Below, piece after piece: positions 1 through 64,000 of a stretch of DNA of 64,000 bases. Position 1 is the first letter of the stretch. Each line of letters starts with the position of its first letter. The position numbers and the translations under genes are program-made. The notes under the pieces were generated by a model that made no database searches, was not told where the DNA came from, and saw only the letters and a list, made by a program, of their open reading frames with translations. The stretch covers positions 1-64,000 of the forward strand of contig PKXJ01000021.1 of the NCBI GenBank assembly GCA_003132305.1, given 5' to 3'. Source of the DNA: Acidimicrobiaceae bacterium. GTDB lineage: Bacteria; Actinomycetota; Acidimicrobiia; Acidimicrobiales; RAAP-2.

Positions 1-165
1 ATTCGACCTGACGGATTCCGACGCGGCAACCTCCGTAGAGCCTGAGATTCGCTTTTGTTCCCGGTTGCTTGCGCGGTTGCTTGTATGGGAGTGTGCAAAT
101 CTTTACCTGGCGCCGCTTCGAACCTCAATGTAAGCACCGAAATGGCCGACAACGTTAGTCGATAT

Positions 166-192
166 GACCCCTTGCACTCCGTGCAAAGGGTC
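166..192. other. Short hairpin in the left flank
   Basis: Eleven-base arms (166-176 and 182-192) pair with one mismatch around a 5-base loop. The left arm GACCCCTTGCA also occurs inside the tRNA-Ala attachment core just downstream, so this may be a decayed extra attachment remnant; a terminator is also possible. The rest of 1-262 lies outside the leftmost attachment repeat, and I see no supportable gene in it. Confidence 0.35.
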
Positions 193-262
193 AGGTCAGA
201 AACGGTATTTGAGTCCTGCTCTAACGCCACGAAAAGCCTTACAAACAACGTACTTTCGACGA

Positions 263-305
263 GTGGAGGTAAGGGGATTCGAACCCCTGACCCCTTGCAT
301 GCCAT
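263..305 (-). repeat. tRNA-Ala 3'-end fragment, outer attachment site of element 1
   Basis: This 43-bp stretch is identical to the 3' part of the intact tRNA-Ala gene at 13416-13488 (T arm, acceptor 3' strand and variable region), in the same orientation. After 305 the sequence no longer matches the tRNA. It is what a tyrosine integrase that uses a tRNA 3' end leaves at the distal junction. GAAAAGCCTTA lies about 30 bp upstream of both this copy and the 7234 copy. Confidence 0.9.
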
Positions 306-408
306 CGACTCGAGCCCAGTTCAGCATTGTACATAGTTGTCCAATTCTCTTGCATTCAGTGCAGCTTGAGTTCATCAATGTTCACGAATGACTGCTTGTA
401 TTCATATC

Positions 409-432
409 AACTGCTGAAGTAACTGCTGAAGT
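409..432. repeat. Tandem 12-bp repeats, left arm-type site of element 1
   Basis: Two perfect tandem copies of AACTGCTGAAGT. The same pair, with the second copy ending CC, recurs at 7141-7164 just upstream of integrase 1, so both ends of element 1 carry it. By analogy with arm-type sites of tyrosine integrases these should be binding sites for the N-terminal domain of the element 1 integrase; that role is inferred. Otherwise 306-541 holds no gene I can support. Confidence 0.65.
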
Positions 433-541
433 AAGAAGAGGACGACTTTCTCGTAACGTGGCGTGTGGATTCATTTCGGGGGGCCGATGCACCAGGTGTA
501 ACCCTGGGTTGGTGTTTGGATTAATCCCTATGGGTTCCGCT

Positions 542-1960
542 CTACAAACGAACGGTCCCGTTGGTTCCCGACAGAGAACACTTGACCTTCATCGTGATTG
601 CGTAGAGTACCAATCCCCTGGGAATTCCATCCGCACCGGTGCTGGTGGTGGGCGTGAGCCTGGGACGGCTGACAGTGCAGCCTCGTGTTGGAGGGACCGG
701 GAACATAGTCGACAGTAGATAATACGCCCGCATCGCTACTCGCTGACGTGCCGCCCATGCAACCCACACAACATGTGAGGCATTGGCCGCAGGCACGGGC
801 GTGACCGCAGCGGTGTAACCGTTCGTGCTTGACGGATTTGGTGTCGTGCTCTCGACACCGTCCACGACCACAACGGGACCAAAATTGGTCGTTACAGGGA
901 CTACAGCATCGTGGACGTAGGGACTGAGGCCGTCCAACTCGGTACTTAGCAAGGTTCCCGACGTCCGGTCGACCACTATCGACAGAGGACTGCCCGGTGC
1001 AGAGAACTTCGTACCCGAGATTCCAAGGTCCGTCGAGCTGGGAGTGGAAGTGACTCCCGGCATCTGACTGAGTACTTGGTAAAGCACGGTGCTCAACTGG
1101 GCCGAAGTGTTCGGCAGTATCAACATCGCGTCGAGAAGCTCGAGCTGGCGGACCGTGTCACAACCGCTCGTAGTCGAGCCCGCAATGGGACATGGACCTG
1201 GAGTGGGGCTGACGGACAACGTCGTCGGGTTCCACTGACCGTTGGCGAGAAGGGCGGCTATCTCAGCAGCATCGGTTGGCAGGTTGACGATGCTCTGATG
1301 TCTGACCAATCTTGATGTCGTGATGGTCCCGGCGGGCAGACCGGCAGAGAGTACCTGACCATCCTGTACGACAGCGGACGACCCGCCAGACTGTCCTGTC
1401 TTCGAGGTGCACAGATTTGTGGGGGATCCAGCCTTCTTATATATCTCCTCGTCATAAGGGGTTTGCCACCCCGTGCCCCCTTTTCCTACAGGTAGGTACG
1501 TCAATTTCGACGCGCCCTGGCCGTTTCCATCGGTCCATGATTGAACAGTGGCGCCAATGACGTAGTGCACGACTGCGTCGTAGCCCTCGGGCAAGAGTGA
1601 AAAGTCACAGACCATCTCATCGAGACTCGACTGGTAGTAATACTGGCCACTGCCCAGAGCAGGCAGAGCTGCCAGTTCGGCGTTCGTCGTAGCCGCGTTT
1701 CGAAGCTGGGCGGCCGCCGCCCCAGGCGGGGCCGTCCCGGGTAGGAGACCGATCATCAGCGCAACCGCCGCGGCGGCGGTCGCCATCGAGCTGACGCCTA
1801 TGAGCCGCCAACGCCGAGTGCGGCTTCGCCGCGGCGCATTATGGGCGAGGACTTCCGCCCACACCACGTCGCAGCGTCGGGCGTTCCTGTGGTCCAGTTC
1901 TTCGGTGAGCGGGTCTAGTGCTCGTAGAAGCTCTTCGATCTTCGTGGCTGGGCTCATCAA
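542..1960 (-). CDS. Membrane-anchored anti-sigma-like protein
   Basis: A 472-residue protein with a short cytoplasmic N-terminus, basic residues at about 45-52, one hydrophobic segment at about 53-75 rich in Ala, Val, Leu and Ile, and a large extracytoplasmic domain. It overlaps the upstream ECF sigma gene by 4 bp (ATGA), so the two are translationally coupled. This layout matches CU044_5270-type proteins that pair with ECF sigma factors in actinobacteria. Sigma sequestration at the membrane is inferred from context; I do not see a clear zinc-binding anti-sigma motif. No catalytic motif is apparent in the outer domain. It lies inside integrative element 1, so the pair is probably cargo. Confidence 0.7.
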   Translation of the reverse strand: MMSPATKIEELLRALDPLTEELDHRNARRCDVVWAEVLAHNAPRRSRTRRWRLIGVSSMATAAAAVALMIGLLPGTAPPGAAAAQLRNAATTNAELAALPALGSGQYYYQSSLDEMVCDFSLLPEGYDAVVHYVIGATVQSWTDGNGQGASKLTYLPVGKGGTGWQTPYDEEIYKKAGSPTNLCTSKTGQSGGSSAVVQDGQVLSAGLPAGTITTSRLVRHQSIVNLPTDAAEIAALLANGQWNPTTLSVSPTPGPCPIAGSTTSGCDTVRQLELLDAMLILPNTSAQLSTVLYQVLSQMPGVTSTPSSTDLGISGTKFSAPGSPLSIVVDRTSGTLLSTELDGLSPYVHDAVVPVTTNFGPVVVVDGVESTTPNPSSTNGYTAAVTPVPAANASHVVWVAWAARQRVAMRAYYLLSTMFPVPPTRGCTVSRPRLTPTTSTGADGIPRGLVLYAITMKVKCSLSGTNGTVRL

Positions 1961-2511
1961 AACTCCTTCGTTGGGGGTCGGGCGGACTTGGATTCATCGG
2001 CAAGGCCGGAGAGGCGGCTTACGGCGCCAGAAAGTCGTTCAATTGCCCGATGACATCGGACGTTGACGGCGTTCACTGACAGTCCAAGTACTTCAGCGAC
2101 TTCCCGACGACTGAGGTTCTCCCAGTACACGAGGCGCAGGAGTTCGGCATCACTCTCCGACATCTGGCTGAACGCCTTGGATAGGTCGAACACCGCGTCA
2201 ATTGAGGCAGTCTCGATCAAGTGAAGGTCGTTCAACTCAGCCACTTGAGTTTGCCGACCGAGTCGACGGCGCTCGTGGGCGACCTCGAAGCTGGCGATGC
2301 GGTACAGCCACGCCAGTGAAGGGCTGGCGGCGGCGGCGAACTTGCGCCATGCAACAACGAACGTCGCCGCGACCACGTCATCGTGAGAGGTTGGGGCCAC
2401 CCGGCGGGCCACATAGCGCGAGATCGCGCTGAAGTGCTCGCGGTAGAACGCTTCGAACTCACCCGTACCGGGTATTCCGCTGAAGTCATTAGGGCGTCGA
2501 TTCTTGCTCAT
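1957..2511 (-). CDS. ECF-type RNA polymerase sigma factor
   Basis: A 184-residue sigma-70 family protein with only regions 2 and 4, as in ECF sigmas. Region 2 covers about 20-85 (FYREHFSAISRYVARRV, then VVAATFVVAWRKF). Region 4 covers about 115-165, with the helix-turn-helix LSRREVAEVLGLSVNAVNVR. Its stop overlaps the start of the predicted membrane partner gene, the usual sigma/anti-sigma operon. The likely role is to direct RNA polymerase to a small regulon when an external signal releases it; the signal is unknown. The ATG start is preceded by only weak Shine-Dalgarno sequence. Confidence 0.88.
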   Translation of the reverse strand: MSKNRRPNDFSGIPGTGEFEAFYREHFSAISRYVARRVAPTSHDDVVAATFVVAWRKFAAAASPSLAWLYRIASFEVAHERRRLGRQTQVAELNDLHLIETASIDAVFDLSKAFSQMSESDAELLRLVYWENLSRREVAEVLGLSVNAVNVRCHRAIERLSGAVSRLSGLADESKSARPPTKEF

Positions 2512-2785
2512 AGTTACTACCCGTTTACACCCGCAGAAGGTCCAAAACTTACAAAAGAATCAGTCCATTTTTCCGAATGCGGTAGGAAGTCGCCGCGGCG
2601 TGCGGTGACGCGCTTGTTCGAGACTGTTTGCCAATTCCGATGTCCACCAAGTGACTCGTTCACCCGGGGCCGCGCAGTGATGTTCGTATTCGGTCAATTG
2701 GGAGCGTTACTCCGCACACTTGTTAATACGTATAGGACCTTTCATCACACTCGCTCTTCTGGCCCCTTGTCGTGGTAGGTCCTCC

Positions 2786-2831
2786 AGCCCGAGGACGGCG
2801 GGCGCGAAGCGCCAAGCCGTCCGTTCGGGCT
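2786..2831. other. Long GC-rich hairpin
   Basis: A three-part nested hairpin: outer arms AGCCCGA/TCGGGCT, middle arms GGACGGC/GCCGTCC, and an inner GGCGC-GAA-GCGCC stem-loop. No T-run follows, so it is not a standard intrinsic terminator. It lies in the gene-free stretch between the sigma operon and the leader of the small AICE-type gene. It could be a transcription barrier, a double-strand origin or a transfer-origin remnant. Nothing else in 2512-2889 is supportable. Confidence 0.6.
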
Positions 2832-2889
2832 AACTGGGTGATCATCAAAATCGTTTAAATCTACGGAATTAAGAAAATATTTGAGCTCA

Positions 2890-2999
2890 TTCTCAAAGTT
2901 TCTGTTCGAAAACGCGAAATTCGGTGTGGCTAGTTCTTATAGAGGGCGAAAATTTCGCTCCTCTGTAAGGAGCACTATGAGACTGCCCATTGACACCGG
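2890..2999 (+). promoter_or_regulatory. Leader/promoter repeat, copy 1
   Basis: About 110 bp, including the Shine-Dalgarno AAGGAG and the first codons, is nearly identical to 5659-5769. It contains a possible -10 (TATAGA near 2939) and a small hairpin with GCGAAA and TTTCGC arms just before the Shine-Dalgarno site. In copy 2 the pairing is kept although bases in the hairpin differ. It drives the small gene at 2977; copy 2 drives the excisionase. Confidence 0.75.
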
Positions 3000-3222
3000 A
3001 ACCGTGAAGTTTGCGGCGGCCGGACCTGCCGAAGCGGTCCTGGATTACGAGACTCGAGCGCCGAGGTTGGACGAGAACGGCACCGCACTGTTCGCCGTTC
3101 CGCTCTTCGCGGCGCGGACCGGGATTAAGGACTCGATCACGGTGAAGGTGTCAGGCGACGTTGCGGTTCGTAACGATTCGTCTGTAATCGTCAGAGCTGC
3201 TTACGGGGTGCAGGGGCTTTGA
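2977..3222 (+). CDS. Small AICE/plasmid-type conserved protein
   Basis: An 81-residue protein beginning MRLPIDTGTVKFAAAG. The start follows AAGGAG with good spacing; the upstream in-frame codons lie in the duplicated leader and are unlikely to be translated. The opening MRLPIDT, a VLDYETRAPRLDENG stretch and a beta-rich remainder recall small proteins encoded just upstream of FtsK/Rep genes in actinobacterial integrative elements; that family recall is from memory. No FtsK or Rep gene follows here: defence-type genes do. It is therefore probably the surviving first gene of a replication/transfer block that was lost or replaced. Function unknown. Confidence 0.6.
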   Translation: MRLPIDTGTVKFAAAGPAEAVLDYETRAPRLDENGTALFAVPLFAARTGIKDSITVKVSGDVAVRNDSSVIVRAAYGVQGL

Positions 3223-3240
3223 TTGCAGGGACGATTTCGA

Positions 3241-3852
3241 TCATTCGAAACCATCGTTCTCAACGACATTGAGCCCGAATTTTGGATTGATGTCGTCGCC
3301 CAATACAGGTCCGATCACGGTCTGCCCCCAGAATTCCATGAATTCCAGAATCATCAATTCTGTCAGTTCAATGGGATGACCAATTGTTACCCAGTGTGAA
3401 AGCAACGAACACTTGCCACTATTGTTCTTGGACGCGATGCCACCGTGATGGACGATGTCGTTGCGAAGGCGCTTCAAATCGCCCATCACAGGAACGACAA
3501 GTTCGTGCTCATCCAATAGTCCCGCGTCGGGCGCGAAACGCTTTCGATACGACGTCTCCCAAAGCGAATAGATAGTGACGACCCATTGTCTTCCGAGTTC
3601 GTGGATGATGGGTCCATTGGCGCGCATGAGTTCCGGTAGTTCCAATGATCGCCACTGAGCATAGACAGTTACTTGCGATTCTCCAGGCTTGCGCATTGCT
3701 AAAAAAGTCCTGTTCTTTGGTAAAGGACTTATCTGATAAACGGTGCTAGAGAATTCTTTCGAGGCGATCGCCAATCCACGACTTGCCAAGCCATAAGTCA
3801 TCGCCGAATGATTTAATTGGTCGTACCACTCAGTTTCACTTGCAGTTGGCAT
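3241..3852 (-). CDS. HEPN-like domain protein
   Basis: A 203-residue, mainly helical protein of unrecognised family. At about 131-138 it has RNDIVHHG, which fits the R-X4-H signature of HEPN ribonuclease domains. Many HEPN proteins act as RNA-cleaving toxins or antiphage effectors, so an RNase role is plausible but unproven. No separate antitoxin gene is adjacent; the neighbouring AbiEi/AbiEii pair is a distinct module in the same orientation. It sits between the two leader repeats of element 1. Convergent with the small gene at 2977. I see nothing else in 3853-3999. Confidence 0.5.
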   Translation of the reverse strand: MPTASETEWYDQLNHSAMTYGLASRGLAIASKEFSSTVYQISPLPKNRTFLAMRKPGESQVTVYAQWRSLELPELMRANGPIIHELGRQWVVTIYSLWETSYRKRFAPDAGLLDEHELVVPVMGDLKRLRNDIVHHGGIASKNNSGKCSLLSHWVTIGHPIELTELMILEFMEFWGQTVIGPVLGDDINPKFGLNVVENDGFE

Positions 3853-3999
3853 GCTTGCAATTGTCTACCAGTTGTTGCTCGAAGGTGTTCTGAAAGAATT
3901 TATTGCTGAAATTCCGCCATATTGCTGTTACTTGCGTGCAGTGCAAAGGGATGCTCCGAGATTGATCGAGCGAATCGTGATTCGAACTTAATTGTCATG

Positions 4000-4887
4000 T
4001 CACCTCCAACTTCCCCCCTCGAAGTCCCACCGTCGCCCCTGATCTTCAGAGACGAGGATCGGGTCAGCGAAGCCCTTGATCCAGTCCAGCGTCGCTTTGA
4101 AGTCGATGGGAATGCGATCGTCCAGACCTTGCTTGCGTACCCAAGTTGACCACCTCGCCTGGGCAATTGCTTCGTAGTCGGCTAGGGCCTCGGCCAGGGG
4201 CACGATCGTCGCGCTGCGTCCACTGGACACAGTCGTGATAGATCGCCTGAGCGTCGTTTCACTTATGGAGTGCTTTCGCGACAACTGGTATACGTCACAG
4301 AAATCCCTCCAACGCGTGATTGCAGTTCCTCGCTGGATTGCCGTGACGATCTTTTCGGCTATCACCATCTCAATCGAGTAGCCACGAAGACGTAATGTTC
4401 CACCGAGAAGTCGGGGCAGATTCACAATTTCTGGCTCGGGCCAGATTGCGTCACCTACGTTCACGTCCACATGGAAAGAGACATCAGCGGTCGCGAGTTT
4501 GCAAGGCATCGTAACGCGGACACCCGAGTACTCGTCGTTGTCGCGAATCACTTCGGATGTAGTACCGGCCGCGTTAAGGATGAGTCCGTCGTCGATTTGG
4601 ATACTTGCGATGGCGGAAATGACCTCTTCAATAAACATGCTGTCGTTAGATAGAGCGTCCGCCTGAAGGTCAACATCGCGCGTTGCGCGTCTCGTGTCAA
4701 AAGCTGCCAGCAGGACTCCACCCTTAAGAGCGAAGTTATTGGTGTGCTCGGATCGTGAGAGCCGCTCCAAGAATCCTTCGAGCGCATAAAGGTTGAGGAG
4801 TTCGGTGGTCGGTCGCCCCTGTAGCTTCGCTAGGTTCCGAAGGTCCAAGTAGGCGTTACCGGCTGGAGTCGCGCGCGAAATCGTCAT
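4000..4887 (-). CDS. AbiEii-type nucleotidyltransferase toxin
   Basis: A 295-residue member of the AbiEii/DUF1814 nucleotidyltransferase family. Visible motifs are KGGVLLA at about 54-60 (motif I), TRDVDLQ at about 69-75 (motif II aspartates), and VIAEKIVTAIQRG followed by RWRDFCDVYQL at about 175-205 (motifs III and IV). Family members block growth by modifying tRNA or other targets with nucleotides and give abortive-infection immunity. The start overlaps the end of the antitoxin gene by 4 bp, so the pair is coupled. The last about 20 residues (EGGSWR end) are unusual but the domain is complete. Confidence 0.88.
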   Translation of the reverse strand: MTISRATPAGNAYLDLRNLAKLQGRPTTELLNLYALEGFLERLSRSEHTNNFALKGGVLLAAFDTRRATRDVDLQADALSNDSMFIEEVISAIASIQIDDGLILNAAGTTSEVIRDNDEYSGVRVTMPCKLATADVSFHVDVNVGDAIWPEPEIVNLPRLLGGTLRLRGYSIEMVIAEKIVTAIQRGTAITRWRDFCDVYQLSRKHSISETTLRRSITTVSSGRSATIVPLAEALADYEAIAQARWSTWVRKQGLDDRIPIDFKATLDWIKGFADPILVSEDQGRRWDFEGGSWR

Positions 4888-5477
4888 AGGAGAATCTCGA
4901 GGGCCTGACGGATTGGCCCTGATGCCCTAGAGAACTTCTGCGCCATTGCTAGCAACGTCGACGGCTGTGAGCCAGGCCGTCGCAGCCATCTTTTGAGCGC
5001 TTCATTCGCCGTTTCGTGTCCCTCGTTGCCTCGAAGACGGAACGCGTCAATGATGCTGCGCTCTGGCGAATATAAGCACATCGAGATTCCTGCGCCGATC
5101 TCAATCTCGTTGCGCCCAATCTCGAATGTATCGGCATCAAAGCTGTGCCATCGAATCGGTCCTGAAATTTTCGGGTGCCTCATTCCTCGGGGAAGCGCGA
5201 GGTCGTTCGTTCTCGGAATTTCATCAGTGAGGTCGTGACGGGCAAGCGCCGAAGTGAGGCAAAGTGTCGACTCGGGCCGAAGTGCAGCGGCGGCTATGAG
5301 CGATGGATCTGCCTCGATGATGTCAGTGGCTTGATATATACCTCGGGCCAGTTGCTCAATTGAGCCTTCGTTTCGAAGTTGGTAGATGTGGCGTCTGGGT
5401 ATGCCGCTTCTCCTGGCGTCGCTAAGGGTGAACCAAGGTTGTCCCCTCAGTTCGCTGGGTAGTGTGGATGAACTCAT
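4884..5477 (-). CDS. AbiEi-type antitoxin/transcriptional repressor
   Basis: A 197-residue protein with an N-terminal winged-helix region (FTLSDARRSGIPRRHIYQLR, about 17-36) followed by the AbiEi antitoxin domain (ALRPESTLCLTSALARHDL). I chose the ATG at 5477 (MSSSTLP) because GGAGG lies 7 bases upstream; the longer frame would run into the operator. In the family it represses its own operon by binding inverted repeats and neutralises the AbiEii toxin. An inverted repeat sits directly upstream at 5493-5532, fitting autoregulation. Confidence 0.85.
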   Translation of the reverse strand: MSSSTLPSELRGQPWFTLSDARRSGIPRRHIYQLRNEGSIEQLARGIYQATDIIEADPSLIAAAALRPESTLCLTSALARHDLTDEIPRTNDLALPRGMRHPKISGPIRWHSFDADTFEIGRNEIEIGAGISMCLYSPERSIIDAFRLRGNEGHETANEALKRWLRRPGSQPSTLLAMAQKFSRASGPIRQALEILL

Positions 5478-5492
5478 CTGGATACCTCCGTA

Positions 5493-5532
5493 CATAAGTG
5501 TACACACATAACATTATCTGTATACACTTATG
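5493..5532. promoter_or_regulatory. Inverted-repeat operator of the AbiE operon
   Basis: Arms CATAAGTGTACA (5493-5504) and TGTATACACTTATG (5519-5532) form a nearly perfect dyad in the promoter region, 16 bp upstream of the AbiEi start. AbiEi-type antitoxins are known to bind such repeats for negative autoregulation. The binding is inferred. Confidence 0.7.
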
Positions 5533-5658
5533 CACGGAATTCTGCTAGTCGCTCGCCGATTCTGGCTCAATTCTGAAGCGGCCCGTGCCCTTGTACCCAG
5601 CGACCGGTGACAAATCGAAAAATACGGAGAAGCCATATTTGGCCTGTAAACGACACAT

Positions 5659-5769
5659 TTCTCAAAGTTTCTGTTCGAAAACGCCTAATTCGGTGTGGCT
5701 AGTTCTTATAGAGGGCGAAACTGTCGCGCCTCTGTAAGGAGCACTATGAGATTGCTTATTGACCCAGGA
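5659..5769 (+). promoter_or_regulatory. Leader/promoter repeat, copy 2
   Basis: Second copy of the 110-bp leader at 2890-2999, ending in the same AAGGAG and ATG context. The hairpin before the Shine-Dalgarno site has different inner bases (GCGA/TCGC) but still pairs. The coding match continues for about 8 codons into the excisionase gene (MRLLIDPG versus MRLPIDTG), so the excisionase N-terminus looks like a recombination joint. Confidence 0.75.
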
Positions 5770-5982
5770 CAGACTCCAGGTTCGCAGATTGGGCCGTCAC
5801 TGCTGGTAACCGTCGAAGAAGCGGCGACGCTTTTGCGCATTGGCAGGACCACGACGTACGAGCTCGTCATGAGTGGCAGGCTTCAAAGCGTGAAGGTCGG
5901 TCGACGTCGCCTCGTGGTCCGTGATGGAGTTCAACGATATGTCGGCGAACTTATACGAACACAAGACGCATGCGAGGTCTAA
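5746..5982 (+). CDS. Excisionase-family DNA-binding protein (element 1)
   Basis: A 78-residue protein with a MerR/excisionase-type helix-turn-helix: LLVTVEEAATLLRIGRTTTY then ELVMSGRLQSVKVGRRRLVV. The first 8-9 residues match the N-terminus of the unrelated gene at 2977, so the gene seems to have been fused in frame to a duplicated leader. Its homologue in element 2 lacks this extension and starts MAELTLLLSVEEAAE. Likely role: directionality factor for the adjacent convergent integrase. The GTTCAACGATAT region near the 3' end runs into the integrase end with a 4-bp overlap. Confidence 0.8.
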   Translation: MRLLIDPGQTPGSQIGPSLLVTVEEAATLLRIGRTTTYELVMSGRLQSVKVGRRRLVVRDGVQRYVGELIRTQDACEV

Positions 5983-7123
5983 TCCTCGCTCCACAGCATC
6001 GCCCCCATTGCCTGGGCGGCTTCCCTTCGATCAGGATCGAGGATGTGTCCATAGACATCCGCCGTCATTCGGATCGACGAATGACCCAGTACTTGACTTA
6101 CAACCTGAATCTTGACCCCCTGGGCCAACATCAGGCTGGCGGCGGAGTGGCGAAGTTCGTGAGGATGCCAATCTCCAAGACCCGCGCTCCGACAGATCGC
6201 CTGGAACTCTCTGTATAGATTTCTCGGGTCGATGGGTGTGCCGACTGACGACGTGAAGATGTACCCCGAGTCAATCCATGCGTCTCCCAACCACTCTCTA
6301 TCGGCCTGCTGTCGCTCTTCGTGAGCGAGGAGTGCCTTCAGCATCGGCTCTGGCAGATTTACTGCCCGCCGGCTGAGCGATGTTTTCGTGTCCGTCGTAA
6401 CGAGTAGTGATCCCTCTCGCTTGAGCTGTCTCGAGACTCGGAGAACCCCCGTGTTTCGGTCGAGGTCGCTCCACTGCAAGCCCAGCGCTTCACCGCGGCG
6501 AAGCCCGGTTGACAGCATGAGAGCGTACAACGCCTCGTTATGGTGCCCTTTCAACGTCTCTAAGAGATGTCGTGCTTGATCGGGTGAGAGCGTGCGGCCC
6601 TCGTGACGGACCATCTTTGGTGACCTCGAGAGAGTGGCGACGTTCCGATGGACGAGTTCCCACCGGATCGCTTGATCGAGGCACTGGGCGAGCACGGCTC
6701 TAATCCTCCTCACCGTCGAGGCTGAAAGACCGCTGTCAGCCTTCTGGGAGAGGAGTTTGTCGACGTCACTGACGTTGAGTTCGACAAGTTTCTTGTTCCC
6801 GAGACGCGGCAGAATATGCATCCGACTACGGTCTGGTAGTTGCTAAAGGTGCTCGGAGCGATTTGGTGGCGCATGACGTCGTCAAACCACCGCTCAAAGA
6901 GCTCGGCGACCTCGACGTCTTCGTCCTTGAGCAAAAGCCCATCGTCGATCTTTCGGCGAAGATCCTTGAGTTTCTTAACGACCTCAGTACGCTTCTTCCC
7001 CGACACGTACCTTCGAAGGGGCTTTCCCAATGAGTCGTAGCCCATATGCGCGACGCCCATCCACAGTCCATCGGACTGGCGCTGGTAGATCGAGTCCTCG
7101 TGATTTGATCGTCGCGGTGCCAT
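5979..7123 (-). pseudogene. Tyrosine integrase of element 1, frameshifted
   Basis: Two overlapping frames together make a full integrase of about 380 residues homologous to the intact one at 12165-13304. The N-terminal part (start 7123, MAPRRSNHEDSIYQRQ) runs to SNYQTVV and then loses frame near 6821-6828; the C-terminal part resumes at HILPRLGNKKL. The intact paralogue reads SNYKSVADNHIVPTLG here, which fits a one-base deletion. The catalytic half keeps R (STGLRRGEALGL), HELRHSAAS and the tyrosine in RMTADVYGHI. It is either a real inactivating mutation, which would leave element 1 dependent on the element 2 integrase, or a sequencing error. Confidence 0.85.
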
Positions 7124-7140
7124 CAGATTCCCCTCAAAAG

Positions 7141-7164
7141 AACTGCTGAAGTAACTGCTGAACC
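7141..7164. repeat. Tandem 12-bp repeats, right arm-type site of element 1
   Basis: AACTGCTGAAGT followed by AACTGCTGAACC, the same pair in the same orientation as 409-432. It lies directly upstream of integrase 1 and about 70 bp from the attachment core. Having the pair at both ends of one element, and not in element 2, points to element-specific integrase arm sites (inferred). Confidence 0.65.
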
Positions 7165-7233
7165 AACGGTCGCGGGGAAGGAATCTAAGATTTGAAAAAC
7201 TCGAAAAGCCTTAAGAAATAAGGCGTCTGATTG

Positions 7234-7276
7234 GTGGAGGTAAGGGGATTCGAACCCCTGACCCCTTGCATGCCAT
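7234..7276 (-). repeat. tRNA-Ala 3'-end fragment between elements 1 and 2
   Basis: Second 43-bp copy of the tRNA-Ala 3' end, identical to 263-305 and to the segment inside the intact tRNA gene. It separates the two integrated elements and is the shared junction of a tandem insertion. Beyond 7277 the match to the tRNA stops after one or two bases. Confidence 0.9.
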
Positions 7277-7379
7277 GGAGTCCTAGTCCGTTTATCCGCG
7301 TTCGCGCGCGTTCAAAAACTAAGTAATTCAGCAGGTTTTCCTTCCGGATCGTTCACGACGAAACATTGCTGACCGTTCG

Positions 7380-7403
7380 CGTAGCTTACGGCGTAGCTAA
7401 CGG
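7380..7403. repeat. Tandem 12-bp repeats, left arm-type site of element 2
   Basis: CGTAGCTTACGG followed by CGTAGCTAACGG. A related pair (CGTAGCTAAAGT, CTTAGCTAACAC) lies at 13323-13346 at the other end of element 2. The spacing and tandem layout match the element 1 pairs but the sequence differs. Probably integrase 2 arm sites. Apart from this site I see no gene in 7277-7469. Confidence 0.6.
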
Positions 7404-7469
7404 AGCATTGATTCTTACTCAGTGAGACCGGTCGGCCGGAACATATGTGGGCCGCAGGCCTTAAATCCG

Positions 7470-7748
7470 CTATCCGTGGGAGATCGAGATATATGGCAGC
7501 ACGTTTCTCGGTAAGAGTTCGCCGCCAACTGCTTCAAGAGCTAACCCACCAATAGCAGTGGTCGACGTTGCGGGGAAAACGGTCAAGTCTGCCGCCCCCT
7601 CCTCTGCCAATCGTTGTCGAATCAGCTGTGAAAGGGTCTTGCCGGTTTTCTCGGCTTCGAGCCTTAGCGCGTCTTCTACGTCACTTGGAATTCTGACTGA
7701 AATCATCGAGGAATTGGGGGTTTCTTCTCTGGAAGCTGATCGGGGCAC
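7470..7748 (-). CDS. Ribbon-helix-helix protein
   Basis: A 92-residue protein with an Arc/CopG-type ribbon-helix-helix core at about 14-48: MISVRIPSDVEDALRLEAEK, then TGKTLSQLIRQRLAEE. The C-terminal 40 residues have no recognised domain. Such proteins are DNA-binding regulators or antitoxins. No toxin gene is next to it; the divergent operon at 7889 begins about 140 bp away and could be its target. A GTG start is used. Confidence 0.7.
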   Translation of the reverse strand: MPRSASREETPNSSMISVRIPSDVEDALRLEAEKTGKTLSQLIRQRLAEEGAADLTVFPATSTTAIGGLALEAVGGELLPRNVLPYISISHG

Positions 7749-7888
7749 GGGCTAACTCCTTAGTTTTCTCTAGCTTAGGGAAGTATATGTAAGGCAACTC
7801 GTCAGACACAAGATTCTTAAGATAGTCACATGTATGACGCTAACGCGATATAGTGGGTTGAAGCGTATGACACTTTAAAGGAGTTGAA

Positions 7889-8395
7889 ATGGCAGAGCTA
7901 GCTGAAATGGAAGTTGCGTCTTTCCTCGCAGATTCAGTGGTTGTGGCAGAGAACAAGCTGTACGTCCAGGGTGCTGGTTGGGACACGATATTTAGTCCGA
8001 TGTTTCCCTTTAGACAGAATAGAGTTGGTATCGGGGTGCTCTTGCGGGTTCCATGGTCGGCAACCAATCGGATGCACGAGTTCTCGGTGAAAATAGTCGA
8101 CCCCGACGAGAATCCAATGACAATTGGTGCGGCACCCCCTGGGCTAGATCTACCGGGTGGAGTGATTCGTGAAGTTAAGGGTCAGTTCAACCTTGGAAGG
8201 CCGCCACTACTGAATATTGGCGATTCCCAGGTGGTTCCCATGGCAATAAATCTCGATGGGCTCGAATTCAGCACGCCTAATACGTATTCCGTTGTTATCT
8301 CCGTAGACGGGACGGACTTGAACCGTCTTCCGTTGCGCGTTCGTTTAAGTCCTCAGATGGTTGGGGCTGGACAGTACGCGCAATTCGGGGGATGA
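7889..8395 (+). CDS. DUF6941-like beta-rich protein
   Basis: A 168-residue protein resembling the DUF6941 group: MAELAEMEVASFLADSVVVA, then ENKLYVQGAGWDTIF, RVPWSATNRMHEFSVKIVD and MAINLDGLEFSTPNTYSVVI. It has no signal peptide or membrane segment. The first gene of a three-gene operon, it overlaps the next gene by 4 bp (ATGA). AAAGGAG lies 6-7 bases before the ATG. Function unknown; the coupling with a two-TM protein and a papain-like hydrolase suggests a complex at the membrane. It is cargo of integrative element 2. Confidence 0.65.
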   Translation: MAELAEMEVASFLADSVVVAENKLYVQGAGWDTIFSPMFPFRQNRVGIGVLLRVPWSATNRMHEFSVKIVDPDENPMTIGAAPPGLDLPGGVIREVKGQFNLGRPPLLNIGDSQVVPMAINLDGLEFSTPNTYSVVISVDGTDLNRLPLRVRLSPQMVGAGQYAQFGG

Positions 8396-8874
8396 CGGAC
8401 GCGCCGGCAGAGGAGCCGGCGAACGTTACACGAGACGTCGAGAAACCTAACGCGCAGACCAGAGTGCCAGGCGCTGCGAATGTCTTAATTAGGTTCGTCG
8501 AGGAGGCAAGGGTTAGTGAGGTCCTAATAGCTTCAGAGGACTACAGGAACTATGTGGCCATCTCGATTGGAACGGCAGCGGCAACGTTCAGTGCCGTGAT
8601 TTCGTTGTCCCAGGGGGTCGAGCGGCCCATAGGGATGTGGATAGTGTTTAGCGTTGCAGCGGCTCTTACGATTGTTTTCGCTGGGCTTGCTTGGAGAGAG
8701 CGGAACCGGAAGGATAATGCACGAACGGCGTTAGCGGCGTTGGCTGTTGTCCTACCCGCACAGCTGAACTTCTCATTGTCTGGAGGTGCTGTGTCCGTGA
8801 CCTCGTCGGGGCCAGGGTCGGAGCCAATTATTCAGATCGATGAAGGTGCGATCGGCGATCATTCAAGCTCGTGA
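8392..8874 (+). CDS. Two-TM membrane protein
   Basis: A 160-residue protein with a charged N-terminal third, two hydrophobic helices at about 60-78 (YVAISIGTAAATFSAVISL) and 82-101 (MWIVFSVAAALTIVFAGLAW), a basic stop (RERNRKDN), and a C-terminal region with a Ser/Gly-rich segment. It overlaps its neighbours by 4 bp at both ends, so its expression is coupled to both. No known family recognised. It may serve as membrane anchor or sensor for the adjacent hydrolase; this is inference from the operon. Confidence 0.65.
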   Translation: MTDAPAEEPANVTRDVEKPNAQTRVPGAANVLIRFVEEARVSEVLIASEDYRNYVAISIGTAAATFSAVISLSQGVERPIGMWIVFSVAAALTIVFAGLAWRERNRKDNARTALAALAVVLPAQLNFSLSGGAVSVTSSGPGSEPIIQIDEGAIGDHSSS

Positions 8875-9455
8875 TGCGGGCTCCAAAGTACGGTGACCAC
8901 ATCCGCGTTAAGCGCTTGCTTTACTGGCATCACGGTATTTACGTCAGTGACGATCGCGTGATCGAGTTCGGAAGTGGAGTCGGCGATAAACGCCACGCCA
9001 CTGTCGGGGTGACGGCTTTGAGTGGATTTGCTAGGGGCAGCCTCGTTGAAGTGGTGTTCCACAATGGCGGTGCAGGTCCTTTCGGCGCTGCGGGGCCACC
9101 TGATTTTCGCGTTGATATAGTGCACCGCGCCGAGTGGCTACTTAAGAATCACCCCACGGGCCGTTACCACTTGATCGGGTGGAATTGCGAGCACGTTGCT
9201 ACCTTCTGCGTAAATGGCTGGATGGAGAGCCCGCAAGTGCGGCGCGTTGCCGCATCCATAGGCTTCTTAATATTCGGGTTCATGATGGTACTCGTCCCCA
9301 TCAAACGACCGTCAAAATGGTTTCGTGCGGTGATGTGGCCCCTTGCAGGTGTTTCCCTTTACTTAGTCTTCATTTATAACCACGTAACGCCAGCGGTGTG
9401 GCGAGAACTTGAAGATAAGTGGAAGGAGGATCACCCTCCACGAGAAGTTAGCTAG
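8871..9455 (+). CDS. LRAT/NlpC-P60-like hydrolase or acyltransferase
   Basis: A 194-residue protein with an LRAT-type (H-REV107/NC) papain-like fold: GDHIRVKRLLYWHHGIYV at about 7-24 supplies the conserved His, and WNCEHVATFC at about 104-113 is the NCEH motif with the nucleophile Cys. Two hydrophobic segments follow at about 128-145 and 155-172, so the enzyme is membrane-tethered at its C-terminus. LRAT-like enzymes act on acyl groups of phospholipids. As the last gene of the DUF6941/two-TM operon in a mobile element, a membrane-lipid-targeting defence or conflict role is possible but unproven. Confidence 0.75.
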   Translation: MMRAPKYGDHIRVKRLLYWHHGIYVSDDRVIEFGSGVGDKRHATVGVTALSGFARGSLVEVVFHNGGAGPFGAAGPPDFRVDIVHRAEWLLKNHPTGRYHLIGWNCEHVATFCVNGWMESPQVRRVAASIGFLIFGFMMVLVPIKRPSKWFRAVMWPLAGVSLYLVFIYNHVTPAVWRELEDKWKEDHPPREVS

Positions 9456-9526
9456 GTAGTGACCTCGTGATAAATACTTATCGGCTTATGAGCTAGTGGC
9501 TTCTGAGGTTTCGGTGCACGCAGTTT

Positions 9527-10015
9527 CTATTGATCCAGCTCTTCCGTGTGGTAGTCCCTCGTGGCAAGCATGCTTTCAACTAGCTGAATCACGATGTACT
9601 GATCGCGCTGTTTCAGTTGGTTGAATCTCACCGTGAAGCCTCCGGCGGCAAACTTCTCCACTCCGATAGGAGCATCCCTGCCGAGAAGTTCAAAGAGTGG
9701 CTTCGGATCAATCTCTACTGCCATCGCCGCAGCCACGAGGTTTTCGGGTCTCGGATTCGGAAGGAACAATCCCGGTTCCAGCATGTGGCCGCCGCCTTCA
9801 AGTTGCCGCCAGAGTGCTTCGGATATTCCGGCTCGTCGAGCTGCTTCGCGCTTACTGATCTGGAACTTCTTTCGGCCCATATAAAGTTGTCGGCCGATGA
9901 TCGCCCAGGCCTGCCTAAGCGGGTCGGTTTCCAGCGCTTGAAATCCCTCGGGCGTTGCTTGCCACGCCGCCGGATCATCGTCTTCTGAATCTCTGCGTAC
10001 GCGTCTGGCCACCAC
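9527..10015 (-). CDS. XRE-family regulator
   Basis: A 162-residue protein with an XRE-type helix-turn-helix at about 48-75 (KFQISKREAARRAGISEALW then RQLEGGG), in the phage/plasmid repressor style, and a C-terminal region that may mediate oligomerisation. It is divergent from the replication initiator gene, and the 128-bp gap holds two 15-bp direct repeats. It probably represses its own gene and rep, controlling copy number or excision. GTG start (MVARRVRRD). Confidence 0.75.
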   Translation of the reverse strand: MVARRVRRDSEDDDPAAWQATPEGFQALETDPLRQAWAIIGRQLYMGRKKFQISKREAARRAGISEALWRQLEGGGHMLEPGLFLPNPRPENLVAAAMAVEIDPKPLFELLGRDAPIGVEKFAAGGFTVRFNQLKQRDQYIVIQLVESMLATRDYHTEELDQ

Positions 10016-10062
10016 TGAACTCCGATCTACTCCGAGCCAAGGTTATAGGAAAATTCGCGTTC

Positions 10063-10113
10063 GCGCATCGGATACGCACTATGATTAGATTCGCAAGTGC
10101 GCATTGGATACGC
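10063..10113. promoter_or_regulatory. Direct-repeat operators between the XRE and rep genes
   Basis: GCGCATCGGATACGC (10063-10077) and GCGCATTGGATACGC (10099-10113) are direct repeats at a 36-bp interval in the divergent promoter region. A possible -10, TTAGAT, lies between them. They are likely operators for the XRE protein; binding is inferred. Confidence 0.6.
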
Positions 10114-10143
10114 GAGGATCGAGATTAGACGGAGTAGGTGTCA

Positions 10144-11361
10144 GTGGCAAGGGATGTGGACTTTTGGGATGGACCGGGGGACGCCGGGCAGCGCGGCGGG
10201 AGTCCGCGCGACGGCGACCCCGGACTTCCCCAAGGGAACCTGGCCACCGTCAAGGTTGACGGGAAATCTCCTTCTAACAGAAGAGATTTACCTCCATCGG
10301 GTGGAGTATCGAATGTGCAAGGACTCGGCATTGATCGTCTCTCGGTTTCTTTCCGAGTGGATGATTACGACCCAAACCCTGAGCACTGGAACAGTTACTC
10401 CGTCAGGCACACGCCCAAGGTCTATGACGAGTGGGCTTCCTATGAACAATCGCATCCTCGTGACGGAACGTTCCAGGGGAATGCAGTAGAGAGCTATGGG
10501 CGAAATGTTGAATTCGCCAACGAAGTGACAGCGTTTGTCGGGGTCTTGGCCTTCTCATCCGACGGTCGATCAAAAGGAGCGTTCGGAAAGATTGAATTCA
10601 ATCCCGCTCGTTTTGTTGACGCGGCTGGCTTCGGTCTGGCTGATGTTGATGAAACCCTGAGGGCATTCGGGTTAATTGTTGGTGGTGTGGATCACTTGGT
10701 GGTTCCTGTGTCGGGCGAGGACTTGACGTCCTACAGGATCAAGCGAATTGATGTTGCAAAAGACTTTCGTTTTGTCAGTTCACCGTCAGCCCTGCTCCGA
10801 GGTTTGGCGGCTATTCCGCGTCTACATGCCCGGAAGAACTTCATCCATGCGGATCCCACACGCGGAGGTGCGCAGACATTGACAGTGGGCTCTAAATCTG
10901 GCCTTGTTCGACTTTATGACAAGTTCGCTGAGACGAAAGGAAGGGTTGAACCAGGAACTATGAGGTGGGAAGTAGAGGCGCGAGAAGCATGGGCGAAAAG
11001 AATAGGTGGTCTTCGTACTATTGCGGACCTCAACTTGGACAACATCACGCAGCTAGCGAGCGAGCGTTGGGTATGGTCTTCAATGGGCGCAGAGATCGTC
11101 GCGCATTTGGATGTGAAGGCGGTAGCGAGCAAGCTAGGAATAAAGGAAAGTGAAGCTTCGACCTTCTGCGGCTGGGTCGTGGATCACGGAATTTCGTCGG
11201 GGTGGGAACCGTCCCCGACTACAGGAGCAAAATATCGACGATATCTTCGAGTTCTTGGCATCGGCTTTGGGCTCGAAGCATTTCTCTCGAATGCAAGTTC
11301 AATCCGGCTTGACTGGGACTCGGCAACAGCAGTAATGAATGACCTTGGGGCGACAAGCTGA
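10144..11361 (+). CDS. Replication initiator protein (Rep_trans/phage-plasmid type)
   Basis: A protein of about 405 residues resembling replication initiators of rolling-circle plasmids and filamentous-phage-type elements: GLGIDRLSVSFRVDDYD near residue 60, KIEFNPARF, IKRIDVAKDFRF, then SKSGLVRLYDKFAETKG and MRWEVEAREAW. I prefer the GTG at 10144 because GGAG sits 9 bases upstream; 10138 is also possible. The first 60 residues are Gly/Pro-rich and look unstructured. The gene overlaps the excisionase start by 1 base (TGATG). It suggests that element 2 can replicate after excision, as AICEs do. No FtsK-type transfer gene is present. Confidence 0.7.
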   Translation: MARDVDFWDGPGDAGQRGGSPRDGDPGLPQGNLATVKVDGKSPSNRRDLPPSGGVSNVQGLGIDRLSVSFRVDDYDPNPEHWNSYSVRHTPKVYDEWASYEQSHPRDGTFQGNAVESYGRNVEFANEVTAFVGVLAFSSDGRSKGAFGKIEFNPARFVDAAGFGLADVDETLRAFGLIVGGVDHLVVPVSGEDLTSYRIKRIDVAKDFRFVSSPSALLRGLAAIPRLHARKNFIHADPTRGGAQTLTVGSKSGLVRLYDKFAETKGRVEPGTMRWEVEAREAWAKRIGGLRTIADLNLDNITQLASERWVWSSMGAEIVAHLDVKAVASKLGIKESEASTFCGWVVDHGISSGWEPSPTTGAKYRRYLRVLGIGFGLEAFLSNASSIRLDWDSATAVMNDLGATS

Positions 11362-11546
11362 TGGCTGAGTTGACGCTTTTGCTTAGCGTCGAGGAGGCAG
11401 CGGAGCAACTTCGGCTGGGTCGGACGCGGACCTATCAGCTCGTAATGAGCGGTCGAATACGAAGCGTGACAATTGGGCGGCGACGTCTTGTTCTTCGTGA
11501 AAGTCTCGAGGAATTCGTGAGGCTGCTTGCCGATGAGCAGTCGTAG
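11361..11546 (+). CDS. Excisionase-family DNA-binding protein (element 2)
   Basis: A 61-residue helix-turn-helix protein: LLLSVEEAAEQLRLGRTRTY then QLVMSGRIRSVTIGRRRLVL. It is clearly homologous to the element 1 protein at 5746-5982. It is coupled to rep by a TGATG overlap, so rep and xis are likely co-expressed when the XRE repressor is relieved. Probable directionality factor for the integrase at 12165-13304. Confidence 0.85.
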   Translation: MAELTLLLSVEEAAEQLRLGRTRTYQLVMSGRIRSVTIGRRRLVLRESLEEFVRLLADEQS

Positions 11547-11591
11547 ACGATACAGGTGGCGCTGAGACCAGAACATTCGTAAGATTTTTGC

Positions 11592-12143
11592 GTGCTCAAG
11601 CTGGCTGAAAACTGTGCGTACTGGCAGCGGAAGGTCTCCTTCTCTTTCGGGACCAAAGTGGATGCGAGCTTTCGCGTCGGCAAGAAGGAATATTTACTCG
11701 GTCGCATGACCGTAGATCAATGGGCAAAGTTTCGCGAGTGGAAGAAATTTCCTCGGCGGATCCTCACTGTTCGCCCGCGTCAGTATTGGGATTTCGAAGG
11801 AAGTTTCTACTGGGATGACGAGGGGCTGATGGCAGAGGACGTCAATGCGCTGCTGTTGACGCGGCGTCGCGCTAATCGGGAGAGAGCTGAGAGGGCCAAG
11901 GCCACGGTGACGCGAGGATTTGACAACGATAAGCCTTCAAGGAAGCAGGCATCCGCCGAGGTTCAACAGTTCGTATTCGTCCGTGATGGCGGACAATGTT
12001 TGGAATGCGGGAGTAAGCAAGAATTGCAGTTTGACCACATCATTCCGGTCGCGCTTGGAGGATCGAGCGAGCCCGAGAACTTGCAGATTCTGTGTGGACC
12101 ATGCAATCGAAAAAAAGGTGCGGGTTTCGGAACGTTTGAATAG
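11592..12143 (+). CDS. HNH endonuclease-domain protein
   Basis: A 183-residue protein with a C-terminal HNH domain at about 138-178: CLECGSKQELQFDHIIPVAL, then GGSSEPENLQILCGPCNRKK. The two CxxC pairs bind structural zinc and the D-H-I-I-P and N residues form the beta-beta-alpha-metal site. The N-terminal 120 residues are Trp/Tyr- and Lys/Arg-rich with no recognised domain. HNH proteins of mobile elements nick or cut DNA; here it may help element mobility or act on competing DNA. It ends 21 bp from the convergent integrase. Confidence 0.8.
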   Translation: MLKLAENCAYWQRKVSFSFGTKVDASFRVGKKEYLLGRMTVDQWAKFREWKKFPRRILTVRPRQYWDFEGSFYWDDEGLMAEDVNALLLTRRRANRERAERAKATVTRGFDNDKPSRKQASAEVQQFVFVRDGGQCLECGSKQELQFDHIIPVALGGSSEPENLQILCGPCNRKKGAGFGTFE

Positions 12144-12164
12144 ACGTTCTTGGTCAGTTGCTCG

Positions 12165-13304
12165 CTAGTTCCACAACAGGTCACTCATCGCGTCGGCTGC
12201 GGCCTTTCTGTCCGGAGCCAAAATGTGGCCATATACATCCGCCGTCATTCGAATTGAAGCGTGTCCAAGCACGTCGCTCACGACTTGTAACTGAATGCCC
12301 TGGGCGAGCATGAGACTCGCGGCAGAATGCCGAAGCTCGTGAGGGTGCCAGTTCCCCAAGTCCGCTTCGATGCATATAGATCGAAACTCACGGTTGAGGT
12401 TACGAGGATCGATGGGAGTTCCTATTGAGGTCGTAAAGATGAAGCCGGTATTTTGCCATGCTTTTCCAAGTGAAAGGCGCTCCTCGGCTTGTCGTCCTTT
12501 GTGCGTTTTTAGTGCCGCCATCATTGGAAGAGGAACATTGATTGCTCGACGACTCTTAGACGTTTTTGTGTCGGAGGTGATAAGGACACCTTGTTCTCGC
12601 TTGAGTGATCGCCGTACGATCAAGATACCGGCTTCCGCGTCGTAGTCCTTCCACTGAAGTCCTAATGCTTCGCCCCGTCGTAGTCCCGTGGAAAGCATGA
12701 GAGCGTAGAGGGCCTCATTTCGATGTCCTTTAAGCGTGTCGAGTAACCGTCGCGCTTGTTCCGGGGTTAGAGTCCGTCCTTCTCTGCGGGGGATCTTTGG
12801 AGAGCGTGAAAGGGCGGCAGCATTTCGAACTACGACTCCCCACCGGATTCCCTGACTGAGAGCTTGAGAGAGTACGGCGCGAATTCGTCGCACCGTAGAA
12901 GGGGAGAGTCCAAAATCGAGTTTCGATGATATTAAGCGATCGACGTCGCCAGGAGTCAGGTTGACTATCTTCTTGCGTCCGAGAGTAGGAACAATGTGGT
13001 TATCCGCAACGCTCTTGTAATTGCTTGCGGCGCTCGCCGATACCTGGTGGCGAAGAACATCCTCGTACCAGCGCGTGAGGAGTTGGGAGACGGTGAGTGT
13101 GGTATCCGGAGCCGGTAGCCCGTCATCGATCTGCCGCTGAAGCTTGTTGAGTTTCTGTACTACTTCCGAGCGAGTCTTCGCGGTTACAGCTTTTCGCTGC
13201 TGACGCCCATTCGCGTCATAACCCAGGGTGACGGCGCCGATCCATCGGTTGTCAGTCGATCGTTGGTAGACCGAACCTTCGCCATTTCCCCGGTGTCCAG
13301 CCAT
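12165..13304 (-). CDS. Tyrosine-type integrase of element 2
   Basis: A 379-residue phage/AICE-type integrase. An AP2-like arm-binding domain (about 1-60, GSVYQRSTDNRWIGAVTLGY), a SAM-like core-binding domain (about 65-165) and the catalytic domain (about 175-370) are complete. Catalytic residues are visible: Arg in STGLRRGEALGL, HELRHSAAS, HASIRM and the nucleophile Tyr in MTADVYGHI. It lies next to the intact tRNA-Ala gene, the target whose 3' end is duplicated. The homologous integrase of element 1 is frameshifted, so this may be the only active recombinase for both elements. Confidence 0.95.
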   Translation of the reverse strand: MAGHRGNGEGSVYQRSTDNRWIGAVTLGYDANGRQQRKAVTAKTRSEVVQKLNKLQRQIDDGLPAPDTTLTVSQLLTRWYEDVLRHQVSASAASNYKSVADNHIVPTLGRKKIVNLTPGDVDRLISSKLDFGLSPSTVRRIRAVLSQALSQGIRWGVVVRNAAALSRSPKIPRREGRTLTPEQARRLLDTLKGHRNEALYALMLSTGLRRGEALGLQWKDYDAEAGILIVRRSLKREQGVLITSDTKTSKSRRAINVPLPMMAALKTHKGRQAEERLSLGKAWQNTGFIFTTSIGTPIDPRNLNREFRSICIEADLGNWHPHELRHSAASLMLAQGIQLQVVSDVLGHASIRMTADVYGHILAPDRKAAADAMSDLLWN

Positions 13305-13322
13305 TGGCCCCCCCAGTCACTG

Positions 13323-13346
13323 CGTAGCTAAAGTCTTAGCTAACAC
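13323..13346. repeat. Tandem 12-bp repeats, right arm-type site of element 2
   Basis: CGTAGCTAAAGT followed by CTTAGCTAACAC, related to the pair at 7380-7403 and directly upstream of integrase 2. The shared core is TAGCTNA. Probable arm-type integrase sites. Confidence 0.6.
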
Positions 13347-13415
13347 AATCAAACAGAAGCTTACAGCGAGTGGAAACTTCACCGAAAAACTCCCTTCTAT
13401 CAGGAGAGTTATTTG

Positions 13416-13488
13416 TGGAGGTAAGGGGATTCGAACCCCTGACCCCTTGCATGCCATGCAAGTGCTCTACCAGCTGAGCTATACCCCC
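13416..13488 (-). tRNA. tRNA-Ala(GGC)
   Basis: A full 73-base cloverleaf: acceptor GGGGGTA/TACCTCC with one G-T pair, D arm GCTC/GAGC, anticodon stem CTTGC/GCAAG with loop ATGGCAT (anticodon GGC), T arm AGGGG-TTCGAAT-CCCCT and discriminator A. CCA is not encoded. The 3' 43 bp (13415-13457) are duplicated at 7234 and 263, making this gene the attachment site of the two tandem elements. Integration restored a complete tRNA. Confidence 0.97.
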
Positions 13489-13664
13489 AATGGGTCTACT
13501 GATGTTAGCAGTTGCTCCTGGAGCAACATCTAGACGCCTGTTGGAAAACAGTTACTCCGCACGAACCGCAGATAGAAACGGAAAATGCTCGCTGTAAAGT
13601 TTCGTTGCGCCGTCTCAACACCTTTTGAACGGGTTCGTTCTCGACGACATCGAATGAATGGACT

Positions 13665-14036
13665 TCAAGTTTTCGGCCAATCGATGTTCGAAACTCTTTG
13701 ACGAGTAGCTTTGGGCAGTCCGGCAATGACCTGCCTGTAAGAGTGCGTGATCATGTTCTTGATTTCACTGTCGGGGACGCTCCCATCGAGGATCACGGTG
13801 TTCCAGTGCGACTTGTTCAAGTGGTAGCCGGGAATGACGGCTTCGAACTCTTCTCTTAACTCGATGGCGAGCAGAGGCTCGCACTTCAGTGAAATGGCCG
13901 GGGGAGTGTCTTCGGGCGAAAGAATCGCAAAGACTTTCCCCACAACTTTGTACACGTCGACGCTTGGACCGAAGGGCTGCTCTTCGCTCGTTTCGGGAAA
14001 CTTCATCGCGAAAGCCGCGAGCCTTTCAATCCTCAT
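13665..14036 (-). CDS. MmcQ/YjbR family protein
   Basis: A 123-residue protein with the MmcQ/YjbR pattern: ERLAAFAMKFPETSEEQPFG at the N-terminus, VYKVVGKVFAIL, then PAISLKCEP and PGYHLNKSHWNTVIL, ending in a Tyr-Arg-Gln-Val helix. The family is a small double-wing DNA-binding-like fold of unclear biochemical role. It stands alone, with about 200 bp of non-coding sequence upstream (14037-14242). The first core gene after the tRNA-Ala island. Confidence 0.85.
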   Translation of the reverse strand: MRIERLAAFAMKFPETSEEQPFGPSVDVYKVVGKVFAILSPEDTPPAISLKCEPLLAIELREEFEAVIPGYHLNKSHWNTVILDGSVPDSEIKNMITHSYRQVIAGLPKATRQRVSNIDWPKT

Positions 14037-14242
14037 GTTCGAAACTCAGAGTGGAAGTAGATGGTTGGTCCGGTGATGGTCACGATTACCCTTCGTCGAG
14101 CAACTTTATGAAACGTCGGTCCAGTCAAGTTGCACGCGCGCGAACAACTTGCCCTTGGATATCAAGATCAAATGATGTTGAGTAATGAGCGGGATGTCAA
14201 ATCCAAAATCGGACTTCTGAGTCTCCGGTGTCGTAGAGGCTG

Positions 14243-14935
14243 TTAGACGCTCGCAAGTAAGAGGTCACAGAGAGCGATTGGTTGAGAGAGAAAGGGGGAG
14301 TGGCCGCTGTCGATTCGCGCCAGTTCAGTGCATCGTTGCGCCATCAGCTCTTGCAGACCTGGATCGACCGCTTGATCGTTGGAGCAAAGGACGTAGTAGG
14401 AGGGGACGTCCACGTCAAAGGAACTTCGCGGACTGCGAAAACTGGCAATGGTCTGGGTCGTGAGTTGCGAGACCGCCCAAGTCGAAACCTCGTCAGTGCA
14501 GTCTTGATACAACGCTGCCGCTGCAAGATCGGGATTGAGGCGCAGAAACTCTCCGTCGATTTCGATCGCTTCATCGAGAAGCGTCCGGTTGGGGGCTTCC
14601 TGATTGGCTTCGCTGACACTTTGGCCAAGCGCAGGAACGAACGCGGCGACGTAAATCAGGCGTTCGAGATTAGGAACCTGATCAGCGGCTTCGGTGATCA
14701 CCGCCCCGCCGTAACTGTGACCGACGAGTACGACCGGTCCGTCGAGTTTGGCGATCTCGATCACTTCGCGCGCGTCGTCCGCGAGGAAGGTGTTGGGATG
14801 CGCGCCGTGCGTCGAGCTCGGCAGATCGAGCGCCGTCCAGTTCGCGTCTCGGCGCGTGAGTTCGGCGCCCACGTCGCGCCAGCACCACCCACCGCCCCAC
14901 GCGCCGTGGACGAGGATGTACGTCGTTTCGGTCAT
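14243..14935 (-). CDS. Alpha/beta hydrolase (EstC/hydroxynitrile-lyase-like)
   Basis: A 230-residue alpha/beta hydrolase. The oxyanion region is VHGAWGGGWCW at about 9-19, the nucleophile elbow GHSYGG is at about 71-76 (Ser), and the late His is in DSGHSPFLSQP. The compact size and HGAWGG start match esterases related to plant hydroxynitrile lyases. I chose the ATG at 14935 because AGGAAG is 7 bases upstream. It is divergent from leuS. The substrate cannot be told from sequence. Confidence 0.88.
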   Translation of the reverse strand: MTETTYILVHGAWGGGWCWRDVGAELTRRDANWTALDLPSSTHGAHPNTFLADDAREVIEIAKLDGPVVLVGHSYGGAVITEAADQVPNLERLIYVAAFVPALGQSVSEANQEAPNRTLLDEAIEIDGEFLRLNPDLAAAALYQDCTDEVSTWAVSQLTTQTIASFRSPRSSFDVDVPSYYVLCSNDQAVDPGLQELMAQRCTELARIDSGHSPFLSQPIALCDLLLASV

Positions 14936-14977
14936 AGCCACTCTTCCTTTGGAGAGAGGCTAGGGCCTTTTGTTCCC

Positions 14978-14983
14978 TAGAAT
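14978..14983 (+). promoter_or_regulatory. leuS -10 element, leaderless layout
   Basis: TAGAAT lies 6 bases before the ATG at 14990, so the expected transcription start coincides with the start codon. Confidence 0.6.
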
Positions 14984-14989
14984 GTCGTA

Positions 14990-17458
14990 ATGAACCGCCC
15001 ATTTGACGTCACGGCCGTTGAGGAGAAGTGGCAGGCGCGCTGGCTCGACGAGGGCACCTACGAGGTCGATAACGACGATCCTCGCGAGCGCTACTACGCG
15101 CTGTGTATGTATCCCTACCCTTCGGGCGCCGCCCACCAGGGACACGTCCGCAACTACGTCTTTGGCGACCTCGTCGTGCGCTACCAGACCATGCTCGGTA
15201 AAGCCGTCCTTTCGCCCTACGGTTTCGACTCCTTTGGCCTCCCGGCCGAGAACGCCGCCATCAAGGCCGGCGCTCACCCGCGGCTCTACACCGAAGCGCG
15301 CATGCACGAACTCAAGACCTCGGTGCGACGACTCGGGGCGGTCTACGACTGGCGCCGCGAGGTCTACAGCCACGACCCCGAGTTCATGAAGTGGTCCCAG
15401 ACAATATTCCTGGCGTTCTTAAAACGAGGGCTCGCGTACCGAGCGGAAGCCCAGGTCAACTGGTGCCCGGGCTGTATGACGGTGCTCGCGAACGAGCAGG
15501 TACTGCCCGACGGGACCTGCGAACGATCGGGCGACCTCGTCGTGCGCCGGACCCTCGAACAGTGGTTCTTCAAGATCACTGAGTACGCCGAGGAGTTACT
15601 CGACAGCCTCGGACCGCTCGAGTGGCCCGAACGCGTGAAGGCCATGCAGCGCAACTGGATAGGTCGAAGTGAAGGCGTCGAGTTCGACCTGCCCTTGGCC
15701 TACGACTCCTCGAAGGTACTTCGGGTCTTTACGACGCGTCCCGACACGGGTTTTGGTGTCACCTACGCCGTCGTCGCGCCCGAGCATCCGCTCCTCGACA
15801 CGCTCACGACCGACGACGAGCGCGCGAGGGTCAGCGAGGTCGTCCTTCGCGCGAGCAACACCACCGAGATTGAACGCTCGACGACCTCGAGCGAGGGGAT
15901 TGGTCTCGAAAAGCGCGGTGCCTTTACCGGCAGCTTCGTGATCAACCCCTTTACCAACGAACAGCTGCCCGTCTACGTCGCGGACTACGTGCTGGGCAGC
16001 TACGGCACCGGCGCGATCATGGCCGTGCCCGGCGAGGACGAACGCGACTTCGAGTTCGCCAAGGTGCACGGTCTCAGCGTCGTTCGAACGGTGCAACCAC
16101 CGGCCAGTTTTGACGGCGACGCGTACACCGGTGACGGCGTGCACGTGAACTCAGGCTTCTTGGACGGTCTCGACGTCGCGAACGCCAAAACGAAGGCGGC
16201 GGAGTTCTTAGAGGCGAACGCCCACGGTGTTCGTAAGGTCAACTACCGCCTGCGCGACTGGCTCGTTTCTCGCCAGCGTTTCTGGGGTTGCCCGATTCCC
16301 GTGGTGTACTGCGACGATCACGGTATCGTGCCGGTCCCGGAAGATCAGTTGCCGGTGCTCGCGCCCGACGACGTCGTCATTGACAAAACCGGACAGTCAC
16401 CGCTCGCCACCCACGAGGGTTTTCTCAACACGACCTGTCCGATCTGTGGTAAACCGGCGCGCCGCGAGACTGACACCATGGACACCTTCACCGACTCCTC
16501 GTGGTACTACTTGCGCTTCACCGACCCCTTCACCCCCGGCATGGCCTTCGACCCGGTCGAGGCCGCGAAGTGGTTGCCGGTCGATCAGTACATCGGCGGG
16601 ATCGAACACGCGATTCTCCACTTGCTCTACGTTCGCTTCTACCTAAAGGCGCTCGATGACGTCGGACTCGCGCCGGGACTTCCGCGCGAGCCCTTCCAAC
16701 GACTCTTCACCCAGGGCATGATCCGTCTCTCGGGTTCGAAAATGTCCAAGTCCAAGGGCAATCTCATTACGCCCGAGGAGTACTACCGGACGGTCGGCGC
16801 CGACGGACTTCGACTCTTTCACCTCTTCGCGGGCGCGCCCGGTGATGACCTCGACTGGACCGATCAGACCGACGAGGTCATTGACGGTTGTCGACGCTTT
16901 ATCGACCGGTTCTACCGGTTGTGGCACTACCACGACGTGAACTTTCACGACGTCGCCGACGAGACCGACTACTCGGTACGTCAAGCGACCCATCGCACCA
17001 TCGCGCGCGTGACCAACGATCTCAATCGTTGGAGTTACAACACCGCGGTCGCGGCGATCATGGAGCTCTACAACACCGCGTCGAAGGTGGCGCGCAGTGC
17101 CGAGGGCATCGAACGATCGACGCTGAACGAAGCGCTCGACACGCTGGCGACGTTGCTCGCGCCCATGACGCCGCACGTCACCGCCGAACTGTGGGAGGAG
17201 CGCTACCCCGATCGCCCCAGCGTGCACCTCTTGCCGTGGCCGGTAGCTGATCCGGTGCTGGTTGCGGAAGCGACCGTGACCATGGTCGTAGAGATCAATG
17301 GGAAAGTGAAGTCGCGCCTGAGCGTCGTGCCCACGATTAGCGAAGCCGACGCCACCGCGGCGGCCCTCGCTGACGCCGACGTCGTGGCGGCTCTCAAGGG
17401 TGCCACGCCCTCGCGCGTTATTTCTCGTCCACCGCGACTGGTGAACATCGTTCTCTGA
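14990..17458 (+). CDS. leuS: Leucyl-tRNA synthetase
   Basis: An 822-residue class I aminoacyl-tRNA synthetase that charges tRNA-Leu. The HIGH-equivalent signature ([16 protein letters not shown], about 41-56), a zinc-type insert with CPGC, the CP1 editing domain (about 220-400), the KMSKS loop ([10 protein letters not shown] near 583-592) and the anticodon-binding C-terminal domain are all present. The length fits bacterial LeuRS. The start lacks a Shine-Dalgarno site but sits 6 bases after a -10 element, indicating a leaderless mRNA. The stop overlaps the next gene (TGATG), so the YgjP-like gene is co-transcribed. Confidence 0.98.
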
Positions 17459-18057
17459 TGGCTCACACTTCGTCATCGACCCCCGAAACCCAGGTCACGA
17501 TTGAGCCGCCCCAGTTCAATCGACCCGAAGTGGAGATTCGTGCGTCGTCGAAGAGAAAGAAGACGGGCACCGCGCACTGGTCGGGGAGTCGCATCGTCGT
17601 GCAGATTCCCGCGCGGGTCCGCGGTCGTGAACGCCGAGCCTTCGTCGATGAACTCGTCGAGCGCCTTCTCACGCAGCGACCGCAGAACGCCGCGGGCGAC
17701 TTGGCGCTCGAGGAGCGTGCCCAGGTTCTCGCCGAGCGCTACAACGACGCGGTGATGCCGGCGTCGGTTCGTTGGGTCAACAACCAGCAAGCGCGCTGGG
17801 CGTCGTGTTCGCCGGCGTCACGCGAGATCCGTGTCTCGAGTCGACTTCGCCAGTGTCCCGAGTGGGTCATTGACGCCGTGCTCGTGCACGAACTCGCCCA
17901 TCTCCAAGAAGCCGATCACTCCGTCAAATTCTACGAAATCGCTAATCGCCATCCCCGTCAAAACGACAGCGAGCTCTACCTCGACGGCTACGCGCTCGGA
18001 CTTGGTCTACGCATCGAAGAAGGCGACGTCGACGTCGCCACCAGCGAGTTTCGTTAG
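17458..18057 (+). CDS. YgjP-like metallopeptidase-domain protein
   Basis: A 199-residue protein with the YgjP/SprT-type zinc metallopeptidase motif HELAHLQEADH at about 143-153 and the preceding RWASCSPASREIRVSSRLRQ strand region. The N-terminal 60 residues are polar and basic. Family members are predicted metal-dependent hydrolases of unknown substrate. It is translationally coupled to leuS (TGATG) and converges on the PAC2 gene with a 4-bp overlap of the stop regions. Confidence 0.85.
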   Translation: MAHTSSSTPETQVTIEPPQFNRPEVEIRASSKRKKTGTAHWSGSRIVVQIPARVRGRERRAFVDELVERLLTQRPQNAAGDLALEERAQVLAERYNDAVMPASVRWVNNQQARWASCSPASREIRVSSRLRQCPEWVIDAVLVHELAHLQEADHSVKFYEIANRHPRQNDSELYLDGYALGLGLRIEEGDVDVATSEFR

Positions 18058-18935
18058 TTCGCTTCGCCGCGCAGAAAACGCTCGAGTTCGGCCGCGAGTT
18101 CCTCGCCACTGGGCAGTTCCTCTCCGAGTGAAGTGCCCTCACTCTCGTCGGCCGCGGCTTCGAGTCGCTCGACCATGGAGGAGTGTTCGGGGTTGTTGGT
18201 GACGAGTTCGTCAACGCGCTGACGCGCTTCTTCGGCGGCGGCACGAAGATTGCCCGCGTCGAGCGTGAGTCCAGATACTCGCGCGAGACCGTCAATGAGT
18301 GCCGCGGAGCCTTGCGGATACGGCATCGAGGCCACGTAGTGAGGAACGCGCGCCCACAGTGTCATGACGTCCATGTCCACTTCAGCAAAACCCAACTCGA
18401 GCGCCGTGCCGATGCCGGCGGGCACCTCGAGTTCGCCGGTGACCGATCCGACGAGCGTTAGGAGATGCGCGCTGGGCGCCGGCGCCGTGCCGATAACGCG
18501 TACCGGGCGCGTGTGGGGCGTGGGGGCGGGAAAGGCGCCGAGACCAACGACGAGTCGCACGTCAAAGCGCCCGGCGGCGTCGGTGACGACGTCGACGAAG
18601 TCGCTCCAGTGAAAGTCGGGCTCGGGTCCGACGAGAAAGAGCACGTCCGCGCCGTCACCGTCGCGGCCGTAACGCAGTTGAATCTCGGGCCAGGTCAGCT
18701 CGGTCGTGATGCCGTCGACGATGCGCGCGAGCGGGCGGCGGGCGCGCTGATCGATGAAGTACTCGGTGTCGAACGTGGCGAGAACCTCAGTAGGGATGGT
18801 TTCGAGCAGCGTCGCGACGGCGGTGCTGGCGGCAATACCCGCGTCGATCCAGCCCTCAAGGCCAATCACGAGGACGGGCTCGCTGAGTTCCGGGTCGGCG
18901 AGAAAAATTATCCGGTCGTAAATTTCTTCATCCAT
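18054..18935 (-). CDS. PAC2 family protein
   Basis: A 293-residue protein of the PAC2 (proteasome assembly chaperone) family, common in actinobacteria: EPVLVIGLEGWIDAGIAAST at about 19-38, a LFLVGPEPDFHW strand, VVGLGAFPAPTPHTRPVRV and GTALELGFAEVDMDVMTLWA. The acidic C-terminal tail is predicted helical. It is the second gene of an operon: its ATG overlaps the stop of the phosphotransferase gene by one base (TGATG), with GGAG upstream. The molecular role in bacteria is unsettled. Confidence 0.9.
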   Translation of the reverse strand: MDEEIYDRIIFLADPELSEPVLVIGLEGWIDAGIAASTAVATLLETIPTEVLATFDTEYFIDQRARRPLARIVDGITTELTWPEIQLRYGRDGDGADVLFLVGPEPDFHWSDFVDVVTDAAGRFDVRLVVGLGAFPAPTPHTRPVRVIGTAPAPSAHLLTLVGSVTGELEVPAGIGTALELGFAEVDMDVMTLWARVPHYVASMPYPQGSAALIDGLARVSGLTLDAGNLRAAAEEARQRVDELVTNNPEHSSMVERLEAAADESEGTSLGEELPSGEELAAELERFLRGEAN

Positions 18936-19969
18936 CAGTTCTCCAAAGTCTGCTTCGCCGTCTCGGCGAGCATGGCGATATGTGCCGGAAATTCTTCAAC
19001 GCTGCCCTGATCTCCTGCCGTGGCGCCCGCGCGATACCTCGCGAAGACCCCTTGAAGAATGCAGGCCAACTTCCAATAACCAAATGCTTGATAGTAGGCG
19101 ACGTGGCTGACGTCGAGACTCGTGTGACGGGCGTAGGCGTTCAGTACCTGGTCACGCGTCGCGAAGCCCGGAGCAGTCGTCGGCGCCGCGCCAAGTAGGG
19201 CCGTGGTCGTGTCGCCCGGCTCGGACCAGTAACAAAGGAGAACCCCCAGATCGGCCATCGGATCACCGAGGGTACAGATCTCCCAGTCGAGAATCGCCCG
19301 GACTTTGCCCTCGTGGTCCAGCACCGTGTTGTCGAGGCGATAGTCGCCGTGAACGACGGTGACGCGTTGTTGGACGGGGATAGAGCGCGCCAGTTCGTCG
19401 CCGACCTCTTCAATCACCGTCTCGTGATCGACGCCTTCGACCTTCATTTGCTCGAACTGGCCGCGCCAACGGCGGAGTTGGCGCTCGATGTAGCCGTCGT
19501 GACGGGCGAGGTCGCCCAGACCGGCCCGGTCGACGTCGACGTCGTGGAGTTGGGCCAAGGTCGCGGCCAAATTGTCACCAATCGCTGAGCGGGTAGCGAC
19601 GTCGAACGAGGACTCGGCCTGGGCGCGGTCGCGCAGTATGGCGCCGTCGACGAACTCCATGACGTAGAAGGGTCGTTCGTTGACTTCCGGGTCGACGCAG
19701 AGTCCGAGCGGCTTCGCGACGGGTATACCTAGCGGGAAGAGGGCCTCAATAATCGTGTGCTCGCGCACCATGTCGTGGGCCGTGGGCAGCACGTGACTGG
19801 TGGGCGGGCGACGTAGGGCGTAGGTGCTGCCAACGGCGTCAGTGACGCGAAACGTGAGATTAGATCGTCCTCCGGCGATGAGTTCAAAGTCGAGGGGGGC
19901 GACCGCGTCGAGGTGTTCCACCATCCACGCCGTGACGTTGGCCTCGTTAACGCCCGTCACCATCTCCAT
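18935..19969 (-). CDS. Aminoglycoside phosphotransferase-like (APH/ACAD10-type) kinase
   Basis: A protein of about 344 residues in the APH fold family. N-terminal substrate/ATP motifs are FELIAGGRSNLTFRV and YALRRPP; the catalytic loop is VVHGDYRLDNTVLD with IDWE as the metal-binding aspartate (AILDWEICTLGDPMADLG). The pattern matches the phosphotransferase domain related to ACAD10 or FadE36-type kinases rather than antibiotic resistance enzymes. The longer upstream frame would overlap the divergent thioredoxin gene, so I place the start at 19969 (MEMVTG), with 19963 as an alternative. Coupled to the PAC2 gene. Confidence 0.85.
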   Translation of the reverse strand: MEMVTGVNEANVTAWMVEHLDAVAPLDFELIAGGRSNLTFRVTDAVGSTYALRRPPTSHVLPTAHDMVREHTIIEALFPLGIPVAKPLGLCVDPEVNERPFYVMEFVDGAILRDRAQAESSFDVATRSAIGDNLAATLAQLHDVDVDRAGLGDLARHDGYIERQLRRWRGQFEQMKVEGVDHETVIEEVGDELARSIPVQQRVTVVHGDYRLDNTVLDHEGKVRAILDWEICTLGDPMADLGVLLCYWSEPGDTTTALLGAAPTTAPGFATRDQVLNAYARHTSLDVSHVAYYQAFGYWKLACILQGVFARYRAGATAGDQGSVEEFPAHIAMLAETAKQTLEN

Positions 19970-20023
19970 AGTCGCTGAGGCTAACAGCGCTTGGCGACCC
20001 CTCCTTCGAAGCGCGGCGACCGT

Positions 20024-20029
20024 TAGGCT
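20024..20029 (+). promoter_or_regulatory. Thioredoxin-operon -10 element, leaderless layout
   Basis: TAGGCT ends 7 bases before the GTG at 20037. No Shine-Dalgarno site is present. Confidence 0.5.
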
Positions 20030-20036
20030 AAAGCGC

Positions 20037-20741
20037 GTGAAAGATGTCTCCGACGCCACGTTCGCTACCGACGTCATTGAGCGCTCGAAGAGCGTGCCGG
20101 TCGTGGTCGACCTCTGGGCGTCGTGGTGCGGCCCGTGCCGAACACTCGGTCCGATACTGGAAAGAGTCATTGACGAGACCAGTGGCGCGGTGGAACTCGC
20201 CAAGGTCGACGTCGACGCGAACCCTGAGATCGCCCAGGCTTTCCAAGCCCAGTCGATACCCGCGGTCTTCGCCATTAAGGACGGTCAAATAGTCGACACG
20301 TTCGTGGGCGCCCTGCCCGAGGCGGCCGTGCGCGAGTTCGTGGATCGTCTCGCGCCGAGCGCGTCGAAGGTCGATCAACTGATGGATGCCGGCGACGAAA
20401 CGTCAATTCGTGAAGCGTTGGCGATGGATCCGACCAACGTCGAAGCGGCGGTGGCGCTGGGAGATTTCCTGCGTCAAGACGATCGACTGGACGAGGCCGA
20501 GACCGTACTCACGCCCTTTGCCAACGTGCTCGCCGCGAAGACGGTGCTGGCTCGGATTCGTCTGCAACGAAGCGGTGTTCGCCTTGACGGAGATCTTGAT
20601 CTCACGCTCGAGCACCTTCTCGAACAGTCAGCGACCAACGAAGCGTCCAAGGTCCAACTACTCGAAGTGCTGGACGCCCTCGGCCCCGACGATCCACGTT
20701 ACGTCTCATTTCGGCGCCGGCTCGCGAGTCGCCTCTACTAG
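20037..20741 (+). CDS. Thioredoxin-domain protein with TPR-like C-terminus (CnoX/YbbN-like)
   Basis: A protein of about 234 residues. The thioredoxin fold covers about 1-105 with the redox motif WASWCGPCR; the cis-Pro is in QSIPAVFAI. The remaining 125 residues are helical and TPR-like (AMDPTNVEAAVALGDFLRQD, DEAETVL), as in YbbN/CnoX chaperedoxins, which hold oxidised client proteins. The GTG at 20037 fits the leaderless promoter; longer frames would overlap the divergent kinase gene. It overlaps the downstream folP2-like GTG start by one base. First gene of the trx-folP2-holA operon. Confidence 0.88.
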   Translation: MKDVSDATFATDVIERSKSVPVVVDLWASWCGPCRTLGPILERVIDETSGAVELAKVDVDANPEIAQAFQAQSIPAVFAIKDGQIVDTFVGALPEAAVREFVDRLAPSASKVDQLMDAGDETSIREALAMDPTNVEAAVALGDFLRQDDRLDEAETVLTPFANVLAAKTVLARIRLQRSGVRLDGDLDLTLEHLLEQSATNEASKVQLLEVLDALGPDDPRYVSFRRRLASRLY

Positions 20742-21601
20742 TGCCGGTCTACCGGCCCGCGCGGCCGTTGGTTCTCGCCCTCGGGACTCGTCGCGTGGAC
20801 GTGAGCACGCGCGCGCTCGTGATGGGCATCTTGAATCGCACGAAGGACTCGTTCTACGAGCCGACGGCTACCTACGACCTCGACGAGTTCTATCGTCGCG
20901 CCGAGCAACTCGTCGGCGATGGCGCCGATCTACTGGACGTCGGCGGCGTGAAGGCCGGCCCGGGCGAAGAAGTGAGCGAACAAGAAGAGCTCGATCGCGT
21001 GGTGCCGGTGATTGGCGAACTCGCGAAGCGCTTTGGCCTTCCTCTCTCCGTGGACACGTGGCGCGCTTCCGTCGCCAAGGCCAGCTTCGAGGCCGGGGCC
21101 TGCGTGGGCAACGACATCAGTGGATTCTCTGACCCGGAGTACCTTTCGGTCGCGGCGAAAGCGAAGGCGACCGTCGTGGCGACGCACATTCGACTTCGCC
21201 CCCGGGTCGCTGATCCAACGCCGCACTACGACGACGTCACGACCGCCGTGACGGAGTTTCTCCTCGAGCGCCGTCGTTGGTCCCGGGAAGCCGGACTGAG
21301 CGACGAACAGATCGTGCTGGACGCGGGACTCGACCTCGGTAAAACCGCCGCGCACTCCCTCGAGCTCCTTCGCCACTCGGACCGACTCGCCGCTCTAGGC
21401 TCGCCCCTACTTCTGTCGGCGTCGAACAAGACCTTTCTCGGCGTCCTCTTCGAACTCGGGGTCACCCATCGCCGCGAGGCCTCGCTCGCGGCGACGGCCG
21501 TCGGCGTCACACTGGGTTGTCGTATCGTTCGGGTTCATGACGTGGCCGGAACCGTTCGAGTGCGCGACGTTCTCGCGCGACTCTTGGAGGTGGCGACGTG
21601 A
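20741..21601 (+). CDS. Dihydropteroate synthase paralogue (FolP2-like)
   Basis: A 286-residue TIM-barrel protein of the pterin-binding family. MGILNRTKDSFYE at about 28-40 replaces the MGVLNVTPDSFSD of classical DHPS. LDVGGVKAGPGEE replaces the GGESTRPGA loop. LSASNKTFLG replaces SRKSF. VDTW, NDISG and RVHDVAGTVRV are still recognisable. These changes match the actinobacterial FolP2 type, which in mycobacteria is not thought to supply DHPS activity (established for the family as I recall). The true reaction is unclear. Coupled by overlaps to the thioredoxin-like and holA genes. Confidence 0.85.
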   Translation: MPVYRPARPLVLALGTRRVDVSTRALVMGILNRTKDSFYEPTATYDLDEFYRRAEQLVGDGADLLDVGGVKAGPGEEVSEQEELDRVVPVIGELAKRFGLPLSVDTWRASVAKASFEAGACVGNDISGFSDPEYLSVAAKAKATVVATHIRLRPRVADPTPHYDDVTTAVTEFLLERRRWSREAGLSDEQIVLDAGLDLGKTAAHSLELLRHSDRLAALGSPLLLSASNKTFLGVLFELGVTHRREASLAATAVGVTLGCRIVRVHDVAGTVRVRDVLARLLEVAT

Positions 21602-22614
21602 GTAGCGCCAGCGTCTGCGTCGTCGGCACGGACGCGACGATGGTCTACGACGCCGTGCACAACGTTGTCGCGAACGCCCTCGGTGATCTCGACCCGTCCT
21701 TTGCGTTACAGGACTTCACCGCGAAGGATGTGACGCTGAGCCTGGGCGAGTCCACGCTCCCTCGCGTGATGGAAGCGCTCAACACGCCGCCCTTTTTGGT
21801 GGAACGTCGCGTCGTCGTGGTGCGCGACGCGCAGTTGTTGATCGCCGACGAAGTGGCCCAACTCGCCGAGTGGATGGATTCGCCCGCGCCCGGAACGATT
21901 CTGATTCTGGCCGTCGTCGGCGCTAAGTCCCATCGCCTCGTGAAGGTCGCCGGCGAGGTCGTCGAAGTCAACGTCGGCTCGCGCGTCGCCGATCGGGTGG
22001 CCTTCGTGAAGGCGAAGATGGACGAGTACGACGTCGTCATCGACCACCCGACCGCGCAACGTGTCGCCGAGCAGGTGGGCGACGACGTGGCGAGAGTCGA
22101 TGCCTTAGCGCGCACCCTGCAGTCGATCTACGGCACGGCGCCGTTGGTCTTCGCTCGACTCGAGCCCTACCTCGGTGACGCCGGGGACGTCCCGGTCTGG
22201 GATCTCACCGACGCCATTGACGCCGGTGACGCGACCAAGGCCATCATGGTCGCGCGACGAATGCTGGAATCGAGACGAAGAGCGGGACTGCAGATCGTGT
22301 CGATGTTGCAACGTCACTACCTCAACATTGCGCGCCTCGAGGGCAGTCCCGCGAGGTCCAAGGAAGAGGCCGCGACGATACTTGGCATCAACGCCTTTCC
22401 CGCGGGCAAGGCGTTGCAACTGGCCGAACGCCTCGGCGCGCCGCGCCTCACGACGGCCGTGCATTGGATCACCGAGGCCGATCTCGCGCTGAAGGGCGGC
22501 GTCAGCTACGGCGGCAAGGATCTCGAGAGTGATCTGGACGTGACCGAACTGACGGTTATTGAGATTCTGGTTGCGCGACTCGCGCGACTGAACTACGGCG
22601 CCCGAAGGCGCTAA
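21598..22614 (+). CDS. holA: DNA polymerase III delta subunit
   Basis: A 338-residue HolA/clamp-loader delta subunit. The AAA+ fold without a functional P-loop runs over about 1-210 (FLVERRVVVVRDAQLL, the LILAVVG strand, then RVDALARTLQSIYG), followed by the helical collar domain (VWDLTDAIDAGDATKAIMVA, then AGLQIVSMLQRHYLNIARLE). It opens the beta clamp for loading. The start overlaps the folP2-like stop by 4 bp (GTGA). It converges on rpsT, a common neighbour of holA. Confidence 0.92.
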   Translation: MSSASVCVVGTDATMVYDAVHNVVANALGDLDPSFALQDFTAKDVTLSLGESTLPRVMEALNTPPFLVERRVVVVRDAQLLIADEVAQLAEWMDSPAPGTILILAVVGAKSHRLVKVAGEVVEVNVGSRVADRVAFVKAKMDEYDVVIDHPTAQRVAEQVGDDVARVDALARTLQSIYGTAPLVFARLEPYLGDAGDVPVWDLTDAIDAGDATKAIMVARRMLESRRRAGLQIVSMLQRHYLNIARLEGSPARSKEEAATILGINAFPAGKALQLAERLGAPRLTTAVHWITEADLALKGGVSYGGKDLESDLDVTELTVIEILVARLARLNYGARRR

Positions 22615-22627
22615 CGGCGAGGGCGCC

Positions 22628-22891
22628 TTAGGCTTCGTTGCGAATCGCGTTGATGCGCTTCATCAGGCCGCTCTTCTTGTTGGCGGCCTGATTCTTGTGG
22701 ATGACCTTCTTAGAAGCCGCCATATCGATTCGCTTGACCGCGATTCGCAGCATGCTCTCTTCGTCCTCACTGCCCACGGCCGCGACCGCGTTCTTGGTAC
22801 GGGTGCGCAGTTCGGACTTGACGCCCTTGTTGCGCTCGCGAGCGATCACGTTCTGCTTATTTCGCTTAATTTGGCTCTTAATATTGGCCAC
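22628..22891 (-). CDS. rpsT: 30S ribosomal protein S20
   Basis: An 87-residue, highly basic S20: [20 protein letters not shown] at the N-terminus and [20 protein letters not shown] at the C-terminus. I place the start at the GTG at 22891, which has GAGG 8 bases upstream and gives the usual N-terminus; the longer frame adds a non-family extension. S20 binds 16S rRNA early in 30S assembly. Divergent from lepA with a 115-bp shared intergenic region. Confidence 0.95.
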
Positions 22892-23006
22892 GACGACAAC
22901 CTCGTTCTCAGTGCGCGACAACTCTGCGCGCGGGCCTATCGATGCTAGCAGAGGGCGCGAGAAACCTTCCACCTCGAGGATTTTCACGGCGTGCCGGTAG
23001 CCTTGA

Positions 23007-24818
23007 GTGACCGTGGCAACTTCCTCTTCATCCGTCGATTCCAGCAAAATCCGCAATCTCAGCATCATCGCGCACATCGACCACGGTAAGTCGACGCTGT
23101 CGGATCGAATCTTGGAGATGACCGGCGCCGTTGAACCGAGACTCATGCGCGCGCAGTACCTCGACTCGATGGACATCGAACGCGAGCGCGGCATCACCAT
23201 CAAGGCCCAAAACGTTCGCGTGAACTTCAAGGGATACCTCATTCAACTGATTGACACGCCCGGCCACGTGGACTTTGGCTACGAGGTCTCTCGCTCGCTC
23301 GCGGCCTGCGAAGGGGCCGTCTTGCTGGTGGACGCCAGCCAGGGAATCCAGGCCCAGACGCTCGCGACCTGTTATCAGGCGCTCGAACACAACCTTGAGA
23401 TCGTGGCCGTGCTCAACAAGATTGACCTACCAGCGGCGGACCCCGAGCGCTGCAAGGAAGAGCTTGAACGCGTGCTCGGCCTTCCCAGGGACGAGATTCT
23501 CTCCATCTCCGCCAAGACCGGCCAGGGCGTCAGTGAACTCCTGGACGCCGTCATCGCGCGAATTCCCGCCCCCGGTGGCGATCCGAAGGTGCCGCTGCGC
23601 GCGCTCATTTTCGACTCGTACTACGACCAGTTTCGCGGCGTGATCTCTTCGATTCGCGTCGTCGAAGGGACGCTGCACGACGAGACGAAGATTCGAATGA
23701 TGCGCGCCGGGACGAATCACGACATTGAAGAGATCGGCATGCGCACCCCCGACATGATCAAGGTCAAGCAACTGGGGCCCGGCGAAGTCGGTTACGTCGT
23801 CGCCAGCATCAGGGACGTCAGCGGCGCGCGCTCGGGCGAAACCATCACCGAAGCCAATCGTCCGGCCACGAAGGCGCTGGAGGGCTACCTCGACCCCAAG
23901 CCCATGGTCTTTTGCGGGATCTATCCGATCGACGGCGACGATCTGGCGAACCTGCGCGACGCGCTCGACAAACTGCGCTTGAACGACGCGTCCATCACGT
24001 ACGAGCCCGAGAAGTCGCACGCGCTGGGCTTTGGTTTTCGTTGCGGCTTCTTGGGACTACTGCACATGGAGATCGTGCGCGAACGACTCGAACGCGAGTT
24101 CAACTTGGCGATCATCGCCACGGCCCCCTCGGTCGTCTATCGAGCGTTTCTCACCGACGGCACGGAGATCCTCGTCGATAATCCGGCGGATCTGCCCGAT
24201 CCGAGCCGACTCGATCACGTCGATGAGCCGATGCTCGACGTCACGATTCTGACCCCTTCGGAGTACTTAGGCTCCGTGATGGATCTCGGCCAGACCCGTC
24301 GCGGCGAGATGATGAAGATGGAGTACCTCTCGACCGAGCGCGTCGAACTTCGCTACCGCATTCCCTTAGCGGAGATCGTGATCGACTTCTTCGACGCGCT
24401 GAAGAGTCGCACCAAGGGCTACGCGTCGCTCGACTACGAGCCCGCCGGTTACGTCACCTCACAGGTGGTGCGCGTGGACCTGCTGATAAATCACGAGCCG
24501 GTGGACGCCTTTTCCACCATCGTGCACCGCTCGAACGCGGAAGTGTACGGAAGGAAGATGGCCGAACGTCTGAAGGAACTCATTCCCCGTCAGATGTTCG
24601 ACGTGCCGATTCAAGCCGCCATCGGTGGCCGGGTCATCGCGCGCCAGACCGTCAAGGCCCGTCGAAAGGACGTCCTCGCCAAGTGTTACGGCGGCGACAT
24701 CACCCGCAAGCGCAAGCTCCTCGAAAAGCAAAAGGAGGGTAAGAAGCGCATGAAGAACTTAGGGCGCGTCGAAGTGCCCCAAGAGGCCTTCGTCGCGGCA
24801 CTCAAGCTTGAGGAGTGA
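23007..24818 (+). CDS. lepA: Elongation factor 4 (LepA)
   Basis: A 603-residue translational GTPase. G1 is AHIDHGKST at about 22-30, G2 RGITIKAQ, G3 [10 protein letters not shown]4 LNKIDLP, followed by domains II, III, V and the LepA-specific C-terminal domain ([33 protein letters not shown]). It remodels stalled or mis-translocated ribosomes. GTG start; a second GTG lies at 23013. The following 24819-25106 is non-coding as far as I can tell. Confidence 0.98.
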
Positions 24819-25106
24819 CCGGCGACAAGGTAGACGAACGAAGCGTGGCTTACGTGACGACGGGTGGGGCGCACGACCCGGCGGGACATTGGTTCGAGGA
24901 GTCGGGTCCTTAAAAGATCGGGGTCGAGAGGTCTCGAACGAGCTGAATAAACGTCTTCACGAGAGTTTTCGACTCGTCGGACGTCGTGATGGCGATAGTG
25001 AATGATTTGTCGATTTTGATGCAGCCGAGCGGAAACTGGCGAAGGATCCGAGTCCGAACTCTGGAGTTCTCGCGAGTCAGTGCCTGGTCTCGATCGCTGG
25101 AACGCG

Positions 25107-25625
25107 CTAGTACCCGGTCGCGCCGTCGATCATCTCGCGAAGTAGGTCGGCGTGGCCGCAGTGTCGGGCGTACTCTTCGATCATGTGGACGTAGATCCAA
25201 CGAAGATCGACCGCGCGGCCTCGCCGGGGCTTCTTCTCCACTTCGTCGAGTGAGTGGCCGGCGCTCAACTCCTTCGAGTCCTTGACGGCGTGCAGGTAGA
25301 GGTCCATGACGACTTCGAGGGCGTCGCTGTCGAGATCGTTAAAGTCCGCGTCGCGGTCACCTTCGTTCTTGTAGTACTCAATCGTTTCGTGGCCCGCGAA
25401 CGAGGTTTCGAACCAGACCTGCTCGACGAACGGCATGTGACGAACAATCCCTAAGAGTGAGAGGCGAGAGCTCGCGACGGGTCGCTCCTTTAGCTGCGCG
25501 GCGTTCAGTCCGTCGCACTTTCGTAGCAGCGTGGCGCGAAGGAAATCGAGCCAGGCGTCAAGTTGCGCCCGCTCGTCCCCGGTCGAGGGTACGTGCGGGC
25601 GTTCGGGGGCGTCGAAGGTTTCCAC
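25107..25625 (-). CDS. DinB/DUF664 family protein
   Basis: A 172-residue four-helix-bundle protein of the DinB/DUF664 type, many members of which in actinobacteria are mycothiol-dependent transferases. The metal-binding His pattern appears as GIVRHMPFVEQVWFE (about 63-77), LDEVEKK and IYVHMIEEYARHCGHADLLR (about 143-162). The start is the GTG at 25625, 6 bases after a TATTGT -10; longer frames run into the CIRCE/hrcA promoter. It is divergent from hrcA and shares its control region. Confidence 0.85.
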   Translation of the reverse strand: METFDAPERPHVPSTGDERAQLDAWLDFLRATLLRKCDGLNAAQLKERPVASSRLSLLGIVRHMPFVEQVWFETSFAGHETIEYYKNEGDRDADFNDLDSDALEVVMDLYLHAVKDSKELSAGHSLDEVEKKPRRGRAVDLRWIYVHMIEEYARHCGHADLLREMIDGATGY

Positions 25626-25631
25626 GGGCCC

Positions 25632-25637
25632 ACAATA
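25632..25637 (-). promoter_or_regulatory. -10 element of the DinB-like gene, leaderless layout
   Basis: On the minus strand TATTGT is followed by 6 bases and the GTG start at 25625. A -35 at the usual distance would fall at about 25655-25660, overlapping the left edge of CIRCE. Confidence 0.55.
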
Positions 25638-25657
25638 GACAGGTGACTGGAGAGTGG

Positions 25658-25684
25658 TTAGCACTCGGTAAAATCGAGTGCTAA
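25658..25684. promoter_or_regulatory. CIRCE element (HrcA operator)
   Basis: A perfect CIRCE: TTAGCACTC, 9-bp spacer, GAGTGCTAA. It precedes hrcA by 12 bp with AAGGAG in between, and TAAAAT in the spacer could be the -10. HrcA binds CIRCE to repress the heat-shock operon, so hrcA-dnaJ is autoregulated. Confidence 0.97.
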
Positions 25685-25696
25685 CAAGGAGAACGT

Positions 25697-26746
25697 ATGG
25701 CCCGGCGCGTGAAGACCCCACCTCAGCCCAAGAGCAGCCTCGACGCGCGTAAAGCGACCATCCTCGAAGCGGTCGTGGTCGAGCACATCAACACCGCCCA
25801 GCCCGTGGGATCCTCTTCCGTTGCCCACAACGCCGACCTCGCCGTGTCGCCCGCGACCGTGCGCACCGAGATGGTGGCCCTAGAGCGCGAGGGCTACCTG
25901 GCTCAGCCGCACACCTCGGCCGGGCGCGTTCCGACCGACAAGGGGTACCGCTACTTCGTGGACCACCTCGAGGCGGGGATCCTGGGACCCGCGCAGCAAC
26001 GACAGATCAAAGAGTTCTTCGCGCACGTTCGAGGCGAGGTGGAAGACGTCCTCGAACAGACCTCCCTTCTGCTCAGCCATCTCACCAGCTACACCTCGGT
26101 CGTCGTGGGTTCGGGCCACAGCCACGCCACGGTCTTGAGCGTGCAGCTCGTCAACCTCGACGCTCGACACCACCTCTTAGTGACCGTCTTTTCCGACGGT
26201 AACGTCACCAAGCACAGCGTGCTCGCGACCTTTGAAGCGAGCCACGTTGAAGTGACCGAAGCCTCGCGTCAGCTGAACGCCTTGCTCATTGGCACGACGC
26301 TCGAGGCGAAAGTGCAGGTACCCTCTCGGGGCGACACCATTGCCAAACTCGTTCGAGAAGCAGTCTCGGTGCTGCACGCGGAGATGCCGACGATCGAAGG
26401 CGAGCAGGTCTACATTGGCGGCTCGTCCAAAGTGGCCGAGGTCTTTGAAGGCGTCGAGACCGTGCGCAAGGTGCTCGGCATCTTGGAGCAGGAACTGCTC
26501 GTCGTCTCCCTGGTCGAAGACATTTTGGACAAGGGCGTGACGGTCGCCATTGGTTCGGAGCACGGCTTCGAGCCGCTGTCGTCGTGCGCCGTCATTGTGG
26601 CCCCGGTCTCACTCGACGGCGAGACGATTGGGGCCGTGGGGCTGTTGGGACCGACCCGTATGAAGTATCAAGAGTTGATGGCCGCGGCCGAGGCCGTGTC
26701 GAAACATCTGACTACGCACTTTGGCGGAGAGAACGATCGTGGCTAA
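25697..26746 (+). CDS. hrcA: Heat-inducible transcription repressor HrcA
   Basis: A 349-residue HrcA with an N-terminal winged helix ([20 protein letters not shown], then [40 protein letters not shown]), a dimerisation domain and a C-terminal GAF-like region ([20 protein letters not shown] then [13 protein letters not shown]). It represses heat-shock genes through CIRCE and needs GroEL to stay folded. ATG with AAGGAG upstream. It overlaps the dnaJ start by 8 bp. Confidence 0.97.
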
Positions 26747-27839
26747 CACCAACCTGTACGAGATTCTCGAGGTCGACGCGAGCTGCTCGCCCGAAGAGCT
26801 CAAGGCGGCCTATCGACGGCTCGCGCGCAAGTACCACCCCGACACGAACACCGTCGACCCCGCCGCCGAGGCGCACTTCAAGGAGGTCTCGCAGGCCTAC
26901 GAAATTCTCTCGGACCCCGATCGCCGGGCCAACTACGACCGCTTTGGTTCTGACGTCGGCGCCGGCGGTAATCCCTTTGGCGCGGGATCGGTGCAGGACA
27001 TCTTTGACATGTTCTTCGGCGGGATGGGCGGGAACTCTCATGCGCGCCGCGGGCCCCAGCCCGGCCCCGACGCCGAAGTCACCATTGACATCACGCTCGA
27101 AGAGGCCGCCTTTGGCGCCACGCGCGAGGTCACGGTGACGCTGCCCCAGCGCTGCGCGACCTGTGGGGGATCGGGTTGCGCCGTGGGCACGTCGCCGATC
27201 AGTTGTGAAGAGTGCAACGGCACGGGTGAAGTGCGACGAGTGCGCAACTCCATTCTGGGTCAGATGGTGACCTCGCAGATCTGCTCACGTTGTCAGGGCA
27301 CGGGTTCGAGGATTCAGACACCCTGTGGGGACTGTCACGGTGACGGTCGACGCCAGCAGAGCGTGACCCTGAGTGCACAGATTCCCGCCGGTGTCGAAGA
27401 CGGCTCGACCATGCGACTCGCCGATCGCGGTCCCGCGGGCCTACGTGGCGGAGCCAACGGCCGACTCTTCGTGCACTTGCGCGTGCTGAACGACGAGAGG
27501 TTCGAACGCCACGGCGACGACCTGCACCACCAAGCGCACGTGGCCTTTAGCCAGGCGGTGCTGGGCGCGACTATCAGCGTGCCGACGTTGCGCGACGCCA
27601 TCACCATTGACGTCGATCCGGGCAGCGCGAACGGAACGGTCCATCGCGTGCGTCACGAGGGCATTGAACACCTGCACGGGCGTGGTCGCGGCGATCTCTT
27701 CGTGCACCTCGTGGTGGACGTGCCGAGCGATCTCGACGAGGACTCCGAGAACCTTCTTCGCCAGTGGGCCGATCATCGAAAAGAAGAAGTGCGTGAATCG
27801 AGTGGCGGTCTCTTTCGCCGTCGTAAGGCGAAGAAGTGA
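26739..27839 (+). CDS. dnaJ: Chaperone DnaJ
   Basis: A 366-residue type I J-protein. The J domain covers about 1-67 with HPD (YHPDTN), then a Gly/Phe region, four CxxCxGxG zinc repeats (CATC, CEEC, CSRC and CGDC groups, about 135-205) and two beta-barrel substrate domains. It delivers unfolded proteins to DnaK. The start is the GTG at 26739 inside the end of hrcA; upstream codons are not family-like. The last codons overlap rsmE by 4 bp (GTGA). Confidence 0.97.
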
Positions 27840-28549
27840 CCTACCTCGAGTGGCCACGTCGCGTGGCCGCGCTGGGACAGTTCCACGTGGACGATCTCAA
27901 CGCACCCGAGCTCGACGCGGACGAGGAGCACCACCTTCGAAAGGTATTGCGTGTTCGCGAGGGCGAAGAGATCGTCGTGACGAACGGACGCGGCTCGTGG
28001 GCGCTCTGTGAATTCACCGAGCGAGGACTACTTCGCGTGACGGACGTCAACCTCGACCCTCCGACCCCGGAGACGACCCTGTACTTGACACCGATCAAGG
28101 GCGAGCGCGCCGAGTGGGCGCTCGCCAAGGCCACCGAAGTCGGCGTCAGTCGCATCGTTCCTCTGTTGGCGGAGAGAATGACGGTGAAGTTCAAGGGCGA
28201 AGCCCGCGAGAAGATCTTGTCGCGCTGGCGCCGGATCGCGGCCGAAGCCTCCGGTCAGTGTCGTCGCACCCACGACGTCGTGGTTGACGAGCCGGTGAGG
28301 GTTGGTGACGTGCCCGAGTCGGCGGCGGTAGCGGACCTCGGCGCGATGGGCGACTGGCGGGGAGTGCGAAGCGTCGCGATCGGGCCCGAAGGTGGATGGG
28401 CCCCCAACGAGTGGGACGAGCGTCGTCGTCGCGTCGGTCTTGGTCCCACGGTGTTACGAGCGGAGACGGCCGGCGTGGTCGCGGCGACGCTGTTGGCCTT
28501 CCAGGCGGGTGGATGGGGATTTACGCTGAATGGCGCACAAAATGAGTAA
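27836..28549 (+). CDS. rsmE: 16S rRNA m3U1498 methyltransferase
   Basis: A 237-residue SPOUT methyltransferase. The PUA-like N-terminal domain ([20 protein letters not shown]) is followed by the trefoil-knot domain with [29 protein letters not shown], a Q-C-R-R segment and the SAM-binding [13 protein letters not shown] plus [14 protein letters not shown]. It methylates U1498 of 16S rRNA. hrcA-dnaJ-rsmE is a common actinobacterial order. GTG start overlaps dnaJ. Confidence 0.95.
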
Positions 28550-28564
28550 TGATGAGATCACTAG

Positions 28565-28909
28565 ATGAGTGACTGCCTTTTCTGCAAAATAGTCGCGGGG
28601 GAGATCCCCGCGAGGGTCGTCGCCGAGAGCGACACCGCGCTCGCCTTTTACGACATCACGCCCCAGGCCCCGGTGCACGTGCTGGTCATTCCCAAGCGTC
28701 ACTTCGATAGCGTCAACGACGTCACCGAGAGCGACCGCGGCGTCTTCGACGACCTTACGGCACTCGCCCGAGAGGTCGCGACTGCCGAGGGCGTACGAGA
28801 CAGTGGCTACCGCCTGGTCTACAACGTCGGCGAGGAAGGCGGACAGACGGTGGCTCACCTGCACGTGCACGTCCTCGGAGGACGACAAATGCACTGGGCG
28901 CCCGGATGA
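28565..28909 (+). CDS. HIT family hydrolase
   Basis: A 114-residue histidine-triad nucleotide-binding protein (HINT type): CLFCKIVAGEIPARVV at the N-terminus, VLVIPKRHFDSV in the middle, and the triad HLHVHVLGGRQ at about 99-109. It hydrolyses nucleoside phosphoramidates or adenylated compounds. It overlaps phoH by 4 bp and starts the HIT-phoH-ybeY-CNNM-era operon, in which each gene overlaps the next. Confidence 0.95.
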   Translation: MSDCLFCKIVAGEIPARVVAESDTALAFYDITPQAPVHVLVIPKRHFDSVNDVTESDRGVFDDLTALAREVATAEGVRDSGYRLVYNVGEEGGQTVAHLHVHVLGGRQMHWAPG

Positions 28910-29868
28910 CCTCAGAGATCAAGGCCGACGACGCGCTCACGGCGACCACTTACGTAGCGAACACGCACCTGATGGCGGGGCTGCTCGGCGCGCGCGACGA
29001 ACACCTGCGCGTGGTGGAACGCTCCTTTCCCACCTCCAAGATTCGCGTCCAGGGTAATCAGATCTCCGTCACTGGTCCCGACGCCGCGACGGTCCTTCGA
29101 CTGTTTGACGAACTGGTGTTGGTGCTCGAGAGTGGACAGTCGCTCGACACGACGAAAATCGCGCGCACCATCGACATGGTCGCGGACGATCTGCGCCCCA
29201 GTGAAGTTCTTCGCCACGAAGTCGTGCGCGGCGCCAAGGGCAAGGCGATTCGCCCCTCGACCGCGGGCCAGAAGCGCTACACCGACGCCATCGACAACTC
29301 CATCATCACCTTTGGCATCGGCCCGGCGGGTACCGGCAAGAGCTACCTCGCCGTCGCCCAGGCCGTACAGGCCCTGCACCGTCGCCAAGTCCAGCGCATT
29401 GTCTTGACCCGGCCCGCGGTCGAAGCGGGCGAGAACCTAGGATTTCTTCCCGGGGACCTCATGGCGAAAGTCGATCCCTACCTGCGCCCCCTCTACGACG
29501 CCCTCTACGACATGGTGGGCGCCGAGGGCGCGCAGCGTTTGATCGCGAACGGCACCATCGAAGTCGCGCCGCTCGCCTTCATGCGAGGAAGGACGTTGAA
29601 CGACTCGTTCATCATCCTCGACGAAGCGCAGAACACGACGCCCGAGCAGATGAAGATGTTCTTGACGCGAATCGGCTTCAACTCCAAGGCCGTCGTGAAC
29701 GGCGACGTCACGCAGATCGACCTCAACGGTAAGCGCAGTGGCCTAGTAAACATCGACCAGACGCTCGGCGACGTCGAGGGCATCACCTTCGTCTACCTCG
29801 GCACGAAGGACGTCGTTCGCCATCGTATTGTCGCGGACATTGTCGCGGCGTACGAACGTCTCTCATGA
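28906..29868 (+). CDS. phoH: PhoH-like ATPase
   Basis: A 320-residue PhoH family ATPase. An N-terminal KH-like region (RVVERSFPTSKIRVQGNQIS) precedes the P-loop domain with Walker A GPAGTGKSYLAV at about 142-153 and Walker B FIILDEAQN. The family is linked to RNA metabolism and ribosome biogenesis together with YbeY, the next gene. Overlaps of 4 bp at both ends indicate translational coupling. Confidence 0.95.
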   Translation: MTSEIKADDALTATTYVANTHLMAGLLGARDEHLRVVERSFPTSKIRVQGNQISVTGPDAATVLRLFDELVLVLESGQSLDTTKIARTIDMVADDLRPSEVLRHEVVRGAKGKAIRPSTAGQKRYTDAIDNSIITFGIGPAGTGKSYLAVAQAVQALHRRQVQRIVLTRPAVEAGENLGFLPGDLMAKVDPYLRPLYDALYDMVGAEGAQRLIANGTIEVAPLAFMRGRTLNDSFIILDEAQNTTPEQMKMFLTRIGFNSKAVVNGDVTQIDLNGKRSGLVNIDQTLGDVEGITFVYLGTKDVVRHRIVADIVAAYERLS

Positions 29869-30371
29869 GTATCGACATCTACGCGGCTGACGAACAGCAC
29901 GATCACGAGATCGATCTCGAGCGATGGATCAATCTCGCTCACGGTGCGCTGACCGACGAGGGCGTGCGCGGACTCGCCGAAGTGTCGCTCATCTTTGCCG
30001 ACGAACCCACGATCGCCGATCTCAATCAGCAGTTCATGGGTAACGACGGTCCGACGGACGTACTCAGTTTTCCGATCGACGACGAACCCGAGCCGTCGGG
30101 ACGAGTCCCCGACGCCGGGGGCAGTGGACCGGGAGAGCCCCCGTTGGCCGAGATTCCCCAACTCATCGGTGACGTCGTCATCTGCCCGGCCGTCGCCGCG
30201 CGTAACGCGATTGAACACGAAGTTCCCTTCGACGACGAAGTAGCGCTCCTCGTGGTGCACGGGGTGCTGCACCTGTTGGGCTGGGATCACGCGGTTGACG
30301 AAGAGGCCGAGCGGATGGAGGCGCGCGAGCGAGAGTTGTTGACTCGCCACTACCGCGCGAGTTCGACGTGA
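29865..30371 (+). CDS. ybeY: Endoribonuclease YbeY
   Basis: A 168-residue YbeY. The zinc motif is HGVLHLLGWDH at about 129-139; N-terminal features include LNQQFMGNDGPTDVLSFPID. It is needed for 16S rRNA 3' maturation and ribosome quality control. A Pro/Gly/Glu-rich insertion (EPEPSGRVPDAGGSGPGEPP) between the first motif and IGDVVICP is somewhat long. Overlaps phoH and the CNNM gene by 4 bp. Confidence 0.95.
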   Translation: MSIDIYAADEQHDHEIDLERWINLAHGALTDEGVRGLAEVSLIFADEPTIADLNQQFMGNDGPTDVLSFPIDDEPEPSGRVPDAGGSGPGEPPLAEIPQLIGDVVICPAVAARNAIEHEVPFDDEVALLVVHGVLHLLGWDHAVDEEAERMEARERELLTRHYRASST

Positions 30372-31648
30372 TCGCCGCCGTCTGGAGGGCGGGCGACACC
30401 TATCTCGTCGTCACCGTCTTTATCTTGTTGTTGCTCTCGGGCTTTTTTGCCATGTCCGAGACGTCGCTGACGCGAATGAACAAGGGGCGCGCGCGATCAC
30501 TGCGCGATCAGGGTCGTCACGGATCGAAGGCGCTCGTGGGGCTCACCGAAGCGCCCGAGAAGTTCCTCAACCCACTGCTCTTGTTGGTGCTGGTCTGTCA
30601 GCTCGTGTCGGCGACGATGGTCGGTGTGTTGGCCGGCCACCTCTTTGGCGCCGCGGGCGTCTTCGTCGCCACCGCCGGTGAGGTCGTCGTCATCTTCGTG
30701 GCCTTTGAGGCGATTCCTAAGAACTTCGCGATTCAACACCCCGACGAGGCGGCGCTGGTGAGCGCCCCCGTCGTCGGACGAATTCTTAAGTTCTGGCCCG
30801 TTCGTTGGATCTCGGTGATCTTGCTGTCGGTGGCGGACCGCGTCATCGGGCTCTTTGGCGGCGGCGGCAAGAGAACGCGCATGACCGAGTCCGAGGTACT
30901 CGCCATGGCCGACGTCGCGCACGAGGACGACGCCATCGAGTCCGACGAGCGCAACTTCATACACTCGGTCATCGAGTTTGGCGACACCATCGTTCGCGAA
31001 GTGATGGTGCCGCGCATCGACATCATCGATATCGACGGCACCGCGAGCGTTCGCGAGGCGCTCGACCTCGCGATTTTCAGTGGTCGATCGCGTCTGCCCG
31101 TGCTCGGCGACGGCGTCGATGACGTCGTGGGCATTGTTAACCTTCGCCACTTGGCGCGCCTCGTCGCGAACGATCAAGGCACCGAGATCCTCAAAGACCA
31201 TATGGGAGAAGCCCAGTTCGTCCCGGAGACGAAGAGGGTGGCTTCACTGCTCAACGAGATTCGTAACGCCAAGAGTCACCTCTTCATCGTGGTCGACGAG
31301 TACGGCGGCACGGCCGGACTCGTGACGCTCGAAGACGTCCTCGAAGAGCTCGTCGGCGAGATCACCGACGAATCCGATCCGAGCGTCGGCGGTGACGGCT
31401 CTCGCTCGATCGACGGTGGCGTGGAAATCAGTGGCCGACTCAATATTGACGACGCGAACGATGAGTACGGACTGGCGCTGCCCAAGGACGGGTGGGACAC
31501 GGTCGGGGGACTGGTGCTCGACCTGAAGGGCGGCGTCCCCACGGTCGGCGACGTCCTGACGACCGAGTTTTACCGCATGACGGTCGTGCGGATGGACGGA
31601 CGGCGAATCGAAGCGGTACTCGTTGAGCCCCTGTCCGTGGCGCTATGA
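30368..31648 (+). CDS. CNNM/CorC-type membrane protein (hemolysin family)
   Basis: A 426-residue protein: a DUF21/CNNM transmembrane domain with about 4 segments (VTVFILLLLSGFFAMSETSL, then LLLLVLVCQLVSATMVGVLA and others, about 1-175), a pair of CBS domains (VMVPRIDIIDIDGTASVREA, VVDEYGGTAGLVTLEDVLEE) and a CorC/HlyC C-terminal domain. Family members take part in Mg2+ or Co2+ efflux. The old name hemolysin is misleading. It sits between ybeY and era, the conserved order. Confidence 0.93.
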   Translation: MIAAVWRAGDTYLVVTVFILLLLSGFFAMSETSLTRMNKGRARSLRDQGRHGSKALVGLTEAPEKFLNPLLLLVLVCQLVSATMVGVLAGHLFGAAGVFVATAGEVVVIFVAFEAIPKNFAIQHPDEAALVSAPVVGRILKFWPVRWISVILLSVADRVIGLFGGGGKRTRMTESEVLAMADVAHEDDAIESDERNFIHSVIEFGDTIVREVMVPRIDIIDIDGTASVREALDLAIFSGRSRLPVLGDGVDDVVGIVNLRHLARLVANDQGTEILKDHMGEAQFVPETKRVASLLNEIRNAKSHLFIVVDEYGGTAGLVTLEDVLEELVGEITDESDPSVGGDGSRSIDGGVEISGRLNIDDANDEYGLALPKDGWDTVGGLVLDLKGGVPTVGDVLTTEFYRMTVVRMDGRRIEAVLVEPLSVAL

Positions 31649-32550
31649 CCAGGGCCGGTTTTGTAGCCGTTCTCGGCCGACCCAACGTCGGCAAGTCAAC
31701 CCTCGTCAATCAGCTCGTGGGCGCGAAGGTGTCCATCACCGCGGCCTCTCCCAACACCACGCGTCACGCCGTGCGGGGCATCTTGAGCGAAGGTGACACC
31801 CAGATCATCTTGGTCGACACACCGGGACTGCATCGCCCGAAGACCACACTCGGTGGACGTTTGAACGAAACCGCTCGCTCGGCGGCCGACGGGGTTGACG
31901 TCATCCTCGCCGTCATCGAGGCCAGTTCGCCCATTGGCCCGGGGGACCGTCACGTCATCGAGACCATGTTGGGCCACGGGCGCAGTCCGAAGGGACCGCG
32001 CCTCTACGTGGTCGTGAACAAAATGGATCGGCCCGGCCGCGAGGCCGTAGCGGCGCAACTGCTCGCGGCCAGTGAAGCCGTCGAGGAGATCGCCGCCGAG
32101 GCGAATCTCCAAGAAGCCGCCGAACGCGTGGAGTACCTTCCGGTGTCCGCGAAGACCGGCGAAGGAACCGCGGCGTTGCTAGTCCTCCTCGGCGAAGCGA
32201 TGCCCGAGTCGCCCTTCCTCTTTCCCGACGAAGAGGTCTCGGACGTTCCCGAGGCGATGTGGATCGCCGAGTTAGTGCGCGAACAGCTGGTTCGAAAGAC
32301 CAAACAGGAACTGCCGCACTCGATTCACTGCCGCGTGAGTGAGTTTGAGTGGCCCCACGTGACCGTCGAGATCCTCGTCGAGCGCGAGAGTCAAAAGGGC
32401 ATGGTCATTGGCAAGGGCGGCCAACTCTTAAAGGACGTCGGGATCGCGGCACGGCGTCAACTGCCCGAGGGCATGTACCTCGAACTTCGCGTGCGCGTGG
32501 AACCGGGCTGGCAGAAGCGCGACGACGTCCTAGACCGATTCGGTTACTGA
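31645..32550 (+). CDS. era: GTPase Era
   Basis: A 301-residue Era. G1 GRPNVGKSTLVN at about 11-22, G2 NTTRHAVRG, G3 DTPGLHRP, G4 NKMDRPG and G5 VSAKTGEG are followed by a KH domain (GMVIGKGGQLLKDVG) that binds the 3' end of 16S rRNA. The last gene of the operon. It overlaps the convergent TauE/SafE-type gene by 21 bp at the 3' ends. Confidence 0.97.
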   Translation: MTRAGFVAVLGRPNVGKSTLVNQLVGAKVSITAASPNTTRHAVRGILSEGDTQIILVDTPGLHRPKTTLGGRLNETARSAADGVDVILAVIEASSPIGPGDRHVIETMLGHGRSPKGPRLYVVVNKMDRPGREAVAAQLLAASEAVEEIAAEANLQEAAERVEYLPVSAKTGEGTAALLVLLGEAMPESPFLFPDEEVSDVPEAMWIAELVREQLVRKTKQELPHSIHCRVSEFEWPHVTVEILVERESQKGMVIGKGGQLLKDVGIAARRQLPEGMYLELRVRVEPGWQKRDDVLDRFGY

Positions 32551-33417
32551 CGACGCGGCCACTTCCAAGCGTCGTTGCTCGCCGGCGTGCTTAATTTCCA
32601 ACGCGATAATGCCCACGGCGAGGATCACGGCGGCGACGCCCAACGCGTCCGTCGGGACGCCGACGTACTTAAGACCACTCAGTAACACCGTCGCGGTGAT
32701 GATTCGTCGAAGCGCGACGCCGTTGGACCGTGATGAGAGCAGCGAGCCCACGATGACGGCGGGAACCGAGCCAATGATGATCGAGGACGTCAGCGCAAAG
32801 TCCACGTGGTTGAAGAGCAGCGTGCCGAGCGTGGCCGACAGCGTCAGGGGAACCGACTGGGCGAGGTCGGTACCGACGAGGTGACTGTTTCGTAGGCTCG
32901 GGTAGAGAAAGAGCAGTAGGACCACGATGAGCGATCCCGCGCCCACTGAGGTCAGACCCACCATGAAGCCACCCACCGCGCCAATCGCCACCGTCGCTCC
33001 CTTACGCACGACGATGGCCTGCGTATTCGCCGTCGGTGCCATGAGGGTGCGTCCGAGCATGGCCAACGCGCCGATGATGAGCGCCGTGCCGAGCAAGATC
33101 TGCAGACGGTGTTCGGCTACTACGCTCTCGCCCAAGAGGTGCATGACGTACGTACCCAAAAAGGCCGCCGGCAGCGAGCCGTAACAGAGGTACCTGACGA
33201 GGCCGGTGTGCACCGTCTTTTGTCGCCAGTGAATCGCCACGCCCGCGGGTTTCATGAAGAGCGCCGCCACCAGGTCTGAAGTGATCGCGGCGGTCGGCGT
33301 GATGCCAAAGACCAACACCAGCATTGGGGTCATCAGCGCCCCGCCACCCACGCCCGTGAGTCCTACGAGTAGACCAACGACCGCGCTGCCCAGCGCTAAG
33401 TAGAGGTCGATATGCAT
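32530..33417 (-). CDS. TauE/SafE family anion permease
   Basis: A 295-residue integral membrane protein with about 8 hydrophobic segments and the family GVGGGALMTPMLVL motif at about 22-35 and GLTSVGAGSLIVVLL in the second repeat. Such permeases export sulfite, sulfonates or related anions. Single gene, convergent with era. The 33418-33501 gap holds AT-rich sequence with no clear feature. Confidence 0.9.
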   Translation of the reverse strand: MHIDLYLALGSAVVGLLVGLTGVGGGALMTPMLVLVFGITPTAAITSDLVAALFMKPAGVAIHWRQKTVHTGLVRYLCYGSLPAAFLGTYVMHLLGESVVAEHRLQILLGTALIIGALAMLGRTLMAPTANTQAIVVRKGATVAIGAVGGFMVGLTSVGAGSLIVVLLLFLYPSLRNSHLVGTDLAQSVPLTLSATLGTLLFNHVDFALTSSIIIGSVPAVIVGSLLSSRSNGVALRRIITATVLLSGLKYVGVPTDALGVAAVILAVGIIALEIKHAGEQRRLEVAASSVTESV

Positions 33418-33501
33418 GGGTTCCCCGATAGGTCGATAAAAACTAGTGAAATAGTAGTATATAGGCTCAGTTCACCGGGTTGGTGGTACTTGCTCTTCGA
33501 T

Positions 33502-35466
33502 TTAGGCCCTAAGTTCCTTCAAAAACTCGTGGACTTGGGTTTTGTCGCGCGTGCGGCGCATGGGGGGCAGCTTCTTAAACATGGCCGAGCGGTACCGAGC
33601 GGTGGCGAGCCGGGTGTCGAGGACGGCGACGACCCCGCGATCGTCCTTGGTGCGAATGAGTCGACCCACGCCCTGGGCGAGCAGCATGGTCGCGCGTGGT
33701 AGGTCGACCTCGAAAAAGGGGTGATCGGACCTTTCACGGCGCGCTTCGGCGAGGGGATCGTTGGGCACGCTAAAGGGCAGACGGTCGATGGTGACGAGAC
33801 TGAGCGAGTGGCCGGGCACGTCGATGCCCTGCCAGAAACTCGTCACCGCGAAGAGGCTCGCTTCGTCGCTACGGCGAAACTCGTCGATGAGTTTCGCGCG
33901 CGAAAGCGTTCCCTGGACGAGTACTTCAGTGTCGAGTCGCGGCCCGGCGGCTTCGGCGACGCGTTGCATGACCGAGCGATTGGTGAAGAGCGCGAGCGTG
34001 CGACCATTGGCCGCGGTGATGAGTTCGACGAGCTCTTCGATGATGGCCGCTTCCGCTTCGGGTGAGTTGCGTTCGGGGAAGTTCTCGGGCACGTAGAGCA
34101 GACCGTGGTTGGGATAGTCGAAGGGACTCGCAAAGTGATCGACCACGCAGTCGTCGAGTCCGAGGTTCTTGGGCAACGTGTCGGGAATGGTGGCGCTCGT
34201 CAGGACGGCCGTGACGTTGCCCCATAAGTCGTCGCGCAGACGGGGCCCCACGTCGACCAACGAGATCTCGACGTCAATCTCGCGGTCGCGACGTGAGAGA
34301 AAGAGCAGCTCGCCGGCCTTCACCTTATTGACGCGTTCAAGGTCGTTGGCCAGGTGAATGGCCGGTCCGAGCGCGCGAACCTTTCGAAACTCCGCGTCCG
34401 GCGACGAACTCTCGAGACCACGAAGACCTTCCACGAGCGAGGTCACGAGTTCGTTGGCGCGCGCGAGTTCGAGTTCGCACGTTTCGTCGAGGCCCCTTAA
34501 CTCGTTTCGCTCGTACTGCGCGAGCAAGGCTGACGCCAAGCGGTCGGCGCTCGAGAGGAGCAGATCGGCGCGGGCCTTGAGATCGTCACCCAGTAGTGAC
34601 CGCGCGCCCATCGCGAGGGCTCGCAGTCGAGCGGGGTTGAGCGACGTTCCGAGCAGTGTCGCGAAGATGTCGAGTATCTCGTGGGCCTCGTCAAAGACCA
34701 CGAACTCGTGAGGTGGCAACAGCATCGATCCCGACGCCAGGTGCGAGGCGTAGAGGTGGGCGTTCACGATGAGAATCGAGCTCTCGTTCGCGCGATCCTT
34801 CGCGAGCTCGGCGAAGCAGTTCGCCCCCTGGGGACACCTGGTTCGCCCCAAACACTCTTGGGGCGTCACCGAGAGACTACGCCGTGCGCGCGAATCGACT
34901 TCAAAGGGCAGTTCATCGAGGTCGCCCGTCGTCGTGTCGTTCGACCAGCGAAGGATCCGACGCATCTGATCGGCGACGCCCTTGGGCACGTCGGTGCCGT
35001 CGTCGAGGCTTAGCTGCGCGCCCGCGCCAAGGCTCTGGGCCCGGTTGAGACAGAGGTAGTTCTGTTTTCCCTTCAGGACCGACACGCGAACGCCCTTCAC
35101 GTGGTCGGCGACTTGGGGCGCGTCCTTCTTGGCCAACTGGTCCTGCAGGTTCTTGGTGGCGGTAGCGATGACGACTCGTTCACCCGCCATCACGGCCGGC
35201 ACGAGGTAGGCGAGTGACTTACCAACGCCAGTACCGGCTTCGATGACGTGGTGACGACGACGCGAGATCGCCGAGGCGACGGCTCGCACCATCTCTCGCT
35301 GGCCGTCGCGGGTTTCGCCACCGCCCGGCAGGTCGTGGGTGATCGCGTCAAGCAGCGCGAGCGCGCGCTCGGCGTCGACGGCGATGACGTCATCGTCGAG
35401 CTGGATACCGACGTTCGCGTCGACTTCGACGTCGATAATTTCGTCGTCGGGGTCGAAACTCTTCAC
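33502..35466 (-). CDS. dinG: ATP-dependent DNA helicase, DinG/XPD family
   Basis: A 654-residue superfamily 2 helicase. Walker A EAGTGVGKSLAYLVPA lies at about 77-92, the iron-sulfur cysteines are in NYLCLNRAQ and CLGRTRCPQGANC, DEAH is in VVFDEAHEI, and motifs V/VI are in FWQGIDVPGHSLSL and GVGRLIRTKDDRG. It unwinds 5'-3', including R-loops and D-loops. GTG start with a -10 6 bases upstream and no Shine-Dalgarno site. Divergent from uppS. Confidence 0.93.
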   Translation of the reverse strand: MKSFDPDDEIIDVEVDANVGIQLDDDVIAVDAERALALLDAITHDLPGGGETRDGQREMVRAVASAISRRRHHVIEAGTGVGKSLAYLVPAVMAGERVVIATATKNLQDQLAKKDAPQVADHVKGVRVSVLKGKQNYLCLNRAQSLGAGAQLSLDDGTDVPKGVADQMRRILRWSNDTTTGDLDELPFEVDSRARRSLSVTPQECLGRTRCPQGANCFAELAKDRANESSILIVNAHLYASHLASGSMLLPPHEFVVFDEAHEILDIFATLLGTSLNPARLRALAMGARSLLGDDLKARADLLLSSADRLASALLAQYERNELRGLDETCELELARANELVTSLVEGLRGLESSSPDAEFRKVRALGPAIHLANDLERVNKVKAGELLFLSRRDREIDVEISLVDVGPRLRDDLWGNVTAVLTSATIPDTLPKNLGLDDCVVDHFASPFDYPNHGLLYVPENFPERNSPEAEAAIIEELVELITAANGRTLALFTNRSVMQRVAEAAGPRLDTEVLVQGTLSRAKLIDEFRRSDEASLFAVTSFWQGIDVPGHSLSLVTIDRLPFSVPNDPLAEARRERSDHPFFEVDLPRATMLLAQGVGRLIRTKDDRGVVAVLDTRLATARYRSAMFKKLPPMRRTRDKTQVHEFLKELRA

Positions 35467-35472
35467 TCGTCG

Positions 35473-35478
35473 ACCTTA
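35473..35478 (-). promoter_or_regulatory. dinG -10 element, leaderless layout
   Basis: On the minus strand TAAGGT, 6 bases, then the GTG at 35466. Confidence 0.6.
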
Positions 35479-35509
35479 GGGGTCGTGGACGACTTCGTAG
35501 GGAGACAAC

Positions 35510-35515
35510 TAAGTT
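35510..35515 (+). promoter_or_regulatory. uppS -10 element, leaderless layout
   Basis: TAAGTT, 6 bases, then the GTG at 35522. It lies about 30 bp from the divergent dinG -10. Confidence 0.55.
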
Positions 35516-35521
35516 TTGTTC

Positions 35522-36262
35522 GTGCCCGATCCACGCCCCACACCCTTTCCCGCGTCCATCGAGCGCTCGAGCGTTCCCCGGCACGTGGCCATCGTGATGG
35601 ACGGAAGTGGTCGCTGGGCCCAGCGTCAAGGACTGCCTCGAACCGAGGGCCATGGCGCGGGCGAAGTGTCCCTCGTGGACACGACCTACGGCGCCCTCGC
35701 GGCGGGCGTGAAGGCGCTCACCGTCTTCGCTTTTTCAACGGAAAACTGGCGTCGACCGGTGGACGAAGTGCGCTACCTGATGAACTTCAATCGTGGACTC
35801 TTGGAACGGCGCCAGCACGAACTCAACGCCGACGGCGTGCGCATTGTCTTCTCGGGACGACGCGACTGGCGCGTGCCGAGGAGTGTGGGGTCACGCATGG
35901 ACGAAGCGGCCGAGTTGACCAAGAACAATAAGGACTTGACGCTCAACATCGCGTTCAACTACGGGGGGCGCGCCGAGATCGTTGACGCGGTGCGCGAACT
36001 CGTGCAGGACAAGGTGCCCGCGAAAAAGATTGACGAGAAGAAGATTCGTGAACGGCTCTACCATCCCGAGTTGCCCGATCTCGATCTCGTGGTGCGTACC
36101 TCGGGGGAGTATCGAATCTCGAACTTCTTGCTCTGGGAGATGGCGTACTCCGAGTTGATCTTCACCGAAGTCCTCTGGCCCGACTTTCGTCGCGAGGACC
36201 TCTACCAAGCCATTGAGGAGTACCAGCGCCGCGAGCGACGATTCGGCGGGGTCGACCAGTGA
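35522..36262 (+). CDS. uppS: Isoprenyl (undecaprenyl) diphosphate synthase
   Basis: A 246-residue cis-prenyltransferase: HVAIVMDGSGRWAQRQGL at about 21-38, FAFSTENWRRP, AFNYGGRAEIVDAV, LVVRTSGEYRISNFLLWE and FTEVLWPDF. It makes the lipid carrier for cell-wall synthesis. The usual MDGNGRWA motif reads MDGSGRWA, an Asn-to-Ser change at a residue conserved in most family members. I chose the GTG at 35522 on the promoter spacing; a TTG at 35516 is possible. Overlaps the next gene by 4 bp. Confidence 0.93.
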   Translation: MPDPRPTPFPASIERSSVPRHVAIVMDGSGRWAQRQGLPRTEGHGAGEVSLVDTTYGALAAGVKALTVFAFSTENWRRPVDEVRYLMNFNRGLLERRQHELNADGVRIVFSGRRDWRVPRSVGSRMDEAAELTKNNKDLTLNIAFNYGGRAEIVDAVRELVQDKVPAKKIDEKKIRERLYHPELPDLDLVVRTSGEYRISNFLLWEMAYSELIFTEVLWPDFRREDLYQAIEEYQRRERRFGGVDQ

Positions 36263-36474
36263 GCTTGTTGCGCGCGACGATCGTCGTTCTACTCCTGTTG
36301 TACGTACTCCTGTGGGTGTTGGCCCTTAACGGCGCGACGAGTCTCGTCGGACCGTTGGTGGTGCCGCCCGTCCTCGCGCTCATCGTGGCGTTGGGCGTTG
36401 CGTTGCAACGCTACATGGGACTTCCGGCGCGAAAACAGCACTTCAACCATCCCGAGGATGACACCAAGCCGTGA
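36259..36474 (+). CDS. Small two-TM membrane protein
   Basis: A 71-residue protein with two hydrophobic helices (IVVLLLLYVLLWVLAL at about 8-23 and PLVVPPVLALIVALGVAL at about 32-49) and a charged C-terminus. It overlaps uppS and recO by 4 bp each, so it is a genuine operon member although small. No family recognised. Confidence 0.7.
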   Translation: MSLLRATIVVLLLLYVLLWVLALNGATSLVGPLVVPPVLALIVALGVALQRYMGLPARKQHFNHPEDDTKP

Positions 36475-37226
36475 AGGAGATCAAGGACGACGCGGTGGTG
36501 CTGCGAACGTACAAGTCCGGTGAAGCGGACCGAGTGGTCGTGCTCTGGACGCGCCACCACGGGAAGGTTCGCGTCCTCGCCAAGGGCGTGCGAAAGACGA
36601 CGAGCCGCATGGGCGGATCCTTGGAGACGCTCGCCTACGTGACGGTCGATCTCGTAAAGACTCGCGGCGAGTTATACGTCGCGCGCCACGTTCAACACCG
36701 TGAGCACCTCGCCACGCTTCGCTCGTCGTACTCGCGCATCTCGGCCGGCTACGCCGTTGTCGAAGCGGTCGACGCGATTCCCTCGGACGAAGTTCCCGAC
36801 GAGGAGATCTTCGACCTCTTGACACGGGTCCTGCTGACCCTCGACGACGACGCCTTCGAACCCACGCTCGTGCCGACGTCGTTCTACTTTCGCCTCCTTG
36901 CGCTCGACGGGTCCGAGCCGGTGGTGGAGGTCTGCGTCAACTGCGGTCGTCGCGGACCGCTCGTCGCCTTTGACGCGCAGATCGGCGGCACGCTGTGTGA
37001 CGAGTGTCGTCAAGGTGTCACGCTTTCCAACGACGCGCTGGTGCTCATTCGCCGGGTCGTCGGCGGAGACCTCGCCAACGTGTTGCGCGAAGAGAGCCCG
37101 AAGGGGGCCGGTGAAGTGATGGCCATCGCCCAAGAGGCGATTGAGGTCCACTTCGGCAAGCGACTTCGCGCGCCGAGTTCCGTCGCACCCCTATTGGCGC
37201 CCCCGAAGCGTGAGGTTTCGTCGTGA
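36471..37226 (+). CDS. recO: DNA repair protein RecO
   Basis: A 251-residue RecO: N-terminal OB fold (DDAVVLRTYKSGEADRVVVL then WTRHHGKVRVLAKGVRK), a helical middle, and a zinc finger CVNCGRRGPLVAFD...LCDECRQG at about 157-183. It loads RecA in the RecFOR pathway with RecR. GTG start, 4-bp overlap with the small membrane gene. The uppS-recO order is common in actinobacteria. Confidence 0.94.
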   Translation: MKEIKDDAVVLRTYKSGEADRVVVLWTRHHGKVRVLAKGVRKTTSRMGGSLETLAYVTVDLVKTRGELYVARHVQHREHLATLRSSYSRISAGYAVVEAVDAIPSDEVPDEEIFDLLTRVLLTLDDDAFEPTLVPTSFYFRLLALDGSEPVVEVCVNCGRRGPLVAFDAQIGGTLCDECRQGVTLSNDALVLIRRVVGGDLANVLREESPKGAGEVMAIAQEAIEVHFGKRLRAPSSVAPLLAPPKREVSS

Positions 37227-37236
37227 GGTCATCGCC

Positions 37237-38331
37237 GTGAATAACTTTGGCGTCTACGTGCACGTGCCGTTCTGCGCGCACCGCTGCGACTACTGTGCCT
37301 TCGCGACGTACTCGGACCGCGACCATCTCATGGACGACTACGTCGAGGCCGTGCTCCAAGAGATCGCTCTCGCCAAGGAGAAGGGACTTCCAGTAGCCAC
37401 GTCGGTGTTCTTCGGTGGGGGAACGCCGTCACGCCTTCGAGCCAGTGAACTCCTTCGCATTCTGGACGCGATAGAGCGCGCTGACGACGCCGAAGTGACC
37501 GTCGAGTGCAATCCCGAAGACGCCAGTCTCGAGCGACTGAGCGAGTATCTGGCCGGCGGTGTGACGCGCATGAGCTTTGGCGTGCAGTCCACGCAACCAG
37601 CCGTGCTCGCGGACCTCGGTCGCCGTCACGGCACGATGGCTCACCGTGAAGTCTCAATCGCGGTCACCGAAGCGGGCTTTACGACGTGGAACATGGACCT
37701 CATCGTGGGATCACGGGCCGAGAGTCTCGACGACGTTCAAAACACCTTGAACGACCTGCTCACCCTCGAACATCCGCCGCCCCACATCAGTTGCTACGCT
37801 CTGACGCCCGAGCCCGCGACCCCACTCGGACGAGACCGCGCTCGTCACCCCGACGAGGACGCGACGGCCGACGCTTACGACCTCGTCGGTGAAGTGCTCG
37901 ATCAACACGGTTACCTCTGGGAGGAGATTTCGAACTGGGCGAAGCCCGGTCACGAGTGTCGCCACAATCACGTCTACTGGGACCGCGAGGACTACGTGGG
38001 CTTTGGCTCGGCGGCGCACTCGCACCAACACGGCCGACGCTTTTGGAACGTACGCACGCCCGATCGTTACGTCGAACTTCTTCGAAGGGGTGAATCGCCG
38101 CTCGGCGGCGAGGAGTTCTTGGACGAGTCCACCCAGCTCTTCGAAGCCGAGTCGCTGGCCCTTCGAACGGCGCGCGGTGTACCCCTGGAGGCGTTCGATT
38201 CACTTGAGGAGATTGCGCACCTCGTTGACGTGCGCGAGGGACGAGTGGCCTTGACGCCAAAGGCCCGTCTCGTAGCTAATCAGGTGATCGTCCGCTTAAG
38301 GAGTAGCGAGTCCTCCAGTAACCTTGCCTGA
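37237..38331 (+). CDS. hemW: HemW-type radical SAM protein
   Basis: A 364-residue radical SAM enzyme homologous to HemW (formerly labelled coproporphyrinogen III oxidase-like): cluster cysteines in VPFCAHRCDYCAFATY at about 9-24, then SVFFGGGTPSRL, VTVECNPEDAS and MSFGVQSTQPAVLADLGRRH. HemW is a heme chaperone rather than an oxidase in studied bacteria. I place the start at the GTG at 37237, which has GAGG 8 bases upstream; the longer frame overlaps recO. The stop overlaps the glyS ATG (TGATG). Confidence 0.92.
   Translation: MNNFGVYVHVPFCAHRCDYCAFATYSDRDHLMDDYVEAVLQEIALAKEKGLPVATSVFFGGGTPSRLRASELLRILDAIERADDAEVTVECNPEDASLERLSEYLAGGVTRMSFGVQSTQPAVLADLGRRHGTMAHREVSIAVTEAGFTTWNMDLIVGSRAESLDDVQNTLNDLLTLEHPPPHISCYALTPEPATPLGRDRARHPDEDATADAYDLVGEVLDQHGYLWEEISNWAKPGHECRHNHVYWDREDYVGFGSAAHSHQHGRRFWNVRTPDRYVELLRRGESPLGGEEFLDESTQLFEAESLALRTARGVPLEAFDSLEEIAHLVDVREGRVALTPKARLVANQVIVRLRSSESSSNLA
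38319..38324 (+). promoter_or_regulatory. glyS -10 element, leaderless layout
   Basis: TAACCT, 6 bases, then the ATG at 38331. It lies within the end of hemW, so glyS may have its own internal promoter besides read-through. Confidence 0.5.
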
Positions 38332-39653
38332 TGGAAGTTACGCCCGAACTCGACGCGGACCTGCTCGACAAGGTCACGAACCTCGCGAAACGACGGGGTT
38401 TTGTCTTCCCCTCGGCCGAGATCTACGGCGGCTTTCGCTCGACGTACGACTACGGCCCCCTGGGCGTCAACATGCTTCGCAACGTCAAGCAGGCCTGGTG
38501 GCGATCGATGGTCCAGACGCGTCACGACATCGTCGGACTCGACGCCGCGATCATGGGCCCACCGGCGGTGTGGGCGGCTTCGGGTCACTTGGAGACCTTC
38601 ACGGACCCGCTCGTTGACTGTCTGGTGTGCAAGGAGCGCTGGCGCGAAGACAAGATCGACGGGGTCTGTCCGAACTGTGGTTCCACGAAGTTCACGGCTC
38701 CGCGGGCCTTTAACTTGATGTTCAAGACCCAAGCGGGCCCGGTGGAGGGTGAGGGCTCGACGGCGTACCTGCGCCCCGAGACGGCCCAGGGTATCTTTAC
38801 CAACTTCGCCAACGTGCTCGCTACGACCAGAAAGAAGCCGCCCTTCGGCATCGCCCAAGTCGGTAAGACCTTTCGCAACGAGATCACCCCGCAAAACTTC
38901 GTCTTTCGAACCCGGGAGTTTGAACAGATGGAGATGGAGTACTTCGTTTCGCCCGACAGCGCCGAGGAGTGGTACCGGTACTGGATCGAGGAGCGTTTGA
39001 ACTGGTACCTCGACCTCGGTATTCCCAAAGCGCTTCTTCGTAAGCACGAACACGCCCAAGAAGACCTCTCGCACTACTCCCGGGGTACTACGGATATCGA
39101 GTTCCTCTACCCCTGGGGCTGGGACGAGCTCGAGGGCGTCGCTAATCGCGGCGACTACGACTTGACCCAGCACGCCAAGCACTCGGGCGTCGCGCTCGAC
39201 TACTTCGATCAAGCGACGAACGAGCGCTACACGCCCTACGTCATTGAGCCGGCGGCCGGCGCGACGCGCGCGATGCTGGCCTTTCTGCTCGCGGCCTATC
39301 ACGAAGACGAAGTTGAGGGCGAGACGCGCAGTGTCCTTCGTCTCGACTGGCGCCTCGCGCCCTACCAAGTCGCGGTGCTACCGCTGTCGAAGAAGCCCGA
39401 GCTCGAAGGTGTCTCGACGGAGGTGCTGAACTCGCTGCAGCCCCACTTCATGTGCGACTACGACGTCACCCAGTCGATCGGTCGTCGCTACCGGCGTCAA
39501 GACGAAGTCGGCACGCCGTACTGCGTGACGATTGACTTTGAGACACTCAACGACCGCGCGGTCACCGTGCGCGACCGTGACACGACGGCGCAAGTTCGTG
39601 TGCCGATCGCCGAGCTGACGCAGCATTTTTGGAACCTCACAGCGGCGAGTTAA
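38331..39653 (+). CDS. glyS: Glycyl-tRNA synthetase, single-chain alpha2 type
   Basis: A 440-residue class II synthetase of the dimeric type found in actinobacteria and eukaryotes, not the alpha2beta2 form. Visible are the RGFVFPSAEIYGG N-terminus, a zinc site (CLVCKERWREDK...CPNCGS, about 95-125), motif 2 (TFRNEITPQNFVFRTREFEQ), motif 3 (FLLAAYHEDEVEGETRSVLR region) and the anticodon-binding C-terminal domain. Overlaps hemW by one base. Confidence 0.97.
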   Translation: MEVTPELDADLLDKVTNLAKRRGFVFPSAEIYGGFRSTYDYGPLGVNMLRNVKQAWWRSMVQTRHDIVGLDAAIMGPPAVWAASGHLETFTDPLVDCLVCKERWREDKIDGVCPNCGSTKFTAPRAFNLMFKTQAGPVEGEGSTAYLRPETAQGIFTNFANVLATTRKKPPFGIAQVGKTFRNEITPQNFVFRTREFEQMEMEYFVSPDSAEEWYRYWIEERLNWYLDLGIPKALLRKHEHAQEDLSHYSRGTTDIEFLYPWGWDELEGVANRGDYDLTQHAKHSGVALDYFDQATNERYTPYVIEPAAGATRAMLAFLLAAYHEDEVEGETRSVLRLDWRLAPYQVAVLPLSKKPELEGVSTEVLNSLQPHFMCDYDVTQSIGRRYRRQDEVGTPYCVTIDFETLNDRAVTVRDRDTTAQVRVPIAELTQHFWNLTAAS

Positions 39654-39655
39654 AC

Positions 39656-40396
39656 GTGGCGGACGACGGACGCGGCATGAAGTTCGGCACCGTGGCCGAA
39701 AACTACGACCGCTATCGAGCGAGCCCGCCCCAAGAAGCGGCCGCACTCTTCGGCGATCTACAGGGACTCGACGTGCTGGAAGTCGGAGCGGGGACCGGCA
39801 AACTCACGCGCTTTCTCCTCGAACTCGGCGCGGACCTCAGCATCATCGAACCCGACGACGATATGCGCAAGATCCTCCTTCGTCAAAGCCCTAACGTTCA
39901 CGTACTTAAGGGACGAGCGGAAGAGATCCCCGTCGACGACAGCTCTTTTGACGCGGTCTTCTCCTCTTCGGCGTGGCACTGGTTCCAACAGCCCGACGCC
40001 ACGAACGAGATGGCTCGCGTACTGCGCAGTAACGGCACCCTCTACGTTCTGTGGAACGGCTTCAGTCGCGACGTTCCCTGGATGGCGCAACTCACGACCC
40101 TGCGTGAACGACCCGCGGACGCGAACGCTCGACCGCGCGGGTGGCGAGGAGATTTTGACGCCGACGGGGCCTTCGTCGACGTGCGCGACGTGTCACTCGA
40201 CTGGACGTTCACACGGTCGATCGACGACGTCGTGGCGCTCTTTTCGACGTACTCGGGCGCCATCATTCAAAGCCACGAAGAGCGCGGGGAGATGGAGAAG
40301 GCGGTGCGCCAACGCTTGGTCGAACACGTGGGCGACGGCGTCGTGGTGCTCCCGATGACGCTGCGTGGCACTATTGCTCGGCGACGACCTCGCTGA
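39656..40396 (+). CDS. Class I SAM-dependent methyltransferase
   Basis: A protein of about 246 residues of the Methyltransf_11 type: FGTVAENYDRYRASPP, then VLEVGAGTGKLTRFL (motif I), IIEPDDDM and VFSSSAWHWFQ. Substrate unknown. The start may be the GTG at 39656, just after glyS, or the ATG at 39677; neither has a clear Shine-Dalgarno site. Its 3' end overlaps the convergent MFS gene by 26 bp. Confidence 0.85.
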   Translation: MADDGRGMKFGTVAENYDRYRASPPQEAAALFGDLQGLDVLEVGAGTGKLTRFLLELGADLSIIEPDDDMRKILLRQSPNVHVLKGRAEEIPVDDSSFDAVFSSSAWHWFQQPDATNEMARVLRSNGTLYVLWNGFSRDVPWMAQLTTLRERPADANARPRGWRGDFDADGAFVDVRDVSLDWTFTRSIDDVVALFSTYSGAIIQSHEERGEMEKAVRQRLVEHVGDGVVVLPMTLRGTIARRRPR

Positions 40397-41585
40397 TCGC
40401 GGGCGTTCCCGGCTTGGGCGATCGCCAGGCCAGCGCGGGTATCAAGAGGGCCACGCCGAGAATCCCGCCCAGCCAGCAGTCCCCGTACCAGCCGAAGTGG
40501 GCGTAGAGCTGGCCGGCGAGGTACGAACCCACCGACGCGCCGGCAAAGGCGCTGACCATGTACGCACTGTTTAAGCGAGAACGCTCACCGGGCAAGAGGC
40601 TGTAGATAACCGACTGGTTCGTGATTTGCATGCCCTGCATACCGGTGTCCAACACCATGATGCCCAGGGCCAGCAGGATCACCGTGTTTCTCCCCAGCGC
40701 GAGGATAACGAAGGAGACGAGTAACAAAAGCGAAAAGACGATGGTGCTGGCGTGCGTGCGCTGACGATCGGCCTGGCGACCGGCGGCGTTCGCCGCTAAC
40801 ACACCCGCGACGCCGAAGAGTCCAAAGAGTCCGATCACCGCGTTGGAGTAGTGAAAGGGCTCTCCGGCGAGGAGAAAGGAGAGCGTCGTCCACAGCGCGC
40901 TGTTGCACGCGAAGATGACCGCGCCAAAGTACGCACGACGGCGAAGTTGGCGTTGCGTGACGAAGAGAGAGAACACGCCCGCGACGAGCTTTCGATAGGC
41001 CACGTGCTCGCGGGCCGGTTCGTTCGGCAGTACTCGGTGCAAGACCACCGCCATCACCGCGAGGAGGGCCGCCGCGGCCCAGTACACGGTGCGCCAACCT
41101 GCCGCCTGGGCCACGAGACCCGACGCCGTGCGCGACAGCAAGATGCCCAGCAAGAGACCCGTCATGACGCGCGCGATCACGCGACCACGCTGCGCGGGCT
41201 CGGCCAGGTCGACCGCGAGTGGTACCAGCACTTGGCCGCCGACGGACGAGAGACCAATGACGAGCGTCACGGCACCGAGGAGCGTGAACGACGTCAACAT
41301 CGCGGCGACGCCCATCGTGAGCGCGGCGAGCGCGAAGATGCTGACGGCGAGACGTCGTCGTGGCCAGATATCGCCCAGGGGAACCACGAAGGCGAGACCC
41401 AGCGCGTAACCGGTCTGAATGAAAGTCATCAGCAACGACGCGCGAGCCGAACCGACGTGGAAGTTCTTGGAGATCTGGTGCAACAGCGGCTGCAAGTAGT
41501 AAAGGTTGGCGACGATGATGCCAATCGCGATCGCCATCAAAGTGATGAGGGCGCTAGAAAGTGGCTTTTTAGCTTCGACGCTCAT
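40371..41585 (-). CDS. MFS transporter
   Basis: A 404-residue major facilitator with about 12 hydrophobic segments. It shows the loop 2-3 signature in the form VVPLGDIWPRRRLAV at about 64-78 and an Arg/Gln-rich central loop. The sequence resembles small-molecule or drug efflux members. Single gene with a leaderless-type promoter. Substrate not determinable. Confidence 0.88.
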   Translation of the reverse strand: MSVEAKKPLSSALITLMAIAIGIIVANLYYLQPLLHQISKNFHVGSARASLLMTFIQTGYALGLAFVVPLGDIWPRRRLAVSIFALAALTMGVAAMLTSFTLLGAVTLVIGLSSVGGQVLVPLAVDLAEPAQRGRVIARVMTGLLLGILLSRTASGLVAQAAGWRTVYWAAAALLAVMAVVLHRVLPNEPAREHVAYRKLVAGVFSLFVTQRQLRRRAYFGAVIFACNSALWTTLSFLLAGEPFHYSNAVIGLFGLFGVAGVLAANAAGRQADRQRTHASTIVFSLLLLVSFVILALGRNTVILLALGIMVLDTGMQGMQITNQSVIYSLLPGERSRLNSAYMVSAFAGASVGSYLAGQLYAHFGWYGDCWLGGILGVALLIPALAWRSPKPGTPAISEVVAEQ

Positions 41586-41591
41586 CGCAAC

Positions 41592-41597
41592 ACCTTA
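41592..41597 (-). promoter_or_regulatory. MFS gene -10 element, leaderless layout
   Basis: On the minus strand TAAGGT, 6 bases, then the ATG at 41585. Confidence 0.6.
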
Positions 41598-41642
41598 AAA
41601 GACGTTAATTGAGGCTAGCGGTCTCTTGGAAAAAGTGAGACG

Positions 41643-42062
41643 CTACGACGTTGCTCGGGGGGGAATGGAGTACGTCACTTGAGCCTTGGCCACGAGGTCG
41701 GTTGAGCCCCTAGAAAAAAGCTCGACGTCGACGACGGCGAGACGACTGCCGAGCTTGATGAGGCGCGCGCGCGCCATGAGGTCCGCGATTTCGGGTTTAC
41801 GAAGAAAGTCAATGTGCAGACTCGTCGTGACGGCGAGCAGCACCGGGCCGATGTGGGCGAGCGTGATGAGCCACGCAGAGTTGTCGGCGAGCGCCATCAT
41901 GGTCGGGCCCGCCACCGTTCCGCCGGGCCGAGAGTTTCGTGCATCCACCGGCTGAGCAATTAACAACGTGTCGCCGTCGAGCGACTCGATTCGAGGAACC
42001 TGCCAGTCGGGAAAGGCGTCATCGACGATCTTTTGTAGTTCATCGATACTCAGAACGGTCAT
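41643..42062 (-). CDS. Hotdog-fold thioesterase (PaaI-like)
   Basis: A 139-residue hotdog protein: NSRPGGTVAGPTMMALADNS at about 60-79 carries the catalytic-loop pattern, followed by VTTSLHIDFLRKP and RLAVVDVELFSRG. Family members hydrolyse acyl-CoA thioesters. I use the ATG at 42062 (MTVLSIDEL), 4 bases after the permease stop; the longer frame overlaps that gene. It is the last gene of the ABC operon. Confidence 0.85.
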   Translation of the reverse strand: MTVLSIDELQKIVDDAFPDWQVPRIESLDGDTLLIAQPVDARNSRPGGTVAGPTMMALADNSAWLITLAHIGPVLLAVTTSLHIDFLRKPEIADLMARARLIKLGSRLAVVDVELFSRGSTDLVAKAQVTYSIPPRATS

Positions 42063-42066
42063 GCGA

Positions 42067-42864
42067 CTAGGCGACCTTGCGGTATCGATTGACGGCGAGT
42101 GGCGCCAGCACGACGATGGCACCCACCGCCCACGCGAGGGAGATCCACGTGGACTGTCCGTGAGGATCACCGAGCATCAATCCTCGGACCGCGACGACCG
42201 TTTGGCTGATCGGCTGATTGATAGCGAACGGTTGAAGCCAACCGGGCATGGTGGAGACCAAAACGAAGATGGACGACACGAACGTGAGGGGAAAGATGAT
42301 GGGAAAGGTAATTGCCTGCGCCGCTTCAGAGTTCGGCGCGGCGAGTCCGATGAAGGCAAATCCCCACGAAAGACAGTACGCGAAGAGCAACATCAAGAGG
42401 CTCGCCTGAATGTACGCCACGAAGCCGCCGCCTGGTCGAAAGCCCACGAGAAAACCTACGCCGGTGATGATGACGAGCACGATGACGTTGCGGAACATGT
42501 CCGAGATTGTTCGGCCGGCGAGCACGGCCAAGCGAGCCATGGGAAGAGCTCGGAATCGTTCGATCAGACCTTTCTGAAGATCCTCAGCCAGTCCGATCGC
42601 GGTGCCCACCGAGCCAAAGATCATTGTCTGCACCAAGATGCCCGGAATCAGGTAGTTCACGTAGGAGGTGCTGGGAATGTTTATGACGCCGGCGAATACG
42701 TAGCGAAAGAGTATGACGAACATGATGGGCTGAATGATCATGAAGACGATGGCCACGGGAATTCGCACGAGCGACATAAGGTTGCGTCGAGCAATGGTGA
42801 GGACGTCGCTTATCGCCCAACGAAACGACGAGTGCGTTGAGGCGGAAGAGGGGAGGGTGTTCAC
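42067..42864 (-). CDS. ABC-2 type permease (DrrB-like)
   Basis: A 265-residue permease with about 6 membrane segments and the ABC-2 pattern: LVRIPVAIVFMIIQPIMFVI, then LIPGILVQTMIFGSVGTAIG and LPMARLAVLAGRTISD. Together with the upstream ATPase it forms a DrrAB-like exporter of drugs or lipids. Its start overlaps the ATPase stop by 4 bp. Confidence 0.9.
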   Translation of the reverse strand: MNTLPSSASTHSSFRWAISDVLTIARRNLMSLVRIPVAIVFMIIQPIMFVILFRYVFAGVINIPSTSYVNYLIPGILVQTMIFGSVGTAIGLAEDLQKGLIERFRALPMARLAVLAGRTISDMFRNVIVLVIITGVGFLVGFRPGGGFVAYIQASLLMLLFAYCLSWGFAFIGLAAPNSEAAQAITFPIIFPLTFVSSIFVLVSTMPGWLQPFAINQPISQTVVAVRGLMLGDPHGQSTWISLAWAVGAIVVLAPLAVNRYRKVA

Positions 42865-43862
42865 GCTCGGGCCCTTCTCCTTTGGCGGCCACCGGGCGTC
42901 GCGTCCTCAACAGTTGGATCCTCCGCCTTATGACCGGTCAAGTTAAGGAAAACGTCGTCCAGACTGGGCTCTCGCAGCGCTAGACCACTGAGCGCGATGC
43001 CGGCGCCGTCAATTCGTCGCAGTGCGTCCGCCGTGACGGCTGGTCCGTTGTCCACCGTCATTTCGATGACCGTGCCTTCCAGGTTGGCCGGTTTGTCAGA
43101 GAGATCAGCAATGAGCGTTCGGACGCGCGAGGCGTCGTCGGTGGACGCGAAACTCAGGACGAGCACCGTCGCACCCATTTGGGCCTTTAACTGGGCGGAC
43201 GTTCCCTGGGCGATGATTTTGCCGTGATCGAGTACGACGAGTTGACGAGCGAGTCGATCGGCTTCGTCGAGGTACTGGGTCGTGAGCAGTACCGTCGTTC
43301 CACCTTCAACGAGACGCTCGATGATGCCCCAGAGATCCTGTCGACTCTGCGGATCGAGCCCCGTCGTTGGTTCATCGAGAAAGAGGATGGGCGGATTGGC
43401 GACGAGGGCCGCCGCGAGGTCGAGTCGGCGACGCATGCCGCCCGAATACGTCTTGGTGATGCGATTCGCCGCGTCACTGAGACCGAAATCGTCGAGTAAC
43501 TGTCGGGACTTCGCCACCACGTAGGCCTTGTTGAGGTGATTGAGCAGTCCAACCATGCGAAGGTTCTCAAAACCCGTGAGGTTTTCGTCCACCGTCGCGT
43601 TTTGACCGGCGAGGCCGATGTGACGACGGACCTGGTTGGGCTGTTTCACGACGTCGTAGCCCGCGACCGTGGCGCTGCCGCTACTGGGCGAGAGGATGGT
43701 GGCCAGAATTCGTACCATCGTCGTTTTTCCCGAACCGTTGGGACCGAGCAGCCCAAAGACTTGGCCGGTGGGCACGTGCAGGGTCACGTCGTCGAGGGCG
43801 CGAACGTCGCCGTCGTTGAAGGTTCGTACAATATTGAGGGCTTCAACGGCGAACTCGGACAT
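42861..43862 (-). CDS. ABC transporter ATPase (DrrA-like)
   Basis: A 333-residue ATPase: Walker A GPNGSGKTT at about 39-47, Q-loop, signature YSGGMRRRLDLAAALV, Walker B ILFLDEPTTGLDPQSR, H-loop TTQYLDEADRLA, and the DrrA-type C-terminal domain (LALREPSLDDVFLNLTGHKA). It powers the adjacent permease. ATG start 7 bases after a TAAACT -10. It is divergent from dnaG. Confidence 0.93.
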   Translation of the reverse strand: MSEFAVEALNIVRTFNDGDVRALDDVTLHVPTGQVFGLLGPNGSGKTTMVRILATILSPSSGSATVAGYDVVKQPNQVRRHIGLAGQNATVDENLTGFENLRMVGLLNHLNKAYVVAKSRQLLDDFGLSDAANRITKTYSGGMRRRLDLAAALVANPPILFLDEPTTGLDPQSRQDLWGIIERLVEGGTTVLLTTQYLDEADRLARQLVVLDHGKIIAQGTSAQLKAQMGATVLVLSFASTDDASRVRTLIADLSDKPANLEGTVIEMTVDNGPAVTADALRRIDGAGIALSGLALREPSLDDVFLNLTGHKAEDPTVEDATPGGRQRRRARA

Positions 43863-43869
43863 AGCGAGC

Positions 43870-43875
43870 AGTTTA
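43870..43875 (-). promoter_or_regulatory. ABC operon -10 element, leaderless layout
   Basis: On the minus strand TAAACT, 7 bases, then the ATG at 43862. Confidence 0.55.
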
Positions 43876-43919
43876 GAGATACCCGAGAGGCCCTCAGCGC
43901 GACATTGACAGAGAACCGG

Positions 43920-43925
43920 TACTTT
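43920..43925 (+). promoter_or_regulatory. dnaG -10 element, leaderless layout
   Basis: TACTTT, 6 bases, then the ATG at 43932. A TTGACA occurs at 43905-43910 but is too close to act as its -35. Confidence 0.5.
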
Positions 43926-43931
43926 CTTTCT

Positions 43932-45773
43932 ATGGCCATTTCAGAGAGCGAGATCGCGCAAGTTCGTTCGGCGACCGACATCGTGGCGCTCATCGGCGAA
44001 ACCGTGGCCCTCAAGCGAACCGGTCAGCGCTGGACGGGACTCTGTCCCTTTCACGGTGAAAAGACACCTTCTTTCTCCGTGAACGCGGAAGAAGGTCGAT
44101 ACTACTGCTTTGGTTGTCGTGCTTCGGGCGATCAGATCACCTGGGTCCGCGAGATCCAACACTTGGACTTCATCGAAGCGCTGCGACTGCTCGCTGATCG
44201 AGCCGGCATCGAACTCCACGAAGACGTGAACGCGGGACCGGCTCGCCAAGAGCGCCAAGCGGCCCTCGCCGCAATGGAGCGGGCCGTCGCGTGGTACCAC
44301 GAGCGACTGATCGAGTCGCCCGACGCCAGGGGAGCACGCGAGTATCTTCGCTCGCGCGGAATCAGTGGTGCGACGGCGCGTCAGTTCAAACTCGGCTGGG
44401 CACCCGATGAGTGGGACGCGTTGACGAACGCCCTGAAGTTGAATGAAAAGCTGTTGCTCGCTACCGGCCTCGGTTTCGTGAACAAGCGCGATCGGCGCCA
44501 AGACGCACTGCGCGCGCGTGTCATCTTTCCCATCTTCGATCCCGCGGGTAAGGCCATCGCCGTCGGAGGAAGAGTCCTTCCTCCAACGAGTGAGGGCGTC
44601 GAGCGATCAGACGCTCACGTTGAAGCAAAGTACAAGAACAGTCCCGAGACGCCGATCTACTCGAAGCGAAAGACGCTTTACGCACTCAACTTTGCCAAAG
44701 ACGACATCATTAAGTCCGGCGAGATCATCGTCTGCGAGGGCTACACCGACGTGATTGCTTTTTTTGCGGTGGGACTACCGAGAGCCGTCGCGACGTGTGG
44801 CACCGCTCTCGGTGAGGACCACTTTCGCCTCATGCGCAACTTCGCCAAGCGAATCGTGCTTGCCTACGACGCCGACGCCGCGGGCCAGAGTGCGGCGGCG
44901 TCGGTCTATCAGTGGGAGCGTCAACACGAAGTCGACGTCGCCGTGGCTCGACTCCCTAAGGGCACGGACCCCGCAGAACTCGCGCAACGCGATCCCGAAG
45001 CCCTGCGCAAAGCAATCACTGAGGCGTTGCCCTTTCTGCAGTTTCGCCTGGAGCGCGTTCTAGAAGGCGCGAACGTCTCGACCGCGGAAGGTCGGGCCCG
45101 AGCGGCCGAGTTGGCGATGGACGTGCTCGCCGAACACCCCAGTGAACTCGTGCGCGACCAGTACCTGATGCAAGTCGCCGATCGTTTGCGCATAGATCTC
45201 AACACGCTGCGAGCCCGAGTGGCGGAGTTGGCAAAGAGCCCGCGCGAACGAGGCCTCCGCGAAGTCGCGAACCAGCCCACGCCCACTCGTGCCCAACCTC
45301 GATCGCCTCTGCCGCGACCGGGTCTCGAGGCGTTGCGACTCTACGTGCACGGACCCGAAGCGATGAAGGAACGTCTCATTGCCCCCTACTTCGTCAACGA
45401 AGTGCAGCGTGAGATCTTTGAGGCGCTTTGTACCAAGCAATCACTCTCCGAGTTAATCGACGCACTCGACCTTCGCGGACAAGATGAAGCGGCCCAGGTG
45501 CTCAGCGAACTCGCCGTGCAAGAGCTCGATCGTCACTACGGCCAGAGTGACGTGACCGCGGTCGTGGCGCAGCTCATGAGAAGCGCGGTCATCGCAGAAC
45601 TGAAAAGCCTCGACCGTGACATGCGCGAAGGTCGCGTGACGCCCGAAGTCGCCCTGGCCACCAGTCGTGACGTGAAAGTGCGCGTCGAGTTGCTGGAAAC
45701 CACCGACGGCGACGTCGCGGAACGCGACCTGCGACACTGGCTCCTCGAGCGCGCGTCGCTTACTTCATCGTGA
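43932..45773 (+). CDS. dnaG: DNA primase
   Basis: A 613-residue primase. The zinc ribbon CPFHGEKTPSFSVNAEEGRY...CFGC covers about 37-65, followed by the TOPRIM domain (IIVCEGYTDVIAFFAVGLPR, then LAYDADAAGQSAA) and a C-terminal helicase-binding region. It makes RNA primers for replication. I chose the ATG at 43932 (MAISESEIAQVRS), which fits the family N-terminus; the long upstream frame crosses the divergent ABC gene. Overlaps the sigma factor gene by 4 bp (GTGA). Confidence 0.96.
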   Translation: MAISESEIAQVRSATDIVALIGETVALKRTGQRWTGLCPFHGEKTPSFSVNAEEGRYYCFGCRASGDQITWVREIQHLDFIEALRLLADRAGIELHEDVNAGPARQERQAALAAMERAVAWYHERLIESPDARGAREYLRSRGISGATARQFKLGWAPDEWDALTNALKLNEKLLLATGLGFVNKRDRRQDALRARVIFPIFDPAGKAIAVGGRVLPPTSEGVERSDAHVEAKYKNSPETPIYSKRKTLYALNFAKDDIIKSGEIIVCEGYTDVIAFFAVGLPRAVATCGTALGEDHFRLMRNFAKRIVLAYDADAAGQSAAASVYQWERQHEVDVAVARLPKGTDPAELAQRDPEALRKAITEALPFLQFRLERVLEGANVSTAEGRARAAELAMDVLAEHPSELVRDQYLMQVADRLRIDLNTLRARVAELAKSPRERGLREVANQPTPTRAQPRSPLPRPGLEALRLYVHGPEAMKERLIAPYFVNEVQREIFEALCTKQSLSELIDALDLRGQDEAAQVLSELAVQELDRHYGQSDVTAVVAQLMRSAVIAELKSLDRDMREGRVTPEVALATSRDVKVRVELLETTDGDVAERDLRHWLLERASLTSS

Positions 45774-46615
45774 CAAAGGGCGCGCGTGGCTTCATCGGTG
45801 GAATGGCCATGCTCGCGCCCCTCAGCGTCAAAGAAGAGCGTTCGCTCTACCCCTTGATCCAAGAAGGTCGTCGCGCCAGCGCGGAAATGGCCAAGGACAT
45901 TGTGAAGGATCCCCTTCTTCGTCGAGTGCACCTTCGAGCTCGTCAGGACGGTCAAGAGGCCGAGTCGATGTTGCTGAGAGCCACGTTCGGTCTCGTGCGG
46001 GCGCGAGTACTTGAACGCGGCTACCGCTTCTACAACGAAGACTTGGAAGCGGCCGGCGTTGAGGGTCTCGTGAACGCGCTACGGCGATTCGATCCCGAGA
46101 TGGGGACACGATTCTCTACCTACGCCAATTACTGGATCACGAAGCTCGTCAATCAGACCGTCCAACAACAAGCCGGACTTAGCGACGCCGAGATGCGTCT
46201 CATCTTGAAGTTTCAACGGTTGGAGCGATCGAATCTTGAAAAGAGACTGACGAAACGAGACGTGGCGCACGAGCTCGGCATCACACAAGTGAAAGCACAA
46301 GAGATAATGCAACTCAGTCGTGAACTCCAGTCGCGTCGTTTCGCTTCAGTAGAGCTCGAGGACGTCGCTGATCCGCGACCTTCGAGCGACCTCGACGACG
46401 CGCCCGCCTGGGTGATCGACGAACTTCGGCGCCTTACCGGCGATGACTTTGACGCGTTCTGGCAGTTCACGTTCAAGACGATGTCGATGGAAGAGATCGC
46501 GAAAACACACGGCATCTCTCGTCAAGGCATGGCCAAGCGAATTGAACGGTGTCGACGCGCGGTCAGAGAAAGTCCGGAAGCGGGGCGACTGGAGCAGTGG
46601 TTCGATCAACAGTGA
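45770..46615 (+). CDS. Sigma-70 family factor with divergent -10 recognition helix
   Basis: A 281-residue sigma factor in the position often held by rpoD after dnaG. Regions are LLRATFGLVRARVLERGYRF (2.1-2.2), FSTYANYWITKLVNQTVQQQ (2.3-2.4), region 3 (LEKRLTKRDVAHELGITQVK) and region 4 (MSMEEIAKTHGISRQGMAKR). It lacks region 1.1. The helix that in housekeeping sigmas reads WWIRQAITRAIADQ is changed at nearly every promoter-contacting position, so it should not recognise normal -10 boxes. It is probably an alternative sigma; target promoters are unknown. Confidence 0.85.
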   Translation: MTKGARGFIGGMAMLAPLSVKEERSLYPLIQEGRRASAEMAKDIVKDPLLRRVHLRARQDGQEAESMLLRATFGLVRARVLERGYRFYNEDLEAAGVEGLVNALRRFDPEMGTRFSTYANYWITKLVNQTVQQQAGLSDAEMRLILKFQRLERSNLEKRLTKRDVAHELGITQVKAQEIMQLSRELQSRRFASVELEDVADPRPSSDLDDAPAWVIDELRRLTGDDFDAFWQFTFKTMSMEEIAKTHGISRQGMAKRIERCRRAVRESPEAGRLEQWFDQQ

Positions 46616-46657
46616 GTTGCTAGGTCGGTGCTAACGTAACTAGGCTTTGCGGTTCCT

Positions 46658-46730
46658 TCCCAGATAGCTCAATTGGCAGAGCAAGCGACTGTTAATCGCT
46701 AGGTTGCAGGTTCGAGTCCTGCTCTGGGAG
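46658..46730 (+). tRNA. tRNA-Asn(GTT)
   Basis: A 73-base cloverleaf: acceptor TCCCAGA/TCTGGGA, D stem GCTC/GAGC, anticodon stem AGCGA/TCGCT with loop CTGTTAA (anticodon GTT), T arm GCAGG-TTCGAGT-CCTGC and discriminator G. No CCA is encoded. No duplicated 3' fragment of this tRNA was seen in the window. Confidence 0.96.
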
Positions 46731-46754
46731 CTCTCCTCGCCTTTGAACAGCTCT

Positions 46755-48299
46755 TTACGGACGACGCATGAACGACGACACGTCAATTTTGAGGTCGTCG
46801 AGCACGACGCGCGCGGTGTTTCGACCCGGACGTCCCGACACCGAGCCGCCGGGATGCGACGTCGATCCCGTCAGATAGAGACCGGGAATGTCAGTGCGGT
46901 ACTCGGTCCAGCCCGGAATCACCGGGCCGTCATCGCCCACGAATTCGCCGCCGTGACACGAGCCGCCGATGTTGGCGACGTTGTGTTGGGCAAGTGACGT
47001 TGGTGTCTCGACGCGCATCATGAGAATGTTCTCGTCGTTGAGACCCGTCACGAAGCGCCGGGCGAAGTTGAGCAGTTGGTGCGCGTAGGACGCGCCATCC
47101 TCGTCGCGCCAGGGATGACCGTCCACGAGCATGGGCGCGATGGTCAGGAACTTGAACGTCGCGCCCGGCGCGCGACCTGGATCGACCACGGTCGAGTTGA
47201 CCATTAAGAGCCAGGGACTGTCGAGATCGACACGACCCTCGAGCGCGGCGTCGACTTGGCGAAGGAGACCCTCGGGAGTTCCGAGTCCCCCGGCGACCGA
47301 CGTGACCGGGCCAGTGGCACTCTTGTACGTGACGTCATGGCGCAGCGCGAAGTGCACGGCGAAGACCGACAGTCCCGGGCGCCACTGCGCCGAGGCGCGA
47401 TCGATCATCGCTGAGGGTTGGTCGAGCGCCGATGGTAACGCATGCAGGTGGCTGCTCGTCACGACGGCCTGCTGGGCTCGGTACGTGTGCCCGTCGCTCG
47501 TTTCAACGCCCACGCAGCGACCCGATTCGACGATGAACCGCTGGACCAACGCCCCCGTAACGACAGTACCCGCGTGGTCTTCTAGATGGGCGCGAAGTGC
47601 GCCGGGCAGGGCCCCCGAGCCGCCAACCGGAGTGCACCAACCGAACTTCAATCGACCGGCCATGATCGCCGCGGGCAGCGCGCCGGTTCCGCTTCGCTGA
47701 GGAGGCTGAATGGTGGCGAAGCTCATCCAGATGACGGCCCTTCGGATCAGAGGATGTTCAAAGAGTTCGTTCACGACGTCCCAAGCGCTCCTTACGCGCA
47801 GGGCTTCGTAGGGCGCCGCCCACTCGTCGTTGGGAACTTCCAAGCCGGCTTGAAAGTAGGCGTGGCTCACCTTGAGCCCGGCTTCCCACTCGGCAATCAG
47901 GTGGCGAAGTGACGCGGCGTCGTGGTGCGAGAATCGCTCGAACTCGCGCGCCGTCGCTTCCACGTCAGGATGGAAGATCAGCGCGTCACCTCCCTCGACG
48001 GGAAACACGACCGCGGGGTCGGTCACGAGATACTCCAATCCGTACGTCTTCTTTAACGCAAGCTCGTCGTTCAAGAGCAGCGGATTCGATTGGATGACCA
48101 CGTGAGCGCTCGAACACGAGTCGTGTTGCCAGCCCGGTAGCGTCATTTCTTCCGTGACGGTGTTGCCCCCGATAATCTCTCGACCTTCGAGCACGGTAAC
48201 GCGCAAGCCGGCCTCGGCGAGATACGCCGCACAGACGAGCGCGTTGTGACCAGCACCCACGATGACTACATCAGCTTCGTTCGACGTATAGTTTGACAC
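46755..48299 (-). CDS. Phytoene desaturase-like FAD oxidoreductase
   Basis: A 514-residue flavoprotein: FAD-binding Rossmann motif DVVIVGAGHNALVCAAYLAE at about 10-29 and ARRW-type glutamate strand VTVLEGREIIGGNT; the C-terminus has GLYLTGSTSHPGGSVSGRPG. It resembles the NAD(P)/FAD-dependent (PYROXD2/CrtI-like) family. The start is the GTG at 48299, with AGGAG 4 bases upstream; the longer frame adds a non-family extension. Likely oxidises or desaturates a lipid or isoprenoid substrate; identity unknown. Confidence 0.88.
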   Translation of the reverse strand: MSNYTSNEADVVIVGAGHNALVCAAYLAEAGLRVTVLEGREIIGGNTVTEEMTLPGWQHDSCSSAHVVIQSNPLLLNDELALKKTYGLEYLVTDPAVVFPVEGGDALIFHPDVEATAREFERFSHHDAASLRHLIAEWEAGLKVSHAYFQAGLEVPNDEWAAPYEALRVRSAWDVVNELFEHPLIRRAVIWMSFATIQPPQRSGTGALPAAIMAGRLKFGWCTPVGGSGALPGALRAHLEDHAGTVVTGALVQRFIVESGRCVGVETSDGHTYRAQQAVVTSSHLHALPSALDQPSAMIDRASAQWRPGLSVFAVHFALRHDVTYKSATGPVTSVAGGLGTPEGLLRQVDAALEGRVDLDSPWLLMVNSTVVDPGRAPGATFKFLTIAPMLVDGHPWRDEDGASYAHQLLNFARRFVTGLNDENILMMRVETPTSLAQHNVANIGGSCHGGEFVGDDGPVIPGWTEYRTDIPGLYLTGSTSHPGGSVSGRPGRNTARVVLDDLKIDVSSFMRRP

Positions 48300-48398
48300 T
48301 CGTCTCCTACTTAAATTGGGCAAAAATGTCAGAGTAGTGTCTTTGAACACCCTGCTACTTTGGAGGCGTCAAAGGCACATCACGCCGCGACGTTTCGC

Positions 48399-48471
48399 AG
48401 GGCCGTAGCTCAGTGGTTAGAGCAGGGGACTCATAATCCCTCGGTCGTGGGTTCGATCCCCACCGGCCCTA
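48399..48471 (+). tRNA. tRNA with anticodon CAT (Met or Ile2)
   Basis: A 73-base cloverleaf: acceptor AGGGCCG/CGGCCCT, D stem GCTC/GAGC, anticodon stem GGGGA/TCCCT with loop CTCATAA (anticodon CAT), T arm GTGGG-TTCGATC-CCCAC and discriminator A. The TAGCTCAGTGGTTAGAGCA half recalls tRNA-Ile2, whose C34 becomes lysidine, but elongator Met cannot be excluded. Its 3' end (48430-48473) is copied six times downstream, marking it as the attachment site of a cassette array. Confidence 0.95.
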
Positions 48472-48522
48472 CTTCAAAGACCCTAATGAACGTGAATTTA
48501 TTGTCTCCTACAAGACAAACAT

Positions 48523-48606
48523 CTCTAGTTATGACTTGAGATAATAGTTATAAAACTCTAGTTACAACTAGAGAACAGTACTTGAAATCTCTAGTTATAA
48601 CTGGAA
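48523..48606. promoter_or_regulatory. Three dyad operators before the mobile mystery A/B operon
   Basis: Three copies of a near-palindrome with consensus CTCTAGTTAYRACTNGAG lie at 48523-48540, 48556-48573 and 48589-48605, about 33 bp apart. They precede the ATG at 48617 by 11 bp and span the promoter. They are probably autoregulatory operators for the HTH protein. Confidence 0.7.
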
Positions 48607-48616
48607 TACTGTATCC

Positions 48617-49090
48617 ATGCCCACACAAAACAGAACTCAAGCGCGTCGTCAACTAGATAAGCGCTTCACGCACCTGAGACTGCTAACTAAAGAACCACGG
48701 CCACACCAGGGATGGATTAGAGCCATCCGTGAGGCACTTGGAATGTCAAGCACGGAACTTGCGGCTCGAATGGGGGTCGTCCATCAGGCAATTCGAGAGT
48801 TCGAAAACAGCGAAGTGCAAGAGACTATCAAGCTCGAAACATTACGGCGAATAGGCGAGGCACTTGACTGCCAAGTCGTTTACGCACTCATTCCGCGCAC
48901 CACTCTCGAAGAAGCCGTCAAGTCCCAAGCGCAACGCAAGGCGACAAATCGATTCGCTCGAGTGTCTCACCACAGCAGGCTCGAAGATCAAGAAAATGGA
49001 GTTGATGATGTTGCATTTCAAATCGAGGATATGGCGAAGAAGCTTATTGATCGACGGGGACTCTGGACGGATGCTGAGGACTTCCAATGA
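48617..49090 (+). CDS. Mobile mystery protein A (XRE-type HTH)
   Basis: A 157-residue protein matching the mobile mystery protein A family: RTQARRQLDKRFTHLRLL, then RPHQGWIRAIREALGMSSTE with HTH LAARMGVVHQAIREFENSEV at about 48-67, and the ALDCQVVYALIPRTTLEEAV segment. It is the DNA-binding partner (antitoxin-like) of mobile mystery protein B. The genes overlap by 4 bp (ATGA). Content of the first cassette of the tRNA array, with its own operators upstream. Confidence 0.9.
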   Translation: MPTQNRTQARRQLDKRFTHLRLLTKEPRPHQGWIRAIREALGMSSTELAARMGVVHQAIREFENSEVQETIKLETLRRIGEALDCQVVYALIPRTTLEEAVKSQAQRKATNRFARVSHHSRLEDQENGVDDVAFQIEDMAKKLIDRRGLWTDAEDFQ

Positions 49091-49671
49091 CATTCGAGAT
49101 CCTTCCGATTGGCGATGGCCATACTGCACTTAGCGATGAAGATGCGGAAGGGCTGATCCCTACCTATCTTGCAACTCGAGGCGAACTGTTTGAAGCGGAG
49201 CAGAGGAACATTGCTGATGCACTCTTGCGAGTTGCGCCCACAATCGACCGTTTGCTCGACGACAGTTACCTGAGAAAACTGCACAGATCCATGTTTGATC
49301 AAGTTTGGAGGTGGGCGGGTACGTATCGAGTTCGTGAAACCAATATCGGAATCGACCCGAAGGAAATCTCGACCGCCGTTCGGAATCTTGTTGATGATGC
49401 CCGGACATGGATTGACTCTGGCGAGTTTCCGGATGACGTTGCAGTGCGATTTCACCATCGGTTGGTTTCGATACACGCATTTCCCAATGGAAATGGAAGA
49501 CACGGAAGAATATATGCGGACTGTCTTGCGCAAGCGATCGGAAGCACTTCATTTACGTGGGGATATCACCTCGGAATGGAGACGGAGGAATTGCGGGCTT
49601 GGTATTTGAGAGCATTGAGGATTGCTGACCGTGGAAACCTCGAAGATCTCCTGCTATTTGCCCGCAGCTGA
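49087..49671 (+). CDS. Mobile mystery protein B (Fic/DOC domain)
   Basis: A 194-residue Fic-domain protein. The Fic core is HAFPNGNGRHGR at about 132-143, with the flap region TNIGIDPKEISTAVRNLV upstream. Fic enzymes transfer AMP or other phosphate-containing groups to Ser, Thr or Tyr of targets. The pair with mobile mystery protein A behaves as a toxin-antitoxin-like module carried by mobile DNA. Its stop is about 70 bp before the cassette boundary module. Modification target unknown. Confidence 0.92.
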   Translation: MTFEILPIGDGHTALSDEDAEGLIPTYLATRGELFEAEQRNIADALLRVAPTIDRLLDDSYLRKLHRSMFDQVWRWAGTYRVRETNIGIDPKEISTAVRNLVDDARTWIDSGEFPDDVAVRFHHRLVSIHAFPNGNGRHGRIYADCLAQAIGSTSFTWGYHLGMETEELRAWYLRALRIADRGNLEDLLLFARS

Positions 49672-49742
49672 CAGCTCAACTCGAAAGGCGACCTGCTCTC
49701 TCGGAGTGATGGCGACAGGGACTAAAGACGTTCATCATGAAA

Positions 49743-49910
49743 ATTCCACGTTTCATCCCACATACCAATCCGACACCACCGAACCAATCCGACGGCACCG
49801 GACAGGATTTCTTCAGATTTCGGATCATTCCGACACCACCGGACCAATCCGACCATTTGCATCCATCTCATAACCCCTCGGTCGTGAGTTCGATCCCCAC
49901 CGGCCCAACT
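49743..49910 (+). repeat. Cassette boundary module 1 with tRNA 3'-end copy
   Basis: Order: two tandem 12-bp repeats (49743-49754 ATTCCACGTTTC, 49755-49766 ATCCCACATACC), a pair of 19-bp repeats (consensus AATCCGACACCACCGGACC) at 49767-49804, a 22-bp spacer, a second pair from 49827, then a 44-bp tRNA 3'-end copy at 49867-49910 with three mismatches. The first junction after the intact tRNA. The downstream stretch 49911-50263 holds no gene I can support. Confidence 0.88.
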
Positions 49911-50263
49911 GACATCGGCTCTTGGTCAGTCCACTCGACTGGTTTCTCGTCTGATTTACGGGGCGGAGCACCCCAATCGAGGCAACTTCATTTCCGCTCG
50001 CTACAGGTCATAGTTGCAATCGTCGAAGGGATTCACTTTCATGGAAACTGGCAGCGCCAGCACTGACGGTGATCTCTTGAGCCGACCCGTGATTAATCTC
50101 AGGGACTCACCGCGGGCGAGTCCCAACATGATCTCTTCGCGTTCAGCCGTGCCGACAAGCGTCGCGCTGCAGGTTTCCACTCATTCCGGCGTTTCCCCCA
50201 CCCCCGACAACTTAGTGTCTGGTAATTGTGGTTATTCCTGGTTGGACCTCGCGAAGAAATAGC

Positions 50264-50584
50264 GTGAACGGCGTACATGGCTCCACTGGCTATGAGGTGA
50301 ATTCCCTCGTCGGTGAGCCGATCGCCTTTGAGTGGGCGGTCCACACTGAGATTTTGCAAGCCCCAATTGGACAGACCAACGCTTGGGGTGGAGCAACCTC
50401 GGCCTTTAACTGGTTTGAGGGGTACACCTTCAACGAGGGTGTCGCTACCTATTCGTCCCGTGTGTTTGACGGGTATGTTATCGGTACGCGATCAACCTGC
50501 TTTAGCGGCGACCCGTTCGACGTTATCAACACTGTCTGGCCCGAAATGAGACGAGCTCCCCCGAGCGCGAAGGAGGAAGCGTGA
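50264..50584 (+). CDS. Small protein of unknown function
   Basis: An open frame of about 106 residues from a GTG (VNGVHGSTGYEVN); a further GTG at 50228 is possible. No domain recognised; rich in Gly, Thr and aromatic residues (AFEWAVHTEILQ, AWGGATSAFNWFEGYTFNEG). No convincing Shine-Dalgarno site is present. It could be a decayed or partial gene. Confidence 0.3.
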   Translation: MNGVHGSTGYEVNSLVGEPIAFEWAVHTEILQAPIGQTNAWGGATSAFNWFEGYTFNEGVATYSSRVFDGYVIGTRSTCFSGDPFDVINTVWPEMRRAPPSAKEEA

Positions 50585-50601
50585 AACGTTGCCAAACGAG
50601 T

Positions 50602-50640
50602 GAATTGTTCTCGTCGAAGAATTGTCGACGGGAACAGTTC
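50602..50640. other. Long hairpin between hypothetical genes
   Basis: Sixteen-base arms at 50602-50617 and 50625-50640 pair over their full length if two G-U pairs are allowed, around a 7-base loop. No T-run follows. It could be an RNA structure, a protein-binding dyad or a recombination hairpin. Confidence 0.5.
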
Positions 50641-50807
50641 ACCGGTCACGTTCGCGCGAACTTCGCAGAAGCACCACTGCGCGGGGTCGGTCAACGTCTT
50701 CTCGTTCGCCGAACGGCACACACCGACTTCAGTTTCGATGTTTTAACTGACACGTCCAATCAGGTGCGCGCGTTTTTTATTGCGCGTGCTAGATAGGCGG
50801 TACTTCG

Positions 50808-52019
50808 GTGGAAAGCGGCCCTGGTTCGTGGCGGGTCAGCGTCGATCCGAGGCCAACACTTCTTCACGAGGCCCTTTTCGTCCGAGACGCTGCGGGCCTC
50901 CTAGTTGAGTCCACCTCCGAGATCCCGGCGCGACTTCGAGGTGACATACCGGATCGCAGCGGCTACTTCTCTATGGATTGGCGTGCCTCGGCGGGCGTGC
51001 GCTGGACGTCGTGGTGGCACGAACTCGTTCGCTGGGCAGCCCTACCCCGGCTCGTTTCTCTGCTGTCTGATTCTGCGTTTACTCGTCGGCCGCCCGGCGA
51101 ATACTCTTTTTCAGCGCCGCCACCGTTCCCTGTAGGGGATCAGGAGGACGAGTCCTCGGTTACGGAACTTCAACGCGTGCTCGAGCTCGCTGCTCAGTGG
51201 AGCCCGACGCTACGGACCGAACTCCGCGGAACTCGAGGACCATCACTGTTCACTCTGGGCGAGAGTGAGCGCATTGGATCTATCGCCAGGGAGACTGCGG
51301 CTCGGCTCGGCGTTCCACTCGAGGCCATGAGGGCGGTCATCCTGACGCTGGCCGTGAGCGGTGAGTGGTCACATCGGCCACTCGAGGGCGTCTTGTTGTG
51401 CTCAGAAAGCGCGATGGAGAACGAAGACCTCTTCGCGACGCTGCTCGCGGACACCTTTGTAACCGGTCTCTACCGTCAAGAAAGATTCACCCTGCCTGAT
51501 CGGCCGGCTCCGAGCCCAGCCTTTCGTTCCATTCTCGACTCACCGCTACTCATTGCCGACGGGCAAGGCATCACTTTGCGCCTTGAAGGGGTGTACCTGG
51601 GCCGTCCCGAAGGTTTTGAGCTGGAAATCTCGCGCAATGAGGAATCAACCGGTCCACCGCCGCGCCCGTACGCAAGTGGCCAGGGCCAGCCAATTGACCC
51701 GGAGCGCTTTCCCAATCACTTCAGCGGTCTCGGGGTTGACGTTCACTTCGAACCTGAGTCCCTCGCTGAAGATAACTCCACAGATAGACCTGTCAGCATC
51801 GCTATCCTCAATCGCTTCTGGCGTCGGGGGCGCGGCCCGAACACGCTGTGGTTTTGGGTGCGCGTCGAATCGCCCCGAGGCAACATATTGAAGTCGCCCC
51901 GAGGTCACGTGACGATCACCACGACGTGGCCGGAATCCGAAATTGACCACCGCTCAGTCGAATTTGAGCTGAAGGAATCGGACCCCAACGAGGAGATCAA
52001 CCGCCGAACAGCGTGGTAG
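50808..52019 (+). CDS. Uncharacterised 403-residue protein
   Basis: A long, clearly codon-biased frame with no signal peptide or membrane segment and no family I recognise. The N-terminal half has WWHELVRWAALPRL; a middle helical part reads ARETAARLGVPLEAMRAVIL; the C-terminal part is beta-rich (ITLRLEGVYLGRPEGFELEI, VSIAILNRFWRR). GTG start. It lies in the largest cassette upstream of the RNA-repair operon but is separated from it by a tRNA-Lys fragment, so the two may have come in separately. Confidence 0.6.
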   Translation: MESGPGSWRVSVDPRPTLLHEALFVRDAAGLLVESTSEIPARLRGDIPDRSGYFSMDWRASAGVRWTSWWHELVRWAALPRLVSLLSDSAFTRRPPGEYSFSAPPPFPVGDQEDESSVTELQRVLELAAQWSPTLRTELRGTRGPSLFTLGESERIGSIARETAARLGVPLEAMRAVILTLAVSGEWSHRPLEGVLLCSESAMENEDLFATLLADTFVTGLYRQERFTLPDRPAPSPAFRSILDSPLLIADGQGITLRLEGVYLGRPEGFELEISRNEESTGPPPRPYASGQGQPIDPERFPNHFSGLGVDVHFEPESLAEDNSTDRPVSIAILNRFWRRGRGPNTLWFWVRVESPRGNILKSPRGHVTITTTWPESEIDHRSVEFELKESDPNEEINRRTAW

Positions 52020-52180
52020 TCCAACCGAAATGTTGGGTGCGTACCCAGTCGGACGACCAGCTGAATCGCACCGGGTATTGCGTTGACGAAGATTCTTCCA
52101 CCTAGCTTAATTTTCACTCCAGATCGTCATTGTCGCGACTGCGTTGGGATGCATTGATTGTGGTGGAGATTTACTACTTT

Positions 52181-52224
52181 GGTGCGCCGGCCGGGACTTG
52201 AACCCGGAACCTGTTGATTAAGAG
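52181..52224 (-). repeat. tRNA-Lys(CTT) 3' fragment with encoded CCA
   Basis: Read on the minus strand, this is the anticodon loop CTCTTAA, variable region, T arm CCGGG-TTCAAGT-CCCGG and a 3' end GCGCACCA. The 5' half of the tRNA is absent. It encodes CCA, unlike the three complete tRNAs here. Most likely an attachment remnant of an element that used a tRNA-Lys gene, now inside cassette 2. The rest of 52020-52581 holds no gene I can support. Confidence 0.75.
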
Positions 52225-52581
52225 AAGCTTGCTAACGGTTGTGCGGTGTCGGTCTGGTCGCGCATGTCGATTGTTTTCAAGGAAATGCGTTGTCTCACGT
52301 CGGTCTCGTCTTGTGGTGTTGCAGAAGTATGAGTCCCTAAAATGAGGCCTGTCTCGAAGCTCAAAATCGCCCGTCAGCGCAACAAACCATCAGCCATTCA
52401 GAGTGCGGGTTCACGGTGGGCCTCCGACATCAATGATCGGTGTCCGGATCATCAGCGGAGGCGCGATAAGTTCACGAACAAATTCTGGAGAGAATTGTCG
52501 CAGAAGCGGTTGAGCCCTCAAGTGCAACTACCGCGGCTGGCGTAGCGTTGGACAGGACAAGCGCCCAATTGGAGCCCATCA

Positions 52582-53976
52582 GTGTTACTGACCATCAGTA
52601 CTACCTACGAACCAGCAACGGACCTGGGCTTCTTGCTGCACAAGAACCCGCAACGACACCAGGGTGTCGAACTGAGTTTCGGCACGGCCCACGTCTTCTA
52701 TCCTGAGGCGTCGAAAGCGCGCTGCACGGTGGCGGTTCTCGTCGCGGTGGACCCGGTCGACCTCGTTAGGAACCGCAAAGGTCCAACTGGCGGCGAGTCG
52801 TCGCTCGGCCAGTACGTCAACGACCGCCCGTACGCGGCCTCGTCGCATCTCTCGGCTGCGATCAACAAGCTCTTCAGCACGGCGATGAGTGGCCGCTGCA
52901 AGGAGCGCCCCGAACTCGTGGACGTGGCCATGTCGTTCGAGGTCTGGCTCCCCACGCTCCCCGTGAGAGGTAGCGCCGACCTACTTGAGCGCCTCTTCGA
53001 GCCACTCGGCTACGTGGTGACATCGACACCGATTCCCCTCGACACGACGTTCCCCAACTGGGGACCCAGTCGGTACTGCGACGTGCGACTCACCACCACG
53101 ACGCTCCTTCGCGATCTGCTCGAGCAGTTGCTCGTGCTGATCCCAGTCTTGGACGACACCAAGCACTACTGGGTCGGTCCCGATGAGATTGACCGGCTCC
53201 TGCGCCGCGGCGGCGAGTGGTTGACGGGACATCCCGAGCGTGAACTGATCACGAAGCGCTATCTTCGCCACGACCGGGCGCTGACGAACCAGGCACTCGA
53301 ACGCCTACTCGACGTTGAGGATATCGACGAAGTTGAGAGCGCCAACGACAACGTCGAAGAAGCCGTCGAACGAACGATCTCGCTGAACGACCAGAGGATC
53401 ATCGCCGTAGTCGAGGCGATACGCAACTCGGGAGCACGACGCGTCCTCGACCTGGGCTGCGGCTCGGCGAAATTGATGCGGGCTCTCCTCGCCGACACCC
53501 ACGCCGACAAGGTCGTCGGTGTCGACGTGTCGTACCGGTCACTCGAGGCGGGCGCGCGCCGCCTTCATCTCGACACCATGACGCCGCGTCAGCGAGATCG
53601 CGTCGAACTGCTGCACGGGTCGCTCACCTACCGCGACCGTCGGCTCGAGGGATTCGACGCCGCGGCGGTCGTCGAGGTGATCGAACACCTCGATCCGTCA
53701 CGCCTGGAGAGCTTCGAGCGCGTGGTCTTCGAGCACGCTGCGCCAACCGTGATCGTCATCACGACGCCCAACGTCGAGTACAACGTTCGCTTCGACGGCC
53801 TGGCGCCCGGGACGATGCGTCACCCGGACCATCGTTTTGAGTGGACGAGGGCCGAGTTCGCGCAGTGGGCCACTGGCGTCGCCGAGCGACGCGGTTACGG
53901 CGTCACCTTCTCTGGTATCGGGCCCGACGACCCCGAGGTCGGCTCGCCGACGCAGATGGCGGTGTTCACGAAATGA
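52582..53976 (+). CDS. hen1: Bacterial Hen1 RNA 3'-terminal 2'-O-methyltransferase
   Basis: A 464-residue protein. The N-terminal Hen1-specific domain (DLGFLLHKNPQRHQGVELSF, about 12-31) precedes a SAM methyltransferase domain: VLDLGCGSAKLMRALL near 288 and the Mn2+ site EVIEHLD near 365 with a downstream His in MRHPDHRFEW. It 2'-O-methylates the 3' end at a broken RNA before sealing, protecting the repaired tRNA from a second cut. GTG start with GGAG 7 bases upstream. ATGA overlap with pnkp, the standard order. Confidence 0.93.
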   Translation: MLLTISTTYEPATDLGFLLHKNPQRHQGVELSFGTAHVFYPEASKARCTVAVLVAVDPVDLVRNRKGPTGGESSLGQYVNDRPYAASSHLSAAINKLFSTAMSGRCKERPELVDVAMSFEVWLPTLPVRGSADLLERLFEPLGYVVTSTPIPLDTTFPNWGPSRYCDVRLTTTTLLRDLLEQLLVLIPVLDDTKHYWVGPDEIDRLLRRGGEWLTGHPERELITKRYLRHDRALTNQALERLLDVEDIDEVESANDNVEEAVERTISLNDQRIIAVVEAIRNSGARRVLDLGCGSAKLMRALLADTHADKVVGVDVSYRSLEAGARRLHLDTMTPRQRDRVELLHGSLTYRDRRLEGFDAAAVVEVIEHLDPSRLESFERVVFEHAAPTVIVITTPNVEYNVRFDGLAPGTMRHPDHRFEWTRAEFAQWATGVAERRGYGVTFSGIGPDDPEVGSPTQMAVFTK

Positions 53977-56513
53977 ACATCAAGATCCCCGAACTTTCGC
54001 TCGTCCTGCTCATTGGCGTGAGCGGCTCGGGTAAGTCATCCTTCGCCGCGAAGCACTTCCTACCGACCGAGGTACTGTCGTCGGACTTCTGTCGCGGTCT
54101 CGTCAGCGACGACCAGAACAACCAGTCAGCCACCCAGGACGCCTTCGACGTCCTGGGCTACATCGCGGGCAAACGTCTGGCTGCGGGTCGCCTCACCGTG
54201 ATTGACGCCACGAGCGTTCAGCCTGAGTCCCGGCGCGTCCTAATTGACCTGGCCAAGCGGCACCACGTCCTGTGCGTCGCCGTCGTCCTGAACGTTCCGC
54301 CCGAGATCTGTCTGGCGCGTAACGAATCGCGCCCCGACCGCGACTTCGGCCCGCAGGTGGTTCGTCGGCAACTGGATCAGTTGCGGCGATCAATGAAGGG
54401 GCTGCGCCGCGAGGGCTTCCACCGGGTCGTCACCTTGGACGGTGTCGAAGAGATCGAAGCGGCAACCTTCGTACGTGAGCGGGTCTGGAATGACCGACGC
54501 AACGATCACGGTCCCTTCGACATCATCGGTGACGTACACGGCTGCTTCGACGAGTTGGTCGCCCTGTTGACCGAACTTGGCTACGAGGTCGCCAGTGACG
54601 CCACCACGGCGTCGCACCCCGAGGGGCGCCGGGCACTCTTCCTCGGTGACCTCGTTGACCGCGGACCCCAGACCCCGGCCGTGCTGCACCTCGTCATGGG
54701 CATGGTGAGAGACGGCATCGCACTCTGCATCCCCGGCAACCACGAGGTGAAGCTGCTTCGAGCGTTGCAGGGTCGCCAAGTCGCCGCGAGCCACGGGCTC
54801 ACCGAGAGCCTCGATCAGTTACGGTCCGAGCCCCCGGAGTTCACCAAGGAGCTCATCGACTTCCTCGACGGACTGATCGGGCACTACGTCCTCGACGATG
54901 GCCAACTGGTCGTGGCCCACGCGGGACTCCCGGCGTCGATGCACGGCCGCCAGTCGGGCGCCGTGCGCGCCTTCGCCCTCTACGGCGACACGTCGGGGGA
55001 AACCGACGAGTTCGGGTTGCCCGTGCGCTACCCGTGGGCCGACGACTACCGCGGCGAAGCGACCGTCGTCTACGGCCACACCCCGGTCCCCGAGGCCATA
55101 TGGATCAACAAGACCATCTGCCTCGACACCGGCTGCGTGTTCGGCGGCCACCTGACCGCGCTGCGCTACCCGGAGCGCGAACTGGTCTCGGTACCGGCGC
55201 GACAGGTGTACTACGAACCCGTCCGCCCGCTCGGCACCGAGTCGGCCAGTACCAGTTCAATACGCGAACCGGGCGAACTCGATCTCACCGACGTGGTGGG
55301 CAAGCGCATCATCTCGACGTCACTGACGCGCAGCGTGACCATCCGGGAGCAAAACGCAATCGCCGCCCTCGAGGTCATGAGTCGTTGGGCCATCGACCCT
55401 CGCTGGTTGGTCTATCTCCCGCCGACCATGGCGCCCACGGCCACCACCAAGGTCGAGGGTCTGCTCGAGCACCCCAACGAAGCCTTCGAGACGTACCGAG
55501 CGGTCGGCGTCGACGCGGTGGTGTGCGAAGAGAAGCACATGGGTTCGCGGGCGGTCGTGGTGGTCTGTCGCGACGTCGCAGCCGCGGCGCGACGATTCAC
55601 GACCGACCGGCCGTCACTCGGCGTCATCCACACGCGAACCGGGCGCCCCTTCTTCTCGTCGCCAGCCGACGAGGCCGACATCCTAGAACGCGTCCGCGAC
55701 GCCATCACCGCGGCAGGCCTGTGGGACGAACTCGGGACCGATTGGCTAGTGCTCGACTGCGAGTTGCTTCCGTGGTCGGCCAAGGCCGAGGATCTCCTGC
55801 GTGGCCAGTACGCCGCAGTCGGGGCAGCCGCGAGTTCCACTTTGGCGGCCGAGGAGTCCGTCCTGGCCGCCGCCGCCGGTCGGGGCGTCGACGTCGAAGG
55901 ACTGCTGGCCACGACCAAAGAGCGCATCCACATGGTGGACGGTTTCGTCGACGCGTACCGCCGGTACTGCTGGGAGGTCGCAACGCTGGACGATCTCAAG
56001 CTCGCACCATTTCAGATCCTCGCCGGCGAAGGCGAGACATACGCCCTACGCGACCACCTCTGGCACCTCGAGATCCTGAGCCGACTGGTCGCGGCCGACG
56101 AGACGACGTTCCGATTGACCCGCCACATTGTGGTCGATCTGGCGAACCAGTCATCGATTGATCGTGGAGTGTCGTGGTGGCAGGAGCTCACCGACGCCGG
56201 GGGCGAAGGAATGGTCGTCAAGCCGGTCAACGTTGCGGTTCACCGTCCCAAGGGGCTCGTCCAGCCTGGCATCAAGTGTCGGAGCCGTGAGTATCTGCGG
56301 ATCATCTACGGCCCGGAGTACACCGCGCCGCACAATCTTGAACGACTGCGTAGCCGTAGCCTCGGACTCAAGCGATCGCTCGCCATTCATGAATTCTCAC
56401 TGGGGATTGAGTCCCTTCAGCGCTTTGTGGCGAACGATCCTCTCTACAAAGTTCACGAGTGCGTTTTCGGAGTTCTGGCGCTCGAAAGTGAGCCCGTGGA
56501 TCCAAGGCTTTGA
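53973..56513 (+). CDS. pnkp: Polynucleotide kinase-phosphatase-ligase Pnkp
   Basis: An 846-residue three-domain RNA-repair enzyme. The 5' kinase has P-loop GVSGSGKSS at about 15-23; the metallophosphatase has GDVHGCFDELVALL near 183 and GNHEVK; the C-terminal ligase-like adenylyltransferase has the nucleotidyl Lys in EEKHMGSR near 520. With Hen1 it repairs tRNAs cut by ribotoxins. The start is the ATG at 53973 overlapping hen1; the longer frame runs through hen1. Being cargo of a tRNA-anchored array fits a role in surviving tRNA-cleaving attacks. Confidence 0.95.
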   Translation: MNIKIPELSLVLLIGVSGSGKSSFAAKHFLPTEVLSSDFCRGLVSDDQNNQSATQDAFDVLGYIAGKRLAAGRLTVIDATSVQPESRRVLIDLAKRHHVLCVAVVLNVPPEICLARNESRPDRDFGPQVVRRQLDQLRRSMKGLRREGFHRVVTLDGVEEIEAATFVRERVWNDRRNDHGPFDIIGDVHGCFDELVALLTELGYEVASDATTASHPEGRRALFLGDLVDRGPQTPAVLHLVMGMVRDGIALCIPGNHEVKLLRALQGRQVAASHGLTESLDQLRSEPPEFTKELIDFLDGLIGHYVLDDGQLVVAHAGLPASMHGRQSGAVRAFALYGDTSGETDEFGLPVRYPWADDYRGEATVVYGHTPVPEAIWINKTICLDTGCVFGGHLTALRYPERELVSVPARQVYYEPVRPLGTESASTSSIREPGELDLTDVVGKRIISTSLTRSVTIREQNAIAALEVMSRWAIDPRWLVYLPPTMAPTATTKVEGLLEHPNEAFETYRAVGVDAVVCEEKHMGSRAVVVVCRDVAAAARRFTTDRPSLGVIHTRTGRPFFSSPADEADILERVRDAITAAGLWDELGTDWLVLDCELLPWSAKAEDLLRGQYAAVGAAASSTLAAEESVLAAAAGRGVDVEGLLATTKERIHMVDGFVDAYRRYCWEVATLDDLKLAPFQILAGEGETYALRDHLWHLEILSRLVAADETTFRLTRHIVVDLANQSSIDRGVSWWQELTDAGGEGMVVKPVNVAVHRPKGLVQPGIKCRSREYLRIIYGPEYTAPHNLERLRSRSLGLKRSLAIHEFSLGIESLQRFVANDPLYKVHECVFGVLALESEPVDPRL

Positions 56514-56631
56514 TTGGCTACCGCGCGACGGCTAGTTATTCGGACTAATGATTCGAGGCGTACGGGTTCATGTGGGGCCGACGGCGTGATCTCTCGTTAG
56601 TGGCTATACCTTCGTCATTCCGAACCGCAGT

Positions 56632-56637
56632 TAGTCT
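56632..56637 (+). promoter_or_regulatory. -10 element of the 56645 gene, leaderless layout
   Basis: TAGTCT, 7 bases, then the ATG at 56645. Confidence 0.5.
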
Positions 56638-56644
56638 GGCGACC

Positions 56645-57313
56645 ATGGGAAGCGTCCACGACGGAGTTGTCTATCTGTGCCTTGATGGCGATTTTTTTGG
56701 CGATGAGAACACAGTTGCGCATTGGACTGGACATTGTGAATTTGGTGATGAATCTCCGTTTGAGAATGGACCCGATTTCTTGGACGCGGGTGAAGCAGTG
56801 ATGTGGTGGAGGCAGCGTGGGGCCAAACGCATCTACATTCGACTCGACTTTCAGGAAACGCTGTGGGCGGGCGAGGGAACTTCACCGGCTGACTCAGTGG
56901 AGATCGCTACTTTTGATTTCGCTGACCCGCGAGGCCGGCCACGGGGGGCGAGAGAAACTTTCGAGACGATGCGCCTGGCTTTTGCAGAGAAACAAGCATC
57001 CGAGCATGCGTTGGCTGCGTTTGAGGAGGGCCGTCGGCTAACACAGCGACGTGAGTCTGTGAACCTGTCCATTGATGAGTTGGCGAATCGCGTGGGAGTG
57101 TCATCAGAGTGGCTTGGCGACGTGGAGTCAGGGAAATCAACTGAAGAAGTCACTTTCTCACAATGGGTCAATCTGGTCTGGGCTACGCGCAGAGGATGGC
57201 CCGATGAAATGCGCTCTGTGACGACTGGAAGCGTGGGTTGGGTTGCCCAACAGGGGCAGTTTCTTCGCGAGGCTGAGGTATTCGTGAACAATAGGCTTGG
57301 ACTCTACGACTGA
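56645..57313 (+). CDS. Uncharacterised protein with C-terminal XRE-like HTH
   Basis: A 222-residue protein. The N-terminal 110 residues have no recognised fold (MGSVHDGVVYLCLDGDFFGD, aromatic-rich). The C-terminal half has an XRE-like helix-turn-helix, ESVNLSIDELANRVGVSSEW, then LGDVESGKST. The ATG at 56645 fits a leaderless promoter; an earlier in-frame start at 56570 is less likely. Possibly a regulator of neighbouring cargo; unproven. Confidence 0.6.
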   Translation: MGSVHDGVVYLCLDGDFFGDENTVAHWTGHCEFGDESPFENGPDFLDAGEAVMWWRQRGAKRIYIRLDFQETLWAGEGTSPADSVEIATFDFADPRGRPRGARETFETMRLAFAEKQASEHALAAFEEGRRLTQRRESVNLSIDELANRVGVSSEWLGDVESGKSTEEVTFSQWVNLVWATRRGWPDEMRSVTTGSVGWVAQQGQFLREAEVFVNNRLGLYD

Positions 57314-57441
57314 AGGCTGGCTCTCGAACCGGCTTAGTCATTTTTGGTCGCGGGGCATTCGGTCTCTAGGCAACCCTTTGGAGCCGCTAGTGGAAGGTTG
57401 CAGTCACGTCGGGCCTTCGACACCAAAGATGAGGAGCGCCC

Positions 57442-57987
57442 TTAGACACCTGATGAATTGTCCCAAACATCCTTAATCGCTCTCGCCACTGACTTCGCAA
57501 TCTGGCGATTGCGACCCAGGTCAGTGACGGAGGAGGAGAACCGTGGTCTGCTACTGCAGACGAAAATAGTCCCGCCTTCGGGTGAGTTCGGCAACTTGAT
57601 GCCAACCTGTTGAGGTTGCCATCCGATGACAGTGTACGTAGTCCAACCTTGGACGATGTCGTCTGTCGCCTGGATGTTGTGGGCGCCCGAGGCACTCAAC
57701 GCCGTCTTAGCAATCCTGACCAACTCTGCTTCAGATTTGCTTCCTGGCACTTCAACGCTGATGCTCGTAGTGAGAGGGCCTGGAAGTCCAATCCAGTCTG
57801 ACTCCCGATCTTGCGCGCCATTCGGACGAAGGAGTCGGTCAGAGCGATTGATTCTTCTGATGGAAAGAATCAAAGCCGCGAGCGCGAGTACGACAAAGGT
57901 CGTCAGGAAAATTGGCTCCACAGCGACGAAGCCTATGCCTGTGTTTGATGAAGAATTGAAACCAAGCCCTACCCGGCTTCGATCCAT
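57442..57987 (-). CDS. Single-TM protein of unknown function
   Basis: A protein of about 181 residues starting at MDRSRVGLGF. One membrane helix at about 25-43 (IFLTTFVVLALAALILSI), a basic stop RRINRSDR, then a soluble C-terminal domain with SISVEVPGSKSEAELVRIAK and WTTYTVIGWQPQQVGIKLPN. No family recognised. It lies at the end of cassette 2, convergent with the gene at 56645. Confidence 0.55.
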   Translation of the reverse strand: MDRSRVGLGFNSSSNTGIGFVAVEPIFLTTFVVLALAALILSIRRINRSDRLLRPNGAQDRESDWIGLPGPLTTSISVEVPGSKSEAELVRIAKTALSASGAHNIQATDDIVQGWTTYTVIGWQPQQVGIKLPNSPEGGTIFVCSSRPRFSSSVTDLGRNRQIAKSVARAIKDVWDNSSGV

Positions 57988-58095
57988 CCGGATTGCCCGA
58001 CACTGTCTCAGCCCACGAGTCTCCAATGCAAGGTGGCATTTCTGTGGCGTCGGGCCTCCGATGTGAACCCGCACGCGACGATTACCATTCAGAAA

Positions 58096-58264
58096 ATCCC
58101 ACGGAAAATCCCACATACCATTCCAACCCAACGAGACGAGACCGACACCAGAGGACGAAGTATTCAGAGAAGTCAAGACCAATACGACACCACAAGACCA
58201 CTCCAACAGTTTGCAGCCACCTCATAATCCCTCGGTCGTGGGTTCGATCCCCACCGGCCCTACT
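58096..58264 (+). repeat. Cassette boundary module 2 with tRNA 3'-end copy
   Basis: Two 12-bp repeats (58096-58107 ATCCCACGGAAA, 58108-58119 ATCCCACATACC), then four partly decayed 19-bp units and a perfect tRNA 3'-end copy at 58221-58264. The flank just upstream (about 58049-58095) also matches the flank of module 5, so homology extends beyond the module. Confidence 0.88.
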
Positions 58265-58351
58265 AGTGTCGTTTCACCGATTTTGTTCGCACCGATTCGC
58301 GCCATTTTGAATCTGTAAATGTACTGTTTCCGATAGCGGCTCGCAGTTGAA

Positions 58352-59170
58352 CTAGTCAGTTCGCAGCAGCGCACGCAATTCGTTCGCCACAGCACGCGGT
58401 CGACTTCCGTAGGCATTATGCCCACCAGGGAAGTGCGCTAATTCGACATGCAGCAGTTCTGCCAACATTGCTGCGCATCGGTTGGGCCAATTGGCAGTGG
58501 AAGTCTCTCCTGCGGAGGGAATGACTTTGGACCTCACCCCTTCAAGAAGTGACAAGTTGATTTGATAATGCCGTACCGCCGGAGCATCGTTCGTCAAGAA
58601 GAACTGTAGGTTGTCTGCCATGTGGAGCGAGAGTTGGGGCGCGGGAGCATCCGCTTCTCTATCACCAAAGTCAACGCCCGAGAGCTGAAGGAACTTCATC
58701 ATTGCGGCTCTCACCCCTTCCTTTCTAAATACGACCTCAACTTCTTCTTGCTCGTGAAGCGCCTTGACCAATTCATCTGGTGGGAGCAACTGCTTCAGCG
58801 GAGGCTCATGGGCTACGAGCGTGCGTATCTGATTGGGGTGGGTTGTGACCAGATCAAGTCCAATCAGTGCACCAATGCTGACGCCAAAGACGAAGGCCGG
58901 CTCTGAGGTGACTGTCGCCAGAATGATTGATGCATCCTGAGTGTGTCTTCTGACGTCAGCGGGTGGCGCACCTGGCTTGAGGACACTTCGCGAGAGACCG
59001 CGTCTGTCATAACTCACTATCGTGAAGTCACTTTCCAAGTGAGTTGCGAGGGCATCGGACCCATCCGCATCAGCCGCACCGCCCTGAATGACAAGTACGA
59101 CGGGGCCCGAACCTCTCGACTTGTAATAGAGAGTTGCGCCCGGCACATCAATCGAGTCTTGTGATTCCAT
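58352..59170 (-). CDS. Alpha/beta hydrolase
   Basis: A 272-residue alpha/beta hydrolase: VLVIQGGAADADGSD at about 26-40, YDRRGLSRS, nucleophile elbow GVSIGALIGLD with Ser at about 97, and the late His in HFPGGHNAYG. The family includes haloalkane-like and esterase-type enzymes. It is the only gene of cassette 3 and reads opposite to the tRNA. Substrate unknown. Confidence 0.88.
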   Translation of the reverse strand: MESQDSIDVPGATLYYKSRGSGPVVLVIQGGAADADGSDALATHLESDFTIVSYDRRGLSRSVLKPGAPPADVRRHTQDASIILATVTSEPAFVFGVSIGALIGLDLVTTHPNQIRTLVAHEPPLKQLLPPDELVKALHEQEEVEVVFRKEGVRAAMMKFLQLSGVDFGDREADAPAPQLSLHMADNLQFFLTNDAPAVRHYQINLSLLEGVRSKVIPSAGETSTANWPNRCAAMLAELLHVELAHFPGGHNAYGSRPRAVANELRALLRTD

Positions 59171-59251
59171 CGCCGCATCCTCCCACGTCGTAATGACTTC
59201 TAATCACTGACGTGATTCATGCTCGGTAGGTGCAGGAATAGCGGCAAGAAA

Positions 59252-59418
59252 ATCCCACGTTTCATCCCACATACCAAACCGACACCACCGGACCAATCCG
59301 ACGCCACCGGACAGAATTACTGTAATTCTCGGACCAAACCGACACCACCGGACCATTCCGACAGAATGCAGCCACCTCATAATCCCTCGGTCGTGGGTTC
59401 GATCCCCACCGGCCCTAC
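59252..59418 (+). repeat. Cassette boundary module 3 with tRNA 3'-end copy
   Basis: The best conserved module: 12-bp repeats at 59252-59263 and 59264-59275, 19-bp repeats at 59276-59313 and from 59336, and the tRNA 3' copy at 59376-59418. The spacer between the repeat pairs holds a perfect dyad GAATTA-CTG-TAATTC. Confidence 0.9.
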
Positions 59419-59514
59419 CGGATGTATGTTTTCGATCGTGGTGATGACTCTTGAGAGAGTACGTGACTGACCAAACGGGCGTATCCCTCTAGTACTTCCG
59501 TGCCAATCGTGCGC

Positions 59515-60018
59515 TCATGGAGCAATGCGAATAGCCGACCCACCGCTGACCGTCGTTGAGCCTTCTTTGACTGTGGTCGTTAGCTGGTACCACCCTTTGC
59601 CTGCGTCAGCTGGTACTTGAATTAGCGAGACGGGGTGAGCGGATTTCTGGTCGGAAAGTCGGATGGTCAATGCTTTGGAATTGACGACACCTAACTGCGG
59701 GTGAGAGCGAGCGAAGGCTTTTTTGAGTGAAGCGACAGTTTGAAAGGGGCCAGAAATGCTTGCTGAGAGAGTGACCATGCTTCGGGCATAGTTATTCGGT
59801 GGGTACGTCGATTGACTCCATTTGAGTGTCATAACAGCACCTGGGTGGTACACGGTGTTGACAGCCGACGCAGTGCAACAGCTGTAGCTGAATGTTGCGG
59901 GAGATGATTTCGACGTTTGAGCGCCAGATGGAATTGGACTGAAAAAGATGAAGCCAAACACGAGAATTCCTGACAGCAACGTCAGCCGATTCGCTCCACG
60001 ATAAAACTTCGATTTCAT
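59515..60018 (-). CDS. Secreted protein of unknown function
   Basis: A protein of about 167 residues with a signal peptide: basic KSKFYRGANR, hydrophobic LTLLSGILVFGFIFF, then a likely cleavage after SGA (about 33). The mature part is Ser/Thr-rich and beta-like, with a CC pair at FSYSCCTAS. No catalytic motif seen. The start is ATG 60018; a longer frame has no family support. Divergent from the PadR gene in cassette 4. Confidence 0.6.
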   Translation of the reverse strand: MKSKFYRGANRLTLLSGILVFGFIFFSPIPSGAQTSKSSPATFSYSCCTASAVNTVYHPGAVMTLKWSQSTYPPNNYARSMVTLSASISGPFQTVASLKKAFARSHPQLGVVNSKALTIRLSDQKSAHPVSLIQVPADAGKGWYQLTTTVKEGSTTVSGGSAIRIAP

Positions 60019-60143
60019 TGACGCTCCCACGTAGTCGCATTCCGATTCCACTGGCTGAAGACAAAGCATCTTCGCTGATTCAAACGCTCGACGGAAGTAT
60101 ATACTACGTAATCTGATATAGTCACCCTATCGAAGGAGGTCGT

Positions 60144-60461
60144 GTGGCGGTCAAAGGCTGGCAACGAGCGCAGGACCCCGCGTTACTTGTCTTGACCTCG
60201 CTTGCCGCCGGCCCAAAGCACGGTTACGCGCTCATTGGTGATATCGAAGAGATCACGGGTGTGGCTTTGGGGCCAGGAACTTTGTACGGGGTACTTGCCC
60301 GATTAGAAGACGCTGGCCTTGTCGAGGCGCTGCCCTCCGAAGATCGTCGGCGACCGTACAAGATCACCGGAGCTGGAAGCGCCGCGCTTCGCGAGCGTCT
60401 TCTCGCTACTTTGGCCGTCACGTCAATTGGATTACGTCGATTGGGCGTCACGCCAGCATGA
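60144..60461 (+). CDS. PadR family transcriptional regulator
   Basis: A 105-residue winged-helix PadR protein: LLVLTSLAAGPKHGYALIGD at about 14-33, then GPGTLYGVLARLEDAGLVEA and RPYKITGAGSAALRER. GTG start with AAGGAGG 3 bases upstream. An AGTATATACT palindrome about 50 bp upstream could be its operator. It overlaps the membrane-protein gene by 4 bp and probably controls it. Confidence 0.88.
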   Translation: MAVKGWQRAQDPALLVLTSLAAGPKHGYALIGDIEEITGVALGPGTLYGVLARLEDAGLVEALPSEDRRRPYKITGAGSAALRERLLATLAVTSIGLRRLGVTPA

Positions 60462-61378
60462 CGAGTGAATCGAAGCTGATCACTTTTTCGCTCAACTCGT
60501 ACCCGTCCTGGTGGCGCGAGCGCTATCAGGACGAGGTAGGTGCCGTCGTTGAGTGTCTCGTGGAAGCCGGTCGTTCACCGCTGTGGATTACCGCCAATCT
60601 TCTGAGATCTTCCATCACCACGAGAATCAGGGGCACCGGCGCACCGGCGGCGCGAGAGTTCTGGGTGCATCGAACGCAGAAGTCACTCATGGTGGCATTT
60701 CTTGCGTGGTTCACGATTGTTCCTTTGGCAATTGTCTTCATGCTCTCGATCGGGGAGAACGGGGTTTCCCACGGGAACACATTGGTGCAACTGAGCCACG
60801 CCGGCACTACTGCACACAATTTGCAGTCCGTTGCGAGCATCGTCGTGGTGCTCATCTTTGTGATCGCTTTGAGGGGTTGGCGCCAGTTACGATCTGGCCT
60901 CGAAGGCCAGGTAATCCCAACGAAGCTCTTTCGAGTCGTGAATCGTGGCGCGATGGTTGGCATCACCCTGACGATCGCGGCGCTCTTCTTGGGCGAGCAC
61001 ACCAGTACGTCCATGTTCGCAGAAGTGTGTGCCTACATTGGGCTGAGCCTCTTCGTGTGCGCGTGGCTGTTGACGCCGGCGGTTATTTCACAGATGCTGC
61101 GTCACGGCGAACTTTCTGTTACGAATCTGCGCAAGGTGGTTTCGGGTTCGACGGTCTTGGTATGGCTGTATGGCTTAATCACACTGCTGGTCGTGGGCTC
61201 GGAAGTTGCGCTTGCGGCTCAGCCAGTTCCGGCCTCGGGGGCGAGTTACCTGTCCCTGCATTCCGGGCTTGGTAGCTGGAGCATGTTGCTCTGCGTTGGC
61301 TTCGTAGTTCTAACGATCCTTAGCGGTATCGGAGCGTCAGTATCTCGCCGATCATGCGAGCATATTCTTACAACTTGA
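60458..61378 (+). CDS. Multi-TM membrane protein
   Basis: A 306-residue protein with a soluble N-terminal 75 residues (SYPSWWRERYQDEVGAVVEC) and about 6 membrane helices, for example SLMVAFLAWFTIVPLAIVFM and LYGLITLLVVGSEVALAA. No known family recognised; the PadR/permease-like pairing is often linked to drug or stress response, but this is inference. The following 61379-61685 holds no gene I can support. Confidence 0.7.
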   Translation: MTSESKLITFSLNSYPSWWRERYQDEVGAVVECLVEAGRSPLWITANLLRSSITTRIRGTGAPAAREFWVHRTQKSLMVAFLAWFTIVPLAIVFMLSIGENGVSHGNTLVQLSHAGTTAHNLQSVASIVVVLIFVIALRGWRQLRSGLEGQVIPTKLFRVVNRGAMVGITLTIAALFLGEHTSTSMFAEVCAYIGLSLFVCAWLLTPAVISQMLRHGELSVTNLRKVVSGSTVLVWLYGLITLLVVGSEVALAAQPVPASGASYLSLHSGLGSWSMLLCVGFVVLTILSGIGASVSRRSCEHILTT

Positions 61379-61685
61379 TGGAAGCAGTGCTGCTGCGAAT
61401 GACACGCGTAACTATGTTAAAGGCGTTTCAACAGCGCCAGCGCTTTGGACCAGAATTGTTGCCTTGGGTCACTGACGCCAACAATCACAGACCATTTCAT
61501 CGTCGAAGAGTTTCAATTCTCTTAACTGCGATATTGAGATGACGCACTTTTCGAAAATCGCGTTGCCACTCCCTTGCTACTCCAATGCGTGTACGCAATG
61601 GACGTCGACGCTACTTTGTGGATTTTCTCGAAGACCCGAGCACACTGTGTAGACGTAAAACACGTGACGAACAAGTTGCGACCCC

Positions 61686-61729
61686 CTCATAATCCCTCGG
61701 TCGTGGGTTCGACTCCTACCGGCCCTACT
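61686..61729 (+). repeat. tRNA 3'-end copy 4 (no upstream module)
   Basis: A 44-bp copy with a few changes (TTCGACTCCTACC). The 12-bp and 19-bp repeats are absent upstream here, so this boundary is either older or of a different type. It separates cassettes 4 and 5. Confidence 0.82.
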
Positions 61730-61856
61730 AACTGCCCTACCAATGAGAGAAAGGAATGCAGTTTGCGGGTGCTCTAATACGTAATCCGCGGGCCACGGTA
61801 AAGTGCGGCGAACGGCGCGCGGAGTGCCACCAAACCACCACGACCTTAGGAGCAAA

Positions 61857-62201
61857 ATGTCCACTACGACCGATCTCATTGACGGCGAGATTGCTGCATA
61901 CCGAGCTCGCAACTTAGACGAGTTCCTCTCCTGCTACTCGGCGGACGCGGTGATCAGGGATGCTGACGGCAACGTCCTGATGGAGGGAGAACTTCAGATG
62001 CGTGAGTTCTACGGACCCTTGTTCCGTGACAGTCCCGACCTCCGTGTGGAGATCCCGAGGCGAATCGAGTTCGGCGATTACGTCATCGACGAGGAGCCCG
62101 TCGATGGTGTCAACCTGGAGGGATACCCGCCGCATCTGCACGCAGTAGTCGTCAACCGAGTGAAGGACTCGAAGATAAGCCACGTCACGTTTCTCATGTG
62201 A
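61857..62201 (+). CDS. SnoaL-like/NTF2-fold protein
   Basis: A 114-residue protein of the SnoaL/NTF2-like fold: DGEIAAYRARNLDEFLSCYS, then DAVIRDADGNVLMEG and FYGPLFRDSPDLRVEI. Members are small ligand-binding proteins or isomerases. ATG preceded by TAGGAG with 4 bases between. The single gene of cassette 5 (about 0.84 kb), the smallest. Function not determinable. Confidence 0.82.
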   Translation: MSTTTDLIDGEIAAYRARNLDEFLSCYSADAVIRDADGNVLMEGELQMREFYGPLFRDSPDLRVEIPRRIEFGDYVIDEEPVDGVNLEGYPPHLHAVVVNRVKDSKISHVTFLM

Positions 62202-62397
62202 TTGATTGCAAGACTTAGGCCCTCAATGAAATCGGACTCACACACTTGCTGGATTCACGAAACGAGGCCAGGTCGCACGTTGCCTCGGGTCTCGGGTCCG
62301 AACCCGTCGAGTTCACCCCAGCCACAAGTGGCCGGTAGCAGATCTGTTGTCTCGGGCCCCCGAAACGAGCCCGCACGCGACGATTCCCATTCAGAAA

Positions 62398-62565
62398 ATC
62401 CCACGTTTCATCCCACATACCAATCCGACACCACCGGACGAATCCAACACCGCCGGACAAGTTTTCTTTCGAATCCGGATGAATCCGACCTCACCGGACC
62501 AGTTCGACCGTTTGCAGCCACCTCATAATCCCTCGGTCGCGGGTTCGATCCCCACCGGCCCTACT
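62398..62565 (+). repeat. Cassette boundary module 5 with tRNA 3'-end copy
   Basis: Two 12-bp repeats (62398-62409, 62410-62421), four 19-bp units with a few substitutions (AATCCGACCTCACCGGACC is one) and the tRNA 3' copy at 62522-62565, one base different. The flank at about 62345-62397 matches that of module 2. Confidence 0.88.
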
Positions 62566-62613
62566 CGTCGGAGTTTCGCAAGCGCCGATGAACACTGCAT
62601 GGGACTGGCGCTC

Positions 62614-63867
62614 TCAAAGAGTTCTTGGACCGGTCGCAGGCTGATCCGGCCAAGGCACGAAGTAATCAGACGTCCGACCGTCGTTAATTCGATCAAAGCG
62701 CAGTAGTTCACGGATGATGCCTGCGTTGCCCTTTGCCCAACCAGTCATTGGCTCGAGGTCACTTGGGGAAACGCGGTGCTCGAAGTTCGACCAGCGCGCG
62801 CCCTCGATGTCGATAGTCGCTCGTTTGCAGATATCGTCGACGAGAATGCGGGCGAAGTCACCATTTTGATCTCGCTCGACGTACCGATCACTGGCGAACG
62901 CGAGCACTCCTGCGGTTCCGCAGCAGCGGCCACTGTTATCCCAGAAGCCGGGACGCAACCGTTCAGGCAGACCCGACGTAATCAGTGTTTGCCAGCAGCG
63001 GTCGGTGAGTTCCATCCACTTGGGGTCTCCCGTAACCGCGCCGAGGAGTCGAAAGGCTTGGGCGTCGCCGGCGGGTCCGTGACACCACCCGTAGCTGTAT
63101 CGCTCGATTAGCTCTGGTCGATGCTGAGGGTCAGAGTGCGGGACAAGGAAGCCGTCATCCAGAGCTTCGTTGCGGCTGATCACGTCAGCTGCGCCCGCGA
63201 GAGCTAGTTCGACGAGATCGGGTCGAGATGTCGCGTTTCCGACCGCGGCGAGAGCCTCCACAATGCCGAGTGTGCCGTGGGACACGTGGTGGAGGCGGGC
63301 GAGTGTCCCAACTCGATTTTCCCAGTTGACACCCGCGGGCGTTGCGTCCGCCCGTTCTAAGTATGGTGTCACGGCCGTCAGGGCCAGATTCATATCGCCG
63401 ACGCGTAATGCTCCGAGGGCTATTCCCGCATTACCGGCGAGAAGTTCGAAGGCGTCGCTCCAGCGCTGGCCGTCGAATCCTGCGAGGACAACTTCTAAGG
63501 CTCTTATCGCACTTGCTCGCGCGGGAGAGTCGCCAAGAACCTCGTGAACTGACTGTAGAGACACGGCCATTCCAGTCAGCCCGAAATATAACGAACTGTC
63601 ATCCCACGTTTCAATGTTGGCACCTATTTCACGACTCGCCCTGAGGGCGATGTCCCCAAAGCGGTCGTCGTTGAAGTGTCGGTACGCTTCAAGGAGGGTC
63701 ATCACGATACCGGCTCCACCGCTATACAACGTCGGGAGTAGTTCTTCCGCAGAGCGCGAATCTGCCCACGCAACTCCGTTATCAGTGACTCGCGCAGACG
63801 AAATGAGCCAGTCCAAAGACTTCTCGATGGTTCCCTCTGAATCCGCGTACACCGCATTCACGTACAT
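62614..63867 (-). CDS. LanC-like protein
   Basis: A protein of about 417 residues with the LanC/LanCL-type alpha-toroid repeats: LHHVSHGTLGIVEAL, YGWCHGPAGDAQAF with Cys near 260, and SGRCCGTAGVLAFA with Cys near 314. In LanC cyclases the last site is C-H-G; here it is C-C-G, so the third zinc ligand would be Cys. Start chosen at MYVNAV (63867), with 63888 also possible. No lantibiotic precursor or dehydratase gene is in the window, so cyclisation of a lantibiotic is not implied. The sole gene of cassette 6. Confidence 0.82.
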   Translation of the reverse strand: MYVNAVYADSEGTIEKSLDWLISSARVTDNGVAWADSRSAEELLPTLYSGGAGIVMTLLEAYRHFNDDRFGDIALRASREIGANIETWDDSSLYFGLTGMAVSLQSVHEVLGDSPARASAIRALEVVLAGFDGQRWSDAFELLAGNAGIALGALRVGDMNLALTAVTPYLERADATPAGVNWENRVGTLARLHHVSHGTLGIVEALAAVGNATSRPDLVELALAGAADVISRNEALDDGFLVPHSDPQHRPELIERYSYGWCHGPAGDAQAFRLLGAVTGDPKWMELTDRCWQTLITSGLPERLRPGFWDNSGRCCGTAGVLAFASDRYVERDQNGDFARILVDDICKRATIDIEGARWSNFEHRVSPSDLEPMTGWAKGNAGIIRELLRFDRINDGRTSDYFVPWPDQPATGPRTL

Positions 63868-63915
63868 AGACTTACACGTTGACTGCACCGGTCCGTTCCG
63901 ACGGATCTCTCCCCC

Positions 63916-63959
63916 CGCATAATTCCTCGATCGTGGGCTCGATCCCCACCGGCCCTACT
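63916..63959 (+). repeat. tRNA 3'-end copy 6 (degenerate)
   Basis: A 44-bp copy with several changes (CGCATAATTCCTCGATCG and GGGCTCGATC). No upstream boundary module is seen. It is the last copy in the window; the array may continue beyond 64000. Confidence 0.75.
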
Positions 63960-64000
63960 CCGAATTTGTTTCCATGGGACAAACCTTCTGGGCAGTAAGC

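Follow-up and report, generated by a model that had tools for sequence, protein, structure and literature searches.

Integrons are arrays of small cassettes with folded attC sites, served by the integrase IntI, and their cassettes are exchanged singly. Additive flexible islands at tRNA genes have been described in Alteromonas (PMC4119200), in Ca. Actinomarinales (PMC7771536) and, as fGI-2, in Methylopumilus (PMC10872708), and the accessible parts of the second paper report two Actinomarinales genomes of >98% ANI that differ by small added fragments. Although such islands are known, how small integrase-less cassettes join them has stayed vague. CIMEs and tandem accretion were treated by Pavlovic 2004, as cited in PMC3146451, and the accessible part of the citing paper describes 15 islands without an integration module at ssrA of Dehalococcoides, which are thought to move with their neighbours.

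Other elements that use tRNA genes carry their own enzyme. In the portion of PMC10865867 available to us, the attP of actinobacteriophages that use tRNA-Lys(TTT) consists of a 43-bp core, equal to the tRNA 3′ half, with pairs of putative arm-type sites flanking it and the integrase adjacent, and att sites of mycobacteriophages are said to lie commonly at the anticodon loop. Tycheposons are summarised in PMC10872708 as large cargo transposons of 4-200 kb with a recombinase. Tandem AICEs at tRNAs are also known; in the excerpted text of PMC3218068, tandem arrays are called inherently unstable and Acidimicrobidae are reported to be without AICEs.

The array behind tRNA-Met(CAT) and its repeated block

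The window, that is, the whole stretch of 64,000 nucleotides that was analysed, belongs to contig C35 of a genome of 2.9 Mb in 35 contigs (here the home genome). Blast searches of this genome found 11 near-complete copies of a repeated block, all of them on C35, in a 41-kb array (48.4 to 89.2 kb) behind an intact tRNA gene with a CAT anticodon; seven of them lie beyond the window. C35 also holds one block cut at the anticodon loop (70000), one shortened block (89096) and tRNA cores with little or no arm at 61686, 63916, 69423 and 79752, and one further block of the home genome, with a Lys-type core, lies on contig C7. The part of the array that falls into the window reads as follows.

48399..48472, plus strand: intact tRNA-Met(CAT), anchor of the array (ARAGORN, Rfam tRNA; core 48430-48472)
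48473..49909, plus strand: cassette 1, with HTH (48617-49090) and Fic (49087-49671) genes (Pfam), closing with block 1
49743..49909, plus strand: block 1, P arm (12-mers, 19-mers) and tRNA 3′ core
49910..58263, plus strand: cassette 2, 8.35 kb, composite, with Hen1_L/methyltransferase and PNKP-type RNA-repair genes (Pfam), closing with block 2
52171..52360, minus strand: reverse type B module within cassette 2 (sequence, inverted repeats)
58096..58263, plus strand: block 2 (reference copy), with degenerate 19-mers
58264..59418, plus strand: cassette 3, with an alpha/beta hydrolase gene (58352-59170, minus strand; Pfam), closing with block 3
59252..59418, plus strand: block 3
59419..61728, plus strand: cassette 4, with a PadR regulator (60144-60461; Pfam) and two proteins without Pfam match, ending in an arm-less core
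61686..61728, plus strand: tRNA 3′ core without recognisable arm block
61729..62564, plus strand: cassette 5, with a SnoaL_2 protein (Pfam), closing with block 5
62398..62564, plus strand: block 5
62565..63958, plus strand: cassette 6, with a LanC-like protein (62614-63888, minus strand; Pfam), its end core with arm traces only
63916..63958, plus strand: tRNA 3′ core, where the blast match covers block positions 95-167

The four blocks of the window (49743-49909, 58096-58263, 59252-59418 and 62398-62564) are 167, 168, 167 and 167 bp long and follow one order: two 12-bp units (ATCCCAC-N5), two 19-bp units, a spacer, two more 19-mers and 43-44 bp of a tRNA 3′ half. The initial annotation had proposed a module of about 168 bp with this order at four sites; the sequence bears out the order at all four, and the proposed ends are 0-1 base off the true 167-168 bp. 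What had been taken for tRNA copies are 3′ halves only, and the single intact gene is the tRNA-Met(CAT) at 48399-48472. The core begins at the anticodon loop of that tRNA, and in several copies its 43 bp are the exact tRNA sequence. A tRNA 3′ half repeated at the element end with the gene restored, a feature of elements of tRNA-targeting tyrosine integrases, is thus present here, with the intact gene at the head of the array. The gene itself would be attL-like, with its original 5′ half and a 3′ half that came with the first cassette. ARAGORN's Met rests on the anticodon, and the gene may be a tRNA-Ile2 with a modified CAT anticodon.

At up to 3 mismatches, the 19-mer matched the window 9 times (0.14 expected), and the 12-mer pair with its conserved surroundings matched 3 times, against 0 in 100 shuffles. 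The bare pair ATCCCAC-N5-ATCCCAC with 3 mismatches allowed is poor evidence (10 matches against 4.29 expected, with 1 of 100 shuffles reaching 10), and its exact matches in the window are confined to the blocks. Across 12 copies from C35, conservation was 0.96 and 1.00 for the 12-mer words, 0.84-0.89 for the 19-bp units and 0.72 for the spacer; mean identity among blocks is about 77%, and the 19-mers of the block at 58096 are strongly degenerate. An Rfam search of the block returned no RNA family besides tRNA. Judged from its sequence, the block is one half of an attachment site, closing the cassettes of a genus-wide array, and its layout and its position at cassette ends support the earlier reading of a boundary module with a recombinase site.

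Cargo genes of the home array run in both directions. Those tested encode HTH and Fic, Hen1/PNKP RNA repair, hydrolase, PadR, SnoaL, LanC-like, Phd/YefM antitoxin, short-chain dehydrogenase and glyoxalase proteins; several others had no Pfam match, and PADLOC matches among the cargo were weak. Three 19-bp repeats like ATCTCTAGTTATGACTTGA, partly palindromic and spaced by 33 bp, lie at 48521-48605 before the HTH-Fic pair and are found before the G017 copy of this pair as well; they are possibly operator sites. In cassette 2, positions 52404-56579 are 95% identical to G027:C128 and positions 52537-56516 are 76% identical to G084:C13, so that the Hen1/PNKP-like RNA-repair genes at 52404-56579 appear to be mobile cargo beside tRNA-derived sites. 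The reverse module at 52171-52360 has one intact arm word AGGCCTC, units like CAACACCACAAGACGAGACCGAC and a tRNA-Lys(CTT) 3′ half, and its relatives (about 75-84% identity) number dozens of copies across the genus; such type B modules apparently form a second family of arrays with Lys cores. Matches of about 80% to positions 52180-52352 were considered as Lys-CTT modules and rejected, as no such core was found there; they are type B modules, mostly with Lys-TTT cores.

Arm-to-core distance and occurrence in other genomes

We measured the distance from the first 12-mer to the anticodon loop, restricting the count to arm pairs followed by a core at 20-260 bp, and found it to be 124-127 bp in 70 of 94 sites. 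Of 73 distinct sites of the ATCCCAC class, 51 have 124-126 bp, and the shorter ones form a ladder of about 20 bp, at 102-107 (12 sites), 84-88 (2), 64-65 (7) and 46 bp (1). The AGGCCTC class counts 21 sites, 19 at 126-127 bp, one at 75 bp and one at 62 bp that includes a run of N. The distance is kept with Met, Lys-TTT, Lys-CTT and, at one site, Gln cores; some sites listed as Lys-TTT have Lys-CTT cores, the patterns overlapping at 5 mismatches, which leaves the distances unaffected. It is also kept without the window's 19-mer sequence, in G050, at the Gln site (L203) and at the Lys-CTT sites L190, L193, L197 and L205. Constant spacing with sequence drift, the ground on which a recombinase site had been suspected, therefore holds far beyond the window, since arm word (ATCCCAC or AGGCCTC), spacer and tRNA all vary among relatives while the distance is kept. 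Because of this constancy we take the 12-mers as arm-type sites and the block as a core preceded by a P arm. Loss of repeat units, preserved helical phase or both may account for the steps of about 20 bp, and plain repeat slippage could also produce them. Next to integrases, the arm words often have a spacing of 11 bp, compared with 12 bp in the blocks (L334/L336 of G109, L117 of G050, L169 of G029).

The window holds a further pair of tRNA-directed elements. Two stacked tRNA-Ala elements occupy 287-13488 on the minus strand; each of them carries a PF00589 gene and repeats an arm word of its own at both ends.

13415..13488, minus strand: intact tRNA-Ala(GGC), left end of element 1, with displaced 3′ cores at about 7258 and at 287
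12165..13304, minus strand: tyrosine integrase of element 1 (PF00589 and PF14659)
5979..6821, minus strand: part of the tyrosine integrase of element 2, 280 aa (PF00589)

The open reading frame at 6710-7123 may be the N-terminal part of the element 2 integrase in another frame (a split gene). In element 1, from the tRNA to the core at 7258, words of the TTAGCTA type follow the tRNA and recur about 126 bp ahead of the far loop, and in element 2, from 7258 to 287, TTCAGCAGTTAC words occur in both the P′ and the P arm. As a control for these words, 20-bp stretches were drawn at random 2000 times, and 14 of the draws had a comparable 12-bp repeat. The arm-to-loop distance of about 123-131 bp is close to that of the Met blocks; the likeness of the 12-mers to the tRNA-Ala arm sites, claimed earlier, accordingly extends to the layout (a 12-bp tandem about 126 bp before the loop) and not to the letters. 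The stacked elements are a natural pair for studying arm specificity.

An arm-part model, built from the sequence of 12 copies with the core excluded, matched 22 of 81 genomes at E<=0.001: the home genome, 20 of the 48 further genomes in its genus and, outside the genus, 1 of 32 (G050). Many of the genomes compared are MAGs. Across the 81 genomes, ATCCCAC-N5-ATCCCAC was matched exactly 71 times and its reversed form 0 times; several of the exact pairs (G004, G020, G055, G059) were rejected as sites, having no core and looking like chance. AGGCCTC-N5-AGGCCTC had 45 matches, against 3 for the control pattern, and 9 of its matches, in other genera, look like chance. A search of public genomes for the layout beside tRNA 3′ ends, as had been suggested, thus yielded many sites, together with about 10 arm pairs or fragments without recognisable core (L127, L130, L137, L223, L229, L236, L240 and L264 among them), which we take as decayed or cut sites. 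When named genomes were scanned with the arm pattern, 43 of 57 stretches came from Acidimicrobiaceae MAGs labelled palsa, bog or fen, and four (L254, L265, L269, L272) came from unrelated phyla and had no proper site. The host genus would accordingly be a peat or permafrost group of Acidimicrobiaceae, in which the home genome is placed through its near-clone G081 (MAG palsa_511, L259). A phage origin was considered from the 24-base arm pattern in viral contigs and rejected, its 3 matches lacking a recognisable tRNA core and being taken as chance. The match at L336+35534 was likewise discarded as a tRNA core, since the core sequence is not continued.

Cassettes are shared singly between genomes

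Thirty contigs of 23 genomes were examined and cut at Met cores. This gave 101 cassettes of 521-10329 bp (median 1437 bp), which come from 20 genomes and are spread over 24 contigs; the count is not a random sample because the contigs were picked for module matches and G081 repeats part of the home array. Cassette boundaries are blocks or bare cores, one array has up to 17 cores (tRNA included), and all cores on each contig share one orientation. Modules far from tRNA sequence and away from cassette joins, which the initial annotation had set against its own reading, were largely not encountered: 86 of the 101 cassettes carry arms before the core at their right end, and 15 are without right-hand arms. 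A second (P′) arm, sought as tandem ATCCCAC or AGGCCTC in the first 150 bp, was found in 0 of 101 Met cassettes, and ATCCCAC occurred in 1 of 86 interior controls. Unlike the Met cassettes, several Lys-TTT cassettes do have a P′ arm, its words standing about 50 bp beyond the core. Among the Lys-TTT cassettes L107, L112, L114 and L123, some have a P′ arm and others share GTGGATCCCAACGGT about 25-32 bp after the core.

With a shared pair defined by a match over at least 60% of both cargos, 27 cassette pairs are shared between genomes, or 23 without the near-clone pair G000-G081. The 23 pairs comprise 13 families and 31 cassettes in 14 genomes at 70-100% identity, three of them at 70-78% only. 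Their neighbours were homologous in 0 of 23 testable pairs (7 of 30 with the near-clone included), and flanks showed homology in 2 of 44 tests, one of which is G017-G093, where two successive cassettes are common to both at 99-100%. Homology starts within 60 bp of the left boundary in both members of 18 of the 23 pairs. For background identity, 14-48 kb of the home contig was compared with the fetched parts of partner contigs. In seven pairs of the home genome with measured background, cassettes are 80-95% identical against 72-81%: 95 against 81.1% for G083, 91 and 80 against 72.9% for G082, 92 against 75.9% for G028, 86 against 72.0% for G089, 86 against 72.2% for G017 and 81 against 72.6% for G029.

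Individual cassettes illustrate this. Cassette 1 has a homologue in G017 (86%) at a different array position, cassette 3 recurs in G082 (91%), G089 (86%) and G029 (81%), and cassette 4 has a full-length copy in G083 (95%). The hydrolase match in G082 runs from 58095 to 59419 of the home sequence, from block start to core end, and the first 13 kb of the home array, searched in 18 genomes, likewise gave single-cassette matches. Among ends of inter-array matches of at least 93%, 13 of 32 lie within 60 bp of a core, against about 13% expected; 6.5% of array positions are this near, and the expectation is twice as high because the nearer of two contigs counts. Right-hand arms of shared cassettes are 83.1% identical (n=17) against a background of 76.5% (p=0.0008), and left-hand arms 80.5% (n=11; p=0.08); the arm comparison leaves the unit boundary unproven, because the two sides do not differ significantly (p=0.18, with the higher identity on the right in 4 of 7 pairs). 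By genome comparison, cassettes are exchanged one by one, a trait of the integron type. CIMEs are flanked by att sites and have no recombinase or transfer genes; in the arrays searched here a recombinase is missing, and the sites are one-armed.

A cassette gained or lost between close strains

One case of strain-level gain or loss was caught. Positions 61700-70133 of the home contig correspond to 1-8351 of G081 C189 (98.8%) and positions 69998-72749 to 9939-12712 (97.5%), and G081 carries one extra cassette between the two shared segments, with an open reading frame that reads as methyltransferase-like. The junction is AGCCACCTCATAATCC|GTGCTC in the home genome, AGCCACCTCATAATCC|CTCGGTC in the left G081 block and ATCCACCTCTTAATCC|GTGCTC in the right one; the home sequence follows the left parent up to and including the A in the loop, and the right parent after TAATCC. 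On this sequence evidence, the exchange point is put within the six bases TAATCC, which make up the 3′ part of the anticodon loop together with the start of the stem. The right G081 block has an NN (scaffold) gap, and both diagnostic junctions lie in continuous sequence. In G083, a 97.5% identical copy of the extra cassette stands in a different context, and its right-hand block has the same left margin. The tRNA-proximal 13 kb of the home array had only block-length matches to G081 among the matches listed, and 61.7-72.7 kb is common to both, which suggests, for one strain pair and with MAG gaps possible, an array with a variable head and a stable tail. Tandem tRNA-anchored cassettes that differ between close strains, the trait of additive flexible islands, are thus present here.

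Two explanations without a working integrase have to be weighed against these data. Accretion would make the cassettes old tRNA-integrated islands that have lost their integrases, CIME-like remnants, now immobile, with the blocks as relics. It agrees with arrays in which no integrase was found, with the degraded cores and arm-less ends at the four C35 positions named above, and with 15 of 101 cassettes lacking right-hand arms and all of them a second one. However, single cassettes are common to genomes in which their neighbours are unrelated, with identity above background where it was measured, close strains differ by a cassette with its junction at the core, and the block geometry is kept; we consider accretion unlikely.

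The blocks, at about 77% mean identity, might also be similar enough for RecA homologous recombination between the 168-bp copies to do the work alone, with no site-specific enzyme acting now, and shared cassettes do not clearly differ more in their left arms than in their right ones, as this would allow. Nevertheless, the home/G081 junction falls into a 6-bp stretch at the block end, the rest of the home block coming from one parent, and in 42 of 44 flank tests no homology was found around the shared cassettes. Homologous recombination alone is accordingly improbable in our view, and a site-specific exchange by tyrosine integrases is preferred.

Integrases with matching arm words

No PF00589 match lies in the home array, no autonomous related element, which CIME accretion would lead one to expect, was found at the home tRNA-Met, and the Met arrays of 12 further array genomes had no PF00589 match, one in G028:C62 lying about 36 kb away. 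Candidate enzymes were found elsewhere. G050, of another family (4.58 Mb in one contig), has a tRNA-Met followed by ATCCCAC words 11 bp apart, the integrase P0001 (PF00589 and PF14659) and cargo, and at the far end of the element ATCCCAC words at 126 bp and a second core; this element has its own integrase. It also contains (L117 9179-12452) a large open reading frame and one on the opposite strand, which by reading of the sequence could be an OLD-like ATPase and a replication protein, respectively.

Relatives of P0001 stand directly behind tRNA-Lys(TTT) in G029, G005, G089, G087, G083, G093 and G092 (the G005 and G093 contigs start within the tRNA 3′ end), behind tRNA-Lys(CTT) in G087, behind tRNA-Gln(TTG) in G085 and behind another tRNA-Met, read as initiator-like, in G026 and G095; further ones are at tRNA-Arg and tRNA-Val. 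The search of G081-G095 used P0001 as its only query. For all four core types, some genome has an integrase next to the corresponding tRNA. Before the integrase gene, ATCCCAC words are clear in G050, G093, G026 and G109 (tRNA-Met, same genus) and AGGCCTC words in G092; they are degenerate beside the other Lys-TTT and the Lys-CTT integrases, and none are evident beside the tRNA-Gln and tRNA-Arg integrases. Arm-type repeats at a fixed core distance therefore match integrase-side words, by anatomy, for some integrases.

A core end followed after 38-68 bases by ATCCCAC was searched at tRNA-Met and matched in 2 of 99 genus genomes. The G109 locus reads tRNA-Asn, tRNA-Met, AAATCCCACGTAAATCCCAC and an integrase of 393 aa, which shares 61% identity with P0001 and 68% with the Lys enzyme of G093, and no block module was found on 56 kb of one G109 contig (92001-147995). 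The other match, in G129, is not at a tRNA and was rejected as an integrase site. A Met integrase and an array were not seen in one genome, because the home array has no integrase and the tRNA-Met/arm pattern is, the G129 match aside, missing from 98 of the 99.

The small-cassette array with common end sites recalls an integron, and a true relative would have cassettes folded as single strands at attC-like sites and an enzyme of the IntI type. Two of eight blocks do fold better than their shuffles (z -2.56 and -2.54), but the other six have z-scores from -1.20 to +1.44, no hairpin is common to them, and the covariation looked for in the block alignment, a check proposed earlier, did not appear (0 of 9 consensus pairs with a compensatory change), so that attC-like folding was rejected. 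P0001 scores 33.6 bits against the integron-integrase cut-off of 265, and genes run in both directions; kinship with integrons is highly unlikely. With the same model, the window integrase at 12165-13304, the sole home integrase scanned, scores 44.5 bits. That the block is an unrelated transposable repeat lying beside tRNA fragments by chance, as the roughly 10 arm pairs or fragments without recognisable core might suggest, is barely conceivable given arms followed by a tRNA core at a fixed distance with four tRNAs and two arm words, and one core orientation per array contig.

Proposed mechanism

The block is very probably an attR-type half site of tRNA-directed, lambda-like tyrosine integrases, ending integrase-less cassettes that are served in trans, and the array is best read as integron-like gene capture with double-stranded tRNA att sites and an integrase in trans. 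Comparison of sequences supplies the anatomy and geometry of the block, the cassette-wise spread, the one gain/loss junction and the matched integrases; the mechanism that we propose from them is as follows. The P arm would include a tandem pair of 12-bp arm-type words, kept at a distance of about 126 bp from the core, which begins at the anticodon loop; its units of about 20 bp perhaps serve an accessory factor. A cassette circle, made of P arm and core and presumably the intermediate, would recombine with the tRNA core or with a core within the array; the exchange would take place at the anticodon loop, and the incoming core would rebuild the tRNA 3′ half. Older cassettes would shift downstream, repetition would yield an integron-like array, and recombination between two cores would remove or reshuffle single cassettes. 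The enzyme would come in trans from autonomous elements with the same tRNA and the same arm word: we infer that the integrases whose arm words match also act on the cassettes, with these sites as substrates of catalysis. Lambda-type integration usually needs a second arm, and one-armed sites are unusual for such enzymes.

The mechanism is directly testable because a name can now be given to the unit and its end site, to the rule of spacing, to the point of exchange and to candidate enzymes. Arm words, cores and spacings also vary naturally, which provides a set of variants for probing one-armed attachment sites. If the design amounts to a gene-capture platform of its own kind, a changed core or arm word would let it use other tRNAs and other integrases.

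Comparison with known systems

The anatomical twin of the block is the attP that phages use at tRNA-Lys, in which arm pairs accompany a 43-bp core; as far as the accessible description goes, the attP has arms on both sides and its own integrase, whereas Met cassettes have one arm and no integrase (PMC10865867). Like the present array, the additive islands are tRNA-anchored with cassette-like turnover, and in the available parts of their descriptions only the tRNA repeat is given, whereas the arm block, the fixed distance, the word classes, the matched integrases and the mapped junction are found here (PMC4119200, PMC7771536, PMC10872708). The Dehalococcoides ssrA islands, too, are tandem elements behind an RNA gene, but according to the available portion of that source they use a serine recombinase and a 20-bp repeat, against a tyrosine-integrase half site here, and the integration modules of the vcr islands alone take 9-11 kb, against cassettes with a median of 1.4 kb (PMC3146451). 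Tycheposons, compared by their description in PMC10872708, a summary, share with the array cargo at tRNA genes including tRNA-Met(CAT) and a tyrosine recombinase, and differ from its many small recombinase-less cassettes.

In the literature searched, outside of which many subscription papers lie, we found no description of the arm block in the parts accessible. As far as that literature goes, the combination is new: a one-armed half site of fixed geometry as the shared end of small integrase-less cassettes, combined with integrase-matched arm-word classes, several tRNAs, arrays in many genomes of one genus and a mapped exchange in the anticodon loop. The likeness to integrons lies in the small-cassette array and the single exchange, with the variable part near the anchor in one strain pair here; the difference lies in the double-stranded tRNA core in place of a folded attC, the lack of IntI, genes in both directions and some multi-gene cassettes. 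Whether permanent tRNA docking sites, cassettes with no more than a one-armed double-stranded half site, interchangeable integrases that arrive with passing elements and are matched by 12-bp arm word, and genus-wide loading, removal and shuffling make up a third gene-capture platform, next to integrons and ordinary islands, we judge to be evenly balanced. The block sites seem to let a genome gain and lose accessory genes singly, as integrons do with a different site.
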